Assembly (NCBI RefSeq): GCF_008330225.1
Contig: NZ_CP042466.1
Location: 310,001 to 374,000 of the forward strand
DNA length: 64,000 bases
From: Geobacter sp. FeAm09
GTDB lineage: Bacteria > Desulfobacterota > Desulfuromonadia > Geobacterales > Pseudopelobacteraceae
Reading direction: 5' to 3'
Shown here: positions 1-64,000 of the stretch, piece by piece
Numbering within the stretch: the first letter of the stretch is position 1
Layout: every line of letters begins with the position of its first letter
The notes under the pieces: model-generated
Seen by the model: the letters and a program-made list of their open reading frames with translations, nothing else
The model's database searches: none
What the model was told of the DNA's origin: nothing
Translations under genes and position numbers: made by a program

Positions 1-1
1 A

Positions 2-571
2 AACCCGAACCTCATCTACGCCGGCTCGACCCTCAGGGTCCCGGTGAGCGCGGGACAGGCGGCGGAAACTTCCGAGGCAAAACCGGCCCCCACGGCCGGG
101 AAAAAGAGCGTCCGGCATGCCGGGAAAAAGGCTTCCCGCGCGGTTTTGCCCCCGTCCGCCGCGGTGCCGGCCAAGCGCAGGGCCACCGGCAAGGCCCCCG
201 CGGGCGACCAGTCCATGGAGCTGTCCCCCAGCGACTTGAAACGGCTGGACAACGGAGCGGAGAAGAAGGCGGAGGCGCGGAAAAAGGCCGTGCCCGAGAC
301 GCGCAAGCGTGCCGGGGAGGCGGTGCGGCAGAAGGCCGGGCAGCCGGTTGGCGGGGAGCGGGTGACCACGAACGCCCCATCTGTTCCGGCGGCCACGGGC
401 GAGGATGCCAGCCAGAAACTCTTTTCCCAGGCGGTCAAGGCCTACCGCCAGGACGACTGCCGCGCGGCTCTGGAACTGTTCGACCGCTTCCTGACGACGA
501 ACCCCAACTCCCCCTTGGCTGCCGACGCCAGTCTCTACAAGGCGGAGTGTTATCTGAAGCTCTCCAACTAG
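2..571 (+). CDS. LysM / TPR-type cell-envelope protein, 5' end missing
   Basis: The reading frame is open from the window edge, so the gene starts upstream. The first residues (NPNLIYAGSTLRVP) match the end of a LysM peptidoglycan-binding repeat. A long Lys/Ala/Pro-rich, probably disordered linker follows (about residues 15-125). The last 50 residues look like one tetratricopeptide unit of the YbgF/outer-membrane-lipoprotein type (SQKLFSQAVKAYRQ... LAADASLYKAECYLKLSN). A LysM domain with a C-terminal TPR suggests an envelope or peptidoglycan-associated scaffold, comparable in layout to FimV-like proteins. No specific function can be assigned. It is convergent with the next gene across a strong hairpin terminator. 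Confidence 0.75.
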   Translation, partial: NPNLIYAGSTLRVPVSAGQAAETSEAKPAPTAGKKSVRHAGKKASRAVLPPSAAVPAKRRATGKAPAGDQSMELSPSDLKRLDNGAEKKAEARKKAVPETRKRAGEAVRQKAGQPVGGERVTTNAPSVPAATGEDASQKLFSQAVKAYRQDDCRAALELFDRFLTTNPNSPLAADASLYKAECYLKLSN

Positions 572-599
572 CACCAGCGCCGCCTTTGGAACAAACACA

Positions 600-637
600 A
601 ACCGCCGCCGGCTTCCCTGCCGGCGGCGGTTCTTTTT
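600..637 (+). terminator. Rho-independent terminator after the LysM/TPR gene
   Basis: A 13-bp perfect stem (600-612 with 619-631, AACCGCCGCCGGC arm) has a 6-base loop and is followed by TTCTTTTTG. It lies 29 bp after the stop codon. The minus-strand side is T/G-rich (TTGTGTTTGT), so it may also stop transcription of the convergent gene. Confidence 0.88.
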
Positions 638-682
638 GCACACCCTATCCCATCCCTTCCCGGTGGACTAACGCACGCCCCC

Positions 683-2104
683 TTACTGCCACGTCATGAC
701 AAAGGCGCGCAGGCGGCCCCCCTGCTCGTCCCGGTAATAGACCACCTTGAGGTTGTCGGCTATGCGGCCGCGCTGGATCTCGTAGCCATCCTTTTTCTCG
801 GTCGCTTCGAGGACAAAGGCCGGTTTTTTCACCACCTGGCGGAGCACGCCCTTCATGAACGATTCGGGCACCCCCTGGCCGCCGCGGTCGATCACCTGGA
901 TGGCCTTGATGGATTCCTTTTCCCGGAACACCTTGAACTCGGTAACCTGCCCCTTGTAGCGCTCCCATCCCGGATTGGCGGCGCCGTAGCTCTTGTCCGC
1001 GCCGTAGCGGGGGATGAAATCCGGCAATCTGCTGGGGCGCGCACCCACTTGGGCCGGAGTGGGCCGGTTCCCGGCGATGTCGGACAGGACGGCCTTGTCG
1101 CTCAATTGGGGCGTGGCCTCGCCGCCCGCCGCGGGAGGAACGGCGGCAACCGGGGGGGCGGGAGCAGCGGCCAGCTTCCGGGCCGCCGTGACCGGAGGCT
1201 GCGCCGGGGCGGCCGGTTGGGCGGCCGGCTTCACCTGCTGCGCCGGCGGCTCGGCGGTGATTGCGACCGGTTTCTGCTCCTCCGGTTTGCGGTTCTGGAT
1301 CACCGTGACGACCACGGCGACGATCAGGACCGGCGCCAGCCAGAGCAGGAAGGAGGAGGCCCGGGAGAGCTTCCTCTCCGGTTCGATGGTTTCCGGCTGC
1401 TCCACATTCCACCCGGAGAAATGCTGCCGCGCCGCTTCAACAGGCGGTTCCGGTTCCTGCATGCTCTCCACGGCACTGTCGAAGGAGCTGGTAAACTCCG
1501 AGTAGACCTTGACCCGTGAGCGGGGGGCATAGGTGATGCCCCGCTCCTCCAGGGACGGTTCGGGCGGGACGGCCAGGGGGGCGGCGAGGGCCAGGATGTC
1601 GCGGCTGGCCGGTGCGGCGGCCGGTTCCTGTTCCGGTTCGGCAGCGGCCGGCTCCGGAGCGGGCGCCGGTTGCACCGCGGCCGAGGTCGAAACGATGTCC
1701 TCCACCGCCAGGGCCGCCTCCACCCCGCTCTGTCCTTTCCGGGAGGCGGGGGTGGCGACCGTGCTCCGGATAGCGTCCAACAGCGCCTTTTCGTCCAGCG
1801 AGGTATCGATATGCCCCTGGTAGAGCTTGATGGTTTCGGCGCTGACCTGGGTGGGGGTGCTGAGCAGCACGAAGCGGCTGCGCTTCCTGCCGAGCTGTTT
1901 TTTGAGATGCATCAGCAGGATGTCGGCGGAAAGCCCGGAGAGATGGGTCTGGACAAAAACCATGGCCGGTTTCCTGGCGATCAGCTCCTCCACCCCTTTT
2001 TCGAGGCTGGATGCCGTACGCAGCGTGATGCCCTTGTCGTCCGCGAGCCGGTTGAAAATCTTTCTGAGGCGCGGTACATCGGTTATCAGCAGCAGGTCGG
2101 TCAC
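683..2104 (-). CDS. Membrane-anchored protein with degenerate receiver domain
   Basis: I chose the GTG at 2104 because TTGGAGGA lies 7 bases upstream; a TTG 15 bases further out is possible. Residues 1-115 have the length and hydrophobic pattern of a response-regulator receiver, but the position where the phosphoacceptor Asp is expected reads MVFVQTHLSG, with Gln instead of Asp. A long Ala/Pro/Glu-rich linker follows, then one transmembrane segment (about residues 250-272, LLWLAPVLIVAVVVTVIQN), a second Pro/Ala linker and a conserved-looking C-terminal domain of about 140 residues. It probably cannot be phosphorylated and may be a structural or interaction module. The family is not recognised. 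Confidence 0.72.
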   Translation of the reverse strand: MTDLLLITDVPRLRKIFNRLADDKGITLRTASSLEKGVEELIARKPAMVFVQTHLSGLSADILLMHLKKQLGRKRSRFVLLSTPTQVSAETIKLYQGHIDTSLDEKALLDAIRSTVATPASRKGQSGVEAALAVEDIVSTSAAVQPAPAPEPAAAEPEQEPAAAPASRDILALAAPLAVPPEPSLEERGITYAPRSRVKVYSEFTSSFDSAVESMQEPEPPVEAARQHFSGWNVEQPETIEPERKLSRASSFLLWLAPVLIVAVVVTVIQNRKPEEQKPVAITAEPPAQQVKPAAQPAAPAQPPVTAARKLAAAPAPPVAAVPPAAGGEATPQLSDKAVLSDIAGNRPTPAQVGARPSRLPDFIPRYGADKSYGAANPGWERYKGQVTEFKVFREKESIKAIQVIDRGGQGVPESFMKGVLRQVVKKPAFVLEATEKKDGYEIQRGRIADNLKVVYYRDEQGGRLRAFVMTWQ

Positions 2105-2265
2105 GTGGTTTTCCTCCAATAACGGTAAATAGAATCCATTCTACGGCATGAACTATGCGTAATCAACATGATTGTTGGTCGCTGCGCCGCAAATGTGCCT
2201 TGCGCCGGACCGGGATAATCATGTATCGTAGACCCCGGACGGAAACTAACTGGAAAGGTATGCCG

Positions 2266-3669
2266 ATGCTCGATTCACGGATTCTCGGCGAACTCGCCGC
2301 CATCGTCGGGACTGACAACGTCCTGACCGAAAAACAGGATATGCTCTGCTACTCCTATGATGCCACCCAGATGGAGTTTCTCCCTGCCGCCGTTGTCCAC
2401 CCCGCGAACGCCCAGGAGGTGTCCGCGGTGCTCAAGCTGGCCAACCGCGAAGGCTTCCCCGTATTCCCCCGCGGCGCCGGCAGCGGTTTTTCGGGCGGCG
2501 CGCTTCCCAAGGCGGGCGGCATCGTGCTGGTCACTACCCGCATGAACCGCATCCTGCGCATCGATACGGAGAACCTGATTGCCGAGGTGGAGCCGGGGGT
2601 GGTCACGGAGCTGTTCCAGCAGGAGGTGGAAAAGCTGGGCCTGTTCTATCCGCCCGACCCGGCCTCCCTCAAGTTCTCCACCCTGGGGGGGAACGTGGCC
2701 GAGAACGCCGGCGGTCCCCGGGCCGTGAAATACGGCTGCACCAAAGATTTCGTCATGGGGCTGGAGGTGGTCCTGCCGAGCGGCGCCATCATCCGTACCG
2801 GCGGCGAGACCTACAAGGGGGTGGTGGGCTACGATCTGACCAAGCTCCTGTGCGGCAGCGAAGGGACCCTGGGGATCATCACCCGCATCATCTTCAAGCT
2901 GCTCCCCTATCCCGACGCCAAGAAGACGATGCTGACCATCTTCGACTCCATCGACGGGGCGGCCAAGGCGGTTTCGGCCATCATCGGCGGCAAGATCATC
3001 CCCACCACGCTGGAGTTCATGGACTACTCCACCCTCCAGTGCGTCGAGCGCCGCTTCAACCTGGGCATTCCCGCCGAGGGGCGCGCCGTGCTCCTGATCG
3101 AGGTGGACGGCGACCGTGACCTGATCGAGAAGCAGGCCGGGCAGATCCATGCGATCATCGAGCCGCTGGGGCTGGTCCAGTTCCGCGCCGCCGCCAACGC
3201 CGCCGAGTCGGAGCAGCTCTGGAAGGTGCGCCGGCTGGTGTCGCCGTCCCTGCGGGACATCAATCCGGACAAAACCAACGAGGACATCGTGGTGCCCCGC
3301 AGCAAGGTGCCGGATGTGATCAGACGGATCGAGGCCATCCAGCGGAAGTTCGACGTGCCCATCGTCAATTTCGGCCATGCCGGCGACGGCAACATCCACG
3401 TCAACGTGATGATCGACAAGCAGATCCCCGGCATGTCCGAGCGGGCCGAGGGGGCGGTGAAGGAGATCTTCCAGGCCGCCCTGGACCTGGGGGGGACCAT
3501 GTCGGGAGAGCATGGCGTGGGGCTTTCCAAGGCACCCTATATCGAGCTGGAACTGACCCCGGACCAGATCGGGACCATGAAGGCCGTCAAGCACGCCCTG
3601 GATCCGAACAATATCCTGAATCCGGGCAAGATGTTCCCCGGGGAGGGGGAAAGCCATGCCGCAGGATAG
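2266..3669 (+). CDS. glcD: FAD-linked glycolate/D-lactate oxidase subunit (GlcD family)
   Basis: This is a 467-residue flavoprotein of the vanillyl-alcohol-oxidase fold. The PCMH-type FAD-binding half comes first (PRGAGSGFSGGALP about 70-84; LGGNVAENAGGPRAVKYG about 135-152), then the FAD-oxidase C domain with NFGHAGDGNIHVN (about 368-380) and SGEHGVG. The family oxidises 2-hydroxy acids such as glycolate or D-lactate and passes electrons to an Fe-S partner or quinone. No GlcE/GlcF partner is adjacent. The ATG at 2266 has GGAAAGG 7 bases upstream and matches family N-termini; upstream starts would add about 37 unlikely residues. The end overlaps the next gene by 14 bp. Confidence 0.88.
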   Translation: MLDSRILGELAAIVGTDNVLTEKQDMLCYSYDATQMEFLPAAVVHPANAQEVSAVLKLANREGFPVFPRGAGSGFSGGALPKAGGIVLVTTRMNRILRIDTENLIAEVEPGVVTELFQQEVEKLGLFYPPDPASLKFSTLGGNVAENAGGPRAVKYGCTKDFVMGLEVVLPSGAIIRTGGETYKGVVGYDLTKLLCGSEGTLGIITRIIFKLLPYPDAKKTMLTIFDSIDGAAKAVSAIIGGKIIPTTLEFMDYSTLQCVERRFNLGIPAEGRAVLLIEVDGDRDLIEKQAGQIHAIIEPLGLVQFRAAANAAESEQLWKVRRLVSPSLRDINPDKTNEDIVVPRSKVPDVIRRIEAIQRKFDVPIVNFGHAGDGNIHVNVMIDKQIPGMSERAEGAVKEIFQAALDLGGTMSGEHGVGLSKAPYIELELTPDQIGTMKAVKHALDPNNILNPGKMFPGEGESHAAG

Positions 3670-3940
3670 CGGTAAGAGCCGTCAGGAGATCTCGCTCGTC
3701 GGGCGGATACTGTCCCTGGAGACCATGCTGCTCCTCATGGGGGTGGCATCGCTCGTCTACGGCATCGTCAACGGCGCGGAGACCAGCATCCTCTGGGGGA
3801 TCATCATCATCCCCGGGGTTTTCATCCTGATGAAGGTGCGCAGGAAAGACTGGCAAAAACACTGGCAGGATCTGGAAGCGGAGCGGAAGGCCCACGACGG
3901 ACGGAAAACTCCCCCTCCGGACACGCCCCCGGAGAAGTGA
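3656..3940 (+). CDS. Small two-TM membrane protein
   Basis: This is a 94-residue protein with two hydrophobic helices (about 21-41 and 44-62), a positively charged stretch (KVRRKDWQKHW) and a Pro-rich tail. That fits a cytoplasmic-membrane hairpin with both ends inside. It starts inside the 3' end of glcD behind GGGGAGGGGGAAA and its stop touches the maf start region, so glcD, this gene and maf probably share a transcript. It could tether or accompany the upstream oxidase, but this is inferred only from position. The family is not recognised. Confidence 0.75.
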   Translation: MPQDSGKSRQEISLVGRILSLETMLLLMGVASLVYGIVNGAETSILWGIIIIPGVFILMKVRRKDWQKHWQDLEAERKAHDGRKTPPPDTPPEK

Positions 3941-3945
3941 CCCGT

Positions 3946-4524
3946 ATGAACCATGGAACTATCGTTTTGGCCTCAGCCTCGCCGCGCCGCACCGAACTGA
4001 TGGCCCTGGCAGGCATCGAATTCACGGTGGTTGCGGCGGATATCTGCGAAGATGCCCTGCCCGGCGAGAAGCCGTCCGAGCATGTCATCCGCCTGTCGCG
4101 GGAGAAGGCCGACGCCGTGGCGCGGACAACGGCCGGCCGCTTCTTCATCGGTGCCGACACCGTGGTGGTCCTGGACGACACCATCATGGGGAAGCCCGCC
4201 GATGACGATGATGCCTTCCGCATGCTGACCGCCCTGTCCGGCAGGAACCACGAGGTCATCACCGGCTTTACGGTCTTCGACGCGGTGAGCGGCATCCATC
4301 TCAGCCGGAGCGTGCATACGGAGGTCACCTTCCGCACCGTGGGCGAACACGAGATCCGGAACTACATCGCCAGCGGCTGCCCCAGGGACAAGGCCGGGGC
4401 CTACGCCATCCAGGGGGGCGCCGTCCATTTCGTCCGCTCCATCTCCGGTTCGTACACCAATGTGGTCGGACTGCCCATGGCGGAGCTGTACGAGGTGTTG
4501 CAGACGGTGGAGGCGCTTCCCTGA
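3946..4524 (+). CDS. maf: Maf family nucleotide pyrophosphatase
   Basis: The 192-residue protein carries the Maf signature LASASPRRTELM near its N-terminus, followed by ADTVVVLDD and GKPADDDDA. Maf proteins hydrolyse dTTP/UTP or modified NTPs to monophosphates and are treated as house-cleaning enzymes; older annotations call them septum-formation inhibitors. The ATG at 3946 has GGAGAAG 8 bases upstream. A GTG at 3937 that overlaps the previous stop is the alternative. The length is normal for the family and the motifs are intact. Confidence 0.92.
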   Translation: MNHGTIVLASASPRRTELMALAGIEFTVVAADICEDALPGEKPSEHVIRLSREKADAVARTTAGRFFIGADTVVVLDDTIMGKPADDDDAFRMLTALSGRNHEVITGFTVFDAVSGIHLSRSVHTEVTFRTVGEHEIRNYIASGCPRDKAGAYAIQGGAVHFVRSISGSYTNVVGLPMAELYEVLQTVEALP

Positions 4525-4576
4525 TCGCGTCCGTCTTGGAGCACCTTTCCCCGTCCCTCAATCGTAAAATCCTCGA

Positions 4577-4591
4577 CGTAGCCGGGCTACG
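4577..4591. repeat. CGTAGC-CGG-GCTACG hairpin in the maf-yggS gap
   Basis: This short hairpin lies in the 202-bp gap between maf and yggS. The same core (CGTAGC, 3 bases, GCTACG, then CCT or CCTG) sits at the centre of the two 121-bp elements at 29307 and 32100, and all three are preceded by CCTCGA. It may be a decayed or variant member of that family. The 14-bp terminal repeats are not recognisable here. Confidence 0.5.
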
Positions 4592-4726
4592 CCTGCGGTT
4601 TAACTCAATCGGGCCAGGAAAATCTCCCCCAAAGCCGGGCGCGATACCTGAACAAAATCAGTTGCGAACACGTTGTTGATATTTTTTGATTCCGGCGGTG
4701 ACACGCCGTCCGAAACGGGAAGAGCC

Positions 4727-5410
4727 ATGTCGATTGCACAACGCCTCGAACAGATCCGGTCGCGGATCGCCGCGGCGGCCGCCAGGGCCGGTCGTGATCC
4801 ACGCACGGTGCGCCTGGTGGCGGTCTCCAAGGTCCGCCCCCCGGAGGATCTGGTGGCGGCCTACCGGGCGGGACAGGTCGTCTTCGGCGAGAACTACGTC
4901 CAGGAGCTGACGGCCAAGGCGGCCGAAATAACCGAGCCGTTGGAATGGCACTTCATCGGCCACCTCCAGAGCAACAAGGTCAAATACCTGGCCGGGCTGG
5001 TGACGCTCATCCACTCGGTGGACCGCCTCTCCCTGGCCGAGGAGATCAGCCGCCAGTGGGGGAGGCTGGGCCGCTCGTGCGACATCCTGGTGCAGGTGAA
5101 CATCGCCGGCGAGGCCACGAAGTCCGGCACGACCGAGGCCGGGGCGCTCAGCCTGGTGCGCGCCATTGCCCAACTCCCCAACGTCAGGGTACGCGGCTTG
5201 ATGACCATGCCCCCTTTTTTCGACGACCCCGAGGGGGCCCGCCCCTATTTCGCCGAACTGAAACGGCTGTCGGAGCTGATCGCCGCCGCAGCCATACCGG
5301 AGGTGGAGATGGCGGAGCTTTCCATGGGCATGTCCGGCGACTTCGAGGCCGCCATCCGGGAGGGGGCGACCCTGGTGCGGGTCGGCACCGCCATCTTCGG
5401 TGAACGCTGA
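4727..5410 (+). CDS. yggS: YggS-family PLP homeostasis protein
   Basis: This 227-residue single-domain PLP protein resembles the N-terminal barrel of alanine racemase. The PLP-binding Lys lies in LVAVSKVRP (about 32-40). GENYVQEL, HFIGHLQSNK and SMGMSGDFEAAI are all present. Members bind pyridoxal phosphate without known catalysis and influence vitamin B6 and amino-acid balance. The ATG at 4727 fits family N-termini; the upstream ATG would add 18 unrelated residues. Its stop overlaps the next start (TGATG), opening a translationally coupled run that continues to 8842. Confidence 0.93.
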   Translation: MSIAQRLEQIRSRIAAAAARAGRDPRTVRLVAVSKVRPPEDLVAAYRAGQVVFGENYVQELTAKAAEITEPLEWHFIGHLQSNKVKYLAGLVTLIHSVDRLSLAEEISRQWGRLGRSCDILVQVNIAGEATKSGTTEAGALSLVRAIAQLPNVRVRGLMTMPPFFDDPEGARPYFAELKRLSELIAAAAIPEVEMAELSMGMSGDFEAAIREGATLVRVGTAIFGER

Positions 5411-7509
5411 TGTCCGCCCCGGCGCCCCGAACCGTCTCGACGAAAGCCCTGCGGATCATCCTTTTGTCGTTGGCGTCGCTCCTCCTCGGCGCTGTTACCC
5501 TTACCCCGTTTTTTTCCTCCTTTGAACTGAAATCCTACGACCTGCTGTCGCGCCTGCTCAACCGGGACCGGGGGAGCTCGGATATCGTCATCGTCCAGGT
5601 GGATCAGCCGAGCCTGGACGCCCTGGCCGCCGAGGGGGTTACCTGGCCCTGGCCGCGCCAGGTCTATGCCCCGGTCTTTGAACGGCTTGCCCAGGCCGAC
5701 GCGGTCTTCGTGGATATCCTGTTCACCGAGCCCTCCTCCTACGGCGAAGAGGACGACCGGATTCTGGCCGCCGCCGTGGCCAGGGCCGGCAACGTCGTTC
5801 TGCCGGTCTTCGCCACCGCCAACCAGCGGGAAAACGACGCCGCGGGGCAGCAGTTCCTCGACCGCATGGCCGTCAGGGGGGTGCCCGCCCCCGCCCCGGC
5901 CCTGCCGTCGGCCATCACTCCCATCGCGCCCCTGGCCCGTGGCGCCCACGGCGGCGGCAACGTCATGATCAAGCCGGACCGGGACGGCGTCTACCGCCGC
6001 CTGCCGCTCCTGTTCCAGGCCGCCGGCCGCACCCTGCCGCACCTCGTGCTGGGACATCTCCTGGAACGCCGGGTCATTGCCGTACGCGACGGCCGCCTGG
6101 CGCGCGGCACCGAGCCGCTCCCCCTGGCCGGCGGCGCCCTGCTGCCCCGTTTCCCCCGCGGCGCGCAGCCGTACCAGGTCGTATCGATCCGGGAGCTGAT
6201 TCGCGACGATGGCCGAACCCCCTATCCGGCTCCCTGGTTCAAGGGGAAAAAGGTCTTTCTCGGGCTGACCGCCGCCGGCCTCTATGACTTGAAGCCCACG
6301 GCCGTATCGGCGGTGACCTCCGGCGTGCAGGTCCACGCCGCCACTCTGGACGCCCTGCTGCACGGCACGTTTCTCAAACGGGTGCCGGACGCCCTCGCCA
6401 TCGTTTTCATGGCCGCCATCGCCGTGACCGCCTGCGCCTTTATTCTGACCCACACCTCCATCGCCGCGAACCTGGCGCTCTTGGCCGGCCTGCTGCTGGC
6501 CTCCCTGGGGGTGCCGGCGCTTTCCTTCAGTCTGGGGTGGTATCTGCCGCTCATCCCCCCCTTGGCCGCCCTGGCGGTCGCCTTTGCCGCCGCCTCCACC
6601 TACAGTTATGCCACCGAGGGGCGGGAACGCCGCTTCGTGCGGCGCGCCTTCTCCCAGTACATGGACGAGACCGTCGTGGCCCACCTGCTGAAGCACCCCG
6701 ACCTGATCAAGCCGGGGGGGCAGCGCCGGCGGGTGACGGTCTTCTTTGCCGACATCGCCGGCTTTACCACCATCGCCGAACAGTTTCCACCGGAGGAAAC
6801 GGCCCTCATGCTCCATGACGTGCTGAACGCGGTGAGCGAAGAGGTCATCGGCCACCAGGGGGTGATCGACAAGTACATCGGCGACTGCGTGATGGCCTTC
6901 TGGGGAGCCCCACTGGCCCGGCCGGATGCGGGAAGCAACGCCTGCCGCGCGGCCCTGGCCGCCCTGGCCGCATTGGAACGGGTCAACGCCGATTTCAAGG
7001 CCCGCGGCCTGGGGACGATCTCCCTGCGCATCGGACTCCATACGGGGGACGCCATCGTGGGCAACCTGGGGAGCGACCGGCTCTTCGACTATACCGTGGT
7101 GGGGGACACGGTCAACCTGGCTTCCCGGCTGGAATCGGCCAACAAGTTCTTTGCCACGCGCATCATGGTCAGCGATGCGACGCTGCAGGAGGCCGGCGAC
7201 GGCTTCCTGGTCCGGGAGTTGGGGCTGATCGCCGTCAAGGGGAAAGAGTTGCCGGTGCGCATCCATGAACTGCTGGCGGAGCGTGCCGGCGCACCGCCGG
7301 AACTGGCGGCGTGGGCCGCCCTGTACGGCCGGGGGGGCGATGCCTTTCACCGCCGGGAGTGGCAGGCTGCCGAGGCGCTCTTCGACGAAGCCCTCAGCCA
7401 GCGGCCCCAGGACGGCCCGGCCCTCTTTTACCGGGACTGGTGCCGGCGCTGCCGGGAAACTCCCCCGTTGACTGATGACTGGAATGTGATACATATGAAG
7501 GAGAAATGA
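5410..7509 (+). CDS. CHASE2-domain class III adenylate cyclase
   Basis: This is a 699-residue membrane sensor cyclase. An N-terminal TM helix (about 13-33) leads into an extracytoplasmic CHASE2 domain (about 35-320; VQVDQPSLDALAAEGVTWPWPR, FVDILFTEPSS). Three closely packed TM helices follow (about 325-395). The cytoplasmic class III cyclase domain (about 435-620) has both metal Asp motifs (FFADIAGFTT; DKYIGDCVMAF) and FDYTVVGDTVNLASRLE, whose Asp/Thr favour ATP over GTP. The last 80 residues are a TPR-like tail. It should make cAMP in response to a periplasmic signal; the ligand is unknown. It is coupled by 1- and 4-base overlaps to yggS and the SH3 gene. Confidence 0.9.
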   Translation: MSAPAPRTVSTKALRIILLSLASLLLGAVTLTPFFSSFELKSYDLLSRLLNRDRGSSDIVIVQVDQPSLDALAAEGVTWPWPRQVYAPVFERLAQADAVFVDILFTEPSSYGEEDDRILAAAVARAGNVVLPVFATANQRENDAAGQQFLDRMAVRGVPAPAPALPSAITPIAPLARGAHGGGNVMIKPDRDGVYRRLPLLFQAAGRTLPHLVLGHLLERRVIAVRDGRLARGTEPLPLAGGALLPRFPRGAQPYQVVSIRELIRDDGRTPYPAPWFKGKKVFLGLTAAGLYDLKPTAVSAVTSGVQVHAATLDALLHGTFLKRVPDALAIVFMAAIAVTACAFILTHTSIAANLALLAGLLLASLGVPALSFSLGWYLPLIPPLAALAVAFAAASTYSYATEGRERRFVRRAFSQYMDETVVAHLLKHPDLIKPGGQRRRVTVFFADIAGFTTIAEQFPPEETALMLHDVLNAVSEEVIGHQGVIDKYIGDCVMAFWGAPLARPDAGSNACRAALAALAALERVNADFKARGLGTISLRIGLHTGDAIVGNLGSDRLFDYTVVGDTVNLASRLESANKFFATRIMVSDATLQEAGDGFLVRELGLIAVKGKELPVRIHELLAERAGAPPELAAWAALYGRGGDAFHRREWQAAEALFDEALSQRPQDGPALFYRDWCRRCRETPPLTDDWNVIHMKEK

Positions 7510-7970
7510 AAACAATCACCCGTTGCATACTGTTCGTCTGGCTGCTGTCGGCCGTGGCTGCTGCCGCCGCCGGGACGGTGAGCGTCGTCACCCGGGACAA
7601 CGCCATCCGCTCCGAGAGCCGTTTCTTTGCCCCGGTCAAGGCCAAGGTGCGCTACGGCGACCGTCTGACCGTCATCGGCCGCAAAGGGGACTGGTACCAG
7701 GTGAGCGCCAAGGGGGTGAGCGGCTGGGTCCACAAGAGCGCCGTTGAATCCCGCTCCTACTCGGTATCCGGGCGGGGGGGCGCCGCGGGCGGCGTGTCGG
7801 CCGACGAGGTCTCCCTGGCCGGCAAGGGGTTCAATCCCCAGGTGGAGGCGGGGTACCGCAACGCCAACAAGAACCTGAACTACGGCGCGGTGGACGAGAT
7901 CGAGCGTCTCGTCGTGGGCGAGAAGAGCCTGGAGACGTTCATCCAGCAGGGAGGTCTGATCCAGCCATGA
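7506..7970 (+). CDS. Secreted bacterial SH3 (SH3b) domain protein
   Basis: The 154-residue protein begins with a signal peptide (MKTITRCILFVWLLSAVAAAAAG). An SH3b-like domain follows (about 24-78: VVTRDNAIRSES... VKYGDRLTVIGRKGDWYQV... GWVHKSAV). The C-terminal half is of unknown type and contains NPQVEAGYRNANKNLNYGAVDEIE. SH3b domains in exported bacterial proteins commonly bind peptidoglycan or support envelope enzymes. It starts inside the end of the cyclase gene (ATGA) and overlaps the M48 protease gene, so the two exported proteins are likely made together and may cooperate in the periplasm. Confidence 0.85.
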   Translation: MKTITRCILFVWLLSAVAAAAAGTVSVVTRDNAIRSESRFFAPVKAKVRYGDRLTVIGRKGDWYQVSAKGVSGWVHKSAVESRSYSVSGRGGAAGGVSADEVSLAGKGFNPQVEAGYRNANKNLNYGAVDEIERLVVGEKSLETFIQQGGLIQP

Positions 7971-8842
7971 CGCTCCCGTTGCCATCAATTGCCCGCCGTA
8001 TGGCCTTTCTGCTGCTGGCCGGCTTCTCCCTGGCCGGTTGCCGGCTGGAGGACCTCACCCCCCAGCAGATCGGCATGATCGCCTCGTCGGTGCAGACCAT
8101 CGGCAAGGCTGCGCGTCCCGTGTCCGATGAGGAGGAGTACTACATCGGCCGGGCCGTGGCGGCCCGGCTCACCGCCACCTATCCCCTCTACCGCAACAAG
8201 CGGCTTACCGAGTACCTGAACCTGGTGGGGCAGACGCTGGCGCTCCACACCGAACAGCCCGCCACCTTCGGCGGCTACCATTTCGCCGTTCTGGACACCC
8301 CGGAGATCAACGCCTTCGCCTGCCCCGGCGGCACCGTCCTGATCACCCGGGGGATGGTCGCCTCGGTGAAGAACGAGGATGAACTGGCCGCCGTACTGGC
8401 CCACGAATTGGGCCATGTCATCCATCGCGACGGCGTTGCGGCCATCCAGTCCTCCCGCTGGAGCCAGGCGCTGCTCATCATCGGCAGCCAGGCGGCCCGG
8501 GAGTTCAGTTCCAAGGAGACCGCGCAGTTGGTTTCCCTGTTCCAGGGCTCCATCGATGATGTGGTCAAGACCCTCGTGGTAAACGGCTACGGCCGGGAGC
8601 AGGAGAAAAACGCCGACCGGGCGGCCCTCGGGTATCTTGCCGCAGCCGGTTACGACCCCCAGGGGCTGGTGGGGTATCTGGAGCGGCTTCAGGAGGCGGG
8701 GAGAGGGTCCAAGGGGGGCATTCTGGCCACCCATCCCGGCACTGATGAACGCCTCGCGAATGTTCGCGAGGCGGGCGTCCCGGCCGCGGACCGTGCCGGG
8801 GTGCCCCGGCGCAGCAAACGTTTCGCGGAAACGGTTCCCTGA
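7967..8842 (+). CDS. M48-family metalloprotease lipoprotein
   Basis: This is a 291-residue predicted lipoprotein with lipobox LAGC about 25 residues in. The M48 zinc site HELGH is at about residues 146-150 and the third ligand is the Glu of REQEKNADRAA (about 211). It resembles periplasmic BepA/LoiP-type proteases that handle outer-membrane protein quality control. An overlap of 4 bases with the SH3 gene and a perfect bidirectional terminator just downstream mark it as the last gene of the yggS-cyclase-SH3-protease transcript. All catalytic residues are intact, unlike the frameshifted M48 gene at 23307. Confidence 0.9.
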   Translation: MTLPLPSIARRMAFLLLAGFSLAGCRLEDLTPQQIGMIASSVQTIGKAARPVSDEEEYYIGRAVAARLTATYPLYRNKRLTEYLNLVGQTLALHTEQPATFGGYHFAVLDTPEINAFACPGGTVLITRGMVASVKNEDELAAVLAHELGHVIHRDGVAAIQSSRWSQALLIIGSQAAREFSSKETAQLVSLFQGSIDDVVKTLVVNGYGREQEKNADRAALGYLAAAGYDPQGLVGYLERLQEAGRGSKGGILATHPGTDERLANVREAGVPAADRAGVPRRSKRFAETVP

Positions 8843-8875
8843 TGCCCGGCGGATGGTGATGATCCCGCAGAACGG

Positions 8876-8910
8876 ACAAAGGCCCTGGAGTATCTCTCCA
8901 GGGCCTTTGT
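8876..8910. terminator. Bidirectional Rho-independent terminator
   Basis: A perfect 15-bp stem (ACAAAGGCCCTGGAG, 8876-8890, with 8896-8910) has a 5-base loop. It sits between the convergent M48 protease and mqnB genes. The arms begin and end with AAA/TTT, so it can work in both directions. Confidence 0.88.
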
Positions 8911-8937
8911 CGTGTTGTCAGCCGCGCCGGCCGGGCC

Positions 8938-9702
8938 TTACATCTCGGGCGTCACCGGCACAAAAGCGCTCAACTCCGGCCGGTCCAGGTCTTCCAGGTA
9001 TTTCAGCACGAAACGCTGCGCCGCTTCCGCAGCCCGCGGGATGTCCCAGGCGCTCATGTCGCGGTCGAGCACCAGGTTGCTAATGCCGCGGATCTCCAGG
9101 CAGTCCACGCCTGCCCGCAGGCACACCTGGGCCACGGCCGCCCCTTCCATGCTTTCGGCTATGGCGTTGAAGTGCCGCGCCAGGGCCTCGCCGCGCTGGC
9201 GCGTCCCGCTGCAGGTCGAAACGGTCACGAACCGCCCCCGCATCAGGAACACTCCGTAGTAGTCGGCAAGCTGCATGGCCTTTTCGGCGGCGTGCTTGGA
9301 CAGGGGAATCTCGTTGTGATAGGCCCGTTTGCCCTGCACGAGGGATGGCAGCCCCATGAAGCGCAGATCCTTCCACCCGTCCGTTGTCTGCACCCCTTCA
9401 TCCCCCAGGATTTCATTGCTGGCCACGGCCAGGCTGCCGACGGAAAGCCCGCTGCCCGGATAGGCGCCGGCGCAGCCGGTATTGATCACCAGGCGCGGCC
9501 GGCTCCGCTCGATCAGGGTGGCCGTGGCGGCGGCGGCGTTGACCTTGCCGGCCCCGCCTGCGCAGAGCGTTACGGGCAGCGTGCCGATGGTCCCCTCGGC
9601 ATACTCGAACGTGGTTGCCGTCTGTCGGACGGTGTTGGTCAGGGCGTGCTCCAGCAGGGCCATTTCCTGGGGCACTGCCGCGATGATGAGAATCGGTTTC
9701 AT
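8938..9702 (-). CDS. mqnB: Futalosine hydrolase (menaquinone synthesis)
   Basis: The 254-residue protein belongs to the nucleoside phosphorylase superfamily. GGAGKVNAAAATA, NTGCAGAYPGSGLSVGSL, ESMEGAAVAQV and EIRGISN fit futalosine hydrolase, which removes hypoxanthine from futalosine in the alternative menaquinone pathway. 5'-methylthioadenosine nucleosidase is the main alternative. The presence of mqnD at 24770 supports the futalosine reading. I prefer the ATG at 9702; a TTG at 9747 would overlap the upstream kinase gene. It is the last gene of the folE2-led minus-strand operon. Confidence 0.87.
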   Translation of the reverse strand: MKPILIIAAVPQEMALLEHALTNTVRQTATTFEYAEGTIGTLPVTLCAGGAGKVNAAAATATLIERSRPRLVINTGCAGAYPGSGLSVGSLAVASNEILGDEGVQTTDGWKDLRFMGLPSLVQGKRAYHNEIPLSKHAAEKAMQLADYYGVFLMRGRFVTVSTCSGTRQRGEALARHFNAIAESMEGAAVAQVCLRAGVDCLEIRGISNLVLDRDMSAWDIPRAAEAAQRFVLKYLEDLDRPELSAFVPVTPEM

Positions 9703-9733
9703 GTCTACGGGAAAGCCTTTCTTGTGTGGCGGC

Positions 9734-12400
9734 CTAGCGGTTTTCAAGCCATTTGCTCAGGACCGCTTCCAGGTCCTGGACCAGCACCGGTTTTGAGAGG
9801 TAATCGTTCATGCCCGCTTCGATGCATTTGTCCCGCTCTCCGGCCATGGCGTTGGCCGTCAGGGCTATCACCGGCGTTTCATGGTCGAGAACGCTGGATT
9901 CGGGGTCGCGGATGATGGCGGTGGCGTCGTAGCCGTTCATCTCCGGCATCTGGCAGTCCATCAGCACCAGGTCGTAGGAGGCGCTTTCCAGGGCCTTGAC
10001 CGCGTCGAGGCCGTTGGCCACGGCGTCGGCCTCGTAGCCCAGCTTGTTGAGCATCATCCTGATCACCCGCCGGTTGGTCGTATGGTCTTCGGCCAGCAGG
10101 ATGCGGGCGCGCTGGGGGGCGTCGGCGTCACGGTTGAAGAAGATGGCCTGGTTGCCGCTTTCCCGTTTTTCCATAGGGCTGTACTCCTGTTTTTCGAACG
10201 GCAGGGCGATGCGGAAGGTCGAACCCGAGCCCACGCCGCTCACCACGTCGATGGACCCGCCCATGAGCTCGGCCAGTTGGCTGCTGATGGCCAACCCCAG
10301 TCCCGTGCCGCCGTATTTGCGCGTGCTCGAGCCGTCAACCTGAACGAACGGGGTGAAGATGCGGTCCAGGTACTCCGGGGGGATGCCGATGCCGGTATCG
10401 GTTACGGCAAACTGGAGGGTCACCTGCCCTCCATCTTCGGCCACGCGTGATACGTGGACCATCACCCCTCCCTGCCGGGTAAATTTGATGCCGTTGCCTA
10501 CGATATTCCTGATGATCTGGGCCAGGCGCCCCGGATCGCCCCTGAGGTGCAGCGGCGCATCCGGTTCCACCGCCCAGTCCAGGCGCAGGTTTTTCTCCTC
10601 GGCCTGCAGCGAGAGTATCTGCATGGTGTCCTTCAGGACGGTCTTGAGGTTGAAGTCGCTTTTCTCGAACATGAGCTTCCCGGCTTCGATGCGGGCGAAG
10701 TCGAGAAGTTCATCGATGAGGTCCAGCAGGTCCTTGCTGCTTTTAAGGGCGATTCCGGCATACTCGAGCTGCTCGGAGGTCAGGTCCGTATCCATCAGAA
10801 GTCCGCTCATGCCGATGATGCCGTTCAAGGGCGTGCGGAGCTCGTGGCTCATGTTGGCCAGAAACTGGCTCTTGGCGGCATTGGCCGCGTCGGCGGCGTC
10901 CTTGGCCGAGATAAGGGCCTGTTCCGTCTGTTTCCGTTCGGTAATGTTCTGAAAGAACCCAATATAGCGGTCGTGGCCAAGCTTGACGGCCTGGAGGGAG
11001 ACCCAGAGCAGGCTCCCGTCTTTTCGCACCAGGAGCGACTCCCGGCTGGCAGACCCCTCTTCCTTCAGCTTTTCGAAATTTTGCAGCCCCGTTTGCCGGT
11101 AGTCCGGGGGCAGCATATCCGTAATGGACATGCCGATGAGTTCGGCTTCCGAGTACCCCAGCATCTCGGCTCCAGTGCGGTTGGTCTCCACGTAGCGCCC
11201 CAAACTGTCGACAACGAATGCGCCGACGGGCGCAAACTCGATGTAGGAACGGAACTTGGCCTCGCTTTCCCGCAGGGAGTCGGTCATCTTCCGGCGTTCG
11301 GTGATGTCGAACATCAACCCGCGCAGGATCGGAGGGCGCCCCTCCTCAACAATCACCGAGACGGCATTGCGCAGCCACAGGGTGGTGCCGTCGGCAGCGA
11401 TCATGCGGAACTCGAACTGCCGGGACGCGCCCTCGCACCCCATGCTTCGGCAGATATCCAGTACCCGGTCGCGGTCTTCCGGGTGGATATGAGCGTGGCA
11501 GAAGTCCGGGTCGGACAGCCAGGCCGACGCCGGGTAGCCCAGCAGCCGTTCGGCCTGGGCGCTGACGAACGTGAAACGGAGTGTATCCGCGGCCGCCTCC
11601 CAGACGATTCCCTCGATCGTATCCACCAGTCTCTGGTAGCGTTCCTGGGTGCGGAGCGCCTCCCGTTCCGTCGTCAGGTGATGCTCCCACAGCTCGCGGC
11701 CGTAGATATAGCCGAAGAGCGGGATGGCGAACATGTGCAGGCCGTGGCGGATCGGTCCGAGAACGGCGATGGTCTTTGCGGACGAGATGGCGCTTGCCAG
11801 GCCCAGGGCATCGTCGAGGAAGAAACCGCCGAAGGCGATCGACAACGCCGTTCTGCGCCATCCCGGAACGCGTCGCAATAAGACGAGAGCGGCGGCCAGC
11901 ACGATGGCCCCGGCAAGGTGGAACGTCACGCCATACCGGCCGGCATGGAAGTTTGCCTCCGGAAACCTGCTGCTGAATGAGGCCCAGCCCCAGAAGGTTG
12001 CCAGATAGGCGGCAACCAGGCAGGCCACCCCACCTTTGAGGTACCGCCCCGCCAGGCGCGGGTCCAGCAGGCTGTCCAGATAGGCCGTTGCGATCCAGAC
12101 CAGGGAGACGCCGGTCAGAAGCTGCTCCACCGGCTTGGTGAAGGGCTGCATGAGCGCATTCGGCACCGTGTTGCTGAAGGAGAGGAACAAAACGACGAAC
12201 ATGAAGAGTTCGCGCACCAGGCCGAGGGTGAAGCCGATCAGCAGCAGCCTGTTCCGCTGCGGGGTGTGGCGGCGCTGGCGCACGGCCGTCCAGATGAGCA
12301 GGGACCAGAACAGGGCGGCCGTGCCGAGGCGGACGAAGTGGTCGGGCGCGAAGTCGCCGCCGGCAAACTCGACCAATATTGCCATCAGATAGTCGGACAT
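9734..12400 (-). CDS. Membrane hybrid histidine kinase with two PAS domains and receiver
   Basis: This is an 888-residue hybrid sensor kinase. About seven hydrophobic segments (residues 1-235) form an integral-membrane sensor of unrecognised type. Two PAS domains follow (about 255-375 and 385-505, each ending in an ITERK/ITERR PAC tail). HisKA is at about 520-590 (FLANMSHELRTPLNG, phosphoacceptor His). The HATPase domain (about 630-750) has KYGGTGLGLAI. The C-terminal receiver (about 770-885) has DLVLMDCQMPEMNG with its phosphoacceptor Asp. No separate output regulator is adjacent, so the phosphorelay partner lies elsewhere. It overlaps the glycosyltransferase gene upstream by 16 bp. Confidence 0.92.
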   Translation of the reverse strand: MSDYLMAILVEFAGGDFAPDHFVRLGTAALFWSLLIWTAVRQRRHTPQRNRLLLIGFTLGLVRELFMFVVLFLSFSNTVPNALMQPFTKPVEQLLTGVSLVWIATAYLDSLLDPRLAGRYLKGGVACLVAAYLATFWGWASFSSRFPEANFHAGRYGVTFHLAGAIVLAAALVLLRRVPGWRRTALSIAFGGFFLDDALGLASAISSAKTIAVLGPIRHGLHMFAIPLFGYIYGRELWEHHLTTEREALRTQERYQRLVDTIEGIVWEAAADTLRFTFVSAQAERLLGYPASAWLSDPDFCHAHIHPEDRDRVLDICRSMGCEGASRQFEFRMIAADGTTLWLRNAVSVIVEEGRPPILRGLMFDITERRKMTDSLRESEAKFRSYIEFAPVGAFVVDSLGRYVETNRTGAEMLGYSEAELIGMSITDMLPPDYRQTGLQNFEKLKEEGSASRESLLVRKDGSLLWVSLQAVKLGHDRYIGFFQNITERKQTEQALISAKDAADAANAAKSQFLANMSHELRTPLNGIIGMSGLLMDTDLTSEQLEYAGIALKSSKDLLDLIDELLDFARIEAGKLMFEKSDFNLKTVLKDTMQILSLQAEEKNLRLDWAVEPDAPLHLRGDPGRLAQIIRNIVGNGIKFTRQGGVMVHVSRVAEDGGQVTLQFAVTDTGIGIPPEYLDRIFTPFVQVDGSSTRKYGGTGLGLAISSQLAELMGGSIDVVSGVGSGSTFRIALPFEKQEYSPMEKRESGNQAIFFNRDADAPQRARILLAEDHTTNRRVIRMMLNKLGYEADAVANGLDAVKALESASYDLVLMDCQMPEMNGYDATAIIRDPESSVLDHETPVIALTANAMAGERDKCIEAGMNDYLSKPVLVQDLEAVLSKWLENR

Positions 12401-13068
12401 AGCGTCGCACTTCCTTTCAGGCGTTGCGCCGCGGCCAGGGTCTGGGGCGCCGTCTCCCGCGACGGCCGCTCCTGAAACGCCTCCAGGTCCTCACACGTAT
12501 CGATATCCCGCCACGGCGGCAGGAGGGCGGTTCTGAGCCCGCAGAACCGGGCCCGTTCCTGGCTGGTCTGCAAAACCTCCGCACTGCTCCAGACGATATC
12601 CTCGAACAACTGCCGCTGGAAGCGCCGGAGGCCGAGCAGATAGTATCCCCCATCCTCGGCCGGACCGAAGACGACCTCTGCCTCTGCCCGCTCCAGGAGG
12701 GCAAAAGCCCGTCGGATGTACTCCAGGGGGAGATCGGGCGCATCGCTGCCGATGATGCAGCACGTCTCGCAACCACTGGCAAAGGCCGTTTCAAAGGCAT
12801 TTGCCATGCGTGCCCCCAGGTCGTGCCCCTGCTGCTCGAACATCGTCGCTCGGGGCGGGACCGGAACAGCGGGGATGGCCCCGTTTTTCAGCGCCCAGAA
12901 GAGCAGCAGGCGGGTGTCGTCCAGGGTGGCGGCGGCGGCCAGCACATCGGCCAGCATGGCGGCATACAGCTCCGTTGCGAGACGATGGCTGCCCAGACCC
13001 TGGGCCAGCCGGGTCTTTACCGTGCCGACGAGCGGTTCCCGGGCAAAGATGATCAGTCCCCTGGTCAT
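12385..13068 (-). CDS. DUF2064 / TIGR04282-type glycosyltransferase
   Basis: The 227-residue protein has a GT-A nucleotide-sugar transferase layout: MTRGLIIFAREPLVGTVKTRLA at the N-terminus, GSDAPDLPLEYIRRA for the metal-binding region, and GPAEDGGYYLLGL. This family (DUF2064) is often annotated as an arsenosugar-biosynthesis glycosyltransferase, but no arsenic genes are visible here and the substrate is unknown. The ATG at 13068 overlaps the folE2 stop (ATGA) and the end overlaps the kinase start, so it is translationally coupled on both sides. Confidence 0.85.
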   Translation of the reverse strand: MTRGLIIFAREPLVGTVKTRLAQGLGSHRLATELYAAMLADVLAAAATLDDTRLLLFWALKNGAIPAVPVPPRATMFEQQGHDLGARMANAFETAFASGCETCCIIGSDAPDLPLEYIRRAFALLERAEAEVVFGPAEDGGYYLLGLRRFQRQLFEDIVWSSAEVLQTSQERARFCGLRTALLPPWRDIDTCEDLEAFQERPSRETAPQTLAAAQRLKGSATLCPTI

Positions 13069-13880
13069 GCCCGGCGGTCGAGCTCCACGGCCGCATAGGC
13101 CGAATGATTGTGGATCGACTCGAAGTTTTCCGCTTCCACCGAGAACCAGACGATGTTGTCCACGGCCGCCAGCCGGGAATAGGCCTCCCGGACCATGTCC
13201 TCCACAAAGCGCGGATTGTCGTAGGCTTGCTCGGTGACGTACTTTTCGTCCTCGCGCTTGAGCAGCGAATAGAGCGGGCTGCTGCCGCACTGCTCGATCA
13301 ACTCCACCAGGTCCTCGATCCAGATGAATTCCCGGTAGCGCACCCGCACGGTCATGACGCTGCGCTGGTTGTGGGCGCCGGCCCGGGAGAGCTCCTTGCT
13401 GCACGGGCAGAGCGAGGTGAGCGGCACCCGCACCACCAGCACGAAATCCAGGATGTCGCTCATGGACGCCTTGAACTCGCAACTGTATTCCATCAGGCTT
13501 CTGGCGCCCGAGACCGGAGCCCTTTTCTCGATGAAGTAGGGAAACTGGATCTCCATGTGGGCGCTGGTGGAGCCGAGCCGGGCCTTCACCTCGTCCAGGA
13601 TCGGCTCCAGCTTGTCCAGGCCGATATGCTCGCGGTGGCGGTTGAGGATCTCCACGAAGCGGCTCATGTGGGTGCCCTTGAAGTGGTGAGGCAGGTCCAC
13701 ATACATGTTGATCCGCGCCACGGTGTGCTGCAGCGAATGGTTCTTGTCCATCACCACGATGGGGTAGGAGATGTCCTTGACGCCGACCTTGGCGATGGGT
13801 ATCCTGCGGTGGTCGGGGCGTTTCTGCATGTCCGGCATGGCTGTTTTGTCCGCTGCCGTTTTCGTTGGTTGGTGCGCCAT
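13065..13880 (-). CDS. folE2: GTP cyclohydrolase FolE2 (type IB)
   Basis: The 271-residue enzyme converts GTP to 7,8-dihydroneopterin triphosphate, the first step to folate and queuosine precursors. The catalytic Cys region TSLCPCSKELS (about 175), the His/Glu-rich motif PHHFKGTHMSRF and the C-terminal VWFSVEAENFESIHNHSAYA fit FolE2, the metal-flexible form unrelated to FolE. The ATG at 13880 has AGGA 7 bases upstream; an upstream in-frame start would run into the acyP start. It leads the folE2-glycosyltransferase-kinase-mqnB transcript. QueF, which acts further along the queuosine route, is at 63457. Confidence 0.93.
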   Translation of the reverse strand: MAHQPTKTAADKTAMPDMQKRPDHRRIPIAKVGVKDISYPIVVMDKNHSLQHTVARINMYVDLPHHFKGTHMSRFVEILNRHREHIGLDKLEPILDEVKARLGSTSAHMEIQFPYFIEKRAPVSGARSLMEYSCEFKASMSDILDFVLVVRVPLTSLCPCSKELSRAGAHNQRSVMTVRVRYREFIWIEDLVELIEQCGSSPLYSLLKREDEKYVTEQAYDNPRFVEDMVREAYSRLAAVDNIVWFSVEAENFESIHNHSAYAAVELDRRA

Positions 13881-13934
13881 GGGATTGTCCTGTGGGTCGA
13901 TTGGGATCTGTTCCGTATCCAAGGGGGATACCGT

Positions 13935-14210
13935 ATGAATATCAGGGTTTCCGTCACGGTTTTCGGCCGCGTCCAGGGGGTGGCCTTTCGTCACTACACC
14001 AGCCGCCGCGCTGTGGAGCTTGGCGTCAGCGGTTGGGTCGGGAACCTGCCGGACGGCTCGGTTGCCGGTGTGTTCGAGGGCGATGAGAATGGGGTGAATG
14101 CCCTGGTTGAGTGGTGCCGTCAGGGGCCGCCCGCCGCCGCGGTGGAACGGCTCGACCTGCGCCGTGAGACCTGCACCGGGGAGTTCACGGGGTTCTCCAT
14201 CAGGTCGTGA
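13935..14210 (+). CDS. acyP: Acylphosphatase
   Basis: The 91-residue protein has both acylphosphatase signatures: [13 protein letters not shown], with the phosphate-binding Arg, and [11 protein letters not shown], with the catalytic Asn. It hydrolyses acyl phosphates such as acetyl phosphate or carbamoyl phosphate in the cytoplasm. The GGGGG-rich Shine-Dalgarno region lies 7-8 bases before the ATG at 13935. It is divergent from folE2 over a 54-bp gap and overlaps the end of engB tail-to-tail by 11 bp. Confidence 0.93.
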
Positions 14211-14799
14211 CGTTCTCCAGCCCCGCCGCTTCCGCGATCACCCGCCATATCCCCTCGCGCCCGGCCTTGGACAGGGCCGAGAAGGGGAGGAGATCCTCCC
14301 GGTTGCGGCCGATGGCCGCCGCGATCACCCCGGCCTGGCGGGCCTGTTCGTTCTTCGACAGCTTGTCGCACTTGGTCAGCACGATGATCGGCGGGATGCC
14401 GTAGGTTTCCAGCCAGCGCAGCATCTGCAGGTCCCCATCCGCGGGGGTGCGGCGGATATCCAGGATCAGGACCACCGCCCGCAGGTTCTCGCGCCTGGCC
14501 AGGTAGGTCTCGATCATCGGCTGCCACTGTTTGCGCAGCTCGGGCGGCGCCTTGGCGTAGCCGTAGCCGGGGAGGTCCACCAGGACCAGGCGGCCGTTGA
14601 CGTCGAAGAAGTTGATCAACTGGGTCCTGCCGGGGGTGGAACTGGTGCGCACCAGGCTTTTGCGGTTGACCAGCACATTGATCAGCGACGACTTACCCAC
14701 GTTGGAGCGGCCCACGAAGGCCACCTCGGGCAGGATAGTTTCCGGGTAGTCTTTCGGTTTTACAGCACTTTTTATGAATTCCGCCTGGTGTACATCCAT
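14200..14799 (-). CDS. engB: Ribosome-biogenesis GTPase EngB/YsxC
   Basis: This is a 199-residue TRAFAC-class GTPase with all G motifs: GRSNVGKSS (G1), TPGRTQ (G2), DLPGYGYA (G3), TKCDKL (G4) and SALS (G5). It is needed for 50S subunit maturation in model bacteria. The ATG at 14799 is preceded by GGAGAG at 7 bases and matches family N-termini; the upstream ATG would add 18 residues. It is divergent from nuoH across a 303-bp gap. Confidence 0.93.
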
Positions 14800-15102
14800 G
14801 TCAACGCTCTCCTTGGCGAGCGTATTATAGTGCGCCGCGTCATGGCTGTTCAAGCGCTTATTTCCCCCGTGCCGACAATTTGGAATTTATTCCCGCCTGC
14901 GCCCTCTCCTTTATGGGACGCCCGCGCCCGGCCCTCGGGCGCGAACCCGTGATGCGGCCATGCTCGGGCACTGTTTTTTCGACAGCTTCGGCCCGGAGAT
15001 TTAATTTTCCCCCCGGAATTAGTCGGTGGCGTTCGATACGCTTTTGTGCTATATGAATAGCATTCCGTTGGTGTCCTCTTACATGCTCCCGACCAGGTTC
15101 CA
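14800..15102. other. Intergenic gap between engB and nuoH
   Basis: This 303-bp divergent gap should hold promoters for both sides. I saw one GC-rich hairpin (CGCGCCCG, 14923-14930, with CGGGCGCG, 14936-14943) without a T tract, so it is not an obvious terminator. An AGGT ribosome-binding sequence precedes nuoH. No convincing gene or clean -35/-10 pair was found. Confidence 0.5.
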
Positions 15103-16107
15103 ATGACGGCATCCACTGTGGACATAGCGCTGTTTGCGGCAAAGCTGGGGATGATATTCTTCGTGATCCTCACCCTGGCCGCCTACTTGGTATTCGCCGA
15201 ACGGAAGGTCCTGGCCTGGATTCAGGATCGCAAGGGGCCCAATCGCGTCGGCCCCTTCGGACTTCTCCAACCCCTCGCAGACCTGATCAAACTCCTCACC
15301 AAAGAAGATTTTTGCCCGCTGGCCGCCGATAAATGGCTGTTCTATCTTGCCCCGGCCATGGCCGCTATTCCGGCGATCCTGACCTTTGCCGTCATCCCTT
15401 TCGGCGCGCCGGTGACCATTGCCGGCCGCCGGGTGCCGATGCTGGTGGCAGACCTGAACGTCGGTCTGCTGTTCTTCCTGGCGCTCTCCTCCATCGCGGT
15501 GTACGGGGTTGCCATCGGCGGCTGGGCCTCCAACTCCAAGTATTCCCTGCTGGGGGGCATCCGCGGCCTGGCCCAGTTGATCTCCTACGAACTCTCCATG
15601 GGGTTGTCCCTGGTGCCGGTGGTCATGCTGGCCCGTTCCTTCAGCCTGGCCGACATCGTGGCCGCCCAGTCCCCCATCCCGTTCATCGTCTACCAGCCCC
15701 TGGCCTTTCTCATCTTTCTGGTCAGCATCACGGCGGAGTGCAAGCGCATCCCCTTCGACATCCCCGAGGCCGAGGGGGAGCTGGTTGCCGGTTTCCACAC
15801 CGAATACTCCGGCATGCGCTTCGGCCTGTTCTTTGTGGGGGAATACATCAACATCATCGTGCTGGGAGGGCTGGCCACGACCTTCTTCCTGGGGGGCTGG
15901 CACGGTCCCTTCCTGGCGCCGGTGATCTGGTTCTCCCTCAAGACCCTGGCGTTTGCCTTTTTCTTCATCTGGATGCGCGGGACCCTGCCCCGCCTGCGTT
16001 ACGATCAGCTCATGCACCTGGGGTGGAAGGTCTTGACGCCCCTGGCCCTGGCGAATATCCTGGTCACCGGTTGGTGGCTGGCGCTGCGGGGGACGGTATT
16101 GCCATAA
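15103..16107 (+). CDS. nuoH: NADH-quinone oxidoreductase subunit H (complex I membrane arm)
   Basis: This is a 334-residue membrane protein with about eight TM helices. Family motifs include AERKVLAWIQDRKGPNRVGPFG near the N-terminus, the quinone-cavity loops ECKRIPFDIPEAEGELVAG and FHTEYSGMRFGLFFVGEY, and RGTLPRLRYDQLM near the C-terminus. NuoH links the quinone site to the proton-pumping arm. It opens a nuoH-ankyrin-nuoIJKLMN run. The usual upstream nuoA-G genes are replaced by the divergent engB, so the peripheral-arm subunits must be elsewhere or absent. Confidence 0.95.
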   Translation: MTASTVDIALFAAKLGMIFFVILTLAAYLVFAERKVLAWIQDRKGPNRVGPFGLLQPLADLIKLLTKEDFCPLAADKWLFYLAPAMAAIPAILTFAVIPFGAPVTIAGRRVPMLVADLNVGLLFFLALSSIAVYGVAIGGWASNSKYSLLGGIRGLAQLISYELSMGLSLVPVVMLARSFSLADIVAAQSPIPFIVYQPLAFLIFLVSITAECKRIPFDIPEAEGELVAGFHTEYSGMRFGLFFVGEYINIIVLGGLATTFFLGGWHGPFLAPVIWFSLKTLAFAFFFIWMRGTLPRLRYDQLMHLGWKVLTPLALANILVTGWWLALRGTVLP

Positions 16108-16162
16108 TGACGCTACGGACATCGACGTCCGGAACATAAACCAACCACGGGAGGAGTCGAAC

Positions 16163-16585
16163 ATGGAAAGTGTGAATGCCAAAGACCGTCACGGCCACAC
16201 CCCTCTGATCAATGCCGCGAAAGAGGGGCAGAAGGACTTTGTTCAGGACCTGCTGCACCGGGGCGCGGACTTGACCGCCAGCAGCGACAAAGGTAAAACG
16301 GCCCTCCACTACGCCGCCGCCAACGGCCACACCGAGATCGTCAGGATGCTGCTCGACAAGGGCGCCGACGTTGACGTCCGCGACCGGGAAGGGCATACTC
16401 CCCTGATGCTGGCCGCCATCTATGGCTGCAACCTGACCGTGCAGGCCCTGCTGGACGGCGGCGCCGATGCGGGGCTCAAGACGCCCACCGGCAACACCGC
16501 CAGCCGTTATGCCGACAACAACAGTCACCCCCTGGCCTCGGCACTGCTCAAGAAGGCCGAACGGGCCAAACACGGTAACGCATAA
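16163..16585 (+). CDS. Ankyrin-repeat protein inside the nuo operon
   Basis: The 140-residue protein is made almost entirely of four ankyrin repeats ([56 protein letters not shown]) with no signal peptide. It lies 55 bp after nuoH behind GGGAGGAG and is followed by a strong hairpin before nuoI. Ankyrin repeats mediate protein-protein contacts, so it could help assemble or regulate the complex, but nothing in the sequence proves that. An ankyrin gene is not a standard part of nuo operons. Confidence 0.88.
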
Positions 16586-16605
16586 TATTCCATAACTCCC
16601 GAGCC

Positions 16606-16635
16606 GAGACGCCCCGTCGGGGCGTCTCTCATTTT
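16606..16635 (+). terminator. Hairpin terminator/attenuator between ankyrin gene and nuoI
   Basis: A perfect 10-bp stem (GAGACGCCCC, 16606-16615, with 16619-16628) and a 3-base loop are followed by TCATTTT. It would reduce read-through from nuoH-ankyrin into nuoI, so nuoI-N may be expressed at a different level. The T tract is short, so partial attenuation is more likely than a full stop. Confidence 0.7.
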
Positions 16636-16650
16636 GAGAAGAACGATTTT

Positions 16651-17181
16651 ATGCCGATACTCTCCGACATACGAGCCATCCTGGGCGGTTTCCGTATCAC
16701 CCTGGCGCACATGCTGCGCCGGTCGGTCACCATCCAGTATCCCGAGGAAAAACGCACCCCGTACCCGCGTTACCGGGCGCGAATCGTGTTGACCCGCGAT
16801 CCGGACGGCGGCGAGCGCTGCGTGGCCTGCTACCTCTGCTCGGCGGCCTGCCCGGTGGACTGCATCTCCATGCAGGCCGCCGAAGGGGCGGATGGCCGCC
16901 GCTATGCCGCATGGTTCCGGATCAACTTCTCCCGCTGCATCTTCTGCGGCCTGTGCGCCGAGGCCTGCCCGACCCTGGCCATCCAGATGACCCCCGATTT
17001 CGAGATCTGCAAGCGGGACATCATGGACCTGGTCTATGAAAAGGAGGACCTGCTGATCAACGGCTGCGGCAAGGACGCTTCCTACAACTTCTACCGCCAC
17101 GCCGGCATCGCCGTGACCCAGCCCCGGGGCGAAGGGCTGGAGGAAGAGCGGCCGGTGGATGCCAGGTCGTTGCTGCCGTAG
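16651..17181 (+). CDS. nuoI: NADH-quinone oxidoreductase subunit I (2x[4Fe-4S])
   Basis: The 176-residue protein has two ferredoxin-type [4Fe-4S] motifs, [12 protein letters not shown] (about 57-68) and [12 protein letters not shown] (about 95-106). It carries electrons toward the quinone site at the junction of the peripheral and membrane arms. It is the only peripheral-type nuo subunit in this window. The normal NuoI N-terminal amphipathic region ([14 protein letters not shown]) is intact. A palindromic repeat separates it from nuoJ. Confidence 0.94.
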
Positions 17182-17186
17182 CGGCA

Positions 17187-17334
17187 AAGCATCCACCACG
17201 GAGGACACGGAGGGAAACCTGAGGAAAGCAAAAACCATTGTTACCAGCGATATATTGGGAACCGGTTTGTGAGTATGAATAAATATCTTCAGGTCTCCTC
17301 CGTGCTCCTCGGTGTCCTCCGTGGTGCATGCTTT
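17187..17334. repeat. Inverted-repeat intergenic element, family 1, copy A
   Basis: The left arm (AGCATCCACCACGGAGGACACGGAG, imperfect) and right arm (CTCCTCGGTGTCCTCCGTGGTGCATGCT) are inverted, with about 85 bases of unrelated DNA between. It fills the nuoI-nuoJ gap. Four more copies with the same arm theme are at 18228, 41432, 45219 and 63312. A transcript could fold into a long hairpin, possibly affecting mRNA processing between genes. Confidence 0.8.
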
Positions 17335-17353
17335 CAGGATTTTTAGAGAACTT

Positions 17354-17911
17354 ATGGAACAAATCATTTTCTACATATTGGCCGGGGTAGCCGTTATCGG
17401 CACGATCCTGGCCATTACCGAGAAACACCCGGTGCACGCCATCCTGTACCTGGTCACCTCCCTGTTCTCCATCGCGGTGATCTTTTACCTGCTGATGGCG
17501 CCGCTGGTGGCGGCCTTCGAGGTGATCCTCTACGCCGGCGCCATCATGGTGCTGTTCCTGTTCGTGATCATGATGCTCGATCTGGGGCACCCGGAAAAGG
17601 GGGTGGCGCCCCAGTGGCGCCAGTGGCTGCCGGCCCTGGTGCTGGCCGGGGTGAGTATCGCCTGCCTGACGGTCGTCATCGTCTCCCGCCATGCCTCCCC
17701 GGCCGCACCACCAGCCCCGGCCCTGCCGATCCGCGTGGTGGCCCGCTGCCTGTTCAAGGATCATGGCCTGGCGGTGGAGCTGATCTCGCTGCAACTGCTG
17801 TTTGCCTTGGTCGGCGCACTCTATCTGGGTCGGCAAGGTGCTCCCTCACCCGGCCTTCGGCCACCCTCTCCCCAGGGGAGAGGGGCTGGGGGGGAGGGGG
17901 GACCGTCATGA
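17354..17911 (+). CDS. nuoJ: NADH-quinone oxidoreductase subunit J with repeat-derived C-terminus
   Basis: The 185-residue membrane protein has five predicted TM helices. Family features include LAITEKHPVHAILYLVTSL and YAGAIMVLFLFVIMMLD. The last 22 or so residues (after YLGRQ) are Pro/Gly/Arg-rich and are encoded by a GC-rich palindromic repeat at 17841-17905, so the original stop was probably lost by repeat insertion. The core of the protein is unaffected. The stop overlaps the nuoK start (ATGA). Confidence 0.9.
   Translation: MEQIIFYILAGVAVIGTILAITEKHPVHAILYLVTSLFSIAVIFYLLMAPLVAAFEVILYAGAIMVLFLFVIMMLDLGHPEKGVAPQWRQWLPALVLAGVSIACLTVVIVSRHASPAAPPAPALPIRVVARCLFKDHGLAVELISLQLLFALVGALYLGRQGAPSPGLRPPSPQGRGAGGEGGPS
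17841..17905 (+). repeat. CTCACCC...CTCTCCCC-A-GGGGAGAG repeat forming the nuoJ tail and nuoK RBS
   Basis: This GC-rich unit contains two stacked hairpins, GGCC-TTC-GGCC (17852-17862) and CTCTCCCC-A-GGGGAGAG (17866-17882), then a purine tract GGGGGGGAGGGGGG. It is read as the last residues of NuoJ (PSPGLRPPSPQGRG type). The purine tract acts as the Shine-Dalgarno of nuoK. Similar sequences are common intergenic repeats in proteobacterial genomes, and their translation gives a characteristic spurious peptide. Confidence 0.75.
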
Positions 17912-18216
17912 TCGTTCCGCTGGGACATATCCTCATCCTGGCCGGCCTGCTCTTCTTCCTGGGGATGGGGGGGCTTCTGGCCTGGCGGGCCAATCTGATC
18001 ATGATGCTGGTCTGCATCGAGGTCATGCTGAATGCCGTCATGCTGGTCTTCGTGGGGGGCTCGGCCCGCTGGGGCACAGCGGACGGCCAACTGTTCGCCA
18101 TCTTCATCATGGCCCTCACCTCGGCCGAGGTCTCCCTGGCCCTGGCCATGGTGGTCTACCTGCACCGGCGGCGCAAGACCGTGGATACGGACCGGTTCGG
18201 CGAGATGAAGGGGTAA
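17908..18216 (+). CDS. nuoK: NADH-quinone oxidoreductase subunit K
   Basis: This is a 102-residue protein with three TM helices. The conserved membrane Glu residues lie in LVCIEVMLNAVML and LTSAEVSLALAMVV. It belongs to the Mrp/complex I proton-translocating module. The ATG at 17908 overlaps the nuoJ stop and is served by the GGGGAGGGGGG tract of the upstream repeat. The length is normal for the family (about 100). Confidence 0.95.
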   Translation: MIVPLGHILILAGLLFFLGMGGLLAWRANLIMMLVCIEVMLNAVMLVFVGGSARWGTADGQLFAIFIMALTSAEVSLALAMVVYLHRRRKTVDTDRFGEMKG

Positions 18217-18522
18217 CTATCCGGTGTAAAAGCATTCACCACGGAGGACACGGAGAAAAGGCGGAGGAAATCAGACTACACAGCGGACCTCAAAATCTTT
18301 TGTTTTGGTCTCCTCTGTGTACCTCCGTGTCCTCCGTGGTAATGCTTTGTGATGTCAGAAGTTTTTTTAAACCCATCGATTTCGATGGGTTAAGCACTGA
18401 TAAGGAAGGGTGGCGAGTCCGTATCTGAGTGCATACAGATGCTCAAAAGATTTACTATCGACGGGACAATGGCTATTCATACCAGCCTTGAAACATTGAG
18501 GATGTTTTAACCGAAAGAACCC
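18217..18522. other. nuoK-nuoL intergenic gap
   Basis: This 306-bp gap is unusually long for the middle of a nuo operon. The first part is family-1 repeat copy B (18228-18348). A second perfect hairpin follows (AACCCATCGA, 18370-18379, with TCGATGGGTT, 18382-18391); T residues precede it rather than follow, so it is not a plus-strand terminator. The rest (18392-18522) shows no gene. Confidence 0.6.
18228..18348. repeat. Inverted-repeat intergenic element, family 1, copy B
   Basis: The left arm AAAGCATTCACCACGGAGGACACGGAG and the right arm CTCCGTGTCCTCCGTGGTAATGCTTT (each shown with its flank) are near-perfect inverts over about 25 bp, with about 70 bases between. It is the best-matched pair of arms among the five copies and lies between nuoK and nuoL. 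Confidence 0.82.
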
Positions 18523-20403
18523 ATGAAACTTTACCTTGCCCTCATACTCCTTTTGCCGCTCATGGGCGGCCTCTGCAACGCCCTGCTGGGGCGGCTGCTG
18601 CCGCGTCGTGTGGGCGAGTCGGTGGCCTGCGGGGTGATCTGGGGGGCGTTCGCCTGCGCCGTAGTGGCGTTTGCCGGCTTCACCGGGCCGGTCAGGGTGG
18701 AATTGGGCTCCTGGCTGGCCGCATTCACCTTCCAGGCCCCCATCGCCCTGTACCTGGACCAGCTTTCCCTCAGCCTGACCCTGATGATCACCTTCGTGTG
18801 CGGCCTGATCCACCTCTACTCCGTGGGCTACCTGCAGGACGACCCGGCCTGGGCTCGCTACTTCGCCCTGCTGAATATCTTCGTTTTCGCCATGCTGACC
18901 CTGGTGCTGGCCGAGAACCTGCCGCTCCTCTACCTGGGGTGGGAGGGGGTCGGCTTCTGCTCCTACGCCCTGATCGGCTTCTGGTACACGGAGGAGAAGA
19001 ACGCCACCGCCGGGCGCAAGGCGTTCATCACCACCCGCATCGGCGACACCGCTTTCGGCATCGCCATCGTCTGGATGTACCAGCTCTCCGGCTCCGTCTC
19101 CATCACCCACCTGAACAGCATGGGCGCGCTGATCCCCGTCGCCGTCGTGACGACCATAGGCCTTTTGCTCCTGGCCGGGGCTGCCGGGAAGTCGGCCCAG
19201 GTGCCGCTGTCGGTCTGGCTGCCGGATGCCATGGCCGGCCCCACGCCGGTGTCGGCCCAGATCCACGCCGCCACCATGGTCACGGCCGGGGTTTACCTGC
19301 TGGCGCGCATGTTCCCCCTGATCGGCTCCTCGGAGACGGTGCGGGCCGCCATCGCCCTGACCGGCGGCGTCACCGCCTTCTATGCCGCCACCTGCGCCTG
19401 CACCCAACGGGACCTGAAACGCATTCTGGCCTACTCCACCATCAGCCAGATCGGCTACATGGTGCTCGGCGTGGGGGCCGGAGCCTTGACCGGCGCGACC
19501 TTCCACCTGCTGACCCACGCCTTCTTCAAGGCGCTCCTGTTCCTGGGGGCGGGATGCGTCATCACCGCCCTGCACCACCAGCAGGACATCTTCCGCATGG
19601 GTGGGCTCAGAGCAAAGCTAGCCGCGGTCTACTGGCCGTTTCTGGCCGGGGCGCTCTGCCTGGCCGGGTTTCCCCTGACCGGGGGCTTTTTCAGCAAGGA
19701 CGCCATCCTGGGTGGGTTGGCCGCCCAGGGCGGTCCCCTGTACGGCGGGCTGCTGCTCCTCGGCCTCCTTACGGCGCTTCTGACCTCCTTCTACACCTTC
19801 CGCATGGTCTTCGTGGTCTTTCATGGTGGGGAAGAGGCCCACATCGGCCCCCTCCCGCGGGTCATGACCCTGACCCTCATTCCCCTGGCCCTGCTCGGCC
19901 TGTGCGGCGGCCTGTTCAACCTGCCCGCCTACCTGGGCCATCAGGGGGTTCTGGACGGCTTCCTTGGTTCGATCCCCGGTTTTAGGGGTGTTGAGCAGAC
20001 CCCCCATGCCGACGAGATCGCCCTGCAGATCGTCGCCGCCACCTTGAGCCTCACGGGTCTGGGCCTGGCCTGGTCCCGCTACACCGGCAGCCGCCGGGCC
20101 GCCGCCCTGGCCCGCGAGGACGCCGGCCGGCCGGGTGCCCGGTTCCTGCTGAACGGCTGGTACCTGGACAGCCTCTATTGGTCGCTGGTCGTCAACCCGT
20201 TCAACCACCTGGCGCGTTTCCTCTGGAAACGGTGGGACGAGGCGGGTATCGACGGCACCCTGGACGGCCTGGCCCGCCTTACCGCCCGCCTGGGCGGCCT
20301 GCCCGCCGCCTGGAGCACCGGCCGGGTGGCCACCTCCCTGTTCGGCCTGGCGGCCGGGGTCTGCGTAGTGCTCGCCTACCTTGTGTGGGTGGTGCTGCCA
20401 TGA
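18523..20403 (+). CDS. nuoL: NADH-quinone oxidoreductase subunit L (antiporter-like)
   Basis: This is a 626-residue, about 16-TM antiporter-type subunit. Family motifs include LYLGWEGVGFCSYALIGFW (key Glu), AGKSAQVPLSVWLPDAMAGPTPVSA, LKRILAYSTISQIGYM and the long lateral C-terminal helix region (about 540-626). It is the distal proton pump of complex I. Its stop overlaps the nuoM start by four bases. The residues that form the pumping path are intact. Confidence 0.95.
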   Translation: MKLYLALILLLPLMGGLCNALLGRLLPRRVGESVACGVIWGAFACAVVAFAGFTGPVRVELGSWLAAFTFQAPIALYLDQLSLSLTLMITFVCGLIHLYSVGYLQDDPAWARYFALLNIFVFAMLTLVLAENLPLLYLGWEGVGFCSYALIGFWYTEEKNATAGRKAFITTRIGDTAFGIAIVWMYQLSGSVSITHLNSMGALIPVAVVTTIGLLLLAGAAGKSAQVPLSVWLPDAMAGPTPVSAQIHAATMVTAGVYLLARMFPLIGSSETVRAAIALTGGVTAFYAATCACTQRDLKRILAYSTISQIGYMVLGVGAGALTGATFHLLTHAFFKALLFLGAGCVITALHHQQDIFRMGGLRAKLAAVYWPFLAGALCLAGFPLTGGFFSKDAILGGLAAQGGPLYGGLLLLGLLTALLTSFYTFRMVFVVFHGGEEAHIGPLPRVMTLTLIPLALLGLCGGLFNLPAYLGHQGVLDGFLGSIPGFRGVEQTPHADEIALQIVAATLSLTGLGLAWSRYTGSRRAAALAREDAGRPGARFLLNGWYLDSLYWSLVVNPFNHLARFLWKRWDEAGIDGTLDGLARLTARLGGLPAAWSTGRVATSLFGLAAGVCVVLAYLVWVVLP

Positions 20404-21893
20404 TGGCCGATCTGCATCTTTTGACCATCCTGGTCTTCTTCCCCCTGGCGGGCTGCCTGCTGATGCTGCCGGTCTGGAAGCGTCCTGCGGCTGCGCGGCC
20501 TCTGGCCCTGGGGGTGATGACCGGAGAACTGTTGCTGGCGCTCTGGCTGTACGCCTCGTGGCACGGGCTGGCGGCGCTGCACCCGGCTTTGCCCGGTTAC
20601 CTGCTGGTGGAGGACGCCCCCTGGATCAGGGACTTCGGCATCCGCTACACCCTGGGGCTGGACGGCATCTCGCTGCTCATGGTCATGCTGACCGCCTTCA
20701 GCTTCTGCGTGGCCCTGGCGGTGTCGTGGCGGGCCGTGGGCGAGAAGGTCGGCCTGTTCCTGGCGCTGCTTTTGGCCATGGAAACCGGCATCATGGGGGT
20801 CTTTCTGGCCCTGGACCTGGCACTGTTCTACCTGTTCTGGGAGGTGATGCTGATCCCCATGTTCTTCCTGATCGGCATCTGGGGCCATGGGCGGCGCATC
20901 TACTCCACGGTCAAGTTCTTCCTCTTCACCATGTTCGGCTCGCTCCTCATGCTCCTGGCGATCATCGCCCTGCACCTGCTCCATGCCCAAAAGAGCGGCG
21001 TTGCCACCTTCGGGCTGCACGAGCTTATCGCAACCCCCCTGCCGGCCGGTACCCAGCTCTGGCTGTTCGGCGCCTTTTTCCTGGCCTTTGCCATCAAGTT
21101 CCCCCTCTTCCCCCTGCACACCTGGCTGCCGGACGCCCATACCGACGCCCCCACCGCGGGGAGCGTGATCCTGGCCGGGCTGCTGCTCAAGACCGGCAGC
21201 TACGGCCTGCTCCGCTTCGGCTACCCGCTCTTCCCCCAGGCGGCCCATACGTTGACCCCCCTGTTCTATACCCTGGCCATCGCCGGCATCGTCTACGCCT
21301 CGCTGGTGGCCTTTGCCCAGGAGGACATGAAACGCCTCATCGCCTACTCCAGCATCGGCCACATGGGGTACGTGGCCATCGGCATCGCCGCCTGGCAACC
21401 GGTGGCCCTGTCCGGCTCCATCGTCCAGATGGCCAACCACGGCGTGACCACCGGCGCCCTGTTCGCCATGGTGGGCATGCTGGACGAACGGGCGCACACC
21501 CGGGAGATCGGCGCCTTCGGCGGACTATGGGGCAAGATCCCGCTCTGGTCGTTCTTCTTCCTGCTCTTCTCCATGGCCTCGGCCGGCCTGCCGGGGCTGA
21601 ACAACTTCGTGGGCGAGTTCCTGGTGCTGTCCGGCACCTTCACCAAGTCGCCCCTGGCGGCGGGACTGGCCTTCACCGGCATCGTCCTGACCCTGGTCTA
21701 CACCGTGCGCCTGGTGCAGGAGGTGATCTTTCAGACGGAACGCACGCCCTTGCCGCTGGCGGACCTGGAGCGCCGTGAAATCTGCCTTCTGGCCGTGCTG
21801 GCCCTGCTGGTGGTCTGGATGGGCGTGCACCCGGCGCCGCTGCTGGATCTGATCCACGGGCCGGTGCAACTCCTGACCGGGGGTGCGCCGTGA
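20400..21893 (+). CDS. nuoM: NADH-quinone oxidoreductase subunit M (antiporter-like)
   Basis: This is a 497-residue, about 14-TM antiporter-like proton pump. It contains LFYLFWEVMLIPMFFLIGIWG (key Glu), KFPLFPLHTWLPDAHTDAPTAGS and MKRLIAYSSIGHMGY. The ATG at 20400 overlaps the nuoL stop; the next codon is also ATG. The stop overlaps the nuoN GTG start. The length is typical for NuoM. Confidence 0.95.
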   Translation: MMADLHLLTILVFFPLAGCLLMLPVWKRPAAARPLALGVMTGELLLALWLYASWHGLAALHPALPGYLLVEDAPWIRDFGIRYTLGLDGISLLMVMLTAFSFCVALAVSWRAVGEKVGLFLALLLAMETGIMGVFLALDLALFYLFWEVMLIPMFFLIGIWGHGRRIYSTVKFFLFTMFGSLLMLLAIIALHLLHAQKSGVATFGLHELIATPLPAGTQLWLFGAFFLAFAIKFPLFPLHTWLPDAHTDAPTAGSVILAGLLLKTGSYGLLRFGYPLFPQAAHTLTPLFYTLAIAGIVYASLVAFAQEDMKRLIAYSSIGHMGYVAIGIAAWQPVALSGSIVQMANHGVTTGALFAMVGMLDERAHTREIGAFGGLWGKIPLWSFFFLLFSMASAGLPGLNNFVGEFLVLSGTFTKSPLAAGLAFTGIVLTLVYTVRLVQEVIFQTERTPLPLADLERREICLLAVLALLVVWMGVHPAPLLDLIHGPVQLLTGGAP

Positions 21894-23293
21894 CAAATGC
21901 CGACCTGATGGCACTCATGCCTTTGATCATCCCGGCCCTCGGCAGCGTGCTGGTACTGCTCATTGGCGCGGTACGCCCCGGCGGCTACCTGTACGGGGTG
22001 GCCGGGGCGCTGGTTGCGGCTTCCCTGCTGTGGGCCCTGTGCCTCCCGGCCAGCGCCCTCATGCCGGGTCTTGCCGTCACCCCCTTCTCCCGGTTCTTCG
22101 TTCTGTTCCTCGGCGGCACCTGCCTGGTGGCCCTGCTGCTGGCCGCCGGCTACAACAAACGGCGCGGCATCGTGGGGGAGGAGTACCCGGCAACGCTGCT
22201 CTTCGCCCTGGCCGGCATGGGGGCGGCCTGCGCCGCCACCGACCTGTTGATGCTGTTCCTCGGTCTGGAGGCCTTTACCTTTGCCTTCTACATCCTGGTG
22301 GCCGTGGAACGGGATTCGCCCCGGGGGGGCGAGGCGGGGCTGAAGTACCTGCTCAACGGCACCCTGGCGGCGGCCGTTCTGGCCATGGGGATCGCCCTGG
22401 TCTATTGCAGCCGCGGCACGCTCAAGCTGGCCGAACTGGCCCTGCAACCGGCCGCGCCCGAGCCGCTGTTCCTGGCCGGCGTCTGCATGATCCTTCTGGG
22501 GGTGGCCTTCAAGCTCTCCTTCGTCCCCGCCCATCTCTGGACCCCGGACGTATACCAGGGAGCCCCGGCCCCGGTGACGGCGCTCCTCTCCACCGCCTCC
22601 AAGGGGGCCTCGGCGGCGGCCCTGTTCCTCGTGCTACCGCTGGCCGCCGCATGGCGCGGCGGTCACGACATCCTCTGGTGCCTGGCGCTCGCCACTATGG
22701 CCTGCGGCAATCTGGCGGCCCTGGTGCAGACCAGCATCAAGCGCCTGCTGGCGTGGTCGTCCGTGGCCCAGATGGGGTATGTGGCCCTGGCTTTTGTGGC
22801 CCTGCCCGCCGGTGGGGCGCGGGCCGCGCTCTTCTACATGGTGGCTTACGGGGCGGCCGGACTGGCCTCCTTCGGCGCCGTGTCCGTCCTGTCCGATGGC
22901 TCGGACCGGGATGCCATCGAGCAATACCGCGGCCTGGGCTACCGCAATCCCCTGGCCGGTGCGGCCCTGGCCGTGGCGCTGTTCTCCCTGGCCGGGATCC
23001 CCCCGGCGGCCGGGTTCATGGCCAAGTTCGCGGTCTTCAGCGCCGCGCTGCGGGCCGGCGAAACCGCCCTGGCCGTGGCCGGCGTCCTCATGGCGCTCGT
23101 GGGGGTCTTCTTCTACCTGCGAGTGGTGGTTGCCCTTTATATGCGGCCTGCCGACGGAGGGGAAGCGCCGGTACGCCCCCTGTCCCTCTCCGAGGGCCTG
23201 GCACTGGCCCTCCCCACCGCCGCCATCCTCTTCCTTGGGCTCTATCCTTCCCCGCTGCTGGATCTGCTGGCCCATATCGTGAAATTTCCGTGA
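21890..23293 (+). CDS. nuoN: NADH-quinone oxidoreductase subunit N (antiporter-like)
   Basis: This is a 467-residue, about 14-TM protein, third of the antiporter-like subunits. Motifs are LLMLFLGLEAFTFAFYILV (key Glu), KLSFVPAHLWTPDVYQGAPAPVTA and IKRLLAWSSVAQMGY. It starts with GTG at 21890, overlapping the nuoM stop by four bases. It closes the nuo gene run; the frameshifted M48 protease gene begins 13 bp later. Confidence 0.95.
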   Translation: MTNADLMALMPLIIPALGSVLVLLIGAVRPGGYLYGVAGALVAASLLWALCLPASALMPGLAVTPFSRFFVLFLGGTCLVALLLAAGYNKRRGIVGEEYPATLLFALAGMGAACAATDLLMLFLGLEAFTFAFYILVAVERDSPRGGEAGLKYLLNGTLAAAVLAMGIALVYCSRGTLKLAELALQPAAPEPLFLAGVCMILLGVAFKLSFVPAHLWTPDVYQGAPAPVTALLSTASKGASAAALFLVLPLAAAWRGGHDILWCLALATMACGNLAALVQTSIKRLLAWSSVAQMGYVALAFVALPAGGARAALFYMVAYGAAGLASFGAVSVLSDGSDRDAIEQYRGLGYRNPLAGAALAVALFSLAGIPPAAGFMAKFAVFSAALRAGETALAVAGVLMALVGVFFYLRVVVALYMRPADGGEAPVRPLSLSEGLALALPTAAILFLGLYPSPLLDLLAHIVKFP

Positions 23294-23306
23294 GGAGGTT
23301 TTCCTG

Positions 23307-24103
23307 ATGCCCGGACGAATTGCGGCAATATTCTGCCTGGCCTTTGCCCTGGCCGCGTGCAGCACCGTTCCCATCACCGGGCGCTCGCAGCTCAACCTGA
23401 TCCCCGGTTCGTCCATGATCTCCATGAGCCTGCAAGAGTACGATCAGTTCCTGAAGGAGCACAAGGTCAGCACCAACCAGGAACAGACCGGGATGGTCAA
23501 ACGGGTGGGGGCACGGGTCCAGGACGCGGTGGAACGATATTTTGTCGCCAGCGGCCTGAGCGGGCATCTGGCCAGCTATAAATGGGAGTTCAACCTGGTG
23601 GAGGACAAACAGGTCAATGCCTGGTGCATGCCGGGCGGGAAGGTGGTTGTTTATACCGGCATCCTGCCGGTCGCCCGGGGGATGCGGGGCTGGCCGTGGT
23701 GATGGGGCATGAGATCGCCCATGCCATTGCGGAGCACGGCAACGAACGCATGAGCCAGGGGTTGATCACGCAACTGGGCGGAGTGGCGCTCTCCACAGCG
23801 CTTTCCACGAAGTCGGCCGCCACGCGGCAACTCTGGATGTCGGTGTACGGCGTCGGGGCCCAATACGGGGCCATCCTCCCCTACAGCAGATTGCAGGAGA
23901 GCGAGGCCGACCACCTGGGTCTGATCTTCATGGCCATGGCCGGTTACGACCCCAATGAGGCGGTTGTCTTCTGGCGGCGCATGGCCGCGCAGAAGGCGGG
24001 CCAGGCCCCCCCGGAGTTCCTCAGCACCCATCCGTCCGATGCCACCCGGGTCGCGGAGCTGGAACGCCTGATGCCGGAGGCCATGTCATACTACCGCAAA
24101 TGA
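23307..24103 (+). CDS. M48-family lipoprotein protease, frameshifted
   Basis: The 5' part (23307-23702) encodes a lipoprotein signal with lipobox LAAC and continues to GGKVVVYTGILPVARG. The 3' part in the next frame resumes DAGLAVVMGHEIAHAIAEHGNERM, with zinc site HEIAH and third ligand in LQESEADHLGL. The break falls in a G run at 23677-23681; one extra G restores a 265-residue protein. The total span is 797 bp, one short of a multiple of three. The family acts on periplasmic or outer-membrane proteins. A sequence error is more likely than a real pseudogene. It follows nuoN by 13 bp with GAGGAGG as RBS. Confidence 0.85.
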
Positions 24104-24109
24104 ACGCGA

Positions 24110-24140
24110 AAAAGGCCGCCCGGGGATCGGACGGCCTTTT
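24110..24140. terminator. Terminator after the nuo/M48 run
   Basis: A 9-bp stem (AAAAGGCCG, 24110-24118, with CGGCCTTTT, 24132-24140) encloses a GC-rich loop that extends the pairing. It lies between the plus-strand M48 gene and the convergent DUF4337 gene, and has A/T-rich flanks on both sides, so it probably serves both. Confidence 0.82.
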
Positions 24141-24163
24141 CGTATCGGGCGGCGGGAGCTTGC

Positions 24164-24694
24164 TCAGTAAAAGAGCAGCCAGGCATCCAGGAAGAAGAAC
24201 AGCCACCCCAGGTTGCACCCCATGGCGATGTACCAGAGATAGTGGCGTTTGGTCAGGCTGGCCAGGGACGAGAGCATGATGGCGATCTGGAGGAAGATGA
24301 GGGCATAGGCGAAGTTCCCCCCCATCTCCTGGGCCTTGAGCTTGGTCTTGGCGATCGTCTCGGCCTTGTCCTTGATCTCCTTTTTGTCGCCATCGTAGCG
24401 CTTGATCTCCTCGCCGTATTTGGCCAGGGTCTTCTCGTACTCGGCGGCCACTGCGGGCGGCAGCCCCTTCTGGGCATGGTACTGCAACTCCAGCGCCTTC
24501 CTGCTCATTTCAAAGTTGTGCTGCTTGATGCTTTTGGCCTGATAATAGGCCCACTGGTCGCTCTCCTGCCCCTGGGCCATGATGGCGCGGGACGAGAATT
24601 TTCCCATGTAGAGCGTGGTCAGGGCGGCCAGGACCGCCACGATGGCCGTGGAAAGCGCCAGCCATCCCTGCCATTTTTCCTTCTCTTCCGACAT
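24164..24694 (-). CDS. DUF4337-type membrane protein
   Basis: The 176-residue protein has one TM helix near the N-terminus (about 11-29), a charged and probably coiled-coil middle (about 50-120, EYEKTLAKYGEEIKRYDGDKKEIKDKAETIAK) and two TM helices at the C-terminus (about 128-148 and 152-174). This layout matches DUF4337 proteins, whose role is unknown. FSSRAIMAQGQESDQWAYYQAKSIK is a typical family stretch. RBS AGGAGG precedes the ATG at 24694. Confidence 0.82.
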   Translation of the reverse strand: MSEEKEKWQGWLALSTAIVAVLAALTTLYMGKFSSRAIMAQGQESDQWAYYQAKSIKQHNFEMSRKALELQYHAQKGLPPAVAAEYEKTLAKYGEEIKRYDGDKKEIKDKAETIAKTKLKAQEMGGNFAYALIFLQIAIMLSSLASLTKRHYLWYIAMGCNLGWLFFFLDAWLLFY

Positions 24695-24769
24695 GCAGAG
24701 TCCTCCTGAACAATGATGATGTGAGAATGCAGGATAAGCATCCCCCCGTGCTTTGTAAAGGGGGCTGAA

Positions 24770-25603
24770 TCAGATGAAGAGCGCCGCCGCGGAGGCCGGG
24801 ACGATGCCCGCCTTTTCGGCCCGCTCCATGAGGCAGTGAATGGCCCTCACCCCTTCGTCCCCCAGATCGTTGGAGAAGTCGTTGACATACAGGCCGATGT
24901 GGGCCGAGCAGACCTCCTCGTTCATCTCCTGGGCGTGTTCGTGGATGTAATGGGCCGCAGAGGCGGGATTGGCCCGGGAGTAGGCGACGCCGTCCTTTAG
25001 TGCGCCCTCGATGGCGGCGATGGTGTCGGCGCCGAGGGAGCGCCTGGCGACGATGCCCCCCAGGGGGATCGGCAGACCGCTTTCCCGCTCCCACCACTCC
25101 CCCAGGTCGAGCATCTTGTGCAGGCCGAACCCCTGGTAGGTGAAGCGGGATTCGTGGATGATCACGCCGGCATCCACGTTGCCGCTCAGGACGGCGTCCA
25201 TGATCTCGTTGAAGGGCATGACCAGGAAGTTTTTCAGGGTGGGGTCGAACAGGCGCAGCAGGAGCAGCGCCGTGGTAAGGCGTCCCGGAACGGCGATGGT
25301 CTTGCCGCGCAGATCAGAGGGGTCGAGAGGGGCCTTTGCCACCAGGAGCGGCCCGCAGCCCCGTCCCAGGGCGCTGCCGGAGCGGAGCAGGGCGTACTCG
25401 TCGCGGATATGTCCCAGGGCGTGGTAGGAAACCTTGGTGACGTCCAGCTCATTCCTGAGGGCCAACCGGTTGAGGGTCTCCACGTCCTCCAACCGCTCGC
25501 GGTAGGAGATGCCGCGGGTGTCCACCAGGCCGTGGACGAGTGGGTAGAACATGAAGGTATCGTTGGGACAGGGGGAAAAACCGAGGGTGAGAGAATGATT
25601 CAT
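24770..25603 (-). CDS. mqnD: 1,4-dihydroxy-6-naphthoate synthase (menaquinone synthesis)
   Basis: This 277-residue protein has the periplasmic-binding-protein fold used by MqnA/MqnD. LGFSPCPNDTFMFYPLVHG at the N-terminus, ELDVTKVSYHALGHI, GRGCGPLLVAK and GVIIHESRFTYQ are typical of MqnD. It converts cyclic dehypoxanthinyl futalosine to 1,4-dihydroxy-6-naphthoate. With mqnB at 8938 it indicates the futalosine route to menaquinone, which would be the quinone used by complex I here. The ATG at 25603 and the length are normal. Confidence 0.92.
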   Translation of the reverse strand: MNHSLTLGFSPCPNDTFMFYPLVHGLVDTRGISYRERLEDVETLNRLALRNELDVTKVSYHALGHIRDEYALLRSGSALGRGCGPLLVAKAPLDPSDLRGKTIAVPGRLTTALLLLRLFDPTLKNFLVMPFNEIMDAVLSGNVDAGVIIHESRFTYQGFGLHKMLDLGEWWERESGLPIPLGGIVARRSLGADTIAAIEGALKDGVAYSRANPASAAHYIHEHAQEMNEEVCSAHIGLYVNDFSNDLGDEGVRAIHCLMERAEKAGIVPASAAALFI

Positions 25604-25748
25604 GACAACTCCGTTCCGGGATCAGGGATCGGGTCCGTCTGCTCTGCCGCGTCTCGCGCGCCCGGCATGCGAACCCTCTATGACATCGTTTGGCTGGTGC
25701 GGGGGCATGCGGACTCCATCCGTTTGCCCGGATCGCTTTCAGCGGCGG

Positions 25749-26879
25749 TTAAACCAGCATCGTGCCGTCATCGATAATGACCCGTTCGCTTCCGTCGGCC
25801 ATGATGGCCGTCAGGGTCGGGCGGTAGAAGACGTAATCCTCGTGGAACGGGGCGCTGACCCGGCCGCCGAAGCCCGAGTTGTCCCCCAGGGCGATGTGGA
25901 TGGTGCCGAGAATCTTCTCGGCCTCCAGCACATTGTCCGGGCGGCTGGCCTTGTCGTTGGTGCCGATGCCCAGCTCGGCGATGTTCCGGCAGTTGGCGTT
26001 CTCGGCGAATTTGGCCTCAAGCTTGGCGCGGTGCGGGTCCGTTCCCTCCATCCGTGCCACAGTGCCGTTCTCCACGGTAAGCCGCAGCGGCTCGTCCAGT
26101 TTGCGGGTTGGCGCCCACTCGATCACCATGGTGCCGTGGCTCTTCCCCTCCAGCGGCGCAAGATACCCTTCGCCGGCCGGAAGATTGCCGAAGCAGCCGG
26201 GCGCGGTCAGCAGGCCGTCGTCCCCCCCGGCGTCGCGCCCCTGTTTGCAGATCATCATGTCGGTGCCGTTGGGGCAGGTGACCCGGACCCACTCCGCCCG
26301 GTTGACCGCAGCCACCAGTCGGGCGGTGCGCTCGGCCAGGGCCTGCCAGTCCACGGTCATGGAACTGTGGAACATGTCCGGGTCGAAGTGGGGCAGGCTG
26401 GCGAAGCGTGTGCCGGCGGCGCAGGCCAGGGCGCGGTAGCGGGTATGGCTGGTGGAATTGTTGGCAAGGGCGATGATGACGTCGGCCACGGCGTGCCGGT
26501 GGGTCAGGACCACCTCCCGGGCGGCGGCGATCTCGTCGGGCGAGGCCTGTTTTGCCAGGAGCTTTGCCAAGAGTCCCGATTGGTCCAGTTCGGCGATGGC
26601 GTCTGCGCCGAAGGTCGCCAGCCAGAGTTCCCGGGGCGGCTCGGCGCCCGAGGCGGGGGTGGCGGGGAACTCCACGAAGCCGCCGCTGCCGTAGGTCCGT
26701 GCGGCGAATGCCGCCGCCATGCGGGCGGTGGCGCTCAGGCGCACGCGCCGGTCCCGGTCGCCGGCGGAGACCGTTTCGTCGGTCCGGATCGTATCGGTGA
26801 ACACCAGGACCCGTTCGTTGGCGCCGATACCCATATTGGTTTCAAAGAGTGAGCGAAATGCTCCGTCGAGAGAGGGCAT
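25749..26879 (-). CDS. M29-like (aminopeptidase T family) leucyl aminopeptidase
   Basis: The 376-residue protein has a C-terminal half resembling M29 aminopeptidases: NIAELGIGTNDKA, EKILGTIHIALGDNSGFGG and HEDYVFYRPT, which supply Glu, His and Asp metal ligands. The N-terminal half is less conserved. It likely removes N-terminal residues from peptides in the cytoplasm. The ATG at 26879 has AAGGA 7 bases upstream; an ATG at 26885 has its RBS only 1 base away. Very long upstream extensions in the same frame are not credible. Confidence 0.82.
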   Translation of the reverse strand: MPSLDGAFRSLFETNMGIGANERVLVFTDTIRTDETVSAGDRDRRVRLSATARMAAAFAARTYGSGGFVEFPATPASGAEPPRELWLATFGADAIAELDQSGLLAKLLAKQASPDEIAAAREVVLTHRHAVADVIIALANNSTSHTRYRALACAAGTRFASLPHFDPDMFHSSMTVDWQALAERTARLVAAVNRAEWVRVTCPNGTDMMICKQGRDAGGDDGLLTAPGCFGNLPAGEGYLAPLEGKSHGTMVIEWAPTRKLDEPLRLTVENGTVARMEGTDPHRAKLEAKFAENANCRNIAELGIGTNDKASRPDNVLEAEKILGTIHIALGDNSGFGGRVSAPFHEDYVFYRPTLTAIMADGSERVIIDDGTMLV

Positions 26880-27284
26880 GGCCATATCCTTCCGTTGCGT
26901 GGGGTGCTTCTGCCACCTTTTTATAGCACAGAAAGGTGCAAAGGTGAAACTGCTTGAAACCTGCGCCCGTGACGCCGGAATGCCGCAGTGGCTGGAAGAG
27001 CCGGTGCCCGGCCGCCGCAAACCGCTTATCATGCCGGTCCTCCGCCGTCCGGCTCGGTTGTCTCCACGACAACGGGGGAGAGGTCTTCCGGGCAAACGGG
27101 GGGGGTAGGCAGGCGTCACGGACGCGGGTGAAAGGCAAGGGGAGGCAAAGATTTTTTTCCCTTGATTTCTGGAACATTATTATGCTACTCATGCATACTG
27201 TATACACTTTATTTGTGTAGATTTAAACAATAATTGCAGCAGCTTAACACCTTGGTTCCCAGGGGCCGGTTTTCGGAGGTTCGA
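26880..27284. other. Divergent gap between aminopeptidase and sfrB
   Basis: This 405-bp gap has no credible gene. The part next to sfrB (27150-27230) is markedly AT-rich compared with its surroundings and probably contains the sfrBA promoter, including an alternating ATGCATACTGTATACA stretch. I could not assign a confident -35/-10 or -24/-12 pair. The part at 26930-27110 is GC-rich with no clear structure. Confidence 0.55.
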
Positions 27285-29305
27285 GTGTCTTCAGTACTCT
27301 TTTCCACATGGGGCAGGAACGTCGTTGACAACAGGAATGTTTCCGGTGAACCGCAGTCGGTCGCCTTCAAGCTGCCGGCGGCCTTTGACGGCGAACGTCC
27401 GTTGCGCGCGTTCATGGGGTGGGATGGTCTCATTCTGTTCGACAGGACAGTGGACGTGCCGGCCATGACGGCCGAGTACATGAAGCGCGTCCAGACCCTG
27501 TACTGCTGCGGCAAGTGCACACCGGGCAAGAAAGGCACCAAGGTGCTGATGGACCTGCTCAAGGGGGTGCTGGACGGTACGGCGCAGGAGAACGACCTGG
27601 ACAAGGTCGGCGACCTGACGGAACTGCTCAAAAATTGCAAGTGCACCCTCTGTCAGAGCGCCACGGTCCCGGTCTTCGATGCGGTGCAGCACTACCGCGC
27701 CGATTTCGTCGCCCGCCTCCACGAGCGGCGCGCGGTCAACAGCGCCGATGCGTACCTCCACAAGATCACCGCCCCCTGCATGGACAAATGCCCGTCCCAT
27801 ATCGACATCCCCAAATATATCGAGGATATCAAGAATCTCCGTTTTTCCGATTCCCTGGCCACCATCCGCGAGAACATGCCGCTTCCAGCCGTCTGCGGGC
27901 GGGTCTGCCCGCACCCCTGCGAGAGCGCCTGCCGCCGCAAGAACGTGGACGATGCCATCAATATCATGGTGCTGAAACGGTCGGCCTCGGATTACGAGCG
28001 GCTGCACAAGCTGGCGCCTCCCATGCGGCCCAAGGCGCGGAAGAACAAGACGGTCGGCATCGTGGGCGCCGGCCCGGCCGGCCTGGCCGCCGCCTATTAC
28101 CTGGCCCTGGAAGGGTACCCCTGCACCATCTACGAGGCGCTGCCGGAAGGGTACGGGGGCGGCATGATCGCGGTCGGCATCCCGGCGTACCGCATGCCGC
28201 GCACGATCCTGCAGCGCGACATCGATATCATCCAGTCCCTGGGGGTCGAGATCGTCTACAACTGCCGCGTCGGCACGGACATCTCCCTGGCGGACCTGAA
28301 GAAGAAACATGACTCGGTGTTCATCGCCCCCGGCGCCCACCGTTCCAAACCCATGGGGGTGGAAGGGGAGGACAAGGGGTACAAGGGCTTTCTCAAGGGG
28401 GGGATCGACTTCCTGCGCGAGGCCTACATGGGCAAGCCGACCGGCATGGGCGGGAAGGTCGTGGTGGTCGGGGGGGCAATACCGCCATCGACTGCGTCCG
28501 GGTGGCCCTGCGCGAGGGTGCCCAGGACTCCTACCTGGTCTACCGCCGCTCCCGCAAGGAGATGCCGGCCGATGTGTGGGAGGTGGATGGTGCCGACGAG
28601 GAGGGGGTCACGTTCGAGTTCCAGGTGCTCCCCACCCGGATCATCGCCAACGACCAGCACGAGGTGATCGGCGTGGAGTGCGTCCGCATGGAGTTGGGAG
28701 AGCCCGACGCCTCCGGTCGCCGTCGCCCCGAACCGATGGCGGGCAGCGAGTTCGTCATCGAGTGCGACACGGTCATCCCGGCCATCGGCCAGGACGCCGA
28801 CCTGGGGTTCATCCCGCCCGACATGGGGATCGACATCAGCAAGTGGAACACGGTGGTAACCAGGCATCTGCCCCTCAAGGATGCGGCCGGAAAGGACCTC
28901 AAGGACGGCATGGGCAACCCGCTTTCCCGCTCCCTCATGACCGACTGCGACGGGGTCTTTGCCGGCGGCGACGCCGAGATCGGCCCCCTGACCGTGGTGG
29001 CCTGCGTGGGCAACGCCCATCGCGCCGCCCGGGTGATCCAGCGCTGGCTGGAGGAAGGCAAGGCCTATCTCACCGAGGACGACATCTTCGACGACCTCCT
29101 GACCTATCTGGGGGTGTACGACAAGGGAGAGAAGGTCGCCTGGCTCGATGCCGCAGGGCGTGCCAATCAGAAAGAGGTCCACGGCAAAGAGCGGGCCGGC
29201 CTCAAAAACTACAACGAGGTCGAACTCGGCTTCAGCGACAGCACGGCCCAGGCCGAGGCCGACCGGTGCCTGCGCTGCTACCGCATGGCCATGGCGGTGG
29301 TCTAA
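27285..29305 (+). CDS. sfrB: SfrB-like NADPH oxidoreductase beta subunit, frameshifted
   Basis: The GTG at 27285 has CGGAGG 5 bases upstream. The N-terminal 160 residues include CCGKCTPGKKGT and CKCTLC, matching the C-terminal [4Fe-4S] region of NuoF. A GltD-type module follows: Cys motifs (CMDKCPSHIDIPKYI, CGRVCPHPCESAC), then FAD-binding GIVGAGPAGLAAAYYLA and NADPH-binding VVVVGGGNTAIDC after frame repair. The break is in a seven-G run at 28470-28476; adding one G gives 673 residues. Geobacter SfrAB is a soluble NADPH:Fe(III) oxidoreductase that probably works as an NADPH dehydrogenase. It precedes sfrA. Confidence 0.86.
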
Positions 29306-29306
29306 C

Positions 29307-29427
29307 AGGTTGTTGAAAAACAGCCATCTCGCCGCCGTCCTCGAAAGCCCCTTTGTGCGGCGTAGCGTTGCTACGCCTCCGCGGGGCTTCCTGCTGGTGC
29401 GACGATCTGACTATTTTTGAACAACCT
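29307..29427. repeat. 121-bp palindromic (MITE-like) element, copy 1
   Basis: The element is bounded by 14-bp terminal inverted repeats (AGGTTGTTGAAAAA ... TTTTTGAACAACCT, one mismatch). It has a central hairpin CGTAGC-GTT-GCTACG (29361-29375). It begins 2 bp after the sfrB stop. Copy 2 at 32100 has the same length and is closely similar. It has no coding capacity and I see no target-site duplication. Confidence 0.88.
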
Positions 29428-29495
29428 GGGTTTCCTCCGGTATCCCGGCAGGTGTGAACTCTTATATTAATCGCATTCAAACTTTGGAGTTGTGT

Positions 29496-32093
29496 ATGGT
29501 TACGCTGACGATTGACGGCAGGCAGATACAGGCCCCCGCGGGGACGACTATCCTGGATGCGGCCGCCGAGCTGGGGATCAAAATTCCCACGCTCTGCTGG
29601 CTGAAGAAGGTTTCCACCACCGGGGCCTGCCGCATCTGCGTGGTGGAGATCGAGGGGGTTGACCGGTTCATGACCGCCTGTAACACCCCGGTCAAGGAAG
29701 GCATCGTTGTCACCACCACGTCGCCGAAGCTGGAGAAGGCCCGCCAGAAGACGCTGGAGCTGATGCTGGTCAACCACCCCTTGGACTGCCCGGTGTGCGA
29801 TGCCGGGGGCGAATGCGACCTGCAGGACACCTGCTTTGCCCTCAAGGTGGACCGGAACGAGTACGCCGCCGAGCGGGAACCGCTCCCCATCATCTACGAC
29901 TGGCCCCTGATCGAGAATTGCTCCACCCGCTGCATCCTGTGCGAGAAGTGCGTCAAGGTCTGCCACGAGATCGTGGGGGCCGACGCCATCGAGGTCAAGA
30001 ACTGCGGCGACCGCTCCCTGATCGGCACCGTGGACGGGAAGCCGCTCAATTGCGATTTCTGCGGCAACTGCATCAACGCCTGCCCCACCGGCACGCTCAT
30101 CAGCAAGCCCTTCAAATTCCGCGGCCGCCCCTGGACCTTCGACGTGACCAAAAGCGTCTGTGCCTTCTGCTCCTCCGGTTGCCAGATCGAATACCATTCC
30201 CGCGATGGCCGTGTGGAGCGGGTCACCAGTTCCGACGACGGCTTCAACCGCGGCAACCTTTGCGTCAACGGCCGTTTCGGCTATGCCGCCTTCAACTCCT
30301 CCGGCAGGTTGACCGAGCCGCTCCTCAGGGACAGCGCCGGCAAACAGCAGGAGACCGTTTGGGACCAGGCCTTGGGTACGGTGGCGGCCCGGCTGAAGGA
30401 TATCGTCTCCGAGAGCGGCGGGGCCAGCGTGGCCGGTATCGGGTCGCCCCGGGCAACCAACGAGGAGAGCTATCTCTTCCAGAAGTTCCTGCGTGCCGCC
30501 GTGGGTACCAACAACATCGACTCCGAGGCGCGCCTCGGCTATTTCCCGGCCCAGCTCATCCAGTGGCGGATGCTGGGCTACAGCGGCGGGACCACCGCCA
30601 TGGACGCCATCGAGCAGGCCACGGCGGTCGTGGTCCTGGGGAGCGACCTCAAGGCCGAATCGGCCGGTTTCGCCTACCGGACGATCCAGGCCGCCACCAA
30701 AAACGACGCCCGGCTGGTCGTGGCCGGTGCGCGCGCCAGTTGGCTCACGCCGTTCGCCAACGCGTTTCTCCACTATCGTCCCGGCGGCGAAGCTTGGCTG
30801 GTGGCGGGCCTCAACAAGGCCATCCTGGCGGAAGGGCTTGAAAACAAGACATTCATCGACACCCATACCACGGAGTTCGCCGCGTTCACTGCGGCCCTCG
30901 ACGGGATTTCCTTCGAGCGGATCGACGAGGCGAGCGGCGTGGGCGAGGCAGAGCTGCGCGAAGCGGCCCGCCTCATCGGCGCCAACGGCCGCGTGGCCGT
31001 CATCTACGGCGCCGGGATCATGCGTGCCGCCGATGCCGCCGCTGCGGTGACCGGCGTGGTCAACCTGGCGCTGGTGACCGGGGCGGCCGGCACGGACGGG
31101 GCCGGCATCTACCCTCTGGACGAGAAGAACAATACCCAGGGGATGCTGGATATGGGGGTCTGCCCCGAGTATCTGCCCGGCTATCACGGCTACGACCATG
31201 CCGCCGCCCGTTTCGGCGCGGAGTGGAAAGCCACCGTTCCCGGCACGGCCGGCAAGGATCTCTTCCAGATCGTCGAGGGGATCGAAAAGGGCGAAATACG
31301 CGCGTTGTACGTCATGGGGAGCGACCCGCTGCACTTCATGCCGGACCGCGGCCGCATCCTGAAGGCCCTGCAGAAGCTGGACCTGCTGGTGGTGCAGGAC
31401 CTGTTCCTGACCGACACCGCCCGTCTGGCCCACGTCGTGCTGCCCGCCGCCAGCGGGGCCGAGAAGTCCGGTTCCTTCACCACCGTGGACAACCGGGTAC
31501 AGTGCTTCCCCCGGGCCGTGGCCCCGGCCGGCGAAGCCCGCACCGACGGCGAGATTTTGGCGAAGCTGTACGACTTGGTGGCGCCCGTAACCAATATCGC
31601 GGCCGTGTCGGCGGAAGAGCTGCACCACGAGATCGCCCGGCTGACCGGTCTCTACAGTGAGCAGTGCGATCACGAAGGGTGCCGCATGGGGCGGGTCAAG
31701 AACCGTCCGGCTTTCAGCGGCCAGCCGGCAACCTTTGGGCCGGTGACGCCCGCCCCCCCGGTCCGGCGGGATGGGGCCCACCCCCTGAACCTGATCATCG
31801 GACCGGTGCTGCACCATAACGGCACCTTCTCCACCTGGTCGGACAACAACATGGCCGTTGCCGGAGAGGCGTATGTGGAGGTGGCATCCCCGGACGCGCA
31901 CAAGGCCGGCGTCGTCACCGGAAACGTGGTGAAGATCTCCTCGCCCCGGGGGAGCATCATCCTCACGGCCAGGGTCCTTGACGAAGCCCCGGAGGGCACG
32001 CTGTTCGTCCCGTCCCATTTCAGGGAGGCCCAGGTGAACCTGTTGACCCAGGGAGCGGGCGCCACGGTGGGGGTCAAGCTGGAAAAGGCCTGA
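29496..32093 (+). CDS. sfrA: SfrA-like NADPH oxidoreductase alpha subunit (NuoG-like, Fe-S/molybdopterin fold)
   Basis: The 865-residue protein has a NuoG/formate-dehydrogenase-like layout. A [2Fe-2S] domain (about 1-80) contains CWLKKVSTTGACRICVVE. The His-Cys cluster is HPLDCPVCDAGGECDLQD (about 90-107). Two [4Fe-4S] motifs follow, CSTRCILCEKCVKVC and CDFCGNCINACP. A further cluster motif (CAFCSSGCQIEY) opens the molybdopterin-oxidoreductase fold to the C-terminus. With sfrB it should form the soluble NADPH-linked reductase described in Geobacter. The ATG at 29496 is preceded by TTTGGAG. The molybdopterin fold does not prove a bound cofactor. Confidence 0.88.
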   Translation: MVTLTIDGRQIQAPAGTTILDAAAELGIKIPTLCWLKKVSTTGACRICVVEIEGVDRFMTACNTPVKEGIVVTTTSPKLEKARQKTLELMLVNHPLDCPVCDAGGECDLQDTCFALKVDRNEYAAEREPLPIIYDWPLIENCSTRCILCEKCVKVCHEIVGADAIEVKNCGDRSLIGTVDGKPLNCDFCGNCINACPTGTLISKPFKFRGRPWTFDVTKSVCAFCSSGCQIEYHSRDGRVERVTSSDDGFNRGNLCVNGRFGYAAFNSSGRLTEPLLRDSAGKQQETVWDQALGTVAARLKDIVSESGGASVAGIGSPRATNEESYLFQKFLRAAVGTNNIDSEARLGYFPAQLIQWRMLGYSGGTTAMDAIEQATAVVVLGSDLKAESAGFAYRTIQAATKNDARLVVAGARASWLTPFANAFLHYRPGGEAWLVAGLNKAILAEGLENKTFIDTHTTEFAAFTAALDGISFERIDEASGVGEAELREAARLIGANGRVAVIYGAGIMRAADAAAAVTGVVNLALVTGAAGTDGAGIYPLDEKNNTQGMLDMGVCPEYLPGYHGYDHAAARFGAEWKATVPGTAGKDLFQIVEGIEKGEIRALYVMGSDPLHFMPDRGRILKALQKLDLLVVQDLFLTDTARLAHVVLPAASGAEKSGSFTTVDNRVQCFPRAVAPAGEARTDGEILAKLYDLVAPVTNIAAVSAEELHHEIARLTGLYSEQCDHEGCRMGRVKNRPAFSGQPATFGPVTPAPPVRRDGAHPLNLIIGPVLHHNGTFSTWSDNNMAVAGEAYVEVASPDAHKAGVVTGNVVKISSPRGSIILTARVLDEAPEGTLFVPSHFREAQVNLLTQGAGATVGVKLEKA

Positions 32094-32099
32094 TCAGGG

Positions 32100-32220
32100 A
32101 GGTTGTTGAAAAACGGCCATCTCGCCGTCGTCCTCGAAAGCCCTTTCGTGCGGCGTAGCGCTGCTACGCCTCCTCAGGGCTCCCTGCGGGGACGACGATC
32201 TGACCATTTTTGAACAACCT
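32100..32220. repeat. 121-bp palindromic (MITE-like) element, copy 2
   Basis: It has the same 14-bp terminal inverted repeats and 121-bp length as copy 1, with central hairpin CGTAGC-GCT-GCTACG (32154-32168). It starts 7 bp after the sfrA stop, upstream of a normal terminator. The two copies share long identical stretches and differ by scattered substitutions. Confidence 0.88.
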
Positions 32221-32238
32221 GGATTTTCAGCAGTCTGA

Positions 32239-32264
32239 AGCGCCGTTTCCCACGGCGCTTTTTG
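32239..32264 (+). terminator. Rho-independent terminator of sfrBA
   Basis: A perfect 8-bp stem (AGCGCCGT, 32239-32246, with ACGGCGCT, 32252-32259) and 5-base loop are followed by TTTTTG. It comes just after the second 121-bp element. Confidence 0.85.
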
Positions 32265-32301
32265 TTTGCCTGTTCCCGAGCTGCGCCTGTATACTCCCCC
32301 C

Positions 32302-33996
32302 ATGACCTGGAAGATCAGACAAAAACTGCGCGCCCTGCTGGATGCCGAGACCAGCCTCCGCCCCCATATGCGGGGCAGGGGCGGGCAATTGGCCGTCTGC
32401 CTCGTCTACCCCAATTCCTACCAAACCGCCATGAGCAGCCTGGGCTTTCAGACGGTCTTCGGGCTCCTGGCGGAATCGGCCGACATCCTGTGCGAGCGGG
32501 CCTTTCTGCCCGACCGGGAGGAGTTGGAGGAACACCGGCGCAGCGGCACGCCGCTCCTTTCTCTGGAGAGCCAGCGCCCCCTGGCGGATTTCGACGTCGT
32601 CGCCTTTTCCACCTCCTTCGAGCCGGACTACCTCCATATCCCCCTCATGCTGGAACTGGCGCGCATCCCGATTCTGGTCGCAGAGCGCACCGGCGGAGAT
32701 CCCCTGGTCATTGCGGGGGGGGCGGCGTTTTTCATCAACCCCGAACCGGTGGCCGACTTCCTCGACGTGGTCTGTATCGGCGAGGGGGAGGAACTCGTGC
32801 CCGCCCTGGTGTCGTGCCTGATGTCGCCCCGGCAGGGGGGGAGGGGAGGATTGTTGTCCGTCCTTGCCGCCCTGCCCGGTTTCTATGTCCCGAGCCTCTA
32901 CCAACCGCAGTACGATGCCGATGGCCGCCTGACCGGCTTTGAGGGGGCTCCGGGCGCCCCGCTGCCGGTGGTGCGCGCCTGCCCAGCCCTGGAACAATAC
33001 CGTCCGGCAGCCTCCCTGATCCTGACCGACAACACGGAATTCGGCGACATGTTCCTGGTGGAGGTGAGCCGGGGGTGTCCGCGCGGCTGCCGTTTCTGTA
33101 GCGCTGGCTTCATCTACGGCCCGTTTCGCCAGCAGCCCTTCGCGCACCTCACGGCCGCGGTGGACGAGGGGCTCGGGCACCGCTCCAAGGTCGGACTGGT
33201 GGGGGCGGCGGTGTCCGACTATCGGGAGATCGGCCGCCTGTGCGCTTACATCGTGGGGAAGGGGGCCAAGGTCTCGGTCTCGTCCCTGCGCATCGACCGG
33301 CTGGACGGCGCCATGCTGGACGCCCTGACGCTGAGCGGCCACAAGACCATCTCCCTGGCGCCGGAGGGTGGCTCCCAGCGGCTGCGGGACCTGATCCGCA
33401 AAAACCTGAGCGAGGGGCAGATCCTGGACGCCTGCGACCTGCTGATCTCCCGGGACATCCTCAACCTGAAGCTGTACTTCATCATCGGCCTGCCGACGGA
33501 GACGGAGGCGGACCTGGATGAACTGCTCCGGCTCGTGGCGGCCATCCGCGAGCGGGTGCTGGAGCGGGCGCGAAGCAACAAGCGGATCGGCGAGATCATC
33601 CTGTCGGTGAACCCCTTCATCCCCAAGCCGTTCACCCCCTTTCAGTGGTGCGGCATGGAGCCCATCGCCTCGTTGGAGCGCAAGGTGAAGCTGCTGGAGG
33701 CGGCCGTGCGGGGCATGCCCAACGTGCGCCTCAAGGTGGAGAGCCTGCGGGAGTCCTATCTCCAGGCCCTGCTGTCCCGGGGGGACCGGCGGCTTTCGGG
33801 CCTGGTGGCCGCCATGGCGGCGGGGAGTTCCCTCAAGAAGGCGGCCAAACAGCGCGGGATCGATACGGACAGGTATGTGTGCCGCGAGATCCCCGGAGAC
33901 GCCATCCTCCCCTGGAGTGTCATCGGCACGGCGGACCCGGGGCACCTGAGGAAAGAATACGAACGGGCCATGGGGGAAGGGGAGAGGCAGCCATGA
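32302..33996 (+). CDS. B12-binding-type radical SAM protein
   Basis: The 564-residue protein has an N-terminal region resembling a cobalamin-binding Rossmann domain (about 25-165: AVCLVYPNSYQTAMSSLGFQ, VVAFSTSFEPDY). The radical SAM domain begins with CPRGCRFC (about 259-266), then SLAPEGGSQRLRDLIRKN. The size and layout match the TIGR03960-like subfamily, often found with ribosome-associated or tRNA-modifying genes; its reaction is unknown. The ATG at 32302 lacks a strong Shine-Dalgarno; a TTG at 32266 lies inside the preceding terminator and is unlikely. It overlaps the next small gene by 4 bases. Confidence 0.87.
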   Translation: MTWKIRQKLRALLDAETSLRPHMRGRGGQLAVCLVYPNSYQTAMSSLGFQTVFGLLAESADILCERAFLPDREELEEHRRSGTPLLSLESQRPLADFDVVAFSTSFEPDYLHIPLMLELARIPILVAERTGGDPLVIAGGAAFFINPEPVADFLDVVCIGEGEELVPALVSCLMSPRQGGRGGLLSVLAALPGFYVPSLYQPQYDADGRLTGFEGAPGAPLPVVRACPALEQYRPAASLILTDNTEFGDMFLVEVSRGCPRGCRFCSAGFIYGPFRQQPFAHLTAAVDEGLGHRSKVGLVGAAVSDYREIGRLCAYIVGKGAKVSVSSLRIDRLDGAMLDALTLSGHKTISLAPEGGSQRLRDLIRKNLSEGQILDACDLLISRDILNLKLYFIIGLPTETEADLDELLRLVAAIRERVLERARSNKRIGEIILSVNPFIPKPFTPFQWCGMEPIASLERKVKLLEAAVRGMPNVRLKVESLRESYLQALLSRGDRRLSGLVAAMAAGSSLKKAAKQRGIDTDRYVCREIPGDAILPWSVIGTADPGHLRKEYERAMGEGERQP

Positions 33997-34172
33997 AGCG
34001 ATGCAGCATCTGCACGAAGGAGTTTGACGAGACCGCCGAGCGTTCGGACTATGCCCAGGCTGGGGAATGGCTGGCGGGGGAGGTGTGGCAGGACGCCGGG
34101 GAACTGTGCCCGCTCTGTCTGGAAAACCGGGCCAGGCTGGTGATGATGTACTGCCCGGAGTATAATTCGTAA
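33993..34172 (+). CDS. 59-residue Cys-rich (zinc-finger-like) protein
   Basis: This small protein begins MKRCSICTKEFDE and continues with ELCPLCLENRARLVMMYCPEY, giving two CxxC pairs and a further Cys, consistent with a zinc- or Fe-S-binding knuckle. Its ATG overlaps the radical SAM stop (ATGA) behind GGGGAGAGGCAGCC, so it is translationally coupled. It may be a partner, substrate or metal chaperone of the radical SAM enzyme; that is inference from coupling. The family is not recognised. Confidence 0.8.
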   Translation: MKRCSICTKEFDETAERSDYAQAGEWLAGEVWQDAGELCPLCLENRARLVMMYCPEYNS

Positions 34173-34200
34173 AGCCGTTTATCTTTCTTCCTGAGTCCCT

Positions 34201-34509
34201 CTAATCATACACCTTCACATGGCAGCCGGCGCAATGGTAGGGCCCCGTATTCAGCTCCCCGTGGCACCCCTTGCAGTTTTTGTGCGCCCACTCCTTGCCG
34301 AAACCCGTGATTTTGCCCGGCCCTGCCTCGTGACAGTGCCTGCACGTGTGGGCGGCGACCATGTGGGCCTTGTGCCGGAACGTGACCCCGTTTTTCATGG
34401 GGATGATTTCTGGGATGGCACAGGCCGGGCCTGCCAGCAGCGCCATGGCCACGATGCTGGTGGCAGCGCACATAATGTTTCGGCCTGATGCGGTTCTGCT
34501 CCAATCCAT
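34201..34509 (-). CDS. Periplasmic triheme c7-type cytochrome
   Basis: The 102-residue precursor has a signal peptide (about 1-31, ending GPACA) and three CxxCH haem motifs: CRHCH, CKGCH and CAGCH. The preceding HKAHMVAAHTC supplies distal His ligands. The layout is that of the small triheme cytochrome c7 group, which includes Geobacter PpcA-like periplasmic electron carriers, though the spacing here is compact and the C-terminus short. It is the only c-type cytochrome in the window and lies just beyond the ftsZ terminator on the same strand. Confidence 0.86.
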   Translation of the reverse strand: MDWSRTASGRNIMCAATSIVAMALLAGPACAIPEIIPMKNGVTFRHKAHMVAAHTCRHCHEAGPGKITGFGKEWAHKNCKGCHGELNTGPYHCAGCHVKVYD

Positions 34510-34559
34510 GTGCGTCAACCTTTGTGCTCCGGGACATTGCAATGAAGGATTTTGGGGTA

Positions 34560-34601
34560 CAAAAAACCCGGTTCTTCTGGAATGGCGCGAAGAAACCGGG
34601 T
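34560..34601 (-). terminator. Rho-independent terminator after ftsZ
   Basis: On the minus strand a stem with arms ACCCGGTTTCTTC and GAAGAACCGGGT (34566-34601, one bulge) is followed by TTTTTT (34561-34566). A second GC-rich hairpin (GGAAGGGAGGC, 34607-34617, with 34624-34634) lies immediately upstream, right after the ftsZ stop. Together they end the dcw cluster. Confidence 0.85.
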
Positions 34602-34648
34602 AGAAAGGAAGGGAGGCGTCGCTGCCTCCCTTCCTGGTATTGGTCTTG

Positions 34649-35821
34649 TTAATCCACTGACTTCCGCAGGAAGGTCGGGATGTCGTACTGGTCCTCGTCG
34701 TCCTCGATAAAGGAGACGGCCGGCCTGATGCGGGTGGTGCTCTCCGTCTGCTGACGGTCGCGGATATGGGTGGGGATGTCCAGCCACTTCTTGTTGGCCG
34801 GGGAGCTTTTCTCGCCCAACTGGGTGACGTTGTGCCGCAGGTCGCGGCCCCGTTCCATGTCGAAGCGGTCGCCGAAGCCGGTGACGATGGCGGTGACCTT
34901 GATCTCGTCGCCCAGGCTCTCGTCGATGACCACGCCGATGATGATGTTGGCGTCTTCGTGGACCTTCTCGTGGACGGTCTTGTTGACCGCGTCGAAGTCG
35001 TCCATGGTCATGGTGGCCGAGCCGGTGATGTTGACCAGCACGCCCTTGGCGCCGGAAACGTCGATATCTTCCAACAGCGGGCTCGAGATGGCACATTTGG
35101 CCGCTTCCACGGCGCGGTTTTCGCCGCTGGCGATGCCGATCCCCATCATGGCCATGCCGCGCTCGCTCATGATGGACTTGACATCGGCAAAGTCCACGTT
35201 GATGAAGCCGGAGGTGGTGATCAGGTCGGAAATGCCCTGCACAGCCTGGCGCAGGACGTCGTCGGACGGTTTGAAGGCGTCCAGGATGCCCAGGGAGCGG
35301 GGGGCGATATTGAGCAGGCGATCATTGGGGATGATGATCAGGGAGTCCACATGCTTCTTCAGCTCGCGGATGCCCTCTTCGGCCTTTGCCATGCGCTGCT
35401 TGCCCTCGCGGGAGAACGGCTTGGTGACGATGCCGACGGTCAGCGCCCCGGCTTCCTTGGCCGCTTCGGCGATGACCGGCGCCGCGCCGGTCCCGGTGCC
35501 GCCGCCCATGCCGGCGGCGATGAAGATCATGTCGGCGCCTTTGAGCATTTCGGTCATCTTCTCCCGGTCTTCAAGGGCCGCATCGCGCCCGATGTTGGGA
35601 TTGGCACCGGCCCCGAGCCCCTTGGTCAGCTGTCCGCCCAACTGCAGCTTGACCGGTGCCTTGGAGTGGCGCAACGCCTGGGCGTCGGTATTGGCAACGA
35701 TAAAATCGACTTTATGTATGTTATTGGCGATCATGGTGTTGACGGCATTGCCGCCGCCGCCGCCCACGCCGATCACCTTGATTACGGCACTTTGTTCAAT
35801 CGTTTCATCAAATTCGAACAT
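34649..35821 (-). CDS. ftsZ: Cell-division tubulin homologue FtsZ
   Basis: This is a 390-residue GTPase that forms the division ring. The tubulin signature [10 protein letters not shown] (about 106-115) and N-terminal [13 protein letters not shown] are intact. The conserved C-terminal peptide ([10 protein letters not shown]), which binds FtsA and ZipA-type tethers, is present after a variable linker. RBS AAGGGGGG lies 6-7 bases upstream of the ATG. It is the last gene of the dcw cluster and is separated from ftsA by a 309-bp gap that may hold its own promoter. Confidence 0.97.
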
Positions 35822-36130
35822 TGTGGTCCCCCCTTAATAAATGGCAGATGCTTCTTGTCCCGTTGACACTGAAATGTAACCGCAATTGGCGCAAGAATCA
35901 AAGGAAAAATCATTAAAATCTTCGTAAAAATGGGGTGCCGTCAAATTCGGTTTGTCAGGCTCTGCAAGGGGTGGCTGCCCACGCCGGGCAGATCTCGGAG
36001 GGCATCGCGGGATCGGACGGAGACGAGAGAAAAGGCGCATGGAGACTGTTGTCTGCAACGGTTGACGAACGGCCATCGTAACCCCTCGTTCGACAATATG
36101 ATTCTGGGTTGCCGGGTTAACGGCGGCCTG
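35822..36130. other. ftsA-ftsZ intergenic gap
   Basis: This 309-bp gap has no credible gene. On the minus strand a weak sigma70-like pair (TTGATT, 35896-35901, and TACATT, 35873-35878, 17-bp spacing) lies about 55 bp upstream of ftsZ and could be an extra ftsZ promoter. The distal part (35950-36130) shows no clear structure. Confidence 0.5.
35873..35901 (-). promoter_or_regulatory. Possible internal ftsZ promoter
   Basis: TTGATT and TACATT are 17 bp apart on the minus strand, each matching 4 of 6 consensus bases, in an AT-rich part of the ftsA-ftsZ gap. Extra ftsZ promoters are common in other bacteria. The match is weak, so confidence is low. Confidence 0.35.
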
Positions 36131-37369
36131 TCAGAAAAACTCCCTGAACCATGTTTTCATCCGACGCACGGCGTTGCTGAAGATGCTGTCCTCCGACTTG
36201 CTGGTGGGGAATTCCCGGGCGCCGAAGTTGCGGCTGCCGTAGACGATGAGGCCGACGCCGGTGGCATAGACCGGCGAGTTGACCACGTCCACCAGGCCGC
36301 CGATCCGCTGGGGCAGGCCGCGGCGCACCGGCAGATTGAAGATCTGCTCGGCCAGTTCGGGCATCCCTTCCAGGATGCTGGAACCGCCGGTGATGACCAC
36401 GCCCGAGGCGATGGAATCCTCCAGGCCGGATTTGATGATCTCCCGGTTCACCAGGGTGAACATCTCCTCCACGCGGGGGCCCAGGATCTCGCACAGCACG
36501 TTGCGGGACAGCTCCCGCGGCTTGCGGCCGCCGACGCTGGGCACTTCGATCTTGTCGTCCTTGCCCACCAGCGCCGAGAGACAGCAGCCGTACTTCTGCT
36601 TGATCTTTTCCGCCTCGGCCATGGGGGTGCGCAGGCCGACGGCGATGTCGTTGGTCAGGTGGTTGCCGCCGAGGGAAAGCACGGAGGTATATTTGATGGC
36701 CCCTTCGGAGAAGATGGCGATGTCGGTGGTGCCGCCGCCGATATCCACCAGGCAGACCCCCAGTTCCTTCTCGTCGGCCGACAGGACGGCTTCGGAGGAG
36801 GCCAACTGCTCCAGCACGATGTCGGCCACGTCCAGGCCGGCCCGGTTGCAGGACTTGACGATGTTCTGGGCACTGGCCACGGCGCCGGTGACGATGTGCA
36901 CCTTGGCCTCCAGGCGGACGCCGCTCATGCCGAGCGGCTCGCGGATGCCGTCCTGTTCGTCGATGATGAATTCCTGCGGCAGGATGTGGATCACCTCGCG
37001 GTCCATGGGGATGGCGATGGCCTTGGCGGCGTCGATCACCCGGCGCACGTCTTCCTGGGCCACCTCGCGATTCTTGATGGCGATCACCCCCTGGGAGTTG
37101 ATCCCCTTGATGTGGCCGCCGGCGATACCGGCATACACCGACTTGATCTCGCAGCCGGCCATCAGTTCGGCCTCGTCGATGGCCTTGCGGATGGAGGCAA
37201 CCGTGCTTTCGATATTGATCACCACCCCTTTGCGCAAGCCGCTGGACGGGCTGGTGCCGATGCCGACGATGTCGATGCCGTCCTCCGTGACATTACCTAC
37301 AATGGCACAGATTTTGGTGGTGCCGATATCGAGACCGACAATCAGATTATCTCTTTTGGTTGCTGACAT
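36131..37369 (-). CDS. ftsA: Cell-division actin homologue FtsA
   Basis: This 412-residue actin-fold ATPase tethers FtsZ to the membrane. Phosphate-binding motifs are LIVGLDIGTTKICAIVG near the start, VDIGGGTTDIAIF (about 203-215) and GGSSILEGM (about 337). The C-terminal amphipathic helix (NAVRRMKTWFREFF) that anchors it to the membrane is present. It lies 33 bp downstream of ftsQ. Confidence 0.96.
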   Translation of the reverse strand: MSATKRDNLIVGLDIGTTKICAIVGNVTEDGIDIVGIGTSPSSGLRKGVVINIESTVASIRKAIDEAELMAGCEIKSVYAGIAGGHIKGINSQGVIAIKNREVAQEDVRRVIDAAKAIAIPMDREVIHILPQEFIIDEQDGIREPLGMSGVRLEAKVHIVTGAVASAQNIVKSCNRAGLDVADIVLEQLASSEAVLSADEKELGVCLVDIGGGTTDIAIFSEGAIKYTSVLSLGGNHLTNDIAVGLRTPMAEAEKIKQKYGCCLSALVGKDDKIEVPSVGGRKPRELSRNVLCEILGPRVEEMFTLVNREIIKSGLEDSIASGVVITGGSSILEGMPELAEQIFNLPVRRGLPQRIGGLVDVVNSPVYATGVGLIVYGSRNFGAREFPTSKSEDSIFSNAVRRMKTWFREFF

Positions 37370-37402
37370 GCGCCCCCCTGCCTCATATGAAAATAGTAGT
37401 CG

Positions 37403-38227
37403 TTACCCTTTTTTTACCACGATCTTGTCGTTGTAATCGAGATCGATGTAGTGCAGCGTGGCTCGCTGGGCCATGAGCTCGCGGTAGATGCGGGCGAACC
37501 GGTCGACCTTGGCGGCGAAGTCGCCGGAACCGATCTTCACCGGGAGTGCACCGGAAGAGGTAAACATGGTGAATCCGTAGCCCTTATCGTAATGAATCTC
37601 CGATACATCTGCAAGGATAAATGCGCCTTTTTCCCGCAAAATCGTGAGCAGGTCGCAGGTCGCTTTCAGGGCTTCCCGGGTCCCGGCCGGGTCGGTGTTC
37701 AGGTCCTCTTCGCTGAAGCCGGTGATCACCGGATAGTCCAGGCGGTCCCCCTGGTTGAGCACCTTGAAGATGTTGCCCTTGGTGTCCAGGTAGTAGATGA
37801 ACCCCATGTTGACCACGGCCAGCGGCTCGCGCTCGGTGACGGCGATGGAAAGGCCGTCCGGGAGGTAGCGCCTGATGCGGACCGACTCGATCCAGGGGTT
37901 GCGCATGAGGTGCTCGCCCATGAGTTTCAGATTCATGCGCAGCAGGTCGCGCCCCGGTTCGGCGCCGGCGATGGCCAGGATCTCCTCCCGGGTCAGGCGC
38001 CGGGAATTGGAAACCTCCACGTTCTTGAGCCGGAAAAAGGTTGCGGAGGAAAAGGCCCGATAGATGCCGAAGCATACCGCGCAGACCAACGCCACACCGC
38101 TCAGGCCAAGGGCAACCTTGCCCAGGGGGCGCAGGTATTTCTTCAGGTCCAGCGGTTGGCGCTGGATCTTGACCTTGTTGGCGGCCACCTTTTTGCGGTG
38201 GTATGGCGAGGCTGCGAAATCGCGCAT
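37403..38227 (-). CDS. ftsQ: Cell-division protein FtsQ
   Basis: This is a 274-residue bitopic membrane protein: a basic cytoplasmic N-terminus, one TM helix (about 45-66, VALGLSGVALVCAVCFGIY), a POTRA domain (about 70-140, FFRLKNVEVSNSRRLTREEILAIAG) and a C-terminal FtsQ/DivIB domain. It bridges early and late divisome proteins in the periplasm. The ATG at 38227 gives the expected short cytoplasmic tail; longer forms run into ddl. Confidence 0.93.
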   Translation of the reverse strand: MRDFAASPYHRKKVAANKVKIQRQPLDLKKYLRPLGKVALGLSGVALVCAVCFGIYRAFSSATFFRLKNVEVSNSRRLTREEILAIAGAEPGRDLLRMNLKLMGEHLMRNPWIESVRIRRYLPDGLSIAVTEREPLAVVNMGFIYYLDTKGNIFKVLNQGDRLDYPVITGFSEEDLNTDPAGTREALKATCDLLTILREKGAFILADVSEIHYDKGYGFTMFTSSGALPVKIGSGDFAAKVDRFARIYRELMAQRATLHYIDLDYNDKIVVKKG

Positions 38228-38229
38228 CT

Positions 38230-39153
38230 TCAGTCTGCCTTGATGGAGAGTGTTGCCGAATCGATGATGCGTGCCACCAGCGTCTCGAAGGAAAGCCCGG
38301 CGCCCTTGGCGGCGATCTCCGGCAAAAGCGACAGGGCGGTCATGCCGGGCAGGGTGTTGACCTCCAGGACGTAGCACTCCCCTGCCGCGGTGACCAACAG
38401 GTCAACCCGGCTGTAGCCGCTGCATCCCAGGGAACGGTGGGCCGCCAGACCGGTCAGCAGCGCCTTTTCGTACAGCTGTTTGTCCAGGCGCGCCGGAAAG
38501 ATGTGCTCCGCCATGCCGTCGGTGTACTTGGCCTCGTAATCGTAGAATTCACCCTTGGGTACGATCTCGATGGCGCCCACGGGGCGGTCTTCCAGGATGC
38601 CGACCTGCACCTCCTGTCCCTTGATGTACTGCTCCACCAGGATCTCGTTGTCGTGGCGGAAGGCCAGCTCAAGGGCCGGCGCCAGCTGCTCCTCCTCCTT
38701 GACGATGGAGATCCCCACCGACGAGCCCTCCTGCACCGGTTTCACCACCAGGGGGAGGCCGAAGGGAAGCTCGGGGAGCCGCACCGCCTCGCCCCGGCGG
38801 AAATGGCGGAAAGGGGCCGTCAGGATGCCGTTCGCCGCGAAGGTCTGCTTGCTGAAGAGCTTGTGCATGGCCAGGGCGCTGGCCAGGACCCCGGAGCCGG
38901 TATAGGGGATCTGCAGCAGCTCCAGAAGCCCCTGGATGCAGCCGTCCTCGCCATAGCGGCCGTGCAGGGCGATGAAGGCCGCCTGGACCCCCTCCCGTTC
39001 AAGCACCGCCGCCAAGTCGCGGCCCACGTCGATGGCCACGGCGTCGTACCCCTGGGCGAGCAGGGCCCGGTGCACGGCCGCGCCGCTGTTCAGCGACACC
39101 TCCCGCTCCGCCGAGAGCCCACCCATCAGTACGCCGATTCTTTTGTCTCTCAT
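38230..39153 (-). CDS. ddl: D-alanine--D-alanine ligase
   Basis: This 307-residue ATP-grasp enzyme joins two D-Ala for the peptidoglycan precursor. Motifs are [50 protein letters not shown], and [15 protein letters not shown] near the C-terminus. The ATG at 39153 overlaps the murB stop (ATGA), and ftsQ starts 2 bp after its stop. The length is normal. Confidence 0.95.
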
Positions 39154-40045
39154 GGTTCCTCTCCTACGATCCTGACCTCTTCTTCGAGCTGTACGCCGGA
39201 TGCCGCCAGCACCGCCTCCTTGACCTTTTCGGCCAGTGCCAGGAAGTCGGCCGCCGTGGCCCCGCCGCGGTTGATCAGGAAATTGCTGTGCACTTCCGAC
39301 ACCTGGGCTCCCCCCACCGCGAGGCCGCGCAGGCCGGCCCCGTCGATCAGCCGCCAGGCGGCCTGGCCGGCGGGGTTCTTGAAGAACGACCCGGCGCTGG
39401 GAAAGCCCACGTTGTGCTTTGTGCGCCGCAGCTCCGTATCCTTGCGGATCTCCTCCTCGGTCTGCTGAGGGTTGCATGCCACGAGCCGGAACTGGGCTGC
39501 CAGCACGATCGCCCCTGCCGGCAGCGTCAGGCGGCGGTAACCGTAATCCAACTCCTCCCGGCGGTACTCGGCAACCGCGTCCCCCTCCAGGAGCGTCAGG
39601 GATTCCAGTCGTTCCAGTACCCCCGAACCGTAGGCCCCGGCATTCATTTTGACCGCCCCCCCCACCGTCCCGGGGATGCCGGAGATGTAGCCGATGCCCC
39701 CCAGGCCCCGCTCCTGGGCGAAGCGCACCAGCGCCAGGTTTTCCGCCCCGGCCTCGGCCCGCACCAGCCGTTCCCCCGCCTCGCTGATCCGGTTGAAGCG
39801 CGCCAGGGAGATCACCGCTCCCCGGATGCCGCCGTCCCGCACCAGCAGGTTGTAGCCCCGGCCGATGGCCAGCCAGGGTGCGCGCCGCTCTTTCAGGGCG
39901 CGCACCAGGGCCAGCAGGTCGTCCGCGTCCTCCGGCTCGGCGTACAGGTCGGCTGGTCCTCCCACCTTGAGGGAGGTATGCCGGCTCATGGGCTCGTTAT
40001 GGAGCAGCAGGCCCCGTATGCTGACGTTCTCCAGGTTCAGGTCAT
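39150..40045 (-). CDS. murB: UDP-N-acetylenolpyruvoylglucosamine reductase, start region anomalous
   Basis: MurB is a FAD/NADPH enzyme that reduces UDP-GlcNAc-enolpyruvate. [45 protein letters not shown] and GSFFKNP fit it. The only in-frame start is the ATG at 39989 (279 residues), with a poor RBS. An ATG at 40045 overlapping the murC stop would give a natural extension ([16 protein letters not shown]), but it is out of frame by one base. The 40045-39150 span is 896 bp, one short of a multiple of three, suggesting a missing base. The enzyme core is intact either way. Confidence 0.88.
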
Positions 40046-41418
40046 GCCTCCAGCCGTTTGACCAGCGCCTCGCCCTGCTGCCAGATGCTCCCGGCCCCGA
40101 GGGTGATGACGATGTCCCCTTCCCTGACGATCCCGGCCAGGTGTTCGGGGAGCAGTTCCCGGTCGGCGATGTAGGTCACGTCCTTCTGGCCGTGGCGCCG
40201 GATCTCTTGGGAGAGCCGTTCGGCGTTCGCCCCCTCGATGGGCTGTTCGCCGGCGGCGTACACGTCGGTCAGGATCAGGACGTCGGCGTCGTAGAAGGCG
40301 GTGACGAACTCGTTGAACAGCTCGTGGGTGCGGCTGTAGCGATGGGGCTGGAAGGCCGCGATGATGCGCCGCTCCGGCCACCCCTGGCGCGCCGCCGCCA
40401 GGGTCGCCTTGATCTCGGCCGGATGGTGGCCGTAGTCGTCCACCACCATGATCCCGCGGGGTTCCCCCTTGACCGTGAAGCGCCGGCCCACCCCCCCGAA
40501 GGCGGCGAATCCCTCCTGGATGGCGGTGAACGGTATGTCCAGTTCCAGGGCCACCGCGATGCAGGCCATGGCGTTGAGCACGTTGTGTGAGCCGGGCATG
40601 GGAAAGGTGATCTCGCCCAGCCGGTACCCCTTGTAGTGGGCCACGAAGGAGGTGCTGAAGCCGTCGTGCCTGACATGGGTGGCGCGGATGTCGGCCTGGG
40701 AGGAGAGGCCGTAGGTCATGTAGCGCTTCTTCACCCGGGGCAGGATCTCCCGGATGTTCCTGTCGTCCAGGCAGAGCACGGCCAGGCCGTAAAACGGCAC
40801 CTTGTTGATGAACTCCACGAAGGTGTCCTTGATCTCGTCGATGCCGCCGGCATAGTGGTCCAGGTGGTCGGCGTCGATATTGGTCACCACGGCGATGGTG
40901 GGGGAGAGCACCAGGAAGGAGCCGTCCGATTCGTCGGCCTCGGCCACCAGGAACTGCCCCTGTCCGAGCCGGGCGTTGGTGCCGATGGCGTTCAGCTTGC
41001 CGCCGATGACGATGGTCGGGTCGATGCCGGCATGGCCCAGGATGGAGGCGGCCATGGAGGTGGTGGTGGTCTTGCCGTGGGTGCCGGCGATGGCGATGCC
41101 GTATTTCATGCGCATCAGTTCCGCCAGCATCTCGGCCCGGGGGATGACCGGCACGTGCAGGCGCTTGGCCTCCACCACCTCGGGGTTGTCGTCGTGCACG
41201 GCAGAGGAGATCACCACCACGTCGCTGCTCTTCAGGTTTTCGGCCTTATGGCCGATGCCGATCTCGGCCCCCAGGGAGGCGAGGCGTTCCGTGGTGTCGG
41301 AGCTGCGCAGGTCGGAGCCGGACACCTTGTATCCCAGGTTGATGAGCACCTCGGCGATGCCGCTCATGCCGATGCCGCCGATGCCGACGAAGTGGATTCT
41401 TTCTATTTTACCGTACAT
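40042..41418 (-). CDS. murC: UDP-N-acetylmuramate--L-alanine ligase
   Basis: This 458-residue Mur ligase adds the first L-Ala to UDP-MurNAc. [17 protein letters not shown] is the N-terminal nucleotide-sugar site, [10 protein letters not shown] the ATP P-loop (about 114), ADESDGSFL the central region and [14 protein letters not shown] the C-domain. The ATG at 41418 has AAGGTG about 6 bases upstream. It is preceded by family-1 repeat copy C, which separates it from murG. Confidence 0.96.
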
Positions 41419-41431
41419 GGGGGACACCTTC

Positions 41432-41548
41432 TTTGCCACAGAGCCACAGAGACACCGAGAACATCTGAAACAAATCATTCTTTTGGATAAACCCTAATCC
41501 CTTACTCATCAGGTTTCCTCTGTGTCTCCGTGGCTCTGTGGCAGATTT
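41432..41548. repeat. Inverted-repeat intergenic element, family 1, copy C
   Basis: The left arm (TTTGCCACAGAGCCACAGAGACAC) and right arm (TGTGTCTCCGTGGCTCTGTGGCAGA) are inverted, with about 65 bases between. The arms are the same CCACxGAG theme as copies A and B but closer to copies D and E in the outer bases (GCCAC/GTGGCAGAT). It fills the murG-murC gap. Confidence 0.8.
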
Positions 41549-41580
41549 TGAATTTACTCAGCAGCAGATTTAAAGTTCTT

Positions 41581-42696
41581 TTATAGTCTCTTCATCATTT
41601 CATCCACGATGATCCGGGCCGCGTCCAGGCGGGCCAGCCCGAAGGCCAGTGCCCCGGCGCGCTGCACCGTTTCCGGGTTTTCGGCCAGTTCGTGGATGAT
41701 CCCGGCCAAACGCTCGCCCGACAGCTCCCGCTCCAGCAGCATGAAACCGGCCCCCTTCTTGAGGAACGCCTCGGCATTCCTGCGCTGGTGGTCGTCCACC
41801 GCAAAGGGGAAGGGGATGAACAGGCAGGCCTTGCCGCAGGCGGTTACCTCGGCGATGGTGGTGGCCCCGGCGCGGCAGATCACCAGATCGGCCTGACGGT
41901 AGGCCGCGGCCATGTCCTGGATGAACGGCATGACGCTGGCGGTGAAGCCGTGGTCGCGGTAGGCCCGGGCCACCTCGGGCGCGTCCTTCTCGCCGGTCTG
42001 GTGGGTGATCTCCAGCCGGGCGGCGTAGCGTTCCAGATGGGGCAGCGCCCCCAACATGGCCATGTTGATGGCGTGAGCCCCCTGGCTGCCGCCGAAGATG
42101 AAGAGGCGGAAGGGGCCTGCCTCGCCGTTCCCGTTCAGTTGTCGGGGCATCTCCGCCAGGGAGGGGGGAGTCTGTTCCGCCACCACCTCCAGGATTTGCC
42201 GCCGCAACGGATTCCCGGTCAGGAGCGTCTTCCCCTTGGGGAAAAAATGGGCCGACTCGTCCAGGGTGATGAACACCCGGTCGGCAAACCGCGCCAGCAG
42301 GCGGTTGGTGAGGCCGGGGATGGCGTTCTGCTCGTGGATGAAGCAGGGGAGCCGCATGCCGCGGGCCGCCAGCACCATGGGCAGCGAGGCGTACCCCCCC
42401 ACGCCCATCACCATGTCCGGGCGCCAGGCCTTCAGTATCTTGCGGGACTGGGCGTAGCCGTACAGCATCATGGCCGTCCCCCTGAGCTGGCTCATGCCCC
42501 CCTTGCCGCGGATGCCGGCCGCCGAGATCAGCTCCAGCCGGTAGCCGGCCGCCGGGACGGCGCGGGCCTCGATGCCCCGTTCGGTGCCGACGAACAGCAC
42601 CTCGTTGGCCGGGTCCCGGGCCAGGAACTCCTCGGCTACGGCGATGCCGGGAAAGAGGTGGCCGCCGGTGCCGCCGCCGGCAATCAGCAGTCTCAT
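41581..42696 (-). CDS. murG: UDP-GlcNAc:lipid I N-acetylglucosamine transferase MurG
   Basis: This is a 371-residue GT-B glycosyltransferase at the inner face of the membrane that makes lipid II. GGGTGGHLFPGIAVAEEF opens the protein, FGGSQGAHAIN marks the interdomain loop, and ICRAGATTIAEV plus LFIPFPFAVDDHQRRNAE form the UDP-GlcNAc site. Its start overlaps the ftsW stop by four bases. Confidence 0.96.
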   Translation of the reverse strand: MRLLIAGGGTGGHLFPGIAVAEEFLARDPANEVLFVGTERGIEARAVPAAGYRLELISAAGIRGKGGMSQLRGTAMMLYGYAQSRKILKAWRPDMVMGVGGYASLPMVLAARGMRLPCFIHEQNAIPGLTNRLLARFADRVFITLDESAHFFPKGKTLLTGNPLRRQILEVVAEQTPPSLAEMPRQLNGNGEAGPFRLFIFGGSQGAHAINMAMLGALPHLERYAARLEITHQTGEKDAPEVARAYRDHGFTASVMPFIQDMAAAYRQADLVICRAGATTIAEVTACGKACLFIPFPFAVDDHQRRNAEAFLKKGAGFMLLERELSGERLAGIIHELAENPETVQRAGALAFGLARLDAARIIVDEMMKRL

Positions 42697-43817
42697 GGTT
42701 CCTCCTTCAGGCTGATGGGTGCAATCTTCAGCCCCGAGGAGATATTGAGCAGGATGCCCACGGCGAACAGGCTGATCAGCAGCGAACTGCCGCCGTAGCT
42801 GATAAAGGGGAGCGCCAGCCCCTTGGTGGGGAGCAGGCCGGTCACGACCCCCATGTTGACCGTGGCCTCGATGCCGAACAGCACGGCGATCCCCAGGGCC
42901 AGAAAACGGCCGAAGATGTCGGGCGCGGCCACGGCGATGCGCATGGCGCGCTGCACCAGCAGGAAGAACATGCCGATGATCACCACCACCCCCAGAAACC
43001 CCAGCTCCTCCCCCACCACGGAGAGGATGAAGTCGGTGTGGGCCTCGGGGAGGTAGAAGAGTTTCTGTTTCCCCTCGCCCAGTCCCTGGCCGAAGACCCC
43101 GCCGGTCCCCAGGGCCAGCCAGGACTGGATGATCTGGAAGCCTTTCCCCTCGGGGTCGCTCCAGGGGTTGAGGAAGGCCTCCATGCGTCCCTTGTGGTAG
43201 CCCCGGCTCAGTTTGTACACCAGAAAGGGGAGGGCCAGGAGCAGCATGGAGAAGATGTACACCAGCCGCGTCCCCGCCGCGAAGAGCATGACCATGGCCA
43301 CGAACGCCAGGGTGAGCGCCCCCCCCAGGTCCGGTTGGAGGACCAAAAAGCCGATGAGGAACATGAGCACGATCATGTAGGGGATGAAGCCGGCGGTCAG
43401 GGATTTGACCTTGTCCTGCTTCTTGTCCAGGGAATAGGCCATGTACATGATCAGGGCCAGCTTGGCCATCTCCGACGGCTGTAGGTTGAAGCCGGGCAGC
43501 TTGATCCAGCGGGACGAGCCGCCGGCCTTGCCGCCGATGCCCGGTATCAGCACCAGGACGAGCAGCACCAGGCAGAGCAGGAGCCCCGGCACGGCCACCC
43601 GCTTCCAGGTGTGGTAATCGACCCGCATCACCAGCAGCATGATGCCGAAGCCCAACAGGGCGAACAGCCCCTGGCGCTTGAGGAAGAAGAAGCCGTCGTG
43701 GAAGCGTTTGGCGGCCATGACCGACGACGCCGAATAGACCATCACCACCCCGAAGCAGGTCAGGGCAATGGCCATGAGCATGATCACCAGATCGTATTCG
43801 TCGAGTTTTTTGAACAT
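42693..43817 (-). CDS. ftsW: SEDS-family division glycosyltransferase FtsW
   Basis: This is a 374-residue, about 10-TM peptidoglycan polymerase of the SEDS family working with FtsI. MVYSASSVMAA, LQPSEMAKLALIMYMA, LQPDLGGALTL and LPFISYGGSSLL are typical. The ATG at 43817 gives the usual short cytoplasmic tail; a longer form from 43910 would overlap murD and add a Gly/Pro-rich tail read from a hairpin, which I consider unlikely. Confidence 0.94.
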   Translation of the reverse strand: MFKKLDEYDLVIMLMAIALTCFGVVMVYSASSVMAAKRFHDGFFFLKRQGLFALLGFGIMLLVMRVDYHTWKRVAVPGLLLCLVLLVLVLIPGIGGKAGGSSRWIKLPGFNLQPSEMAKLALIMYMAYSLDKKQDKVKSLTAGFIPYMIVLMFLIGFLVLQPDLGGALTLAFVAMVMLFAAGTRLVYIFSMLLLALPFLVYKLSRGYHKGRMEAFLNPWSDPEGKGFQIIQSWLALGTGGVFGQGLGEGKQKLFYLPEAHTDFILSVVGEELGFLGVVVIIGMFFLLVQRAMRIAVAAPDIFGRFLALGIAVLFGIEATVNMGVVTGLLPTKGLALPFISYGGSSLLISLFAVGILLNISSGLKIAPISLKEEP

Positions 43818-43863
43818 GGTGCTGTTTCCCGTGGGCCCCCCTGCGGGGGCACCCTCCCCCCTG

Positions 43864-45204
43864 CTAGAGCGCCTGTACCGCTGCAATATACCGCTGAGCC
43901 CGTTCTTCATAGCCGCTGAACATGTCGAAGCTGGAGCAGGCCGGCGACATGAGGACGGTCCCCCCCGGTTCCGTGATCCGGGCCGCCAGGGCGACCGCCT
44001 CTTCCAGGGTCGCAGCCAGGCGGGTGTCGGTGAGCGCCCCCAGCTCGGCCTGCATGCGGCCGGCCGCTTCGCCGATCAGGACCAGGTGCCGCACCCGCTC
44101 CCGCACCAGGGGCGCCAGGGGGGCATAGGAGCCGCCCTTGTCCTTGCCCCCGGCGATCAGAGTGATGGTGTCGAAGCTCTCCAGCGCCTTTTCCACGCTC
44201 CCCACATTGGTGGCCTTGCTGTCTTCGTAATAGCGGACGCCGTTCTTCTCGGCCACGAACTCCATGCGGTGGTGCAGCGCCCCGAATCCGCTGACGGCCC
44301 GGAAACTGTCGTCCGGGCGGCAGCCCAAGAGCAGGCCGCAGGCCAGGGCGGCCATGATGTTCTCCAGGTTATGCACCCCCTGGAGGCGGATATCCCCGGC
44401 GGGGAAACGCTCCTCCCGGCCGTTGTGGCGGCAGACGATCACGCCGTCACGGTGGAAGATCCCCTCCGTCAACTCCTGCCTGCGGCTGAAGGGGAACAGG
44501 TGCGCCCGCAGCCCCTGGGCGTAGCGCCACACCAGCGCGTCGTCCCGGTTGACCACGGCAAAGTCCGTGGCTTCCTGGTTCTCGAAGATGCGCAGCTTGG
44601 CGTCGATATATTCCTGGTAGGTGGCATAGCGGTCCAGGTGGTCCTCGCTCAGGTTCAGCAGGGCCGCCACCCGGGGCCGGAAGGTGCCGATCCACTCCAG
44701 CTGGAACGAACTGATCTCCGCAACCACCCGGTCCACCGCTTCGCCCGATTCCACCAGTTCGATCAGCGGATTGCCGATGTTGCCCCCCACAAAGGTGCGA
44801 TAGCCATTGGCTTTAAATATCTCGCCGGCCAGGGTGGTGGTGGTGGTCTTGCCGTTGGTGCCGGTGATGGCCACGAGCGGTGCGTCGATGAAGCGCGCAG
44901 CCAGTTCGATCTCGCTGACGATCTCCCGGTCGGCGGCCGCGGCCTTTACCAGCAGGGGGTGGTCTTGGGGCACGCCGGGCGAGACCACGACCAGGTCGGC
45001 ACCGGTGAAGTCCCGCTCGTCGTGGCGGCCCAGCACCTTCCGGATGTCGCAGGCCGCCAGTTCCGCCAGTTGGGTCGCCAGGGCCGCTTCGTCGCGCATG
45101 TCGGTCACGGTGACGCGGGCGCCCCGCGCGGCCAGGAAGCGGGCGCAGGCGACGCCGGTCTTGGCCAGGCCCACGACGAGGATGTTTTTATTGCTCAGTT
45201 CCAT
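43864..45204 (-). CDS. murD: UDP-N-acetylmuramoyl-L-alanine--D-glutamate ligase
   Basis: This 446-residue Mur ligase adds D-Glu. [17 protein letters not shown] is the N-terminal site, [15 protein letters not shown] the P-loop (about 114), [11 protein letters not shown] the central motif and [15 protein letters not shown] the C-domain. The ATG at 45204 has AAAGG about 7 bases upstream. It follows family-1 repeat copy D, which separates it from mraY. Confidence 0.96.
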
Positions 45205-45218
45205 AGGAATACCTTTAT

Positions 45219-45397
45219 TTTTGCCACGGAGCCACAGCGGCCCGGAGAACATCTTTGCAAACCATTCAGACGTCTCTATTCTTCTTGCCCTTTACCTGCG
45301 GGATAGTAATTCATCCCTTTCGCAAAAAAACATCATGCGTCCAATAGAGGGATTTTCTCCAGCCTTTCTCCGCGTCTCTGTGGTTCCGTGGCAGATC
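45219..45397. repeat. Inverted-repeat intergenic element, family 1, copy D
   Basis: The left arm (TTTGCCACGGAGCCACAG, 45219 on) and the right arm (CGTCTCTGTGGTTCCGTGGCAGATC, to about 45397) are inverted, with a longer interior (about 130 bases) that contains a stretch of lower GC. It lies between mraY and murD. The arms are less perfect than in copy B. Confidence 0.75.
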
Positions 45398-45401
45398 GAA
45401 T

Positions 45402-46478
45402 CTAGCGCATCTTCAACGTCGAGATCGCCACCAGAGCCAGGATGATCGTGATGATCCAGAAGCGCACGATGATCTTGGGTTCCGCCACCCCCTTCAGTTC
45501 GAAGTGGTGGTGGATCGGCGCCATGCGGAAGATGCGTTTGCCCCGGTACTTGTAGGAGCCCACCTGGAAGATGACGGACAGCGCCTCGACCACGAACACC
45601 CCGCCCACGATCACCAGGAGGATCTCCTGTTTGGTCAGAACGGCGATGACGCCCAGGGTGCCCCCCAGGGAGAGGGAACCCACGTCCCCCATGAAAACCT
45701 CGGCCGGGTAGGAATTGTACCAGAGAAACCCCAGCCCGGCGCCAACCATGGCGCCGCACATGACGGCCAGTTCGCCGGCCCCCGGCACCCGGGGAACCTG
45801 CAGGTAGGCCGACAGGGTGGCGTGACCGGCAATGTAGGCAAAGAGCATATAGGTGGCGGCATTGATGGCCACCGGGCCGATGGCCAGTCCGTCCAGGCCG
45901 TCGGTCAGGTTGACGGCATTGCTGGCGCCCACGATCACGATGGCCACGAACGGGATGAAGTATATCCACAGGTCGGGGTGGAAGCGTTTGAAGAAGGGGA
46001 AGTAGAGTTCCTCGCTGAAACCGGGCTTGAGGAACAGGAACACCGCCACCGCCACCGCCAGAAGCAGTTGCCAGAACATCTTCTGGCGCGCCGAGAGCCC
46101 CTTGGTGTTCTTCTCCACTACCTTCTTGTAATCGTCCACGAACCCGATCAGGCCGTAGCCGATGGTGATGAAGAGCGCCGTCCAGACATACTGGTTGGAG
46201 AGGTCGGCCCACAGGAGCGTGGGAATGACGATGGCGGACAGGATCATCACCCCGCCCATGGTGGGGGTGCCCTGCTTCTGCAGGTGCGATTCCGGGCCGT
46301 CGGTACGGATCACCTGGCGGGCCTGGAGGCTCTCCAGCTTGCGGATGATCCAGGGGCCGAGCACGAAGCAGACCACGAGCGCCGTAATCATGGCGTAGAT
46401 GGTCCTGAAGGTCAGATACTTGAAGATATTGAATAATTTTACGTTCGCTGCCAGCGGGTAAAAAATGTGGTAAAGCAT
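45402..46478 (-). CDS. mraY: Phospho-N-acetylmuramoyl-pentapeptide transferase
   Basis: This is a 358-residue, 10-TM enzyme that transfers phospho-MurNAc-pentapeptide to undecaprenyl phosphate (lipid I). The VDDYKKV Asp pair (about 115), [13 protein letters not shown] (about 190), [10 protein letters not shown] and [12 protein letters not shown] (about 320) are the catalytic signatures. It starts at 46478, just after murF. Confidence 0.96.
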
Positions 46479-46481
46479 GGT

Positions 46482-47876
46482 TTATCCTTTTTCGTTGTGT
46501 GACATGGACTGTCTCAGGAGGGCCGCCGCCCGCTCCATGGTCATGCCCCGGGAGCCCTTGATGAGGATCACGTCTCCCGGCTGAAGCGACTGTTTCACCC
46601 CGTCGGCAAGCTCATCGTGGTTCCGGCAGCAGTGAACCGCTTCGGCCGGCAAACCTGCCTGCATGGCCGCTTGGGCGGCATGGCGATGCATCAGGGCGCC
46701 CAGCAGGAAGAGCCGGTCCACATTTCTTCCGGCGACCGCGCCGACCCCCTCGTGGGCCTCGGCCTCGTGTCCGCCCAATTCCAGCATGTCCCCCAGCAGG
46801 GCGACCCGGTGCCCCGCGGGGGCGATCTGGGCCAGGGTCTCCAGCGCCGCCTTCATGGAGGCGGGGTTGGCGTTGTAGCTGTCGTCCACCAGGGCGATAT
46901 CGCCGATCTGTTCCAACTGGAACCGCCCTTTGTACGGCCTGAACGCGGCCAGTCCTTTGGCGATGTCGGTAAGGGATACCTTGTCCAGCAGGGCCGCCGT
47001 AGCGGCCAGGGCGTTGGATACGTTGTGCAGGCCGAACGCCCGCAGGTGCAGGTGGAACTCCCCCTTGGGGGTGACGACCTGGAACGATTCCCCCTCCAGC
47101 CCCAGGTGCTCGATCTCCTTGGCCCTGACCTCGCCGCGGCTGATGCCGAAGCTGATGCGCCGCGCCGAAGCGTTCTGCCCCAGGCCGCTGACCCGGGAAT
47201 CGTCGCCGTTCACCACCGCCAGGCCGCCGTCGCTGATGCGGTGGAGCAACTCTCCCTTGGCGCTGGCCACGGCCTCCACCGTCCCCATGCTCTGGAGGTG
47301 GGCCGGAAGGGCGTTCAGCACGATGCCGACCCGGGGGCGGGCGATCTCCGCCAGGCGGTCAATCTCGCCCGGTTCGCTCATGCCCATCTCCAGCACGGCC
47401 CAGCGGTGTTCCCGCCTCAGGCGGAACAGCATCTGGGGCATGCCGATGAGGTTGTTCAGGTTCCCCTCGGTTTTCAGGCCCGGCCCGAGCTGTTCCAGGA
47501 TGGTGGCCAGCATTTCCTTGGTGGTGGTCTTGCCGTTGCTGCCGGTTACGGCGATGACCGGGATGTCGAAGCGTTGCCGATAGGCCGCGGCCAAATCGCC
47601 CAGGGCCCGCAAGGTATCCTTGACCGCGATGCCCGTGCAGCCGGACGGGAGCGTGTGGTGGGCGAGCCATTTCTCCTCGGCCAGCACGGTGGTTATCCCC
47701 TTGGCGGCCACCTCGGCGATGAAGTCGTGTCCGTCGAAACGGTCGCCCCTGAGCGGCACGAACAACTCTCCCGGCGCAACGCTGCGCGAGTCGGTGGACA
47801 CGGCCGTTACGCCGGTCCCGGCGCTGCCCTGGACGCGGCCGCCGGTGGCGGCGGCTATCTCTGCTGCGGTAAACAT
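46482..47876 (-). CDS. murF: UDP-N-acetylmuramoyl-tripeptide--D-alanyl-D-alanine ligase
   Basis: This 464-residue Mur ligase adds D-Ala-D-Ala. GSNGKTTTKEML is the P-loop (about 112), LEMGMSEPGEIDRL the central region and DDSYNANPASMKAAL the C-domain. It begins directly after the murE stop and uses the ATG at 47876. The length is normal. Confidence 0.96.
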   Translation of the reverse strand: MFTAAEIAAATGGRVQGSAGTGVTAVSTDSRSVAPGELFVPLRGDRFDGHDFIAEVAAKGITTVLAEEKWLAHHTLPSGCTGIAVKDTLRALGDLAAAYRQRFDIPVIAVTGSNGKTTTKEMLATILEQLGPGLKTEGNLNNLIGMPQMLFRLRREHRWAVLEMGMSEPGEIDRLAEIARPRVGIVLNALPAHLQSMGTVEAVASAKGELLHRISDGGLAVVNGDDSRVSGLGQNASARRISFGISRGEVRAKEIEHLGLEGESFQVVTPKGEFHLHLRAFGLHNVSNALAATAALLDKVSLTDIAKGLAAFRPYKGRFQLEQIGDIALVDDSYNANPASMKAALETLAQIAPAGHRVALLGDMLELGGHEAEAHEGVGAVAGRNVDRLFLLGALMHRHAAQAAMQAGLPAEAVHCCRNHDELADGVKQSLQPGDVILIKGSRGMTMERAAALLRQSMSHNEKG

Positions 47877-49406
47877 CTAGGCTGTTTTCTCCCCGAAGGC
47901 CGTGGCGGCCTCCTCGCGGTCGTCGAAGTGGTGTTTGGTCGTGCCGATGATCTGGTAATCCTCATGCCCCTTGCCGGCCAGGAGCAGGATGTCCCCCGGC
48001 CGGGCCAGGCGCGCGGCCAGCCGGATGGCGTCACGGCGGTTTTCCAGCATGACGAAGCCTTTTTCGTCCCATGCCGGTCGTGCCGCCAGTTCCCCGGGCG
48101 TGTATTCCCGCATGCCGAGAGGGGTGATGCCCTCCCTGACCTGGGCCAGTATGGCGAGCGGGTCCTCGGTCCGGGGGTTGTCCGAGGTGGCGATGGCCAG
48201 GTCGCTCATCTCTGCGGCGATCTTGCCCATGATCGGGCGCTTGCCCGGATCGCGGTCGCCGCCGCAGCCGAAAACGGTGATGATGCGGCCCGTGGCGATC
48301 TCCTTCAGGGTGGCGAGTACGTTGTACAGGGCGTCGCCGGTGTGGGCGTAGTCCACCAGGCAGGTGATGCCGAAGTCGTTGTCAACCCGCTCCAGTCGGC
48401 CCGGAACCGTGGCGTGCCCCTCGATGCCGGCCTTGATGGCCGCCAGCGGCAGATCCAGGGCGATGCCGGCCGCCACGGCCGCCAGGATGTTGGAGAGGTT
48501 GAAGCGTCCCAGCAACCTGGAGGCAAAGGGGAACTCGCCCGCGGGGGTCCTGATGGCCCCGCTGATGCCGTTGACGGTGATGGCCACCTCTACCGGACGG
48601 ACGTCGCCGGGGTAATCTATGCCGTAGCGGATCACCGGGCAGGCGGCCTGCTCCGCCACCCGGGCGCCGTAGCTGTCGTCCATGTTGACGGCGGCCCGGC
48701 GGCGGGGCTTGGCGGCGGTGGGGTGCAACAGCTCGGCAAAGAGGCGCTCTTTGGCGTGCAGATACTCCTCCATGGTGCCGTGATAGTCCAGATGATCCCG
48801 GGTCAGGTTGCTGAAGATGCCCACGTCGAAATGGCAGCCGTCGGCCCGCTTCTGTTCCAGGGCGTGGGACGACACCTCCATGACGAAGGCCTTGGCGCCC
48901 GCATCGGCCAGCTGGCGAAACGCGGCCTGCAATTCGGTGGATTCGGGCGTGGTGCGGGACGCCTCGATGGCGGTTGCGCCGAAACGGTAGCTGATGGTGC
49001 CGAGCACGGCGGCCGGCCGGCCCGCCGCCGCCAGGATCGCCTCGATCAGGTAGGTGGTGGTGGTCTTGCCGTTGGTGCCGGTGATGCCGATCAGCGGGCG
49101 GTCCGCGGTGGGGTCGCCGTAGAACGCCGCCGCCATGCGGGCCATGGCCGAACGGCCGTCCGCAACCTTGATCCAGGGAATGCCGGCGGGGGCAGAGGCC
49201 GTATCCTCCAGGACCACGGCGGCTGCACCCGCCTCCACCGCCTGCGGGATAAAGCGATGGCCGTCGGCCGCCACGCCGCGCAGGGCGAAGAAGAGCGTGC
49301 CCGGTTTGATCCGGCGCGAGTCACAACTCAAGGCCGCGACCTCCGTGGCTTCACTGCCGTGGAGCTCGGCGTCCGGTACCGGGGCAAGGATCTGGGCAAG
49401 TTTCAT
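47877..49406 (-). CDS. murE: UDP-MurNAc-L-Ala-D-Glu--meso-DAP ligase
   Basis: This is a 509-residue Mur ligase. [16 protein letters not shown] is the P-loop (about 108). The DNPR motif (SDNPRTEDPLAI, about 405) marks meso-diaminopimelate rather than Lys as the added residue, as expected for a Gram-negative wall. The ATG at 49406 has GGAG 6 bases upstream; an in-frame ATG 24 bases earlier has no RBS. It is followed directly by murF. Confidence 0.96.
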   Translation of the reverse strand: MKLAQILAPVPDAELHGSEATEVAALSCDSRRIKPGTLFFALRGVAADGHRFIPQAVEAGAAAVVLEDTASAPAGIPWIKVADGRSAMARMAAAFYGDPTADRPLIGITGTNGKTTTTYLIEAILAAAGRPAAVLGTISYRFGATAIEASRTTPESTELQAAFRQLADAGAKAFVMEVSSHALEQKRADGCHFDVGIFSNLTRDHLDYHGTMEEYLHAKERLFAELLHPTAAKPRRRAAVNMDDSYGARVAEQAACPVIRYGIDYPGDVRPVEVAITVNGISGAIRTPAGEFPFASRLLGRFNLSNILAAVAAGIALDLPLAAIKAGIEGHATVPGRLERVDNDFGITCLVDYAHTGDALYNVLATLKEIATGRIITVFGCGGDRDPGKRPIMGKIAAEMSDLAIATSDNPRTEDPLAILAQVREGITPLGMREYTPGELAARPAWDEKGFVMLENRRDAIRLAARLARPGDILLLAGKGHEDYQIIGTTKHHFDDREEAATAFGEKTA

Positions 49407-49458
49407 GCGGTTCTCCAAAAAATGACACAACCTGCCGACGGGTGCAGGTTGTGACGGT

Positions 49459-51432
49459 TCATGCGGAAGGTGTGAATTTTATCCAGACCTCGTCTGCTCC
49501 CCGGATCGTCTGACCGGGGGGAGGGTTCTGTTCCACGGCCCGCCCGCTTCCCATCAGCTTGATGTTGATGCCGCGCTTCTCCATCACCTGCATGACCCGG
49601 CGCATGCTCATGCCCCGGAAATCGGGCATGACGGCGACCCCGGCGGTCGCATCCAGGGCGTCGCCCTCCGACGCGGCATCCGCTTTCGGGGGGGGCGGGG
49701 TCTGGGCGGCAATGACCTTGGGCGTCCTGCTGGTCTCTCCCTTGGGCGTGATTTTCAGATAGGCCAGCGCGTTCACGGCAATGGTGCGGAAAGCCGGGGC
49801 CGCCACGACACCGCCGTAGGGGCTGGTCTTCGGCTCGTCCACCACCACCAGGATCGTCAGTTTGGGCCTGTCGGCCGGGACGAAACCGATAAACGAGGCG
49901 GTCCTCCGGGTGGCGGAATAGCCGTGGGTCACCGGGTCCGCCTTTTGGGCCGTGCCGGTCTTGCCGGCCACGAGGAACCCGTCTATGGCGGCGTTGAGGC
50001 CGGTGCCCCCCTCGCTGGTGACGCTCTCCATCATCCTGGTGACCTTTTTGGCCGTATCCGCGGAGATGACGCGACGCACCGCCTGGGGTTCGAATTTCTG
50101 CACCTCGCGGCCGCTGTCGTCCAGGATGCGCTCCACGATGTAAGGCTTCATGAGCGTGCCGCCGTTGGCCACGGCGGAAACCGCGCTGACCAGCTGGATG
50201 GCCGAGGCCGAAACCCCCTGGCCGAAGGAGATGGTAGCCAGGTCAACCCCGTACCAGCGGCGTTTGTCCCGGAGGTTCCCCGGGGATTCCCCCGGAAGGT
50301 CCACGCCGGTGCGCTCGCCGAAGCCGAAATTCCGCAGATAACGGAACAGCCGCTCATCACCCAGTTTGAAGCCGATCTTGGCCGCGCCGATATTGCTCGA
50401 ATACTTGAGGATGTCGGTCACGGACAGCCGGGCGTAGCTGTGGGTGTCGTGGATGGTTCGGTCGGCGATGGTATAGCGGCCGTTCTCGCAGTTGATGACG
50501 TCCGTGGGCCTGAGGACCCTCTCCTCCAGCGCCGCGGAGACCAGGAAGATCTTGAAGGTCGACCCGGGCTCGAAGCTGTCGGCGACGACCCGGTTGCGCA
50601 GCATGGCCTGGGGGTAATGGGCGTAGGCGTTGGGGTTGAAGGTGGGATAGTTGGCCATGGCGAGAACCCTGCCGGTATCCGATTCCATGACGAGCGCCAT
50701 GCCGTTTTTGGCGCCGCTTTCCGTAACCGCCTTGGCCAGTTCCTTTTCCGCGATGTATTCGATGTTCTTGTCCAGGGTGAGCACGATGTTCTTGCCCGGC
50801 GAAGAGTTCTTGATGACCGTGTCCTTGAGGGCGATGTCGCGTCCCAGGGCGTCGCGCTCGGTCACCATGTAGCCGGTGTTGCCCAGGATGACGGAATCGT
50901 ATTTGCGCTCCACCCCCTCCAGCCCTATCGGGTCCACGCCGGTAAACCCGACCACGTGGGACGCAACCTCGCAGTTGGGATAAAAGCGCTTCGACTCGGA
51001 AACAAAGCCGATGCCGGTCAGTTTGAGGTTCTTGATGCGGGCCGCCACCTCCGGGGTCAGGCGGCGTTCGATCCAGACAAACCCCTTGTCGCTGGAGAGC
51101 TTTTTGAGCAGCTCCTGCTTGGAGGTCCCGAGAAACGGCGCCAGCACCCCGGCCGTGCCGTCCATATCCCTGATGCGGCGCGGTTCGGCGTAGCAGGAGT
51201 CCATGTCCACGGACACGGCCAGGGGCGTGCCGTTGCGGTCCATGATGACGCCGCGTCCCGGGGTGAGCTGGACGATATGCTGGTGCTGCCGTTCGGCCTT
51301 CTTCACCAACTCCTCGTGCTGGAGTATCTGGAGATAGAACGCCCTGCCGGTGACGCTCAGGAACAACAGGCCGAAGATGGTCCCGATCATGACGATCCGG
51401 ACCCGGGCCCATTTTTCCCGGTCATTCTTCAT
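49459..51432 (-). CDS. ftsI: Division transpeptidase FtsI (PBP3 type) with PASTA domain
   Basis: This is a 657-residue class B penicillin-binding protein. A short cytoplasmic tail and TM helix (about 12-32) lead to a dimerisation domain. The transpeptidase has STFK (nucleophile Ser about 291), SSN (about 345) and KTGT (about 491). A C-terminal PASTA domain (about 590-657, MPDFRGMSMRRVMQVM... GQTIRGADEVW) follows a Pro-rich linker. It crosslinks septal peptidoglycan with FtsW. Its start overlaps the ftsL stop by 4 bases. Confidence 0.95.
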   Translation of the reverse strand: MKNDREKWARVRIVMIGTIFGLLFLSVTGRAFYLQILQHEELVKKAERQHQHIVQLTPGRGVIMDRNGTPLAVSVDMDSCYAEPRRIRDMDGTAGVLAPFLGTSKQELLKKLSSDKGFVWIERRLTPEVAARIKNLKLTGIGFVSESKRFYPNCEVASHVVGFTGVDPIGLEGVERKYDSVILGNTGYMVTERDALGRDIALKDTVIKNSSPGKNIVLTLDKNIEYIAEKELAKAVTESGAKNGMALVMESDTGRVLAMANYPTFNPNAYAHYPQAMLRNRVVADSFEPGSTFKIFLVSAALEERVLRPTDVINCENGRYTIADRTIHDTHSYARLSVTDILKYSSNIGAAKIGFKLGDERLFRYLRNFGFGERTGVDLPGESPGNLRDKRRWYGVDLATISFGQGVSASAIQLVSAVSAVANGGTLMKPYIVERILDDSGREVQKFEPQAVRRVISADTAKKVTRMMESVTSEGGTGLNAAIDGFLVAGKTGTAQKADPVTHGYSATRRTASFIGFVPADRPKLTILVVVDEPKTSPYGGVVAAPAFRTIAVNALAYLKITPKGETSRTPKVIAAQTPPPPKADAASEGDALDATAGVAVMPDFRGMSMRRVMQVMEKRGINIKLMGSGRAVEQNPPPGQTIRGADEVWIKFTPSA

Positions 51433-51770
51433 TTGACGACGATCACCTGTTGCTCGGTGGGCAGGCCCATGGCCAGGTCACTCTTGGCGATGGTCTCGAT
51501 GCGGGCCGGGGTCTTGAGGGACGCCGCCTCGAGTTTGAGTCGTTTCTGTTCCTGTTCCGCATCCTTCAGCTGGCGGTTGGTCTCGGATATGCGCAGATTC
51601 AGGTCGATCAGCTTGAAGCGCGACCAGACATGAAAAACCGAGACGATCGTGAAAAGGACCATGCAGACCATCAGGAACTTGAACATGTCCACCCGCTGGG
51701 TGACCAGTTCGGTTCCGCTCAGGGGGCGCGGAGCAACGACCTTGCCGTATTCGGTTCTTGCCTGTGCCAT
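51429..51770 (-). CDS. ftsL: Cell-division protein FtsL
   Basis: This is a 113-residue bitopic protein with one TM helix (about 27-48, FKFLMVCMVLFTIVSVFHVW) and a periplasmic coiled coil (about 52-90, LRISETNRQLKDAEQEQKRL). FtsL and FtsB bridge FtsQ to FtsW/FtsI. The ATG at 51770 has GGAGGT 5 bases upstream, a strong start; the frame stays open further up but without support. Sequence conservation of FtsL is low, so the call also rests on its place between rsmH and ftsI. Confidence 0.9.
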   Translation of the reverse strand: MAQARTEYGKVVAPRPLSGTELVTQRVDMFKFLMVCMVLFTIVSVFHVWSRFKLIDLNLRISETNRQLKDAEQEQKRLKLEAASLKTPARIETIAKSDLAMGLPTEQQVIVVK

Positions 51771-51858
51771 GCTGTACCTCCAAATTCCGTATCTAAGAAA
51801 ACCGCAGTGGGGCTGCCCGTTCGGAACAGTGCCCCGTTTATCGAAATTAACTTCTGTG

Positions 51859-52811
51859 CTACGCGACCGCTGCCAGCTTCTCCGCACCCCGCAGCTTGGC
51901 GCTGCGCGCCCGCGGATTCCGGTCGATCTCGGCCTCGCCGGCCGTGATCGGGCGGCTGGTCAGAACCTTCACCCGCGGCTTGCGTCCGCAGACGCAGACC
52001 GGGAGTTGGCGCGGGCAGGTGCAGCCGGTGGCGTACTCCCGGAAGATATGTTTGACGATCCGGTCTTCCAGGGAGTGGAAGGAGATGACCGCCGCCCGGC
52101 CACCCGGCTTCAAACGGTCGAGGGCGGCGCGCAGCCCCTGTTCCAGGCTTTCCAGCTCCCGGTTGACGGCGATCCGCAGGGCCTGGAAGGTGCGGGTGGC
52201 GGGGTGGATGCGTTCCTCCCACTTGGCCCGGGGGATGGCCCCCTTGATGACGTCCGCCAACTGCAGCGTGGTCAGGACCGCCTGCTCCGCGCGGGCCTTG
52301 ACGATGAAGGCGGCGATCCTTTTCGCCCAGCGCTCTTCGCCGTAGTCCCGGATGATCCGCTCCAGCTCCTGTTCCGGCAACTCGTTCACCAGATCGGCGG
52401 CGGTCTCCCCGCGGCCGGTGTCCATGCGCATGTCCAGGGGGGCGTCCTGCTGGAAACTGAAGCCGCGTTCCCCGCTGTCCAACTGGTGGGAGGAAACCCC
52501 CAGGTCGAGGATGAAACCGTCCAGGGCGGCAACGCCCAGGGCATCCAGATGCCGTTCCAGGTCGGCGAAGTTGCCGTGGACCAGACGGACCGCCGTGCCG
52601 AATTCGGCCAGCCTTTGGCCCGCCGCCTCCAGTGCCTCCCGGTCCTGATCGATCCCGATCACCATCCCGTTTTGCGGTCTGCACCGGGCGGCGATCAGCG
52701 CCGTGTGCCCGCCCCCCCCAGGGTGCCGTCCAGGTAGATTCCGCCCGGCCGGGGCTGCAAGAGGGCGATGACCTCCTCCGGCATGACCGACAAGTGGTGG
52801 AAGGAGGCCAT
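51859..52811 (-). CDS. rsmH: 16S rRNA (cytosine-1402-N4) methyltransferase RsmH, frameshifted
   Basis: From the ATG at 52811 the frame reads [19 protein letters not shown] and IYLDGTLGG, then breaks in a run of eight G (plus-strand C run near 52713). With one extra G the SAM motif becomes [11 protein letters not shown] and joins [11 protein letters not shown] and the rest of a normal protein ([47 protein letters not shown]). The span is 953 bp, one short of 954; the repaired length is 317 residues. RsmH methylates C1402 of 16S rRNA. The gene sits in its standard place after mraZ, so a sequence error is likely. Confidence 0.9.
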
Positions 52812-53306
52812 CTAGACGCCCATTGCGGCGAGCGCTTCCGAGTCCAGCGGGAAGTTCTTCTCGTCCTGCGCGTTGATGCGGCTGTAGGTCCCCTTGTTCC
52901 AGATATCGAAGCGCTGTCCCATGCCGACGAACCAGATGTCCCGCTCCAGCTCCGCGTGCAGCCGCAGGGCGGAGGGGATCAGCACCCGTCCGAGCTTGTC
53001 GGCGCTGCACTCCTCCGCCGGGTTGATGATCTGGCGCTTGATGCTGTTCAACTGTGCCGACGTGAAACCGCCCTCGTTGGCAAGGATCTTTTTCTTTATC
53101 CCGGACCAGGCGTCCAGGGGATACACGGAAAGGCCGCGGCCAAAGGTACCGTCGCCCAGGTCCACGGGGGCGGCCTTGGTGATGATGAAGCGCGCATCCT
53201 CCGACGGGCTGACGAGTGCATCCCTGAATTTGGCCGGGATGCAGGTACGCCCTTTACCGTCGATGGTGCTCGGGGTTTCCCCCCCGAATATGTCCATTGC
53301 CTCGAT
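52812..53306 (-). CDS. mraZ: MraZ transcriptional regulator
   Basis: This is a 164-residue protein of two SpoVT/AbrB-like swapped-hairpin domains. The DxKGR motif appears once as [15 protein letters not shown] and a partial second as [17 protein letters not shown]. MraZ forms rings and represses or modulates the dcw promoter. The start is at 53306 or at the ATG at 53294 (MDIFGG). A sigma70 promoter and three 10-bp-phased GTGG boxes lie directly upstream, consistent with autoregulation. Confidence 0.93.
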
Positions 53307-53313
53307 CATCCTG

Positions 53314-53337
53314 CCACCAATTTCCACTTTTTTCCAC
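53314..53337 (-). promoter_or_regulatory. MraZ-type operator: three GTGG boxes at 10-bp spacing
   Basis: On the minus strand GTGG occurs at 53334-53337, 53324-53327 and 53314-53317, exactly 10 bp apart, between the promoter -10 and the mraZ start. Direct TGG-type boxes one helical turn apart are the known MraZ binding pattern upstream of mraZ in other bacteria. Confidence 0.78.
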
Positions 53338-53348
53338 CTTCAGGGAAA

Positions 53349-53377
53349 TTTATAGCGGCGGTCAAGGGGTATGTCAA
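53349..53377 (-). promoter_or_regulatory. Sigma70 promoter of the dcw cluster
   Basis: On the minus strand the -35 is TTGACA (53372-53377, perfect consensus) and the -10 is TATAAA (53349-53354), with a 17-bp spacer. The start would fall within the MraZ boxes, about 40 bp before mraZ. Confidence 0.85.
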
Positions 53378-53410
53378 GATAAAACGTGAGGTTGTAAAGG
53401 TTTTTACAAC

Positions 53411-53439
53411 AAAAAACCTCCCCCATTTCCGGGGGAGGT
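53411..53439 (-). terminator. Terminator after the 116-residue gene
   Basis: A 9-bp perfect stem (ACCTCCCCC, 53416-53424, with GGGGGAGGT, 53431-53439) is followed on the minus strand by TTTTTT. It ends the minus-strand gene at 53466 and separates it from the dcw promoter. Confidence 0.85.
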
Positions 53440-53465
53440 CGAGAGCCGCAGGCATACCGGAACCA

Positions 53466-53816
53466 CTATTTTTTTCGGCGATCCGAAAGCGAGATGACCT
53501 TGGGGTTGCCGGAGCTGTGCGCCGAACGCTCCCGCTGTTCCTTTGCGTCCTGTTCCTGCTGGAGCTGTTCCTGCTCCACCGGGGAGACGACCTGCTCCAT
53601 GCGGATGGGGGTGCCCCCCATGGTGAAGTCGGCGCCGTCCAGTTGGAACTCGTCCAGTATCCAGGTGAACATCTGGAGCGGAAAGGTGAACACCATGAGG
53701 CGTACCTGCCACCATCCCGGCTTCACGTCGGGAGTGAGCTCCTCGATGCGGGCATAGAAGCCCGGTTTGCCGTCAACGTGGATCAGAACGATATCGTGGG
53801 TCGTGACCATGGGCAT
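53466..53816 (-). CDS. Uncharacterised 116-residue protein
   Basis: There is no signal peptide or TM helix. The first 75 residues look folded and carry hydrophobic beta-rich stretches (THDIVLIHVDGKPGFYARIEEL; GWWQVRLMVFTFPLQMFTWIL). The last 40 are Gln/Glu/Lys-rich and probably disordered. Its start lies 31 bp downstream of the stop of the gene at 53848, so the two may be co-transcribed, and a strong terminator follows. It is probably a lineage-specific conserved protein; the function is not recognised. Confidence 0.7.
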   Translation of the reverse strand: MPMVTTHDIVLIHVDGKPGFYARIEELTPDVKPGWWQVRLMVFTFPLQMFTWILDEFQLDGADFTMGGTPIRMEQVVSPVEQEQLQQEQDAKEQRERSAHSSGNPKVISLSDRRKK

Positions 53817-53847
53817 CCTCGCGATTCATTATTTTTGGAGTGGGTAT

Positions 53848-54381
53848 TCACCGGCGCGGCAGGTCCGTGCCGTCGGGATGTTCGGCCAGCAGCAGAAGCG
53901 GCTGGCCGAGCCGCTGTCCCAGCAGGGCTTCCGCCCGGCGCACCCCCTGGCGCAATTCCTGCTCGAGGCGGGCCAGGGCATGTGTTGCCGGCTCTTCCAG
54001 GCGGTCTGCTATGGCATCGCAGATGAACAGGACGCAGTCGAGCGGCCGGAACGGCGCTGCCATGCGGCAGCCGTCGGCATCGCCATAGGGGCAGAACGGT
54101 TTCCGGGCGAAATCGGGTGCCGGCACCGGTGTCTGCTGCTCCAGCAGGGACAAGAAATCCAGGCCGCTGAAGCGGTATTTTCCGTTCTGGCAGCACTGCC
54201 CGCCGCAGGCGCGGCAGATGCCGCCGCTGCCTGTTGCCAGGGTCAGGGCCAGCATCTCTCCCTTGTGCCGGCGGTAGTCGGCGAGCACCGTTCCGAGCTG
54301 CTGGCGCACGCCGTGGGGAAGCCGGTCGTGGAGTGCCGCCATGAGCCGTGCCCCCCGTTCCCATGCCTGGTGGTCGTTCAT
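53848..54381 (-). CDS. Cys-rich YkgJ-like (metal/Fe-S-chelating) protein
   Basis: The 177-residue protein has a Cys-cluster pattern CRACGGQCCQNGKY (about 62-75), FCPYGDADGC and PLDCVLFIC, resembling the zinc/iron-chelating YkgJ family. The rest is mostly helical. The ATG at 54381 is preceded by GAAGGA. It follows rnpB on the same strand by about 20 bp. The metal and role are unknown. Confidence 0.75.
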   Translation of the reverse strand: MNDHQAWERGARLMAALHDRLPHGVRQQLGTVLADYRRHKGEMLALTLATGSGGICRACGGQCCQNGKYRFSGLDFLSLLEQQTPVPAPDFARKPFCPYGDADGCRMAAPFRPLDCVLFICDAIADRLEEPATHALARLEQELRQGVRRAEALLGQRLGQPLLLLAEHPDGTDLPRR

Positions 54382-54403
54382 CGGTCCTTCTCGTGAAAAT
54401 TTT

Positions 54404-54775
54404 GGTTGAAGCAGTCCATAAGCCGGGTTCTGTTCCCGGATCGGGTTACCCCTCACCGGGCGATGGTCATTCATCTGGGACTGCCGTTGCCGACAGCCTC
54501 AAGCAGCCAACCCGGAGGCATGGGCGGGCAGCCCTTGGCGCCTCCCTATTTGGCCTTGCTCCTGACGGGGTTTACCTGGCATCCGGCGTCGCCGTCGGAC
54601 CCGGTGAGCTCTTACCTCACCCTTTCACCCTTACCTGCCGTGGCAGGCGGACTTCTCTCTGTGGCACTCTGCCCTGGGGTCGCCCCCGCTGGACGTTATC
54701 CAGCGTCATGCCCTATGGAGCCCGGACTTTCCTCCCTTTCGAAAAAGAGCGGCCATCTGTTCTGCTTCAACCAAA
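54404..54775 (-). ncRNA. rnpB: RNase P RNA (class A)
   Basis: On the minus strand the RNA opens GGTTGAAGCAG and ends CTGCTTCAACC, forming helix P1. It contains the universal GAGGAAAGTCCGGGCTCC block (near 54725-54745), ACAGAGAGAAGTCCGCC, and near the 3' end the conserved ACAGAACCCGGCTTATGG (54415-54435), which pairs to form the core. The length (about 370 nt) is typical of class A. It processes tRNA 5' ends. Boundaries are accurate to a few bases. Confidence 0.93.
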
Positions 54776-54843
54776 CCATAACCCCGGCCAACGTCCGCGC
54801 GGGCGGCGGGCGGGACCCTCATGGGGCAGCATCGGCCGGTCGG

Positions 54844-55563
54844 CTATTCCGCCGCCGGTTGCAGTTTCAGGATCAACACCCGCTGGCAGTGCGGGCAACT
54901 GATCAGTTCGTCCCCCTTGAAGAGGCTGTTGTAGAGCTGGGGAGGCAGGTTCATGTTGCAGCCCAGGCAGTAGCCGTCGCGGGCGCCGGCGACCGCCTGG
55001 CCGCGGCGTTGCTGGCGCAGGGCGTTGTAACGCTTGATCAGGTTGGCCGGCAACTCCTTGGTGATGGCTTCGCGTCGGGCACTGTCGGCATCGATATCCT
55101 GCTGGAGCTTGTCGATCTCGGCCTGCTTCTCGTCGCGGCGCTGGGAGGTGTTCCGCTCCAGTTCGGCAAGGGTCTCCTTGCGGGCGGCGATATCGGCGTT
55201 CAACTCCTCGATCTGGCCGACCTTCTGCAAGGTCTGCTCGTCGATCTCGGCGGCCTGCTTGCGGGCGGCGGCGATCTCCCGGCCAACGGCCTGGTACTCC
55301 TTGTTGGTCTTGATCTCTTTCATGTTGGTCTCGGAGCGCCGGATGTTTTCCTGCTCGACGGTCTGGCTGCTCTCCAGTTCCGTCTTTTCCTGCTCGAGCT
55401 GCGCCACGCGGCTTTCCAGCCCGGAAAGCTCCTGGCGGGCGTCGATCAGGGCCTGCTCGATCCCGCCCATCTCTTCCGTCAGCCCGTTCTGGGTGGTTTT
55501 CAGGTTGTCGATCAGATAATCGATCTCCTGGAGTTGTTCCAACATCTCAAGTCTCTTTTTCAA
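54844..55563 (-). CDS. Coiled-coil protein with C4 zinc ribbon
   Basis: The 239-residue protein is mostly a long coiled coil (about 10-175). It ends in a zinc ribbon with GYCLGCNMNLPPQ and ISCPHCQRVL (two CxxC pairs, about 195-235). This matches a conserved family of unknown function often found beside NIF3. I chose the TTG at 55563 because GGGAGGAA lies exactly 7 bases upstream; the ATG at 55545 has no good RBS. It is followed by rnpB and preceded by the NIF3 gene on the same strand. Confidence 0.82.
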   Translation of the reverse strand: MKKRLEMLEQLQEIDYLIDNLKTTQNGLTEEMGGIEQALIDARQELSGLESRVAQLEQEKTELESSQTVEQENIRRSETNMKEIKTNKEYQAVGREIAAARKQAAEIDEQTLQKVGQIEELNADIAARKETLAELERNTSQRRDEKQAEIDKLQQDIDADSARREAITKELPANLIKRYNALRQQRRGQAVAGARDGYCLGCNMNLPPQLYNSLFKGDELISCPHCQRVLILKLQPAAE

Positions 55564-55609
55564 AATCAGCTTCCTCCCGGTACAGAAATTTGTGTGTCGT
55601 GTATGGTAA

Positions 55610-56728
55610 TCAGACTCGTAATGGGTCGGATTCGATCCGGCAGGGCACGATCCGGCAGTTTTCGTAACCGGCCTCGGACACCATGCGGCCCAGGCGTTCG
55701 GCCACGTCGTCCACCATGATGATCTCGCTGGGGAAGTGTCCGGCATCGATCAGGGCGATGCCCAGGTCGTGCGCATCCCGGGCGTCGTGGTATTTCACGT
55801 CGCCCGTCACCAGGACGTCGGCCCCGCAGCGGACCGCGTCGCGCAGGAGCGATGCCCCACTGCCGCTGCACAGGGCCACTTTCCTGATCACGGCCGCGGG
55901 GTCGCCCGCATAGCGCAGGCCGGGGGCGGACAGCGTTTCCCTGATCCGGGCCGCATAGTCGGCCAGGGTCGTCTGCTGCGCCAGGGAACCGATCCGGCCC
56001 AGGCCGAACTGCCTGCCCTCGTTGAGCAGGGGATAGATATCGAAGGCCGGTTCCTCATACGGGTGGGCGGCCAGGAGCGCACGTACGGCCCGCGGCAGGT
56101 TGCGGCGGTCCAGGAGCAGTTCCAGGCGCTGTTCGGAGACCTGCTCTCGGTTGCCCACCGCGCCGATGAACGGCGTGGCGCCGGTGAGCGGGGTGAAGGT
56201 CCCTTGGCCGGGGGCGCTGAAGGAGCACTCGCGGTAGTTGCCCAAGGCTTCGGCCCAGGGAAGGAGCGCCCCGCGGACCCGGTCGAGATGGTCGCCCGGC
56301 ACGAAGACCACGAGCTTGGCAAGCTCCTGGCCGGCAGCACTCTGGAGCGGCCGACAGCCGGAGACCCCCAGGCGTTCGGCCAGCAGGTCGTTCAGGCCCC
56401 CTTCGGCCACGTCGTAGCTGGTGTGGATGCTGATGACCGCCAGGTCGGACCTGATGGCGTCGTGTATGAGTTTTCCCTGGGGGGTGGCGGTTGAAATGGT
56501 TTTGAGCGGTTTGAACAGCAGGGGGTGGTGGGTGACGAGCAACTGGCAGGAACTGTTCCGGGCGGCTTCCATGACGGCCGGGGTGGCGTCCAGGGCCACC
56601 ATGATGCGCTCTATCCCGGCATCCGGGTTTCCCACCTGCAATCCCGAGTTGTCCCATGATTCCGCCAACCGGGGAGGGGCTATTTTGTTAATGATTCCAA
56701 GTATGTCAGAGAGTTTTGGCGTCTTCAT
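55610..56728 (-). CDS. NIF3-like dinuclear metal-centre protein
   Basis: This 372-residue NIF3/YbgI family member has metal ligands in LVTHHPLLFKP (about 65), HTSYDVAEGGLNDL (about 100) and DAGHFPSE (about 330). The larger size reflects the inserted PII-like domain of the long NIF3 subfamily (about 130-235). Some databases label it GTP cyclohydrolase I type 2, but the biological substrate is uncertain. It starts at the ATG at 56728 and precedes the zinc-ribbon gene. Confidence 0.87.
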   Translation of the reverse strand: MKTPKLSDILGIINKIAPPRLAESWDNSGLQVGNPDAGIERIMVALDATPAVMEAARNSSCQLLVTHHPLLFKPLKTISTATPQGKLIHDAIRSDLAVISIHTSYDVAEGGLNDLLAERLGVSGCRPLQSAAGQELAKLVVFVPGDHLDRVRGALLPWAEALGNYRECSFSAPGQGTFTPLTGATPFIGAVGNREQVSEQRLELLLDRRNLPRAVRALLAAHPYEEPAFDIYPLLNEGRQFGLGRIGSLAQQTTLADYAARIRETLSAPGLRYAGDPAAVIRKVALCSGSGASLLRDAVRCGADVLVTGDVKYHDARDAHDLGIALIDAGHFPSEIIMVDDVAERLGRMVSEAGYENCRIVPCRIESDPLRV

Positions 56729-56735
56729 CGGGTAC

Positions 56736-56771
56736 AAATAAAAAGAGTGCAACCCTTGGGTGTGCACTCTT
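56736..56771 (-). terminator. Terminator after the tRNA gene
   Basis: On the minus strand a 9-bp stem (AAGAGTGCA, 56763-56771, with TGCACTCTT, 56743-56751; loop about 11 bases) is followed by TTTATTTG. It lies between the tRNA and the NIF3 gene and should terminate the tRNA transcript. Confidence 0.75.
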
Positions 56772-56842
56772 GCGAAATTGGTGGTACGGGGCGTCCCGTT
56801 CGTAGTATTGCCGGCATCCGGCGCGTTTCCTTGCAAATGAAA

Positions 56843-56919
56843 TGGTGGGCCCACCAGGACTCGAACCTGGGACCAACCGGTTATGAGCCGGTGGCTCTAG
56901 CCAACTGAGCTATAGGCCC
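56843..56919 (-). tRNA. tRNA with CAU anticodon (probably tRNA-Ile2, else elongator tRNA-Met)
   Basis: This is a 77-nt cloverleaf on the minus strand: acceptor stem GGGCCTA pairs with TGGGCCC before the encoded CCA; D-arm AGCTCAGTTGGCTAGAGC; anticodon stem ACCGG with loop CTCATAA; T-arm GGTTCGAGTCC. The GGCTCATAACC anticodon arm resembles the CAU-reading isoleucine tRNA that is modified by TilS, but elongator Met cannot be excluded by eye. Confidence 0.92.
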
Positions 56920-57030
56920 GGAGGAGTCAATACTACGGAAGTGTGCCGGGAGTGTCAAGAACTTTTGAACCACGATCACCGTTGCGGGGACATTATTTGC
57001 CCACGGCGGGGTGGAGGCCCTTTGCCCCAT

Positions 57031-57056
57031 GTATACCGCGTATACCTCCGTATACC
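57031..57056 (+). promoter_or_regulatory. Triple GTATACC repeat upstream of the citC promoter
   Basis: GTATACC occurs at 57031-57037, 57040-57046 and 57050-57056, with 9- and 10-base steps, i.e. about one helical turn. Each contains the 6-bp palindrome GTATAC. The set ends about 10 bp upstream of a likely -35 box, a usual place for an activator. No known regulator matches by eye. Confidence 0.55.
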
Positions 57057-57066
57057 GCACCCATGC

Positions 57067-57094
57067 TGGACAGGCGGATGGATTCTGCTATGCT
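57067..57094 (+). promoter_or_regulatory. Probable citC operon promoter
   Basis: TGGACA (57067-57072) and TATGCT (57089-57094) are 16 bp apart, with 5 of 6 and 4 of 6 consensus matches. The position about 30 bp upstream of citC and directly after the GTATACC repeats supports it. Confidence 0.6.
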
Positions 57095-57125
57095 CCATGA
57101 AGATCGCCTAAGGATGATGTGACCT

Positions 57126-58139
57126 ATGGTCGTGGAACTGAACTGCGCCGCGGATGTCAGGGCGGCCCGGCAATTTATCGAACGGAGCGGCCTGGTCTTC
57201 GAAGAGGGATACGATGACCTGGCCGGCGTGTTCGAGAACGACGAACTCGTCGCCGTGGGCGCCCGGGCGGGCAATATCCTGAAGATGTTTGCCGTGGACC
57301 CGGCACGCCAGAGCGGCCCCTTGCTGGGGGAGGTGGCCACCGAACTGGTCAGGCACGGCTTCGGGGCCGGTTTCGACGCGCTCTTCGTCTATACGAAACC
57401 CGAATACGCCACCACCTTCGAGGCGCTGAACTTCTCGCTTCTGGCCTGCCATGAACGGGTGGCGCTCCTGGAGTACGGCAAGGGGCTGGAACACTGGCTC
57501 GCTGCCCTGCGTCCCCTGGTCCGCCCCGGCAATAACGGCGCGGTGGTGATGAACGGCAACCCCTTTACCCTGGGGCACCGCCACCTGGTGGAGCGCGCCG
57601 CCCGGCAGGTGGACACCCTCTACCTGTTCGTGGTGCGGGAGGAACGCTCCGTGTTCCCCTTCCCGGTCCGGCTGCGCCTGGTGCGGGCCGGGGTGGCCGA
57701 CCTCGCCAACGTGGTGGTTCTGGACACCTCCCACTATGCGGTGAGCAGCGTGACTTTTCCCGCCTATTTCCTCAAGGAGCGCGACCCGGTGGCCGCAATC
57801 CGGATGGAGCTGGACCTGGTCCTGTTCGCCACGCGCATCGCTCCGTTCTTCGGCGTTTCCCGGCGCTTTGCCGGGACCGAGCCGTACTGCGACGTCACCG
57901 GGGGATACAACGAGGCCATGAAGCGGGTGTTGCCGGGCTACGGGATCGAGGTGGCGGAGATCGAGCGGCTTCGGGCCGGCGGGGCGGCCATCAGCGCTTC
58001 CCGGGTGCGGGAGCTCCTGGCGCGGGGCGACACGGAGGCCCTGGCGGAACTCGTGCCGGCGACGACCCTGGCCTTTCTTCGTTCCGACGAGGCGGCACCC
58101 ATCCGGGAAGGGGTGAAGCGAAACAGGGGGAGGCACTGA
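57126..58139 (+). CDS. citC: Citrate lyase ligase (acetylating)
   Basis: This is a 337-residue protein with a GNAT-like N-terminal region (about 10-120) and an adenylyltransferase C-terminal region (VVMNGNPFTLGHRHLVERA about 140-160, including HRHL; ISASRVRELL about 292). It acetylates the thiol of the citrate lyase acyl-carrier prosthetic group using ATP and acetate, activating the enzyme. The ATG at 57126 lacks a strong RBS. Its stop overlaps the citD start. Confidence 0.92.
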   Translation: MVVELNCAADVRAARQFIERSGLVFEEGYDDLAGVFENDELVAVGARAGNILKMFAVDPARQSGPLLGEVATELVRHGFGAGFDALFVYTKPEYATTFEALNFSLLACHERVALLEYGKGLEHWLAALRPLVRPGNNGAVVMNGNPFTLGHRHLVERAARQVDTLYLFVVREERSVFPFPVRLRLVRAGVADLANVVVLDTSHYAVSSVTFPAYFLKERDPVAAIRMELDLVLFATRIAPFFGVSRRFAGTEPYCDVTGGYNEAMKRVLPGYGIEVAEIERLRAGGAAISASRVRELLARGDTEALAELVPATTLAFLRSDEAAPIREGVKRNRGRH

Positions 58140-58402
58140 TGAGGATCGTGAAAAAGGCCCAGGCCGGCACCATGCAATCCAGCGACCTGATGGTGTTCGT
58201 GGAGCCGGGGGATGATCTGAGCGTGGAGATCGAATCCACGGTCAAGAAACAGTTCGAGCACCTGATCCGGCAGAAGATCGACCAGGTCCTTGCCTCCCAG
58301 GGGGTCACGGCGGGGACGGTGCGCGTCACCGACCGGGGGGCGCTGGACTATGCCATCGAGGCGCGGCTGGAAACGGCCCTCAAGCGGGGCGGGGAGGGGT
58401 GA
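58139..58402 (+). CDS. citD: Citrate lyase acyl carrier protein (gamma subunit)
   Basis: This 87-residue protein is the acyl carrier of citrate lyase. Ser14 in GTMQSSDLMVFV is the expected attachment site of the 2'-(5''-triphosphoribosyl)-3'-dephospho-CoA group. DRGALDYAIEARLETAL near the C-terminus is also typical. It begins one base inside the citC stop. Confidence 0.92.
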   Translation: MRIVKKAQAGTMQSSDLMVFVEPGDDLSVEIESTVKKQFEHLIRQKIDQVLASQGVTAGTVRVTDRGALDYAIEARLETALKRGGEG

Positions 58403-58405
58403 CCC

Positions 58406-58876
58406 ATGGAAGGGCTCTGGTACAAGGAGTGCCGTCAGGGACGGCGCTTCATCATCAAGATCACGCCGGGAGAGAGCCTGGCCGACCGCATCCTCCAATT
58501 CGCCTACAAGGAGGACGTGCATAACGCGGTGATCGTCTCGGCGGTCGGCTCGGTGAAGAATGTCCGCCTGCGGGGCATCAAGACCGGCGCCAAGCTGCCC
58601 ATCACCCCGGCCCGCATCAATGTCCACGAGTTGGAGGGGCCGCTGGAGCTGCTCAGCCTGGTGGGCAACATCGTGCCCGGCGAGGAGGTGCTCCTGGATT
58701 GCCACCTGCACATCATGGTGGGGAAATCATCCGGCGAGGTGGTGGGGGGGCACCTGTTCGACGCCGAGGTGTTCGCCACCTGCGAGATCATCCTGACCGA
58801 ACTTGTCGTGGAGGGGATCGAGCGCCACGTCTCGAAGATCGGCGGCATCTCAACCTTCTACATCAACGAGGGGTAA
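58406..58876 (+). CDS. PPC/DUF296-domain protein in the citrate lyase operon
   Basis: The 156-residue protein is almost entirely one PPC (DUF296) domain. LADRILQFAYKEDVHNAVIVSAVGSVKNVRLRG and the hallmark HLHIMVGKSSGEVVGGHLFDAEVFATCEIIL are clear. These proteins form trimers; plant versions bind AT-rich DNA, but single-domain bacterial ones are of unknown function. It lies 3 bp after citD and 4 bp before citE with good RBSs (GGGGAGGGG, GAGGGGTAAG), so it is an integral part of the operon. It could be a regulator or assembly factor. Such a gene is not a standard citrate lyase component. Confidence 0.87.
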   Translation: MEGLWYKECRQGRRFIIKITPGESLADRILQFAYKEDVHNAVIVSAVGSVKNVRLRGIKTGAKLPITPARINVHELEGPLELLSLVGNIVPGEEVLLDCHLHIMVGKSSGEVVGGHLFDAEVFATCEIILTELVVEGIERHVSKIGGISTFYINEG

Positions 58877-58880
58877 GACC

Positions 58881-59800
58881 ATGGCAGATTTCCGCTTGCG
58901 CCGTTCCCTGCTCTACGTGCCGGGCAACATGCCCTCCATGCTGCAAAATATCCACCTCTTCGAGTGCGACGGGGTGATCATCGATCTGGAGGATGCCGTC
59001 CCCCTCAACGAGAAGGATGCCGCCCGCACCCTGGTCAAGCGTTTCCTGGAAGAGTACACCGATCGCAACAAGGAAGTGCTGGTGCGCATCAACTCCCTGG
59101 AGAGCAAATGGGCCTACAGCGACCTGAAGGCGGTTCTCCCGGCCCTTCCCGACGGCATCCGCCTCCCCAAGGCCGACACCCCGGAGATCGTGGAGCGGCT
59201 CGACACCCTGTTGACCGAATTCGAGGAGGAGTTGGGGCTGGAGATCGGCCGCTTCGGCATCCTCCCCTCCATCGAGAGCGCCCGGGGGGTGATCAACGTC
59301 ACGGAGATCGCCCGCACCTCGAAACGGATCGTCGCCCTGGCCTTCGGGGCCGAGGACTATACGGCCAGCATGGAGATCGCGCGCACCAAGGGGGGGAGGA
59401 GCTTTTCAACGCCCGCACCCAGGTGCTGTGGGCCGCCAAGGCGGCCGGCATCCAGGCGCTGGACAGCATCTTCGCCGATGTGAACGACATGGAGGGGTTG
59501 CGCCGCGAAACCGAACTGATCAAGACCCTGGGCTACACCGGCAAATGCCTGGTCAACCCGCGCCAGATCGACGTGGTCCACGAGGTTTTTGCCCCGAAGC
59601 AGGAGGAGATCGACTATGCGCTCCAGGTGATCGACGCCATCAAGCGGGCGCGGCTGATGGGGACCGGCGTCATCTCCCTGGGGGGCAGGATGGTGGATGC
59701 CCCGGTGGTCAAGCGGGCCGCCCGGGTCCTGCGCACCGCCCACGCCCACGGGCTGGTGGACGAGATCATCGACGAGGAGGCCATCCATGGCGCGGAATAG
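58881..59800 (+). CDS. citE: Citrate lyase beta subunit (citryl-CoA lyase), frameshifted
   Basis: The CitE/HpcH aldolase-fold protein catalyses the cleavage of the citryl intermediate. The first part gives RSLLYVPGNMPSML, DGVIIDLEDAVP, LPKAD and FGAEDYTASM. The frame breaks in a seven-G run (59390-59396); one extra G restores GGEELFNARTQVLWAAKAAGI and CLVNPRQIDVV through the normal end. The span is 920 bp, one short of 921, giving 306 residues when repaired. It ends 14 bp inside citF. A sequence error is more likely than a true pseudogene because all flanking genes are intact. Confidence 0.9.
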
Positions 59801-61325
59801 CCTGGGCCGTCAGATCCCCGAGACCTTTTGCGGCAGACCGTGTCTCCCCTACCGTGACCCCTGGTCGCTGCAACCGGCGTGCAGCCGGGCCGGCCGGGAG
59901 ATCAGGCGGGTCAACCCCGGCCGGAACAAGCTCCTGGGGAGCCTGGAGGAGGCAATCCGGGCCGCCGGGCTGAAGGACGGCATGACCATCTCCACCCACC
60001 ACGCCCTGCGCAACGGGGATTATCTGCTCAACCAAGTGGTACGGGAGATCGACCGCCTCGGGATCAGGAACATCACCATCGCCTCCAGTTCCATCCACCC
60101 GATCCACGCCGAGTTGATCCCCTTTATCCGCAAGGGGGTCATAACCGGGCTGGAAGGGGGGGTGAACGGCCTGATCGGCGAACTCATCTCCAAGGGGGAT
60201 CTGCACTGCCCGGTGACGGTCCGCTCCCACGGCGGGCGGGCCCGCTCCCTGATCACCGGCCAAGTCCCGGTGGACGTGGCCTTCATCGCCGCCCCCTGCT
60301 GCGACGAGTACGGCAACCTGAACGGTTTCTCCGGCCCCTCGGCCTGCGGCAGCCTGGGCTATGCCATGGTGGACGCCCTCCACGCCCGCACCGTGGTGGC
60401 CGTGACCGACAACCTGGTCCCCTATCCGGCCACGCCCATCAGCATCTCCCAGGCCAATGTGGACTACGTGGTGCCGGTGGAACGGCTGGGGGACCCGGCC
60501 AAGATCGTCTCCACCACCACCCGCATCACCACCGACCCCATCGGCCTGCGCATCGCCAAGTACGCGGCCCAGGTCATCGAGGCGTCCGGGCTGATGAAGG
60601 ACGGCTTCTCCTTCCAGACCGGCTCCGGCGGCATCTCCCTGGCCGTGGCCGACCACGTCCGCACCATGATGCGCCGGGACAACATCAAGGGGAGCTTCGG
60701 CAGCGGCGGCATCACCGGCTATTTCGTGGACATGCTGGAGGAGGGGCTGTTCCAGGCCCTGTTCGATGTCCAGTGCTTCGACCTCACGGCCGTGGAATCC
60801 CTGGGCAGGAACCGCAACCACCGGGAGATGAGCGCCGACATGTACGCCAACCCCTTCAACGCCGGGACGGTGGTGAACCGGCTCGACTGCGTCATCCTGG
60901 GGGCCACGGAGGTTGACGTGGATTTCAACGTCAACGTGAACACCGAATCCAACGGCTATCTGCTGCACAACACCGGCGGCCACAGCGACTGCGCGGCCGG
61001 AGCCAGGCTCTCCATCATCGTCGCCCCCTCTATCCGGGGGCGCCTGCCGATCATCAGGGATGCCGTCACCACGGTCACCACGCCAGGGGACACGGTGGGG
61101 GCGATCGTTACGGAGCGGGGCATCGCCGTCAACGAACGGCATGCCGAACTGAAGGAGGAGCTGATCCGGCGCCGGGTGCCGGTGCGGGAGATCCATGAGC
61201 TGCGGGAGGAGATCTGCCGCGTGACCGGCATGCCGCGGCCGCTGGAGTTCGAGGATGAGATCGTGGGGCTGGTGGAGTACCGGGACGGGTCGATCATCGA
61301 TGTCATCCGAAAAGTTGCACAATGA
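59787..61325 (+). CDS. citF: Citrate lyase alpha subunit (citrate:acetyl-ACP transferase)
   Basis: This is a 512-residue CoA-transferase-type alpha subunit that exchanges acetyl for citryl on the acyl carrier. It carries GLKDGMTISTHHALRNGDYLLN, GSGGISLAVADHVR, FGSGGITGYFVDM and NTGGHSDCAAGA. The ATG at 59787 has GAGGAGG 7 bases upstream and overlaps the end of citE. Its end overlaps citX by 26 bp. Confidence 0.94.
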   Translation: MARNSLGRQIPETFCGRPCLPYRDPWSLQPACSRAGREIRRVNPGRNKLLGSLEEAIRAAGLKDGMTISTHHALRNGDYLLNQVVREIDRLGIRNITIASSSIHPIHAELIPFIRKGVITGLEGGVNGLIGELISKGDLHCPVTVRSHGGRARSLITGQVPVDVAFIAAPCCDEYGNLNGFSGPSACGSLGYAMVDALHARTVVAVTDNLVPYPATPISISQANVDYVVPVERLGDPAKIVSTTTRITTDPIGLRIAKYAAQVIEASGLMKDGFSFQTGSGGISLAVADHVRTMMRRDNIKGSFGSGGITGYFVDMLEEGLFQALFDVQCFDLTAVESLGRNRNHREMSADMYANPFNAGTVVNRLDCVILGATEVDVDFNVNVNTESNGYLLHNTGGHSDCAAGARLSIIVAPSIRGRLPIIRDAVTTVTTPGDTVGAIVTERGIAVNERHAELKEELIRRRVPVREIHELREEICRVTGMPRPLEFEDEIVGLVEYRDGSIIDVIRKVAQ

Positions 61326-61803
61326 CCTCCTCGCCGCCCGGGACCGGCGGCAGGAATTGCTGGCAGGCTGTCTGGACCACGGGTATCCGGCCACGATCTG
61401 CCTTTCGTTGAACATCCCCGGCCCGGACAAAAGCCTGCCGGGGGGCCAGGGGCTCTTTGCCTGGGCGCTCCGGAGCCTGGCCGGGGCGTTTCCCGGTTGG
61501 CGGATGCAGCGTCAGCCCGACGACCTCCTGGGGCCCTGGGGGATCATGCCGCTGGACCTGGAGGCGCCGGAGGTGAAGCAACGTTGCATGGCCGTGGAAA
61601 CGGCCCACCCCTGTGGCCGGCTCCTGGACCTGGACGTGTACGACGCCCGCGCCAGGCAGGTGGATCGGGCCTCCCTCGCCCTTCCGCCGCGCCCCTGCCT
61701 CGTCTGCGGCCAGGCCGCCGGGGAGTGCATCCGTCTCGGGCGGCATGCCATGCAAGAGATACGGGAAAGGACCGATGAACTCCTCGCGCACTTCAGATAT
61801 TGA
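61300..61803 (+). CDS. citX: Holo-ACP synthase CitX (apo-citrate lyase phosphoribosyl-dephospho-CoA transferase)
   Basis: The 167-residue protein transfers the triphosphoribosyl-dephospho-CoA group onto CitD. Features are LSLNIPGPDKSLPG, GPWGIMPLDLEAPEVKQRCM, HPCGRLLDLDVYD and RPCLVCGQAAGECIRLGRH, including two Cys pairs. The ATG at 61300 lies within the end of citF and gives the expected N-terminus. It precedes citG with a short overlap. Confidence 0.9.
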   Translation: MSSEKLHNDLLAARDRRQELLAGCLDHGYPATICLSLNIPGPDKSLPGGQGLFAWALRSLAGAFPGWRMQRQPDDLLGPWGIMPLDLEAPEVKQRCMAVETAHPCGRLLDLDVYDARARQVDRASLALPPRPCLVCGQAAGECIRLGRHAMQEIRERTDELLAHFRY

Positions 61804-62671
61804 GCTGTTGGCCATGTTTCTGGTCAAGGGCGTGGCCATGGAACTGTACCTGACCCCCAAACCGGGGCTGGTGGACCTGAACGACTGCGGCTCCCACCAC
61901 GACCTGTCCCTGGCCATCATGGAACGTTCGATCCGGATCGTTGCCGACTATCTCGACCAGCTCTGCCGCTCCCTGGCTGCCGGCGAGGAGTTCGCCCGCC
62001 AGGCCGCCATCGGCAGGCGGGCCGAGCAGACCATGCTGGCAAGCCTGGGCACCAATACCCACAAGGGGTATCTCTTTCTGAGCGGTCTGCTGCTCGTGGC
62101 CGCCTGGCATGCCCCGGCGGCCGACGAACGGAGCTTTCGGGACCGGGTCGCCGCCCTGGCCGGGGACTTCTTCGCCGCCCAGGGGGAGCAGGCCACCCAT
62201 GGGCAGCAGCAGAGGGCTCTGCACGGTGCGGGAGGGATCGTGCGGGAGGCCATGAACGGCCTGCCGGCGCTCTTCGACGAGGCGGTCCCGGCCTACCTTG
62301 CGGCCCTGGAGATCCACGAGCATCCCAAAATGGCCTCGTTCGCCATGCTGGCCCGCCTGATGCAAACCGTGGACGACACCACCACGCTCCACCGGTGCGG
62401 CAGCATGGGGCTCTCCCGCATCAGGAGGGATGGCCGGCAGCTTGAGCGGCTCATCGCCATGGGGGAGGAGTGCGAGCCGTTTCTCCAGAGTCTCAACAGG
62501 GAGTATATCAGGATGAATCTCACCATGGGGGGGGTGGCCGACATGCTGGGGCTCTCCTACGGCTACCTGCTCGCCTGCGGATGTCTCCTGGGCTTCCCGG
62601 AACGGAACACCCCTCTTGAACGCAAAAGCGGCCGCCGGAATCCTTCAGAGGGGTTTTCCGGGGCCGCTTGA
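61775..62671 (+). CDS. citG: Triphosphoribosyl-dephospho-CoA synthase CitG
   Basis: This 298-residue enzyme makes the citrate lyase prosthetic-group precursor from ATP and dephospho-CoA. TPKPGLVDLNDCGSHHDLSLAIMERS and LGTNTHKGYLF are family motifs. The ATG at 61775 is served by AAAGGA and overlaps the end of citX by 29 bp. The last 15 residues are encoded within a GC-rich hairpin that probably also terminates the operon, so the natural C-terminus may have been extended by local rearrangement. Confidence 0.9.
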   Translation: MNSSRTSDIELLAMFLVKGVAMELYLTPKPGLVDLNDCGSHHDLSLAIMERSIRIVADYLDQLCRSLAAGEEFARQAAIGRRAEQTMLASLGTNTHKGYLFLSGLLLVAAWHAPAADERSFRDRVAALAGDFFAAQGEQATHGQQQRALHGAGGIVREAMNGLPALFDEAVPAYLAALEIHEHPKMASFAMLARLMQTVDDTTTLHRCGSMGLSRIRRDGRQLERLIAMGEECEPFLQSLNREYIRMNLTMGGVADMLGLSYGYLLACGCLLGFPERNTPLERKSGRRNPSEGFSGAA

Positions 62672-62680
62672 CAGGGTTTT
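62626..62680. terminator. Hairpin overlapping the citG stop, between citG and efpL
   Basis: AAGCGGCC (62626-62633) pairs with GGCCGCTT (62662-62669), with further pairing inside (GGAA with TTCC), followed by ACAGGGTTTTTC. The right arm ends at the citG stop codon. It may stop transcription of citG and of the convergent EF-P-like gene. Confidence 0.6.
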
Positions 62681-62695
62681 TCTTCCCGTTGTATC

Positions 62696-63259
62696 TCAGG
62701 CCCGCGATATGAACCTGCCGTCGCGGGTATCCACCTTGATCTTCTCCCCGGTTTCCAGGTACGGCGGAACCTGCAGCTTGAGGCCGGTTTCCAGGATGGC
62801 TTCCTTGGTCTGGGCCGTGGCGGTGGCGTTCTTGAGCACCGGCGCGGTTTCCGTGACGACCAGTTCCACGGTCATGGGCAGTTCCACGTTGACCAGGCGC
62901 CCCTCGAAGAGTCCCAGCACCACCTCGGTCCCCTCCAACAGATACGGGGCCAGCGCCTCGAACGCCTCCTCCGCCACCTCGAACTGCTCGTAGGTTTCCA
63001 GGTCCATGAAGACCCCCTTGGCGCCGTCGGCATAGAGGAACTGGCCCTTGTTGCGGCCGTAGTCGGCCTCGTCCACCTTGTCGCCGGAGCGGAAGGTCTT
63101 GTCCAGCACCTGGGAGGTGATCAGGTTGCGGTAGCGGGTCTTGACCATGGTGTTGGCGCCGCGGGCCGACGGGGACTGGAAGGTGACGTCGAGGATCAGG
63201 CAGGGTGCCCCGTCCAGCTGGATGACGAGCCCCTTTTTGAAATCGGATGTGGTGAACAT
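62696..63259 (-). CDS. efpL: EF-P-like translation factor of the YeiP/EfpL type
   Basis: This is a 187-residue three-domain EF-P fold. The tip loop reads FQSPSARGANTMVKT with Arg33 where classical EF-P has a GKG-type loop and a modified Lys/Arg; it resembles E. coli YeiP (EfpL), which carries SPTARGAATL. EfpL helps ribosomes pass difficult sequences such as polyproline. ELPMTVELVVTETAP and LKLQVPPYLETGEKIKVDTRDGRFISRA are typical of domains 2-3. RBS GGAGAG lies before the ATG. Automatic annotation would probably call it efp. Confidence 0.88.
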   Translation of the reverse strand: MFTTSDFKKGLVIQLDGAPCLILDVTFQSPSARGANTMVKTRYRNLITSQVLDKTFRSGDKVDEADYGRNKGQFLYADGAKGVFMDLETYEQFEVAEEAFEALAPYLLEGTEVVLGLFEGRLVNVELPMTVELVVTETAPVLKNATATAQTKEAILETGLKLQVPPYLETGEKIKVDTRDGRFISRA

Positions 63260-63311
63260 GGTACTCTCCTTATTAAATAAAATTGGAAATCTGTTTTATT
63301 CAAAAATCAAC

Positions 63312-63453
63312 ATCTGCCGCAGAGACACGGAGACCCAGAGGTTCACAGAGAAAAGCGAAACGTCATTGGGTAAACCAAAATGAGGCTTCGTTGTTTTTTG
63401 TCTGTCTTGCTTCTGGTTTTCTCTGAGTCTCTGTGTCTCCGTGGCAGATTTTA
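63312..63453. repeat. Inverted-repeat intergenic element, family 1, copy E
   Basis: The left arm (ATCTGCCGCAGAGACACGGAGAC) and the right arm (GTCTCTGTGTCTCCGTGGCAGAT) are inverted, with about 95 bases between. It fills the gap between queF and the EF-P-like gene; its right edge lies just beyond the queF stop. Confidence 0.8.
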
Positions 63454-63456
63454 AGT

Positions 63457-63888
63457 TTATTCCTTACGGTACTCGGCCGTGGGCCAGAAGGGGATGCCGC
63501 CCCGGGGGGTGAATTCGCCCCGCACCGTCAGCCAGGCCGGTTCGAGCAGCTTGACCAGATCGTTGCAGATGCGGTTCACGCTGGCCTCGTGGAATTCGCC
63601 GTGCATGCGGAAGGAACCCAGGTAGAGCTTGAGGCTCTTGCTTTCGACGCACAGCCGGTCCGGTTGGTAGTCGATGACGATCTTGGCGAAGTCCGGCTGC
63701 CCGGTCATGGGACAGAGGCAGGTGAACTCGGGGCATTCGATGTGCAGCGTGCCCACGGCCCCGGCCGGGTTCATGTCCGGTTGGGCAAAGGGGCTGGGGA
63801 ATGATTCCAGCAGCCCGGCGTCGGGCCGGTCGTAGCGGTAGGCCGTTGCCCCGGCTCCCAGTGATTTCAGATTCTCGTGAAGCGCCAT
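63457..63888 (-). CDS. queF: NADPH-dependent 7-cyano-7-deazaguanine reductase (preQ0 reductase)
   Basis: The 143-residue protein is type I (unimodular) QueF. The catalytic Cys lies in FTCLCPMTGQPDFA (about 56) and the QueF motif ESKSLKLYLGSFR (about 82) is complete. It reduces preQ0 to preQ1 for queuosine in tRNA. A likely promoter lies 40 bp upstream. FolE2 at 13065 supplies the first step of the same pathway. Confidence 0.94.
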   Translation of the reverse strand: MALHENLKSLGAGATAYRYDRPDAGLLESFPSPFAQPDMNPAGAVGTLHIECPEFTCLCPMTGQPDFAKIVIDYQPDRLCVESKSLKLYLGSFRMHGEFHEASVNRICNDLVKLLEPAWLTVRGEFTPRGGIPFWPTAEYRKE

Positions 63889-63927
63889 AACTCATATCTC
63901 CCTTGCGATCGGTCCAAAACGAGCGCC

Positions 63928-63956
63928 ACAATACCATTACGCGGTGTTTCAGGCAA
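63928..63956 (-). promoter_or_regulatory. Probable queF promoter
   Basis: On the minus strand TTGCCT (63951-63956) and TATTGT (63928-63933) are 17 bp apart, about 40 bp upstream of queF. Each box matches 4 of 6 consensus bases. Confidence 0.55.
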
Positions 63957-64000
63957 CCCTTTGCACTACTTCCTCCGGGGCCCGCGGTGGTGGTGTTGCC

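Follow-up and report, generated by a model that had tools for sequence, protein, structure and literature searches.

The window, a 64-kb stretch covering positions 310001-374000 of a 4,099,068-base contig that represents the whole source genome, contains seven complex I genes, nuoH-I-J-K-L-M-N, all on the plus strand at 15103-23293. They belong to the second of two complex I sets in this genome, hereafter Nuo-2. Features of the locus, in window coordinates, were as follows:

14200-14853, minus strand: engB (YihA/YsxC GTPase; TIGR03598), which commonly flanks the clade's nuoH-N site
15103-16107, plus strand: nuoH of Nuo-2 (PF00146, 420.7 bits; NF004741, 361.5 bits against a cut-off of 305), aligned with solved NuoH chains
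16163-16585, plus strand: ankyrin-repeat protein of 140 aa, between nuoH and nuoI (PF12796, E = 2.6e-31)
16651-17181, plus strand: nuoI with two 4Fe-4S sites (NF004536, 282.8 bits against a cut-off of 212)
17186-17334: imperfect inverted repeat, copy 1, in the nuoI/nuoJ gap
17354-17911, plus strand: nuoJ (PF00499, E = 4.8e-34; NCBIfam cut-offs not reached)
17908-18216, plus strand: nuoK (PF00420, E = 1.4e-21)
18229-18340: imperfect inverted repeat, copy 2, in the nuoK/nuoL gap
18523-20403, plus strand: nuoL (NF005141, 629 bits against a cut-off of 556), aligned with NuoL chain 3rko_L
20400-21893, plus strand: nuoM (PF00361), aligned with NuoM chain 7p61_M
21890-23293, plus strand: nuoN (PF00361), aligned with NuoN chain 8e9g_N

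Family models confirmed all seven nuo genes and the divergent engB before nuoH, as given in a preliminary description of this DNA. The standard gene order reported there holds for the nuo genes themselves and fails at the ankyrin ORF interposed between nuoH and nuoI. The best family E-value of each nuo gene ranged from 1.4e-21 (NuoK) to 1.1e-188 (NuoL), so these identities are no chance matches.

About 4 kb downstream of nuoN, at 27234-32093, two proteins related to NuoF and NuoG are encoded within the 64-kb window, which had been described as free of nuoA-G. One combines the NuoF Fe-S domain PF10589 with parts of a pyridine-nucleotide oxidoreductase, while the other, 879 aa long, is NuoG/formate-dehydrogenase-like and reached a score of 439.6, below the 470 required by the NuoG model. 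We take the pair to be SfrB/SfrA. As candidates for the missing NuoF and NuoG they were rejected, because NuoE, NuoF and NuoG orthologues derived from the ancestral operon exist and because the 879-aa protein remains under the NuoG cut-off.

Profile searches of the whole genome returned two NuoH, two NuoD and six NuoL/M/N-type matches, which indicates two complex I sets, as well as four NuoF-type and seven NuoB-type matches (one of the latter under the cut-off). Every genome match to the NuoB (PF01058), NuoD (PF00346) and NuoF (PF01512) families lay outside 310001-374000. The reported lack of nuoA-G thus holds for these three families in the window and does not extend to the genome, where the following genes of Nuo-2 were found at two further sites (contig coordinates; nuoA, nuoE and nuoG were located via the neighbourhood of the searched genes):

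681430-681843: nuoA (PF00507), adjoining nuoBCD
678906-681335: nuoBCD fusion of 809 aa (NF009808, 1529.5 bits against a cut-off of 1156)
1331729 down to 1327397: nuoE, nuoF, a small PD-(D/E)XK nuclease ORF and nuoG, in the order given

The nuoE, nuoF and nuoG products at 1.33 Mb each scored above the cut-off of a NuoE, NuoF or NuoG model. Together the three pieces supply the core subunits A-N, with A and BCD in one locus (L022), E, F and G in another (L026) and H-N in the window, and the distances between them on the single contig are 354 kb, 651 kb and 1005 kb; the subunit genes of one complex occupy separate loci, as in a split (multi-locus) complex I. The whole-genome check that had been proposed for nuoA-G and a second nuoH-N set recovered both partner clusters, plus a contiguous nuoA-N set (Nuo-1) on the minus strand at about 3280173-3295400. 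Of the options originally put forward, a split operon proved right, with three pieces on one contig, and since nuoA-G were found as dedicated partner clusters the set is 'only split' by the rule given in the preliminary description. The suggestion of a second, incomplete copy was sound as to the second copy and mistaken as to its incompleteness, the partners being present at 678906-681843 and 1327397-1331729. The nuoG gene of Nuo-1, as assembled, changes frame close to its N-terminal end.

In relatives, these genes are joined in a single cluster with the order A-BCD-E-F-G-H-(ankyrin)-I-J-K-L-M-N, for example in Geomonas anaerohicana (L062), where a related ankyrin gene (56% identity) is located between nuoH and nuoI. 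In the other families of the order, 54 genomes carried both NuoBCD-2 and NuoH-2; the two genes shared a contig and were separated by no more than 13.7 kb in 47 of these, and lay on separate contigs in seven. Within the window's family, markers for BCD, H and F (counts including some partial matches) were all present in 38 of 76 genomes, wholly absent from 30 and partially present in eight; the corresponding numbers for the 59 genomes of at least 90% completeness were 32, 24 and three. The 38 genomes with all three markers comprised ten contiguous and 28 non-contiguous arrangements. All three pieces were far apart on one contig in three of these 28 (G000, G052 and G056), two pieces were separated by more than 20 kb on one contig in a further three, and the pieces of the other 22 were on different draft contigs, which taken alone is weaker evidence of separation. 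Five of 80 named loci were analysed (L059-L062 and L079); judged by length, the contigs of L059, L060, L061 and L079 are identical to G026:C8, G088:C106, G034:C36 and G130:C127, respectively.

A tree of NuoH and NuoI (quick search, no bootstrap, midpoint root serving drawing only) was built with 67 rows from 68 labelled loci, G129 being left out because its contig stops at nuoH. All 30 split rows fell into a single clade (SH-aLRT 99, one change), and the three-way split apparently arose once, in an ancestor of the window's clade. The breaks in this clade are at the junctions of BCD with E and of G with H, on both sides of the NADH module nuoEFG. If two of the 11 possible junctions were picked at random, they would flank nuoEFG with a probability of about 1/55, a figure that is weak, having been noticed after the fact.

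The three Nuo-2 pieces are mostly kept at the same three sites, with flanks common to most inspected genomes. In 27 of the 30 split loci engB was no more than 5 kb from nuoH, the exceptions being G010, G012 and G037; nuoM-N were unseen past nuoL in the examined stretches of G012 and G037. Seven genomes were inspected at the nuoA-BCD site: murA, hisG and hisD were nearby in four (G000, G054, G055 and G056), a kinase, a regulator and other flanks were shared with G000 in G050 and G052, and G001 had no murA, hisG or hisD alongside. At the nuoEFG site, inspected in nine genomes, hemW adjoined nuoE in eight (G000, G050, G052, G054, G056, G006, G012 and G037), five of which carried cbiX and cobH at the opposite side of nuoEFG. 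The exception, G003, had a lone nuoF-2 without nuoE, nuoG, hemW or cbiX in 12 kb. The flank names engB, folE2, murA, hisG, hisD, hemW, cobH and cbiD were taken from family models, and mqnD, cbiX, DUF507, DUF4337 and M48 are our own reading. By eye, no shared promoter motif was seen ahead of the three pieces (three genomes each for nuoA and nuoE); a block upstream of nuoH was kept across five aligned genomes and was not common to nuoA or nuoE (three genomes each).

All Nuo-2 parts are under purifying selection. When the window's genome was compared with four others, pN/pS ranged from 0.055 to 0.372 over all Nuo-2 parts and the ankyrin gene (0.152-0.287 for engB in the same comparison). The usual motifs were present in the Nuo-2 parts, and regions of these proteins aligned with solved complex I subunits: 8e9g chains were top among the solved matches of NuoH and NuoN, and the best solved matches of NuoF, NuoG, NuoL, NuoM and NuoCD are complex I chains of the Escherichia coli type. 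The NADH/FMN and Fe-S regions of NuoF-2 and NuoG-2 aligned with those of solved NuoF and NuoG, so that an NADH/FMN module of NuoE, NuoF and NuoG with Fe-S sites is in place, NuoE being recognised by family model alone. Conserved Glu and Lys residues have roles in the antiporter-like subunits NuoL, NuoM and NuoN; all three aligned with solved chains, and Glu and Lys were identified by eye in two of them, NuoL and NuoM. The fusion protein scored above the NuoB/C/D and NuoD cut-offs, which sets it apart from a group 4 membrane-bound hydrogenase. In a Geobacter sulfurreducens proteomics report, NuoBCD and NuoI-2 are listed in a supplementary figure legend (PMC7894505). Taken together, the pN/pS values, the matches to solved chains and this listing make an ordinary NADH:quinone oxidoreductase, with its operon dispersed, the most likely identity of Nuo-2.

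The window very probably encodes the membrane arm, together with NuoI, of a second complex I (Nuo-2) that is complete, its partners lying at two other sites as a result of a single breakage of an ancestral cluster. NADH would be oxidised at NuoEF of Nuo-2, electrons would pass along the Fe-S chain of NuoG, NuoI and NuoB and reach quinone where NuoB, NuoD and NuoH meet, and protons would be moved by NuoH and NuoJ-N. The ancestral single cluster would have been broken once, at both junctions, before the window's clade diversified, its pieces thereafter being mostly retained where they are now. From sequence we infer that the products of the three pieces are joined in one enzyme that oxidises NADH and pumps protons; NuoE, NuoF and NuoG of Nuo-2 could serve another partner as well.

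It is very unlikely that Nuo-2 is instead an 11-subunit complex I of the Fpo/NDH-1 type (NuoA-D and H-N), with no NADH module and with ferredoxin or another compound as donor. Although nuoE-G adjoin neither nuoH nor nuoBCD in the genome studied, as this reading would have it, a co-inherited nuoE-F-G cluster, descended from one ancestral operon with them, is present at 1327397-1331729. Moreover, NuoF-2 is kept in nearly all genomes in which both other pieces occur (38 complete sets versus eight partial ones), is under purifying selection and, like NuoG-2, aligns with its solved counterpart in the NADH/FMN and Fe-S regions. An electron donor other than NuoEFG, the remaining option of the preliminary description, was therefore rejected, nuoE-F-G-2 having been found with normal motifs and shown to be co-inherited. 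We regard as scarcely credible that nuoH-N is a decaying duplicate, or that its products join only Nuo-1 as alternative membrane subunits: a contiguous Nuo-1 set is present and 30 of 76 family genomes are without all three Nuo-2 markers, but frames are open in all parts, with pN/pS in the range given above, orthologues of A, BCD, E, F and G persist together, and NuoBCD and NuoI-2 both appear in the G. sulfurreducens figure legend. Just as improbable is a split ancestral state with contiguous clusters assembled later, which could draw on a contiguous ankyrin-free version in the same family, seemingly moved between families, but is opposed by nuoG directly preceding nuoH in other families (including 18 such tree rows with the ankyrin gene between nuoH and nuoI) and by the 30 split loci forming one clade in a tree rooted at its midpoint for drawing only.

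The ankyrin gene was present in 132 of 141 genomes of the order and in 71 of 76 of the window's family. Of the 71 family genes, 67 were inspected: 30 adjoined nuoH at the split site, 29 adjoined engB where no nuoH was present, and eight adjoined efp in stretches that lacked engB. Seventeen of the 29 genomes with the engB-ankyrin pair and no nuoH at the site were without any Nuo-2 marker, and the other 12 had a contiguous ankyrin-free Nuo-2 instead (two of them only partly assembled). In the tree, this contiguous version includes G088, a member of another family (f3) whose contig shows only nuoG-N, inside the f1 group (support 97); G055 has both the split and the contiguous ankyrin-free version. 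These patterns suggest that some lineages lost the native split set and acquired the contiguous one; an ankyrin gene remaining by engB without nuoH-N appears to be a trace by which such loss and replacement can be followed. Signs of loss are harder to read at the nuoEFG site than at the engB site. In 18 family genomes without the split set, hemW directly adjoined cbiX in four, and neither nuoE nor cbiX was found within the 4.1-kb loci of the other 14; nuoE adjoined hemW in all four split genomes, and all six outgroup genomes showed neither at the corresponding loci.

Since the gene is kept where Nuo-2 is missing, a role of the ankyrin protein as a Nuo-2-only subunit is weakened. It is doubtful, though conceivable, that the protein is a dedicated complex I accessory in the order, acting in membrane-arm assembly or peripheral-arm docking for Nuo-2, and for Nuo-1 where Nuo-2 has been lost, and that the separate locus of the N-module would allow the NADH-input module to be set independently of the membrane arm.

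Complex I encoded at several loci is a known kind of arrangement. In one report, both G. sulfurreducens clusters are given as nuoABCDEFGHIJKLMN and myxobacteria are described with complex I in two clusters, nuoEFJKLMN and nuoIHGDBA (PMC2330069). The myxobacterial enzyme likewise has genes at more than one locus, whereas the source genome has three loci, with breaks flanking nuoEFG. Split and single-cluster complex I have been surveyed, most clades being stated to mix both (PMC12361115). Nuo-2 of Geobacter and Geomonas shares the fused NuoBCD family (NF009808) and the same genes with the set described here, but forms one contiguous cluster there and three separate loci in the source genome. The one-time three-way split and the engB-side ankyrin gene where nuoH-N are absent are mildly new; in the literature covered, which left most subscription journals outside its scope, no description of a three-way split in the clade or of the ankyrin gene was found. 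Distant loci can supply the genes that an apparently 'incomplete' complex I set lacks, so that claims about the electron donor made from gene neighbourhood alone mislead. The clade also provides a natural setting in which to test how complex I is assembled when its genes are divided among three clusters. Compared with the E. coli enzyme, Nuo-2 differs in its dispersed genes, in having a fused BCD rather than CD, and in a NuoG of 653 aa versus 908 in the E. coli-type solved match.

Two ORFs accompany the genes of the second complex I (Nuo-2):

Window 16163-16585: ankyrin-repeat ORF, within the nuo cluster
L026 (the nuoE-F-G locus) 5515-5757, genome 1329515-1329757: small PD-(D/E)XK nuclease-family ORF (PF13366)

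The ankyrin-repeat ORF was present in 132 of the 141 genomes of the order and, where nuoH-N was missing, it was still retained, adjoining engB or efp. The nuclease-family ORF lies between nuoF and nuoG, a position at which a relative was also found in G011 (L167) and G095 (L186).

One draft genome, G055, carried the split Nuo-2 together with a contiguous, ankyrin-free version (loci L234, L235, L236 and L237), which may reflect contamination (4%) or gene gain.

Locus comparison revealed that two genes of the window are frameshifted within G runs while related loci lack the frameshift, namely the M48 peptidase-like gene (window 23307-24103, at about 23.68 kb), in which it looks like a sequencing slip, and a gene that we take to be SfrB-like (window 27234-29305, at about 28.47 kb). 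Further frame slips are a frame change close to the N-terminus of nuoG in the separate, contiguous nuoA-N set (positions ~10900-11000 of L023, at ~3.290 Mb in the genome) and the splitting of murA over two ORFs (L022, the nuoA-nuoBCD locus, 4370-5622); the Geobacter sp. FeAm09 assembly may therefore contain many such slips.

Upstream of nuoH, a block of ~70 bases (window about 15035-15095) was strongly conserved among the aligned genomes of the genus, and perhaps represents a promoter or leader. Separately, an imperfect inverted repeat occurs twice (window 17186-17334 and 18229-18340), each time between genes of the nuo cluster.
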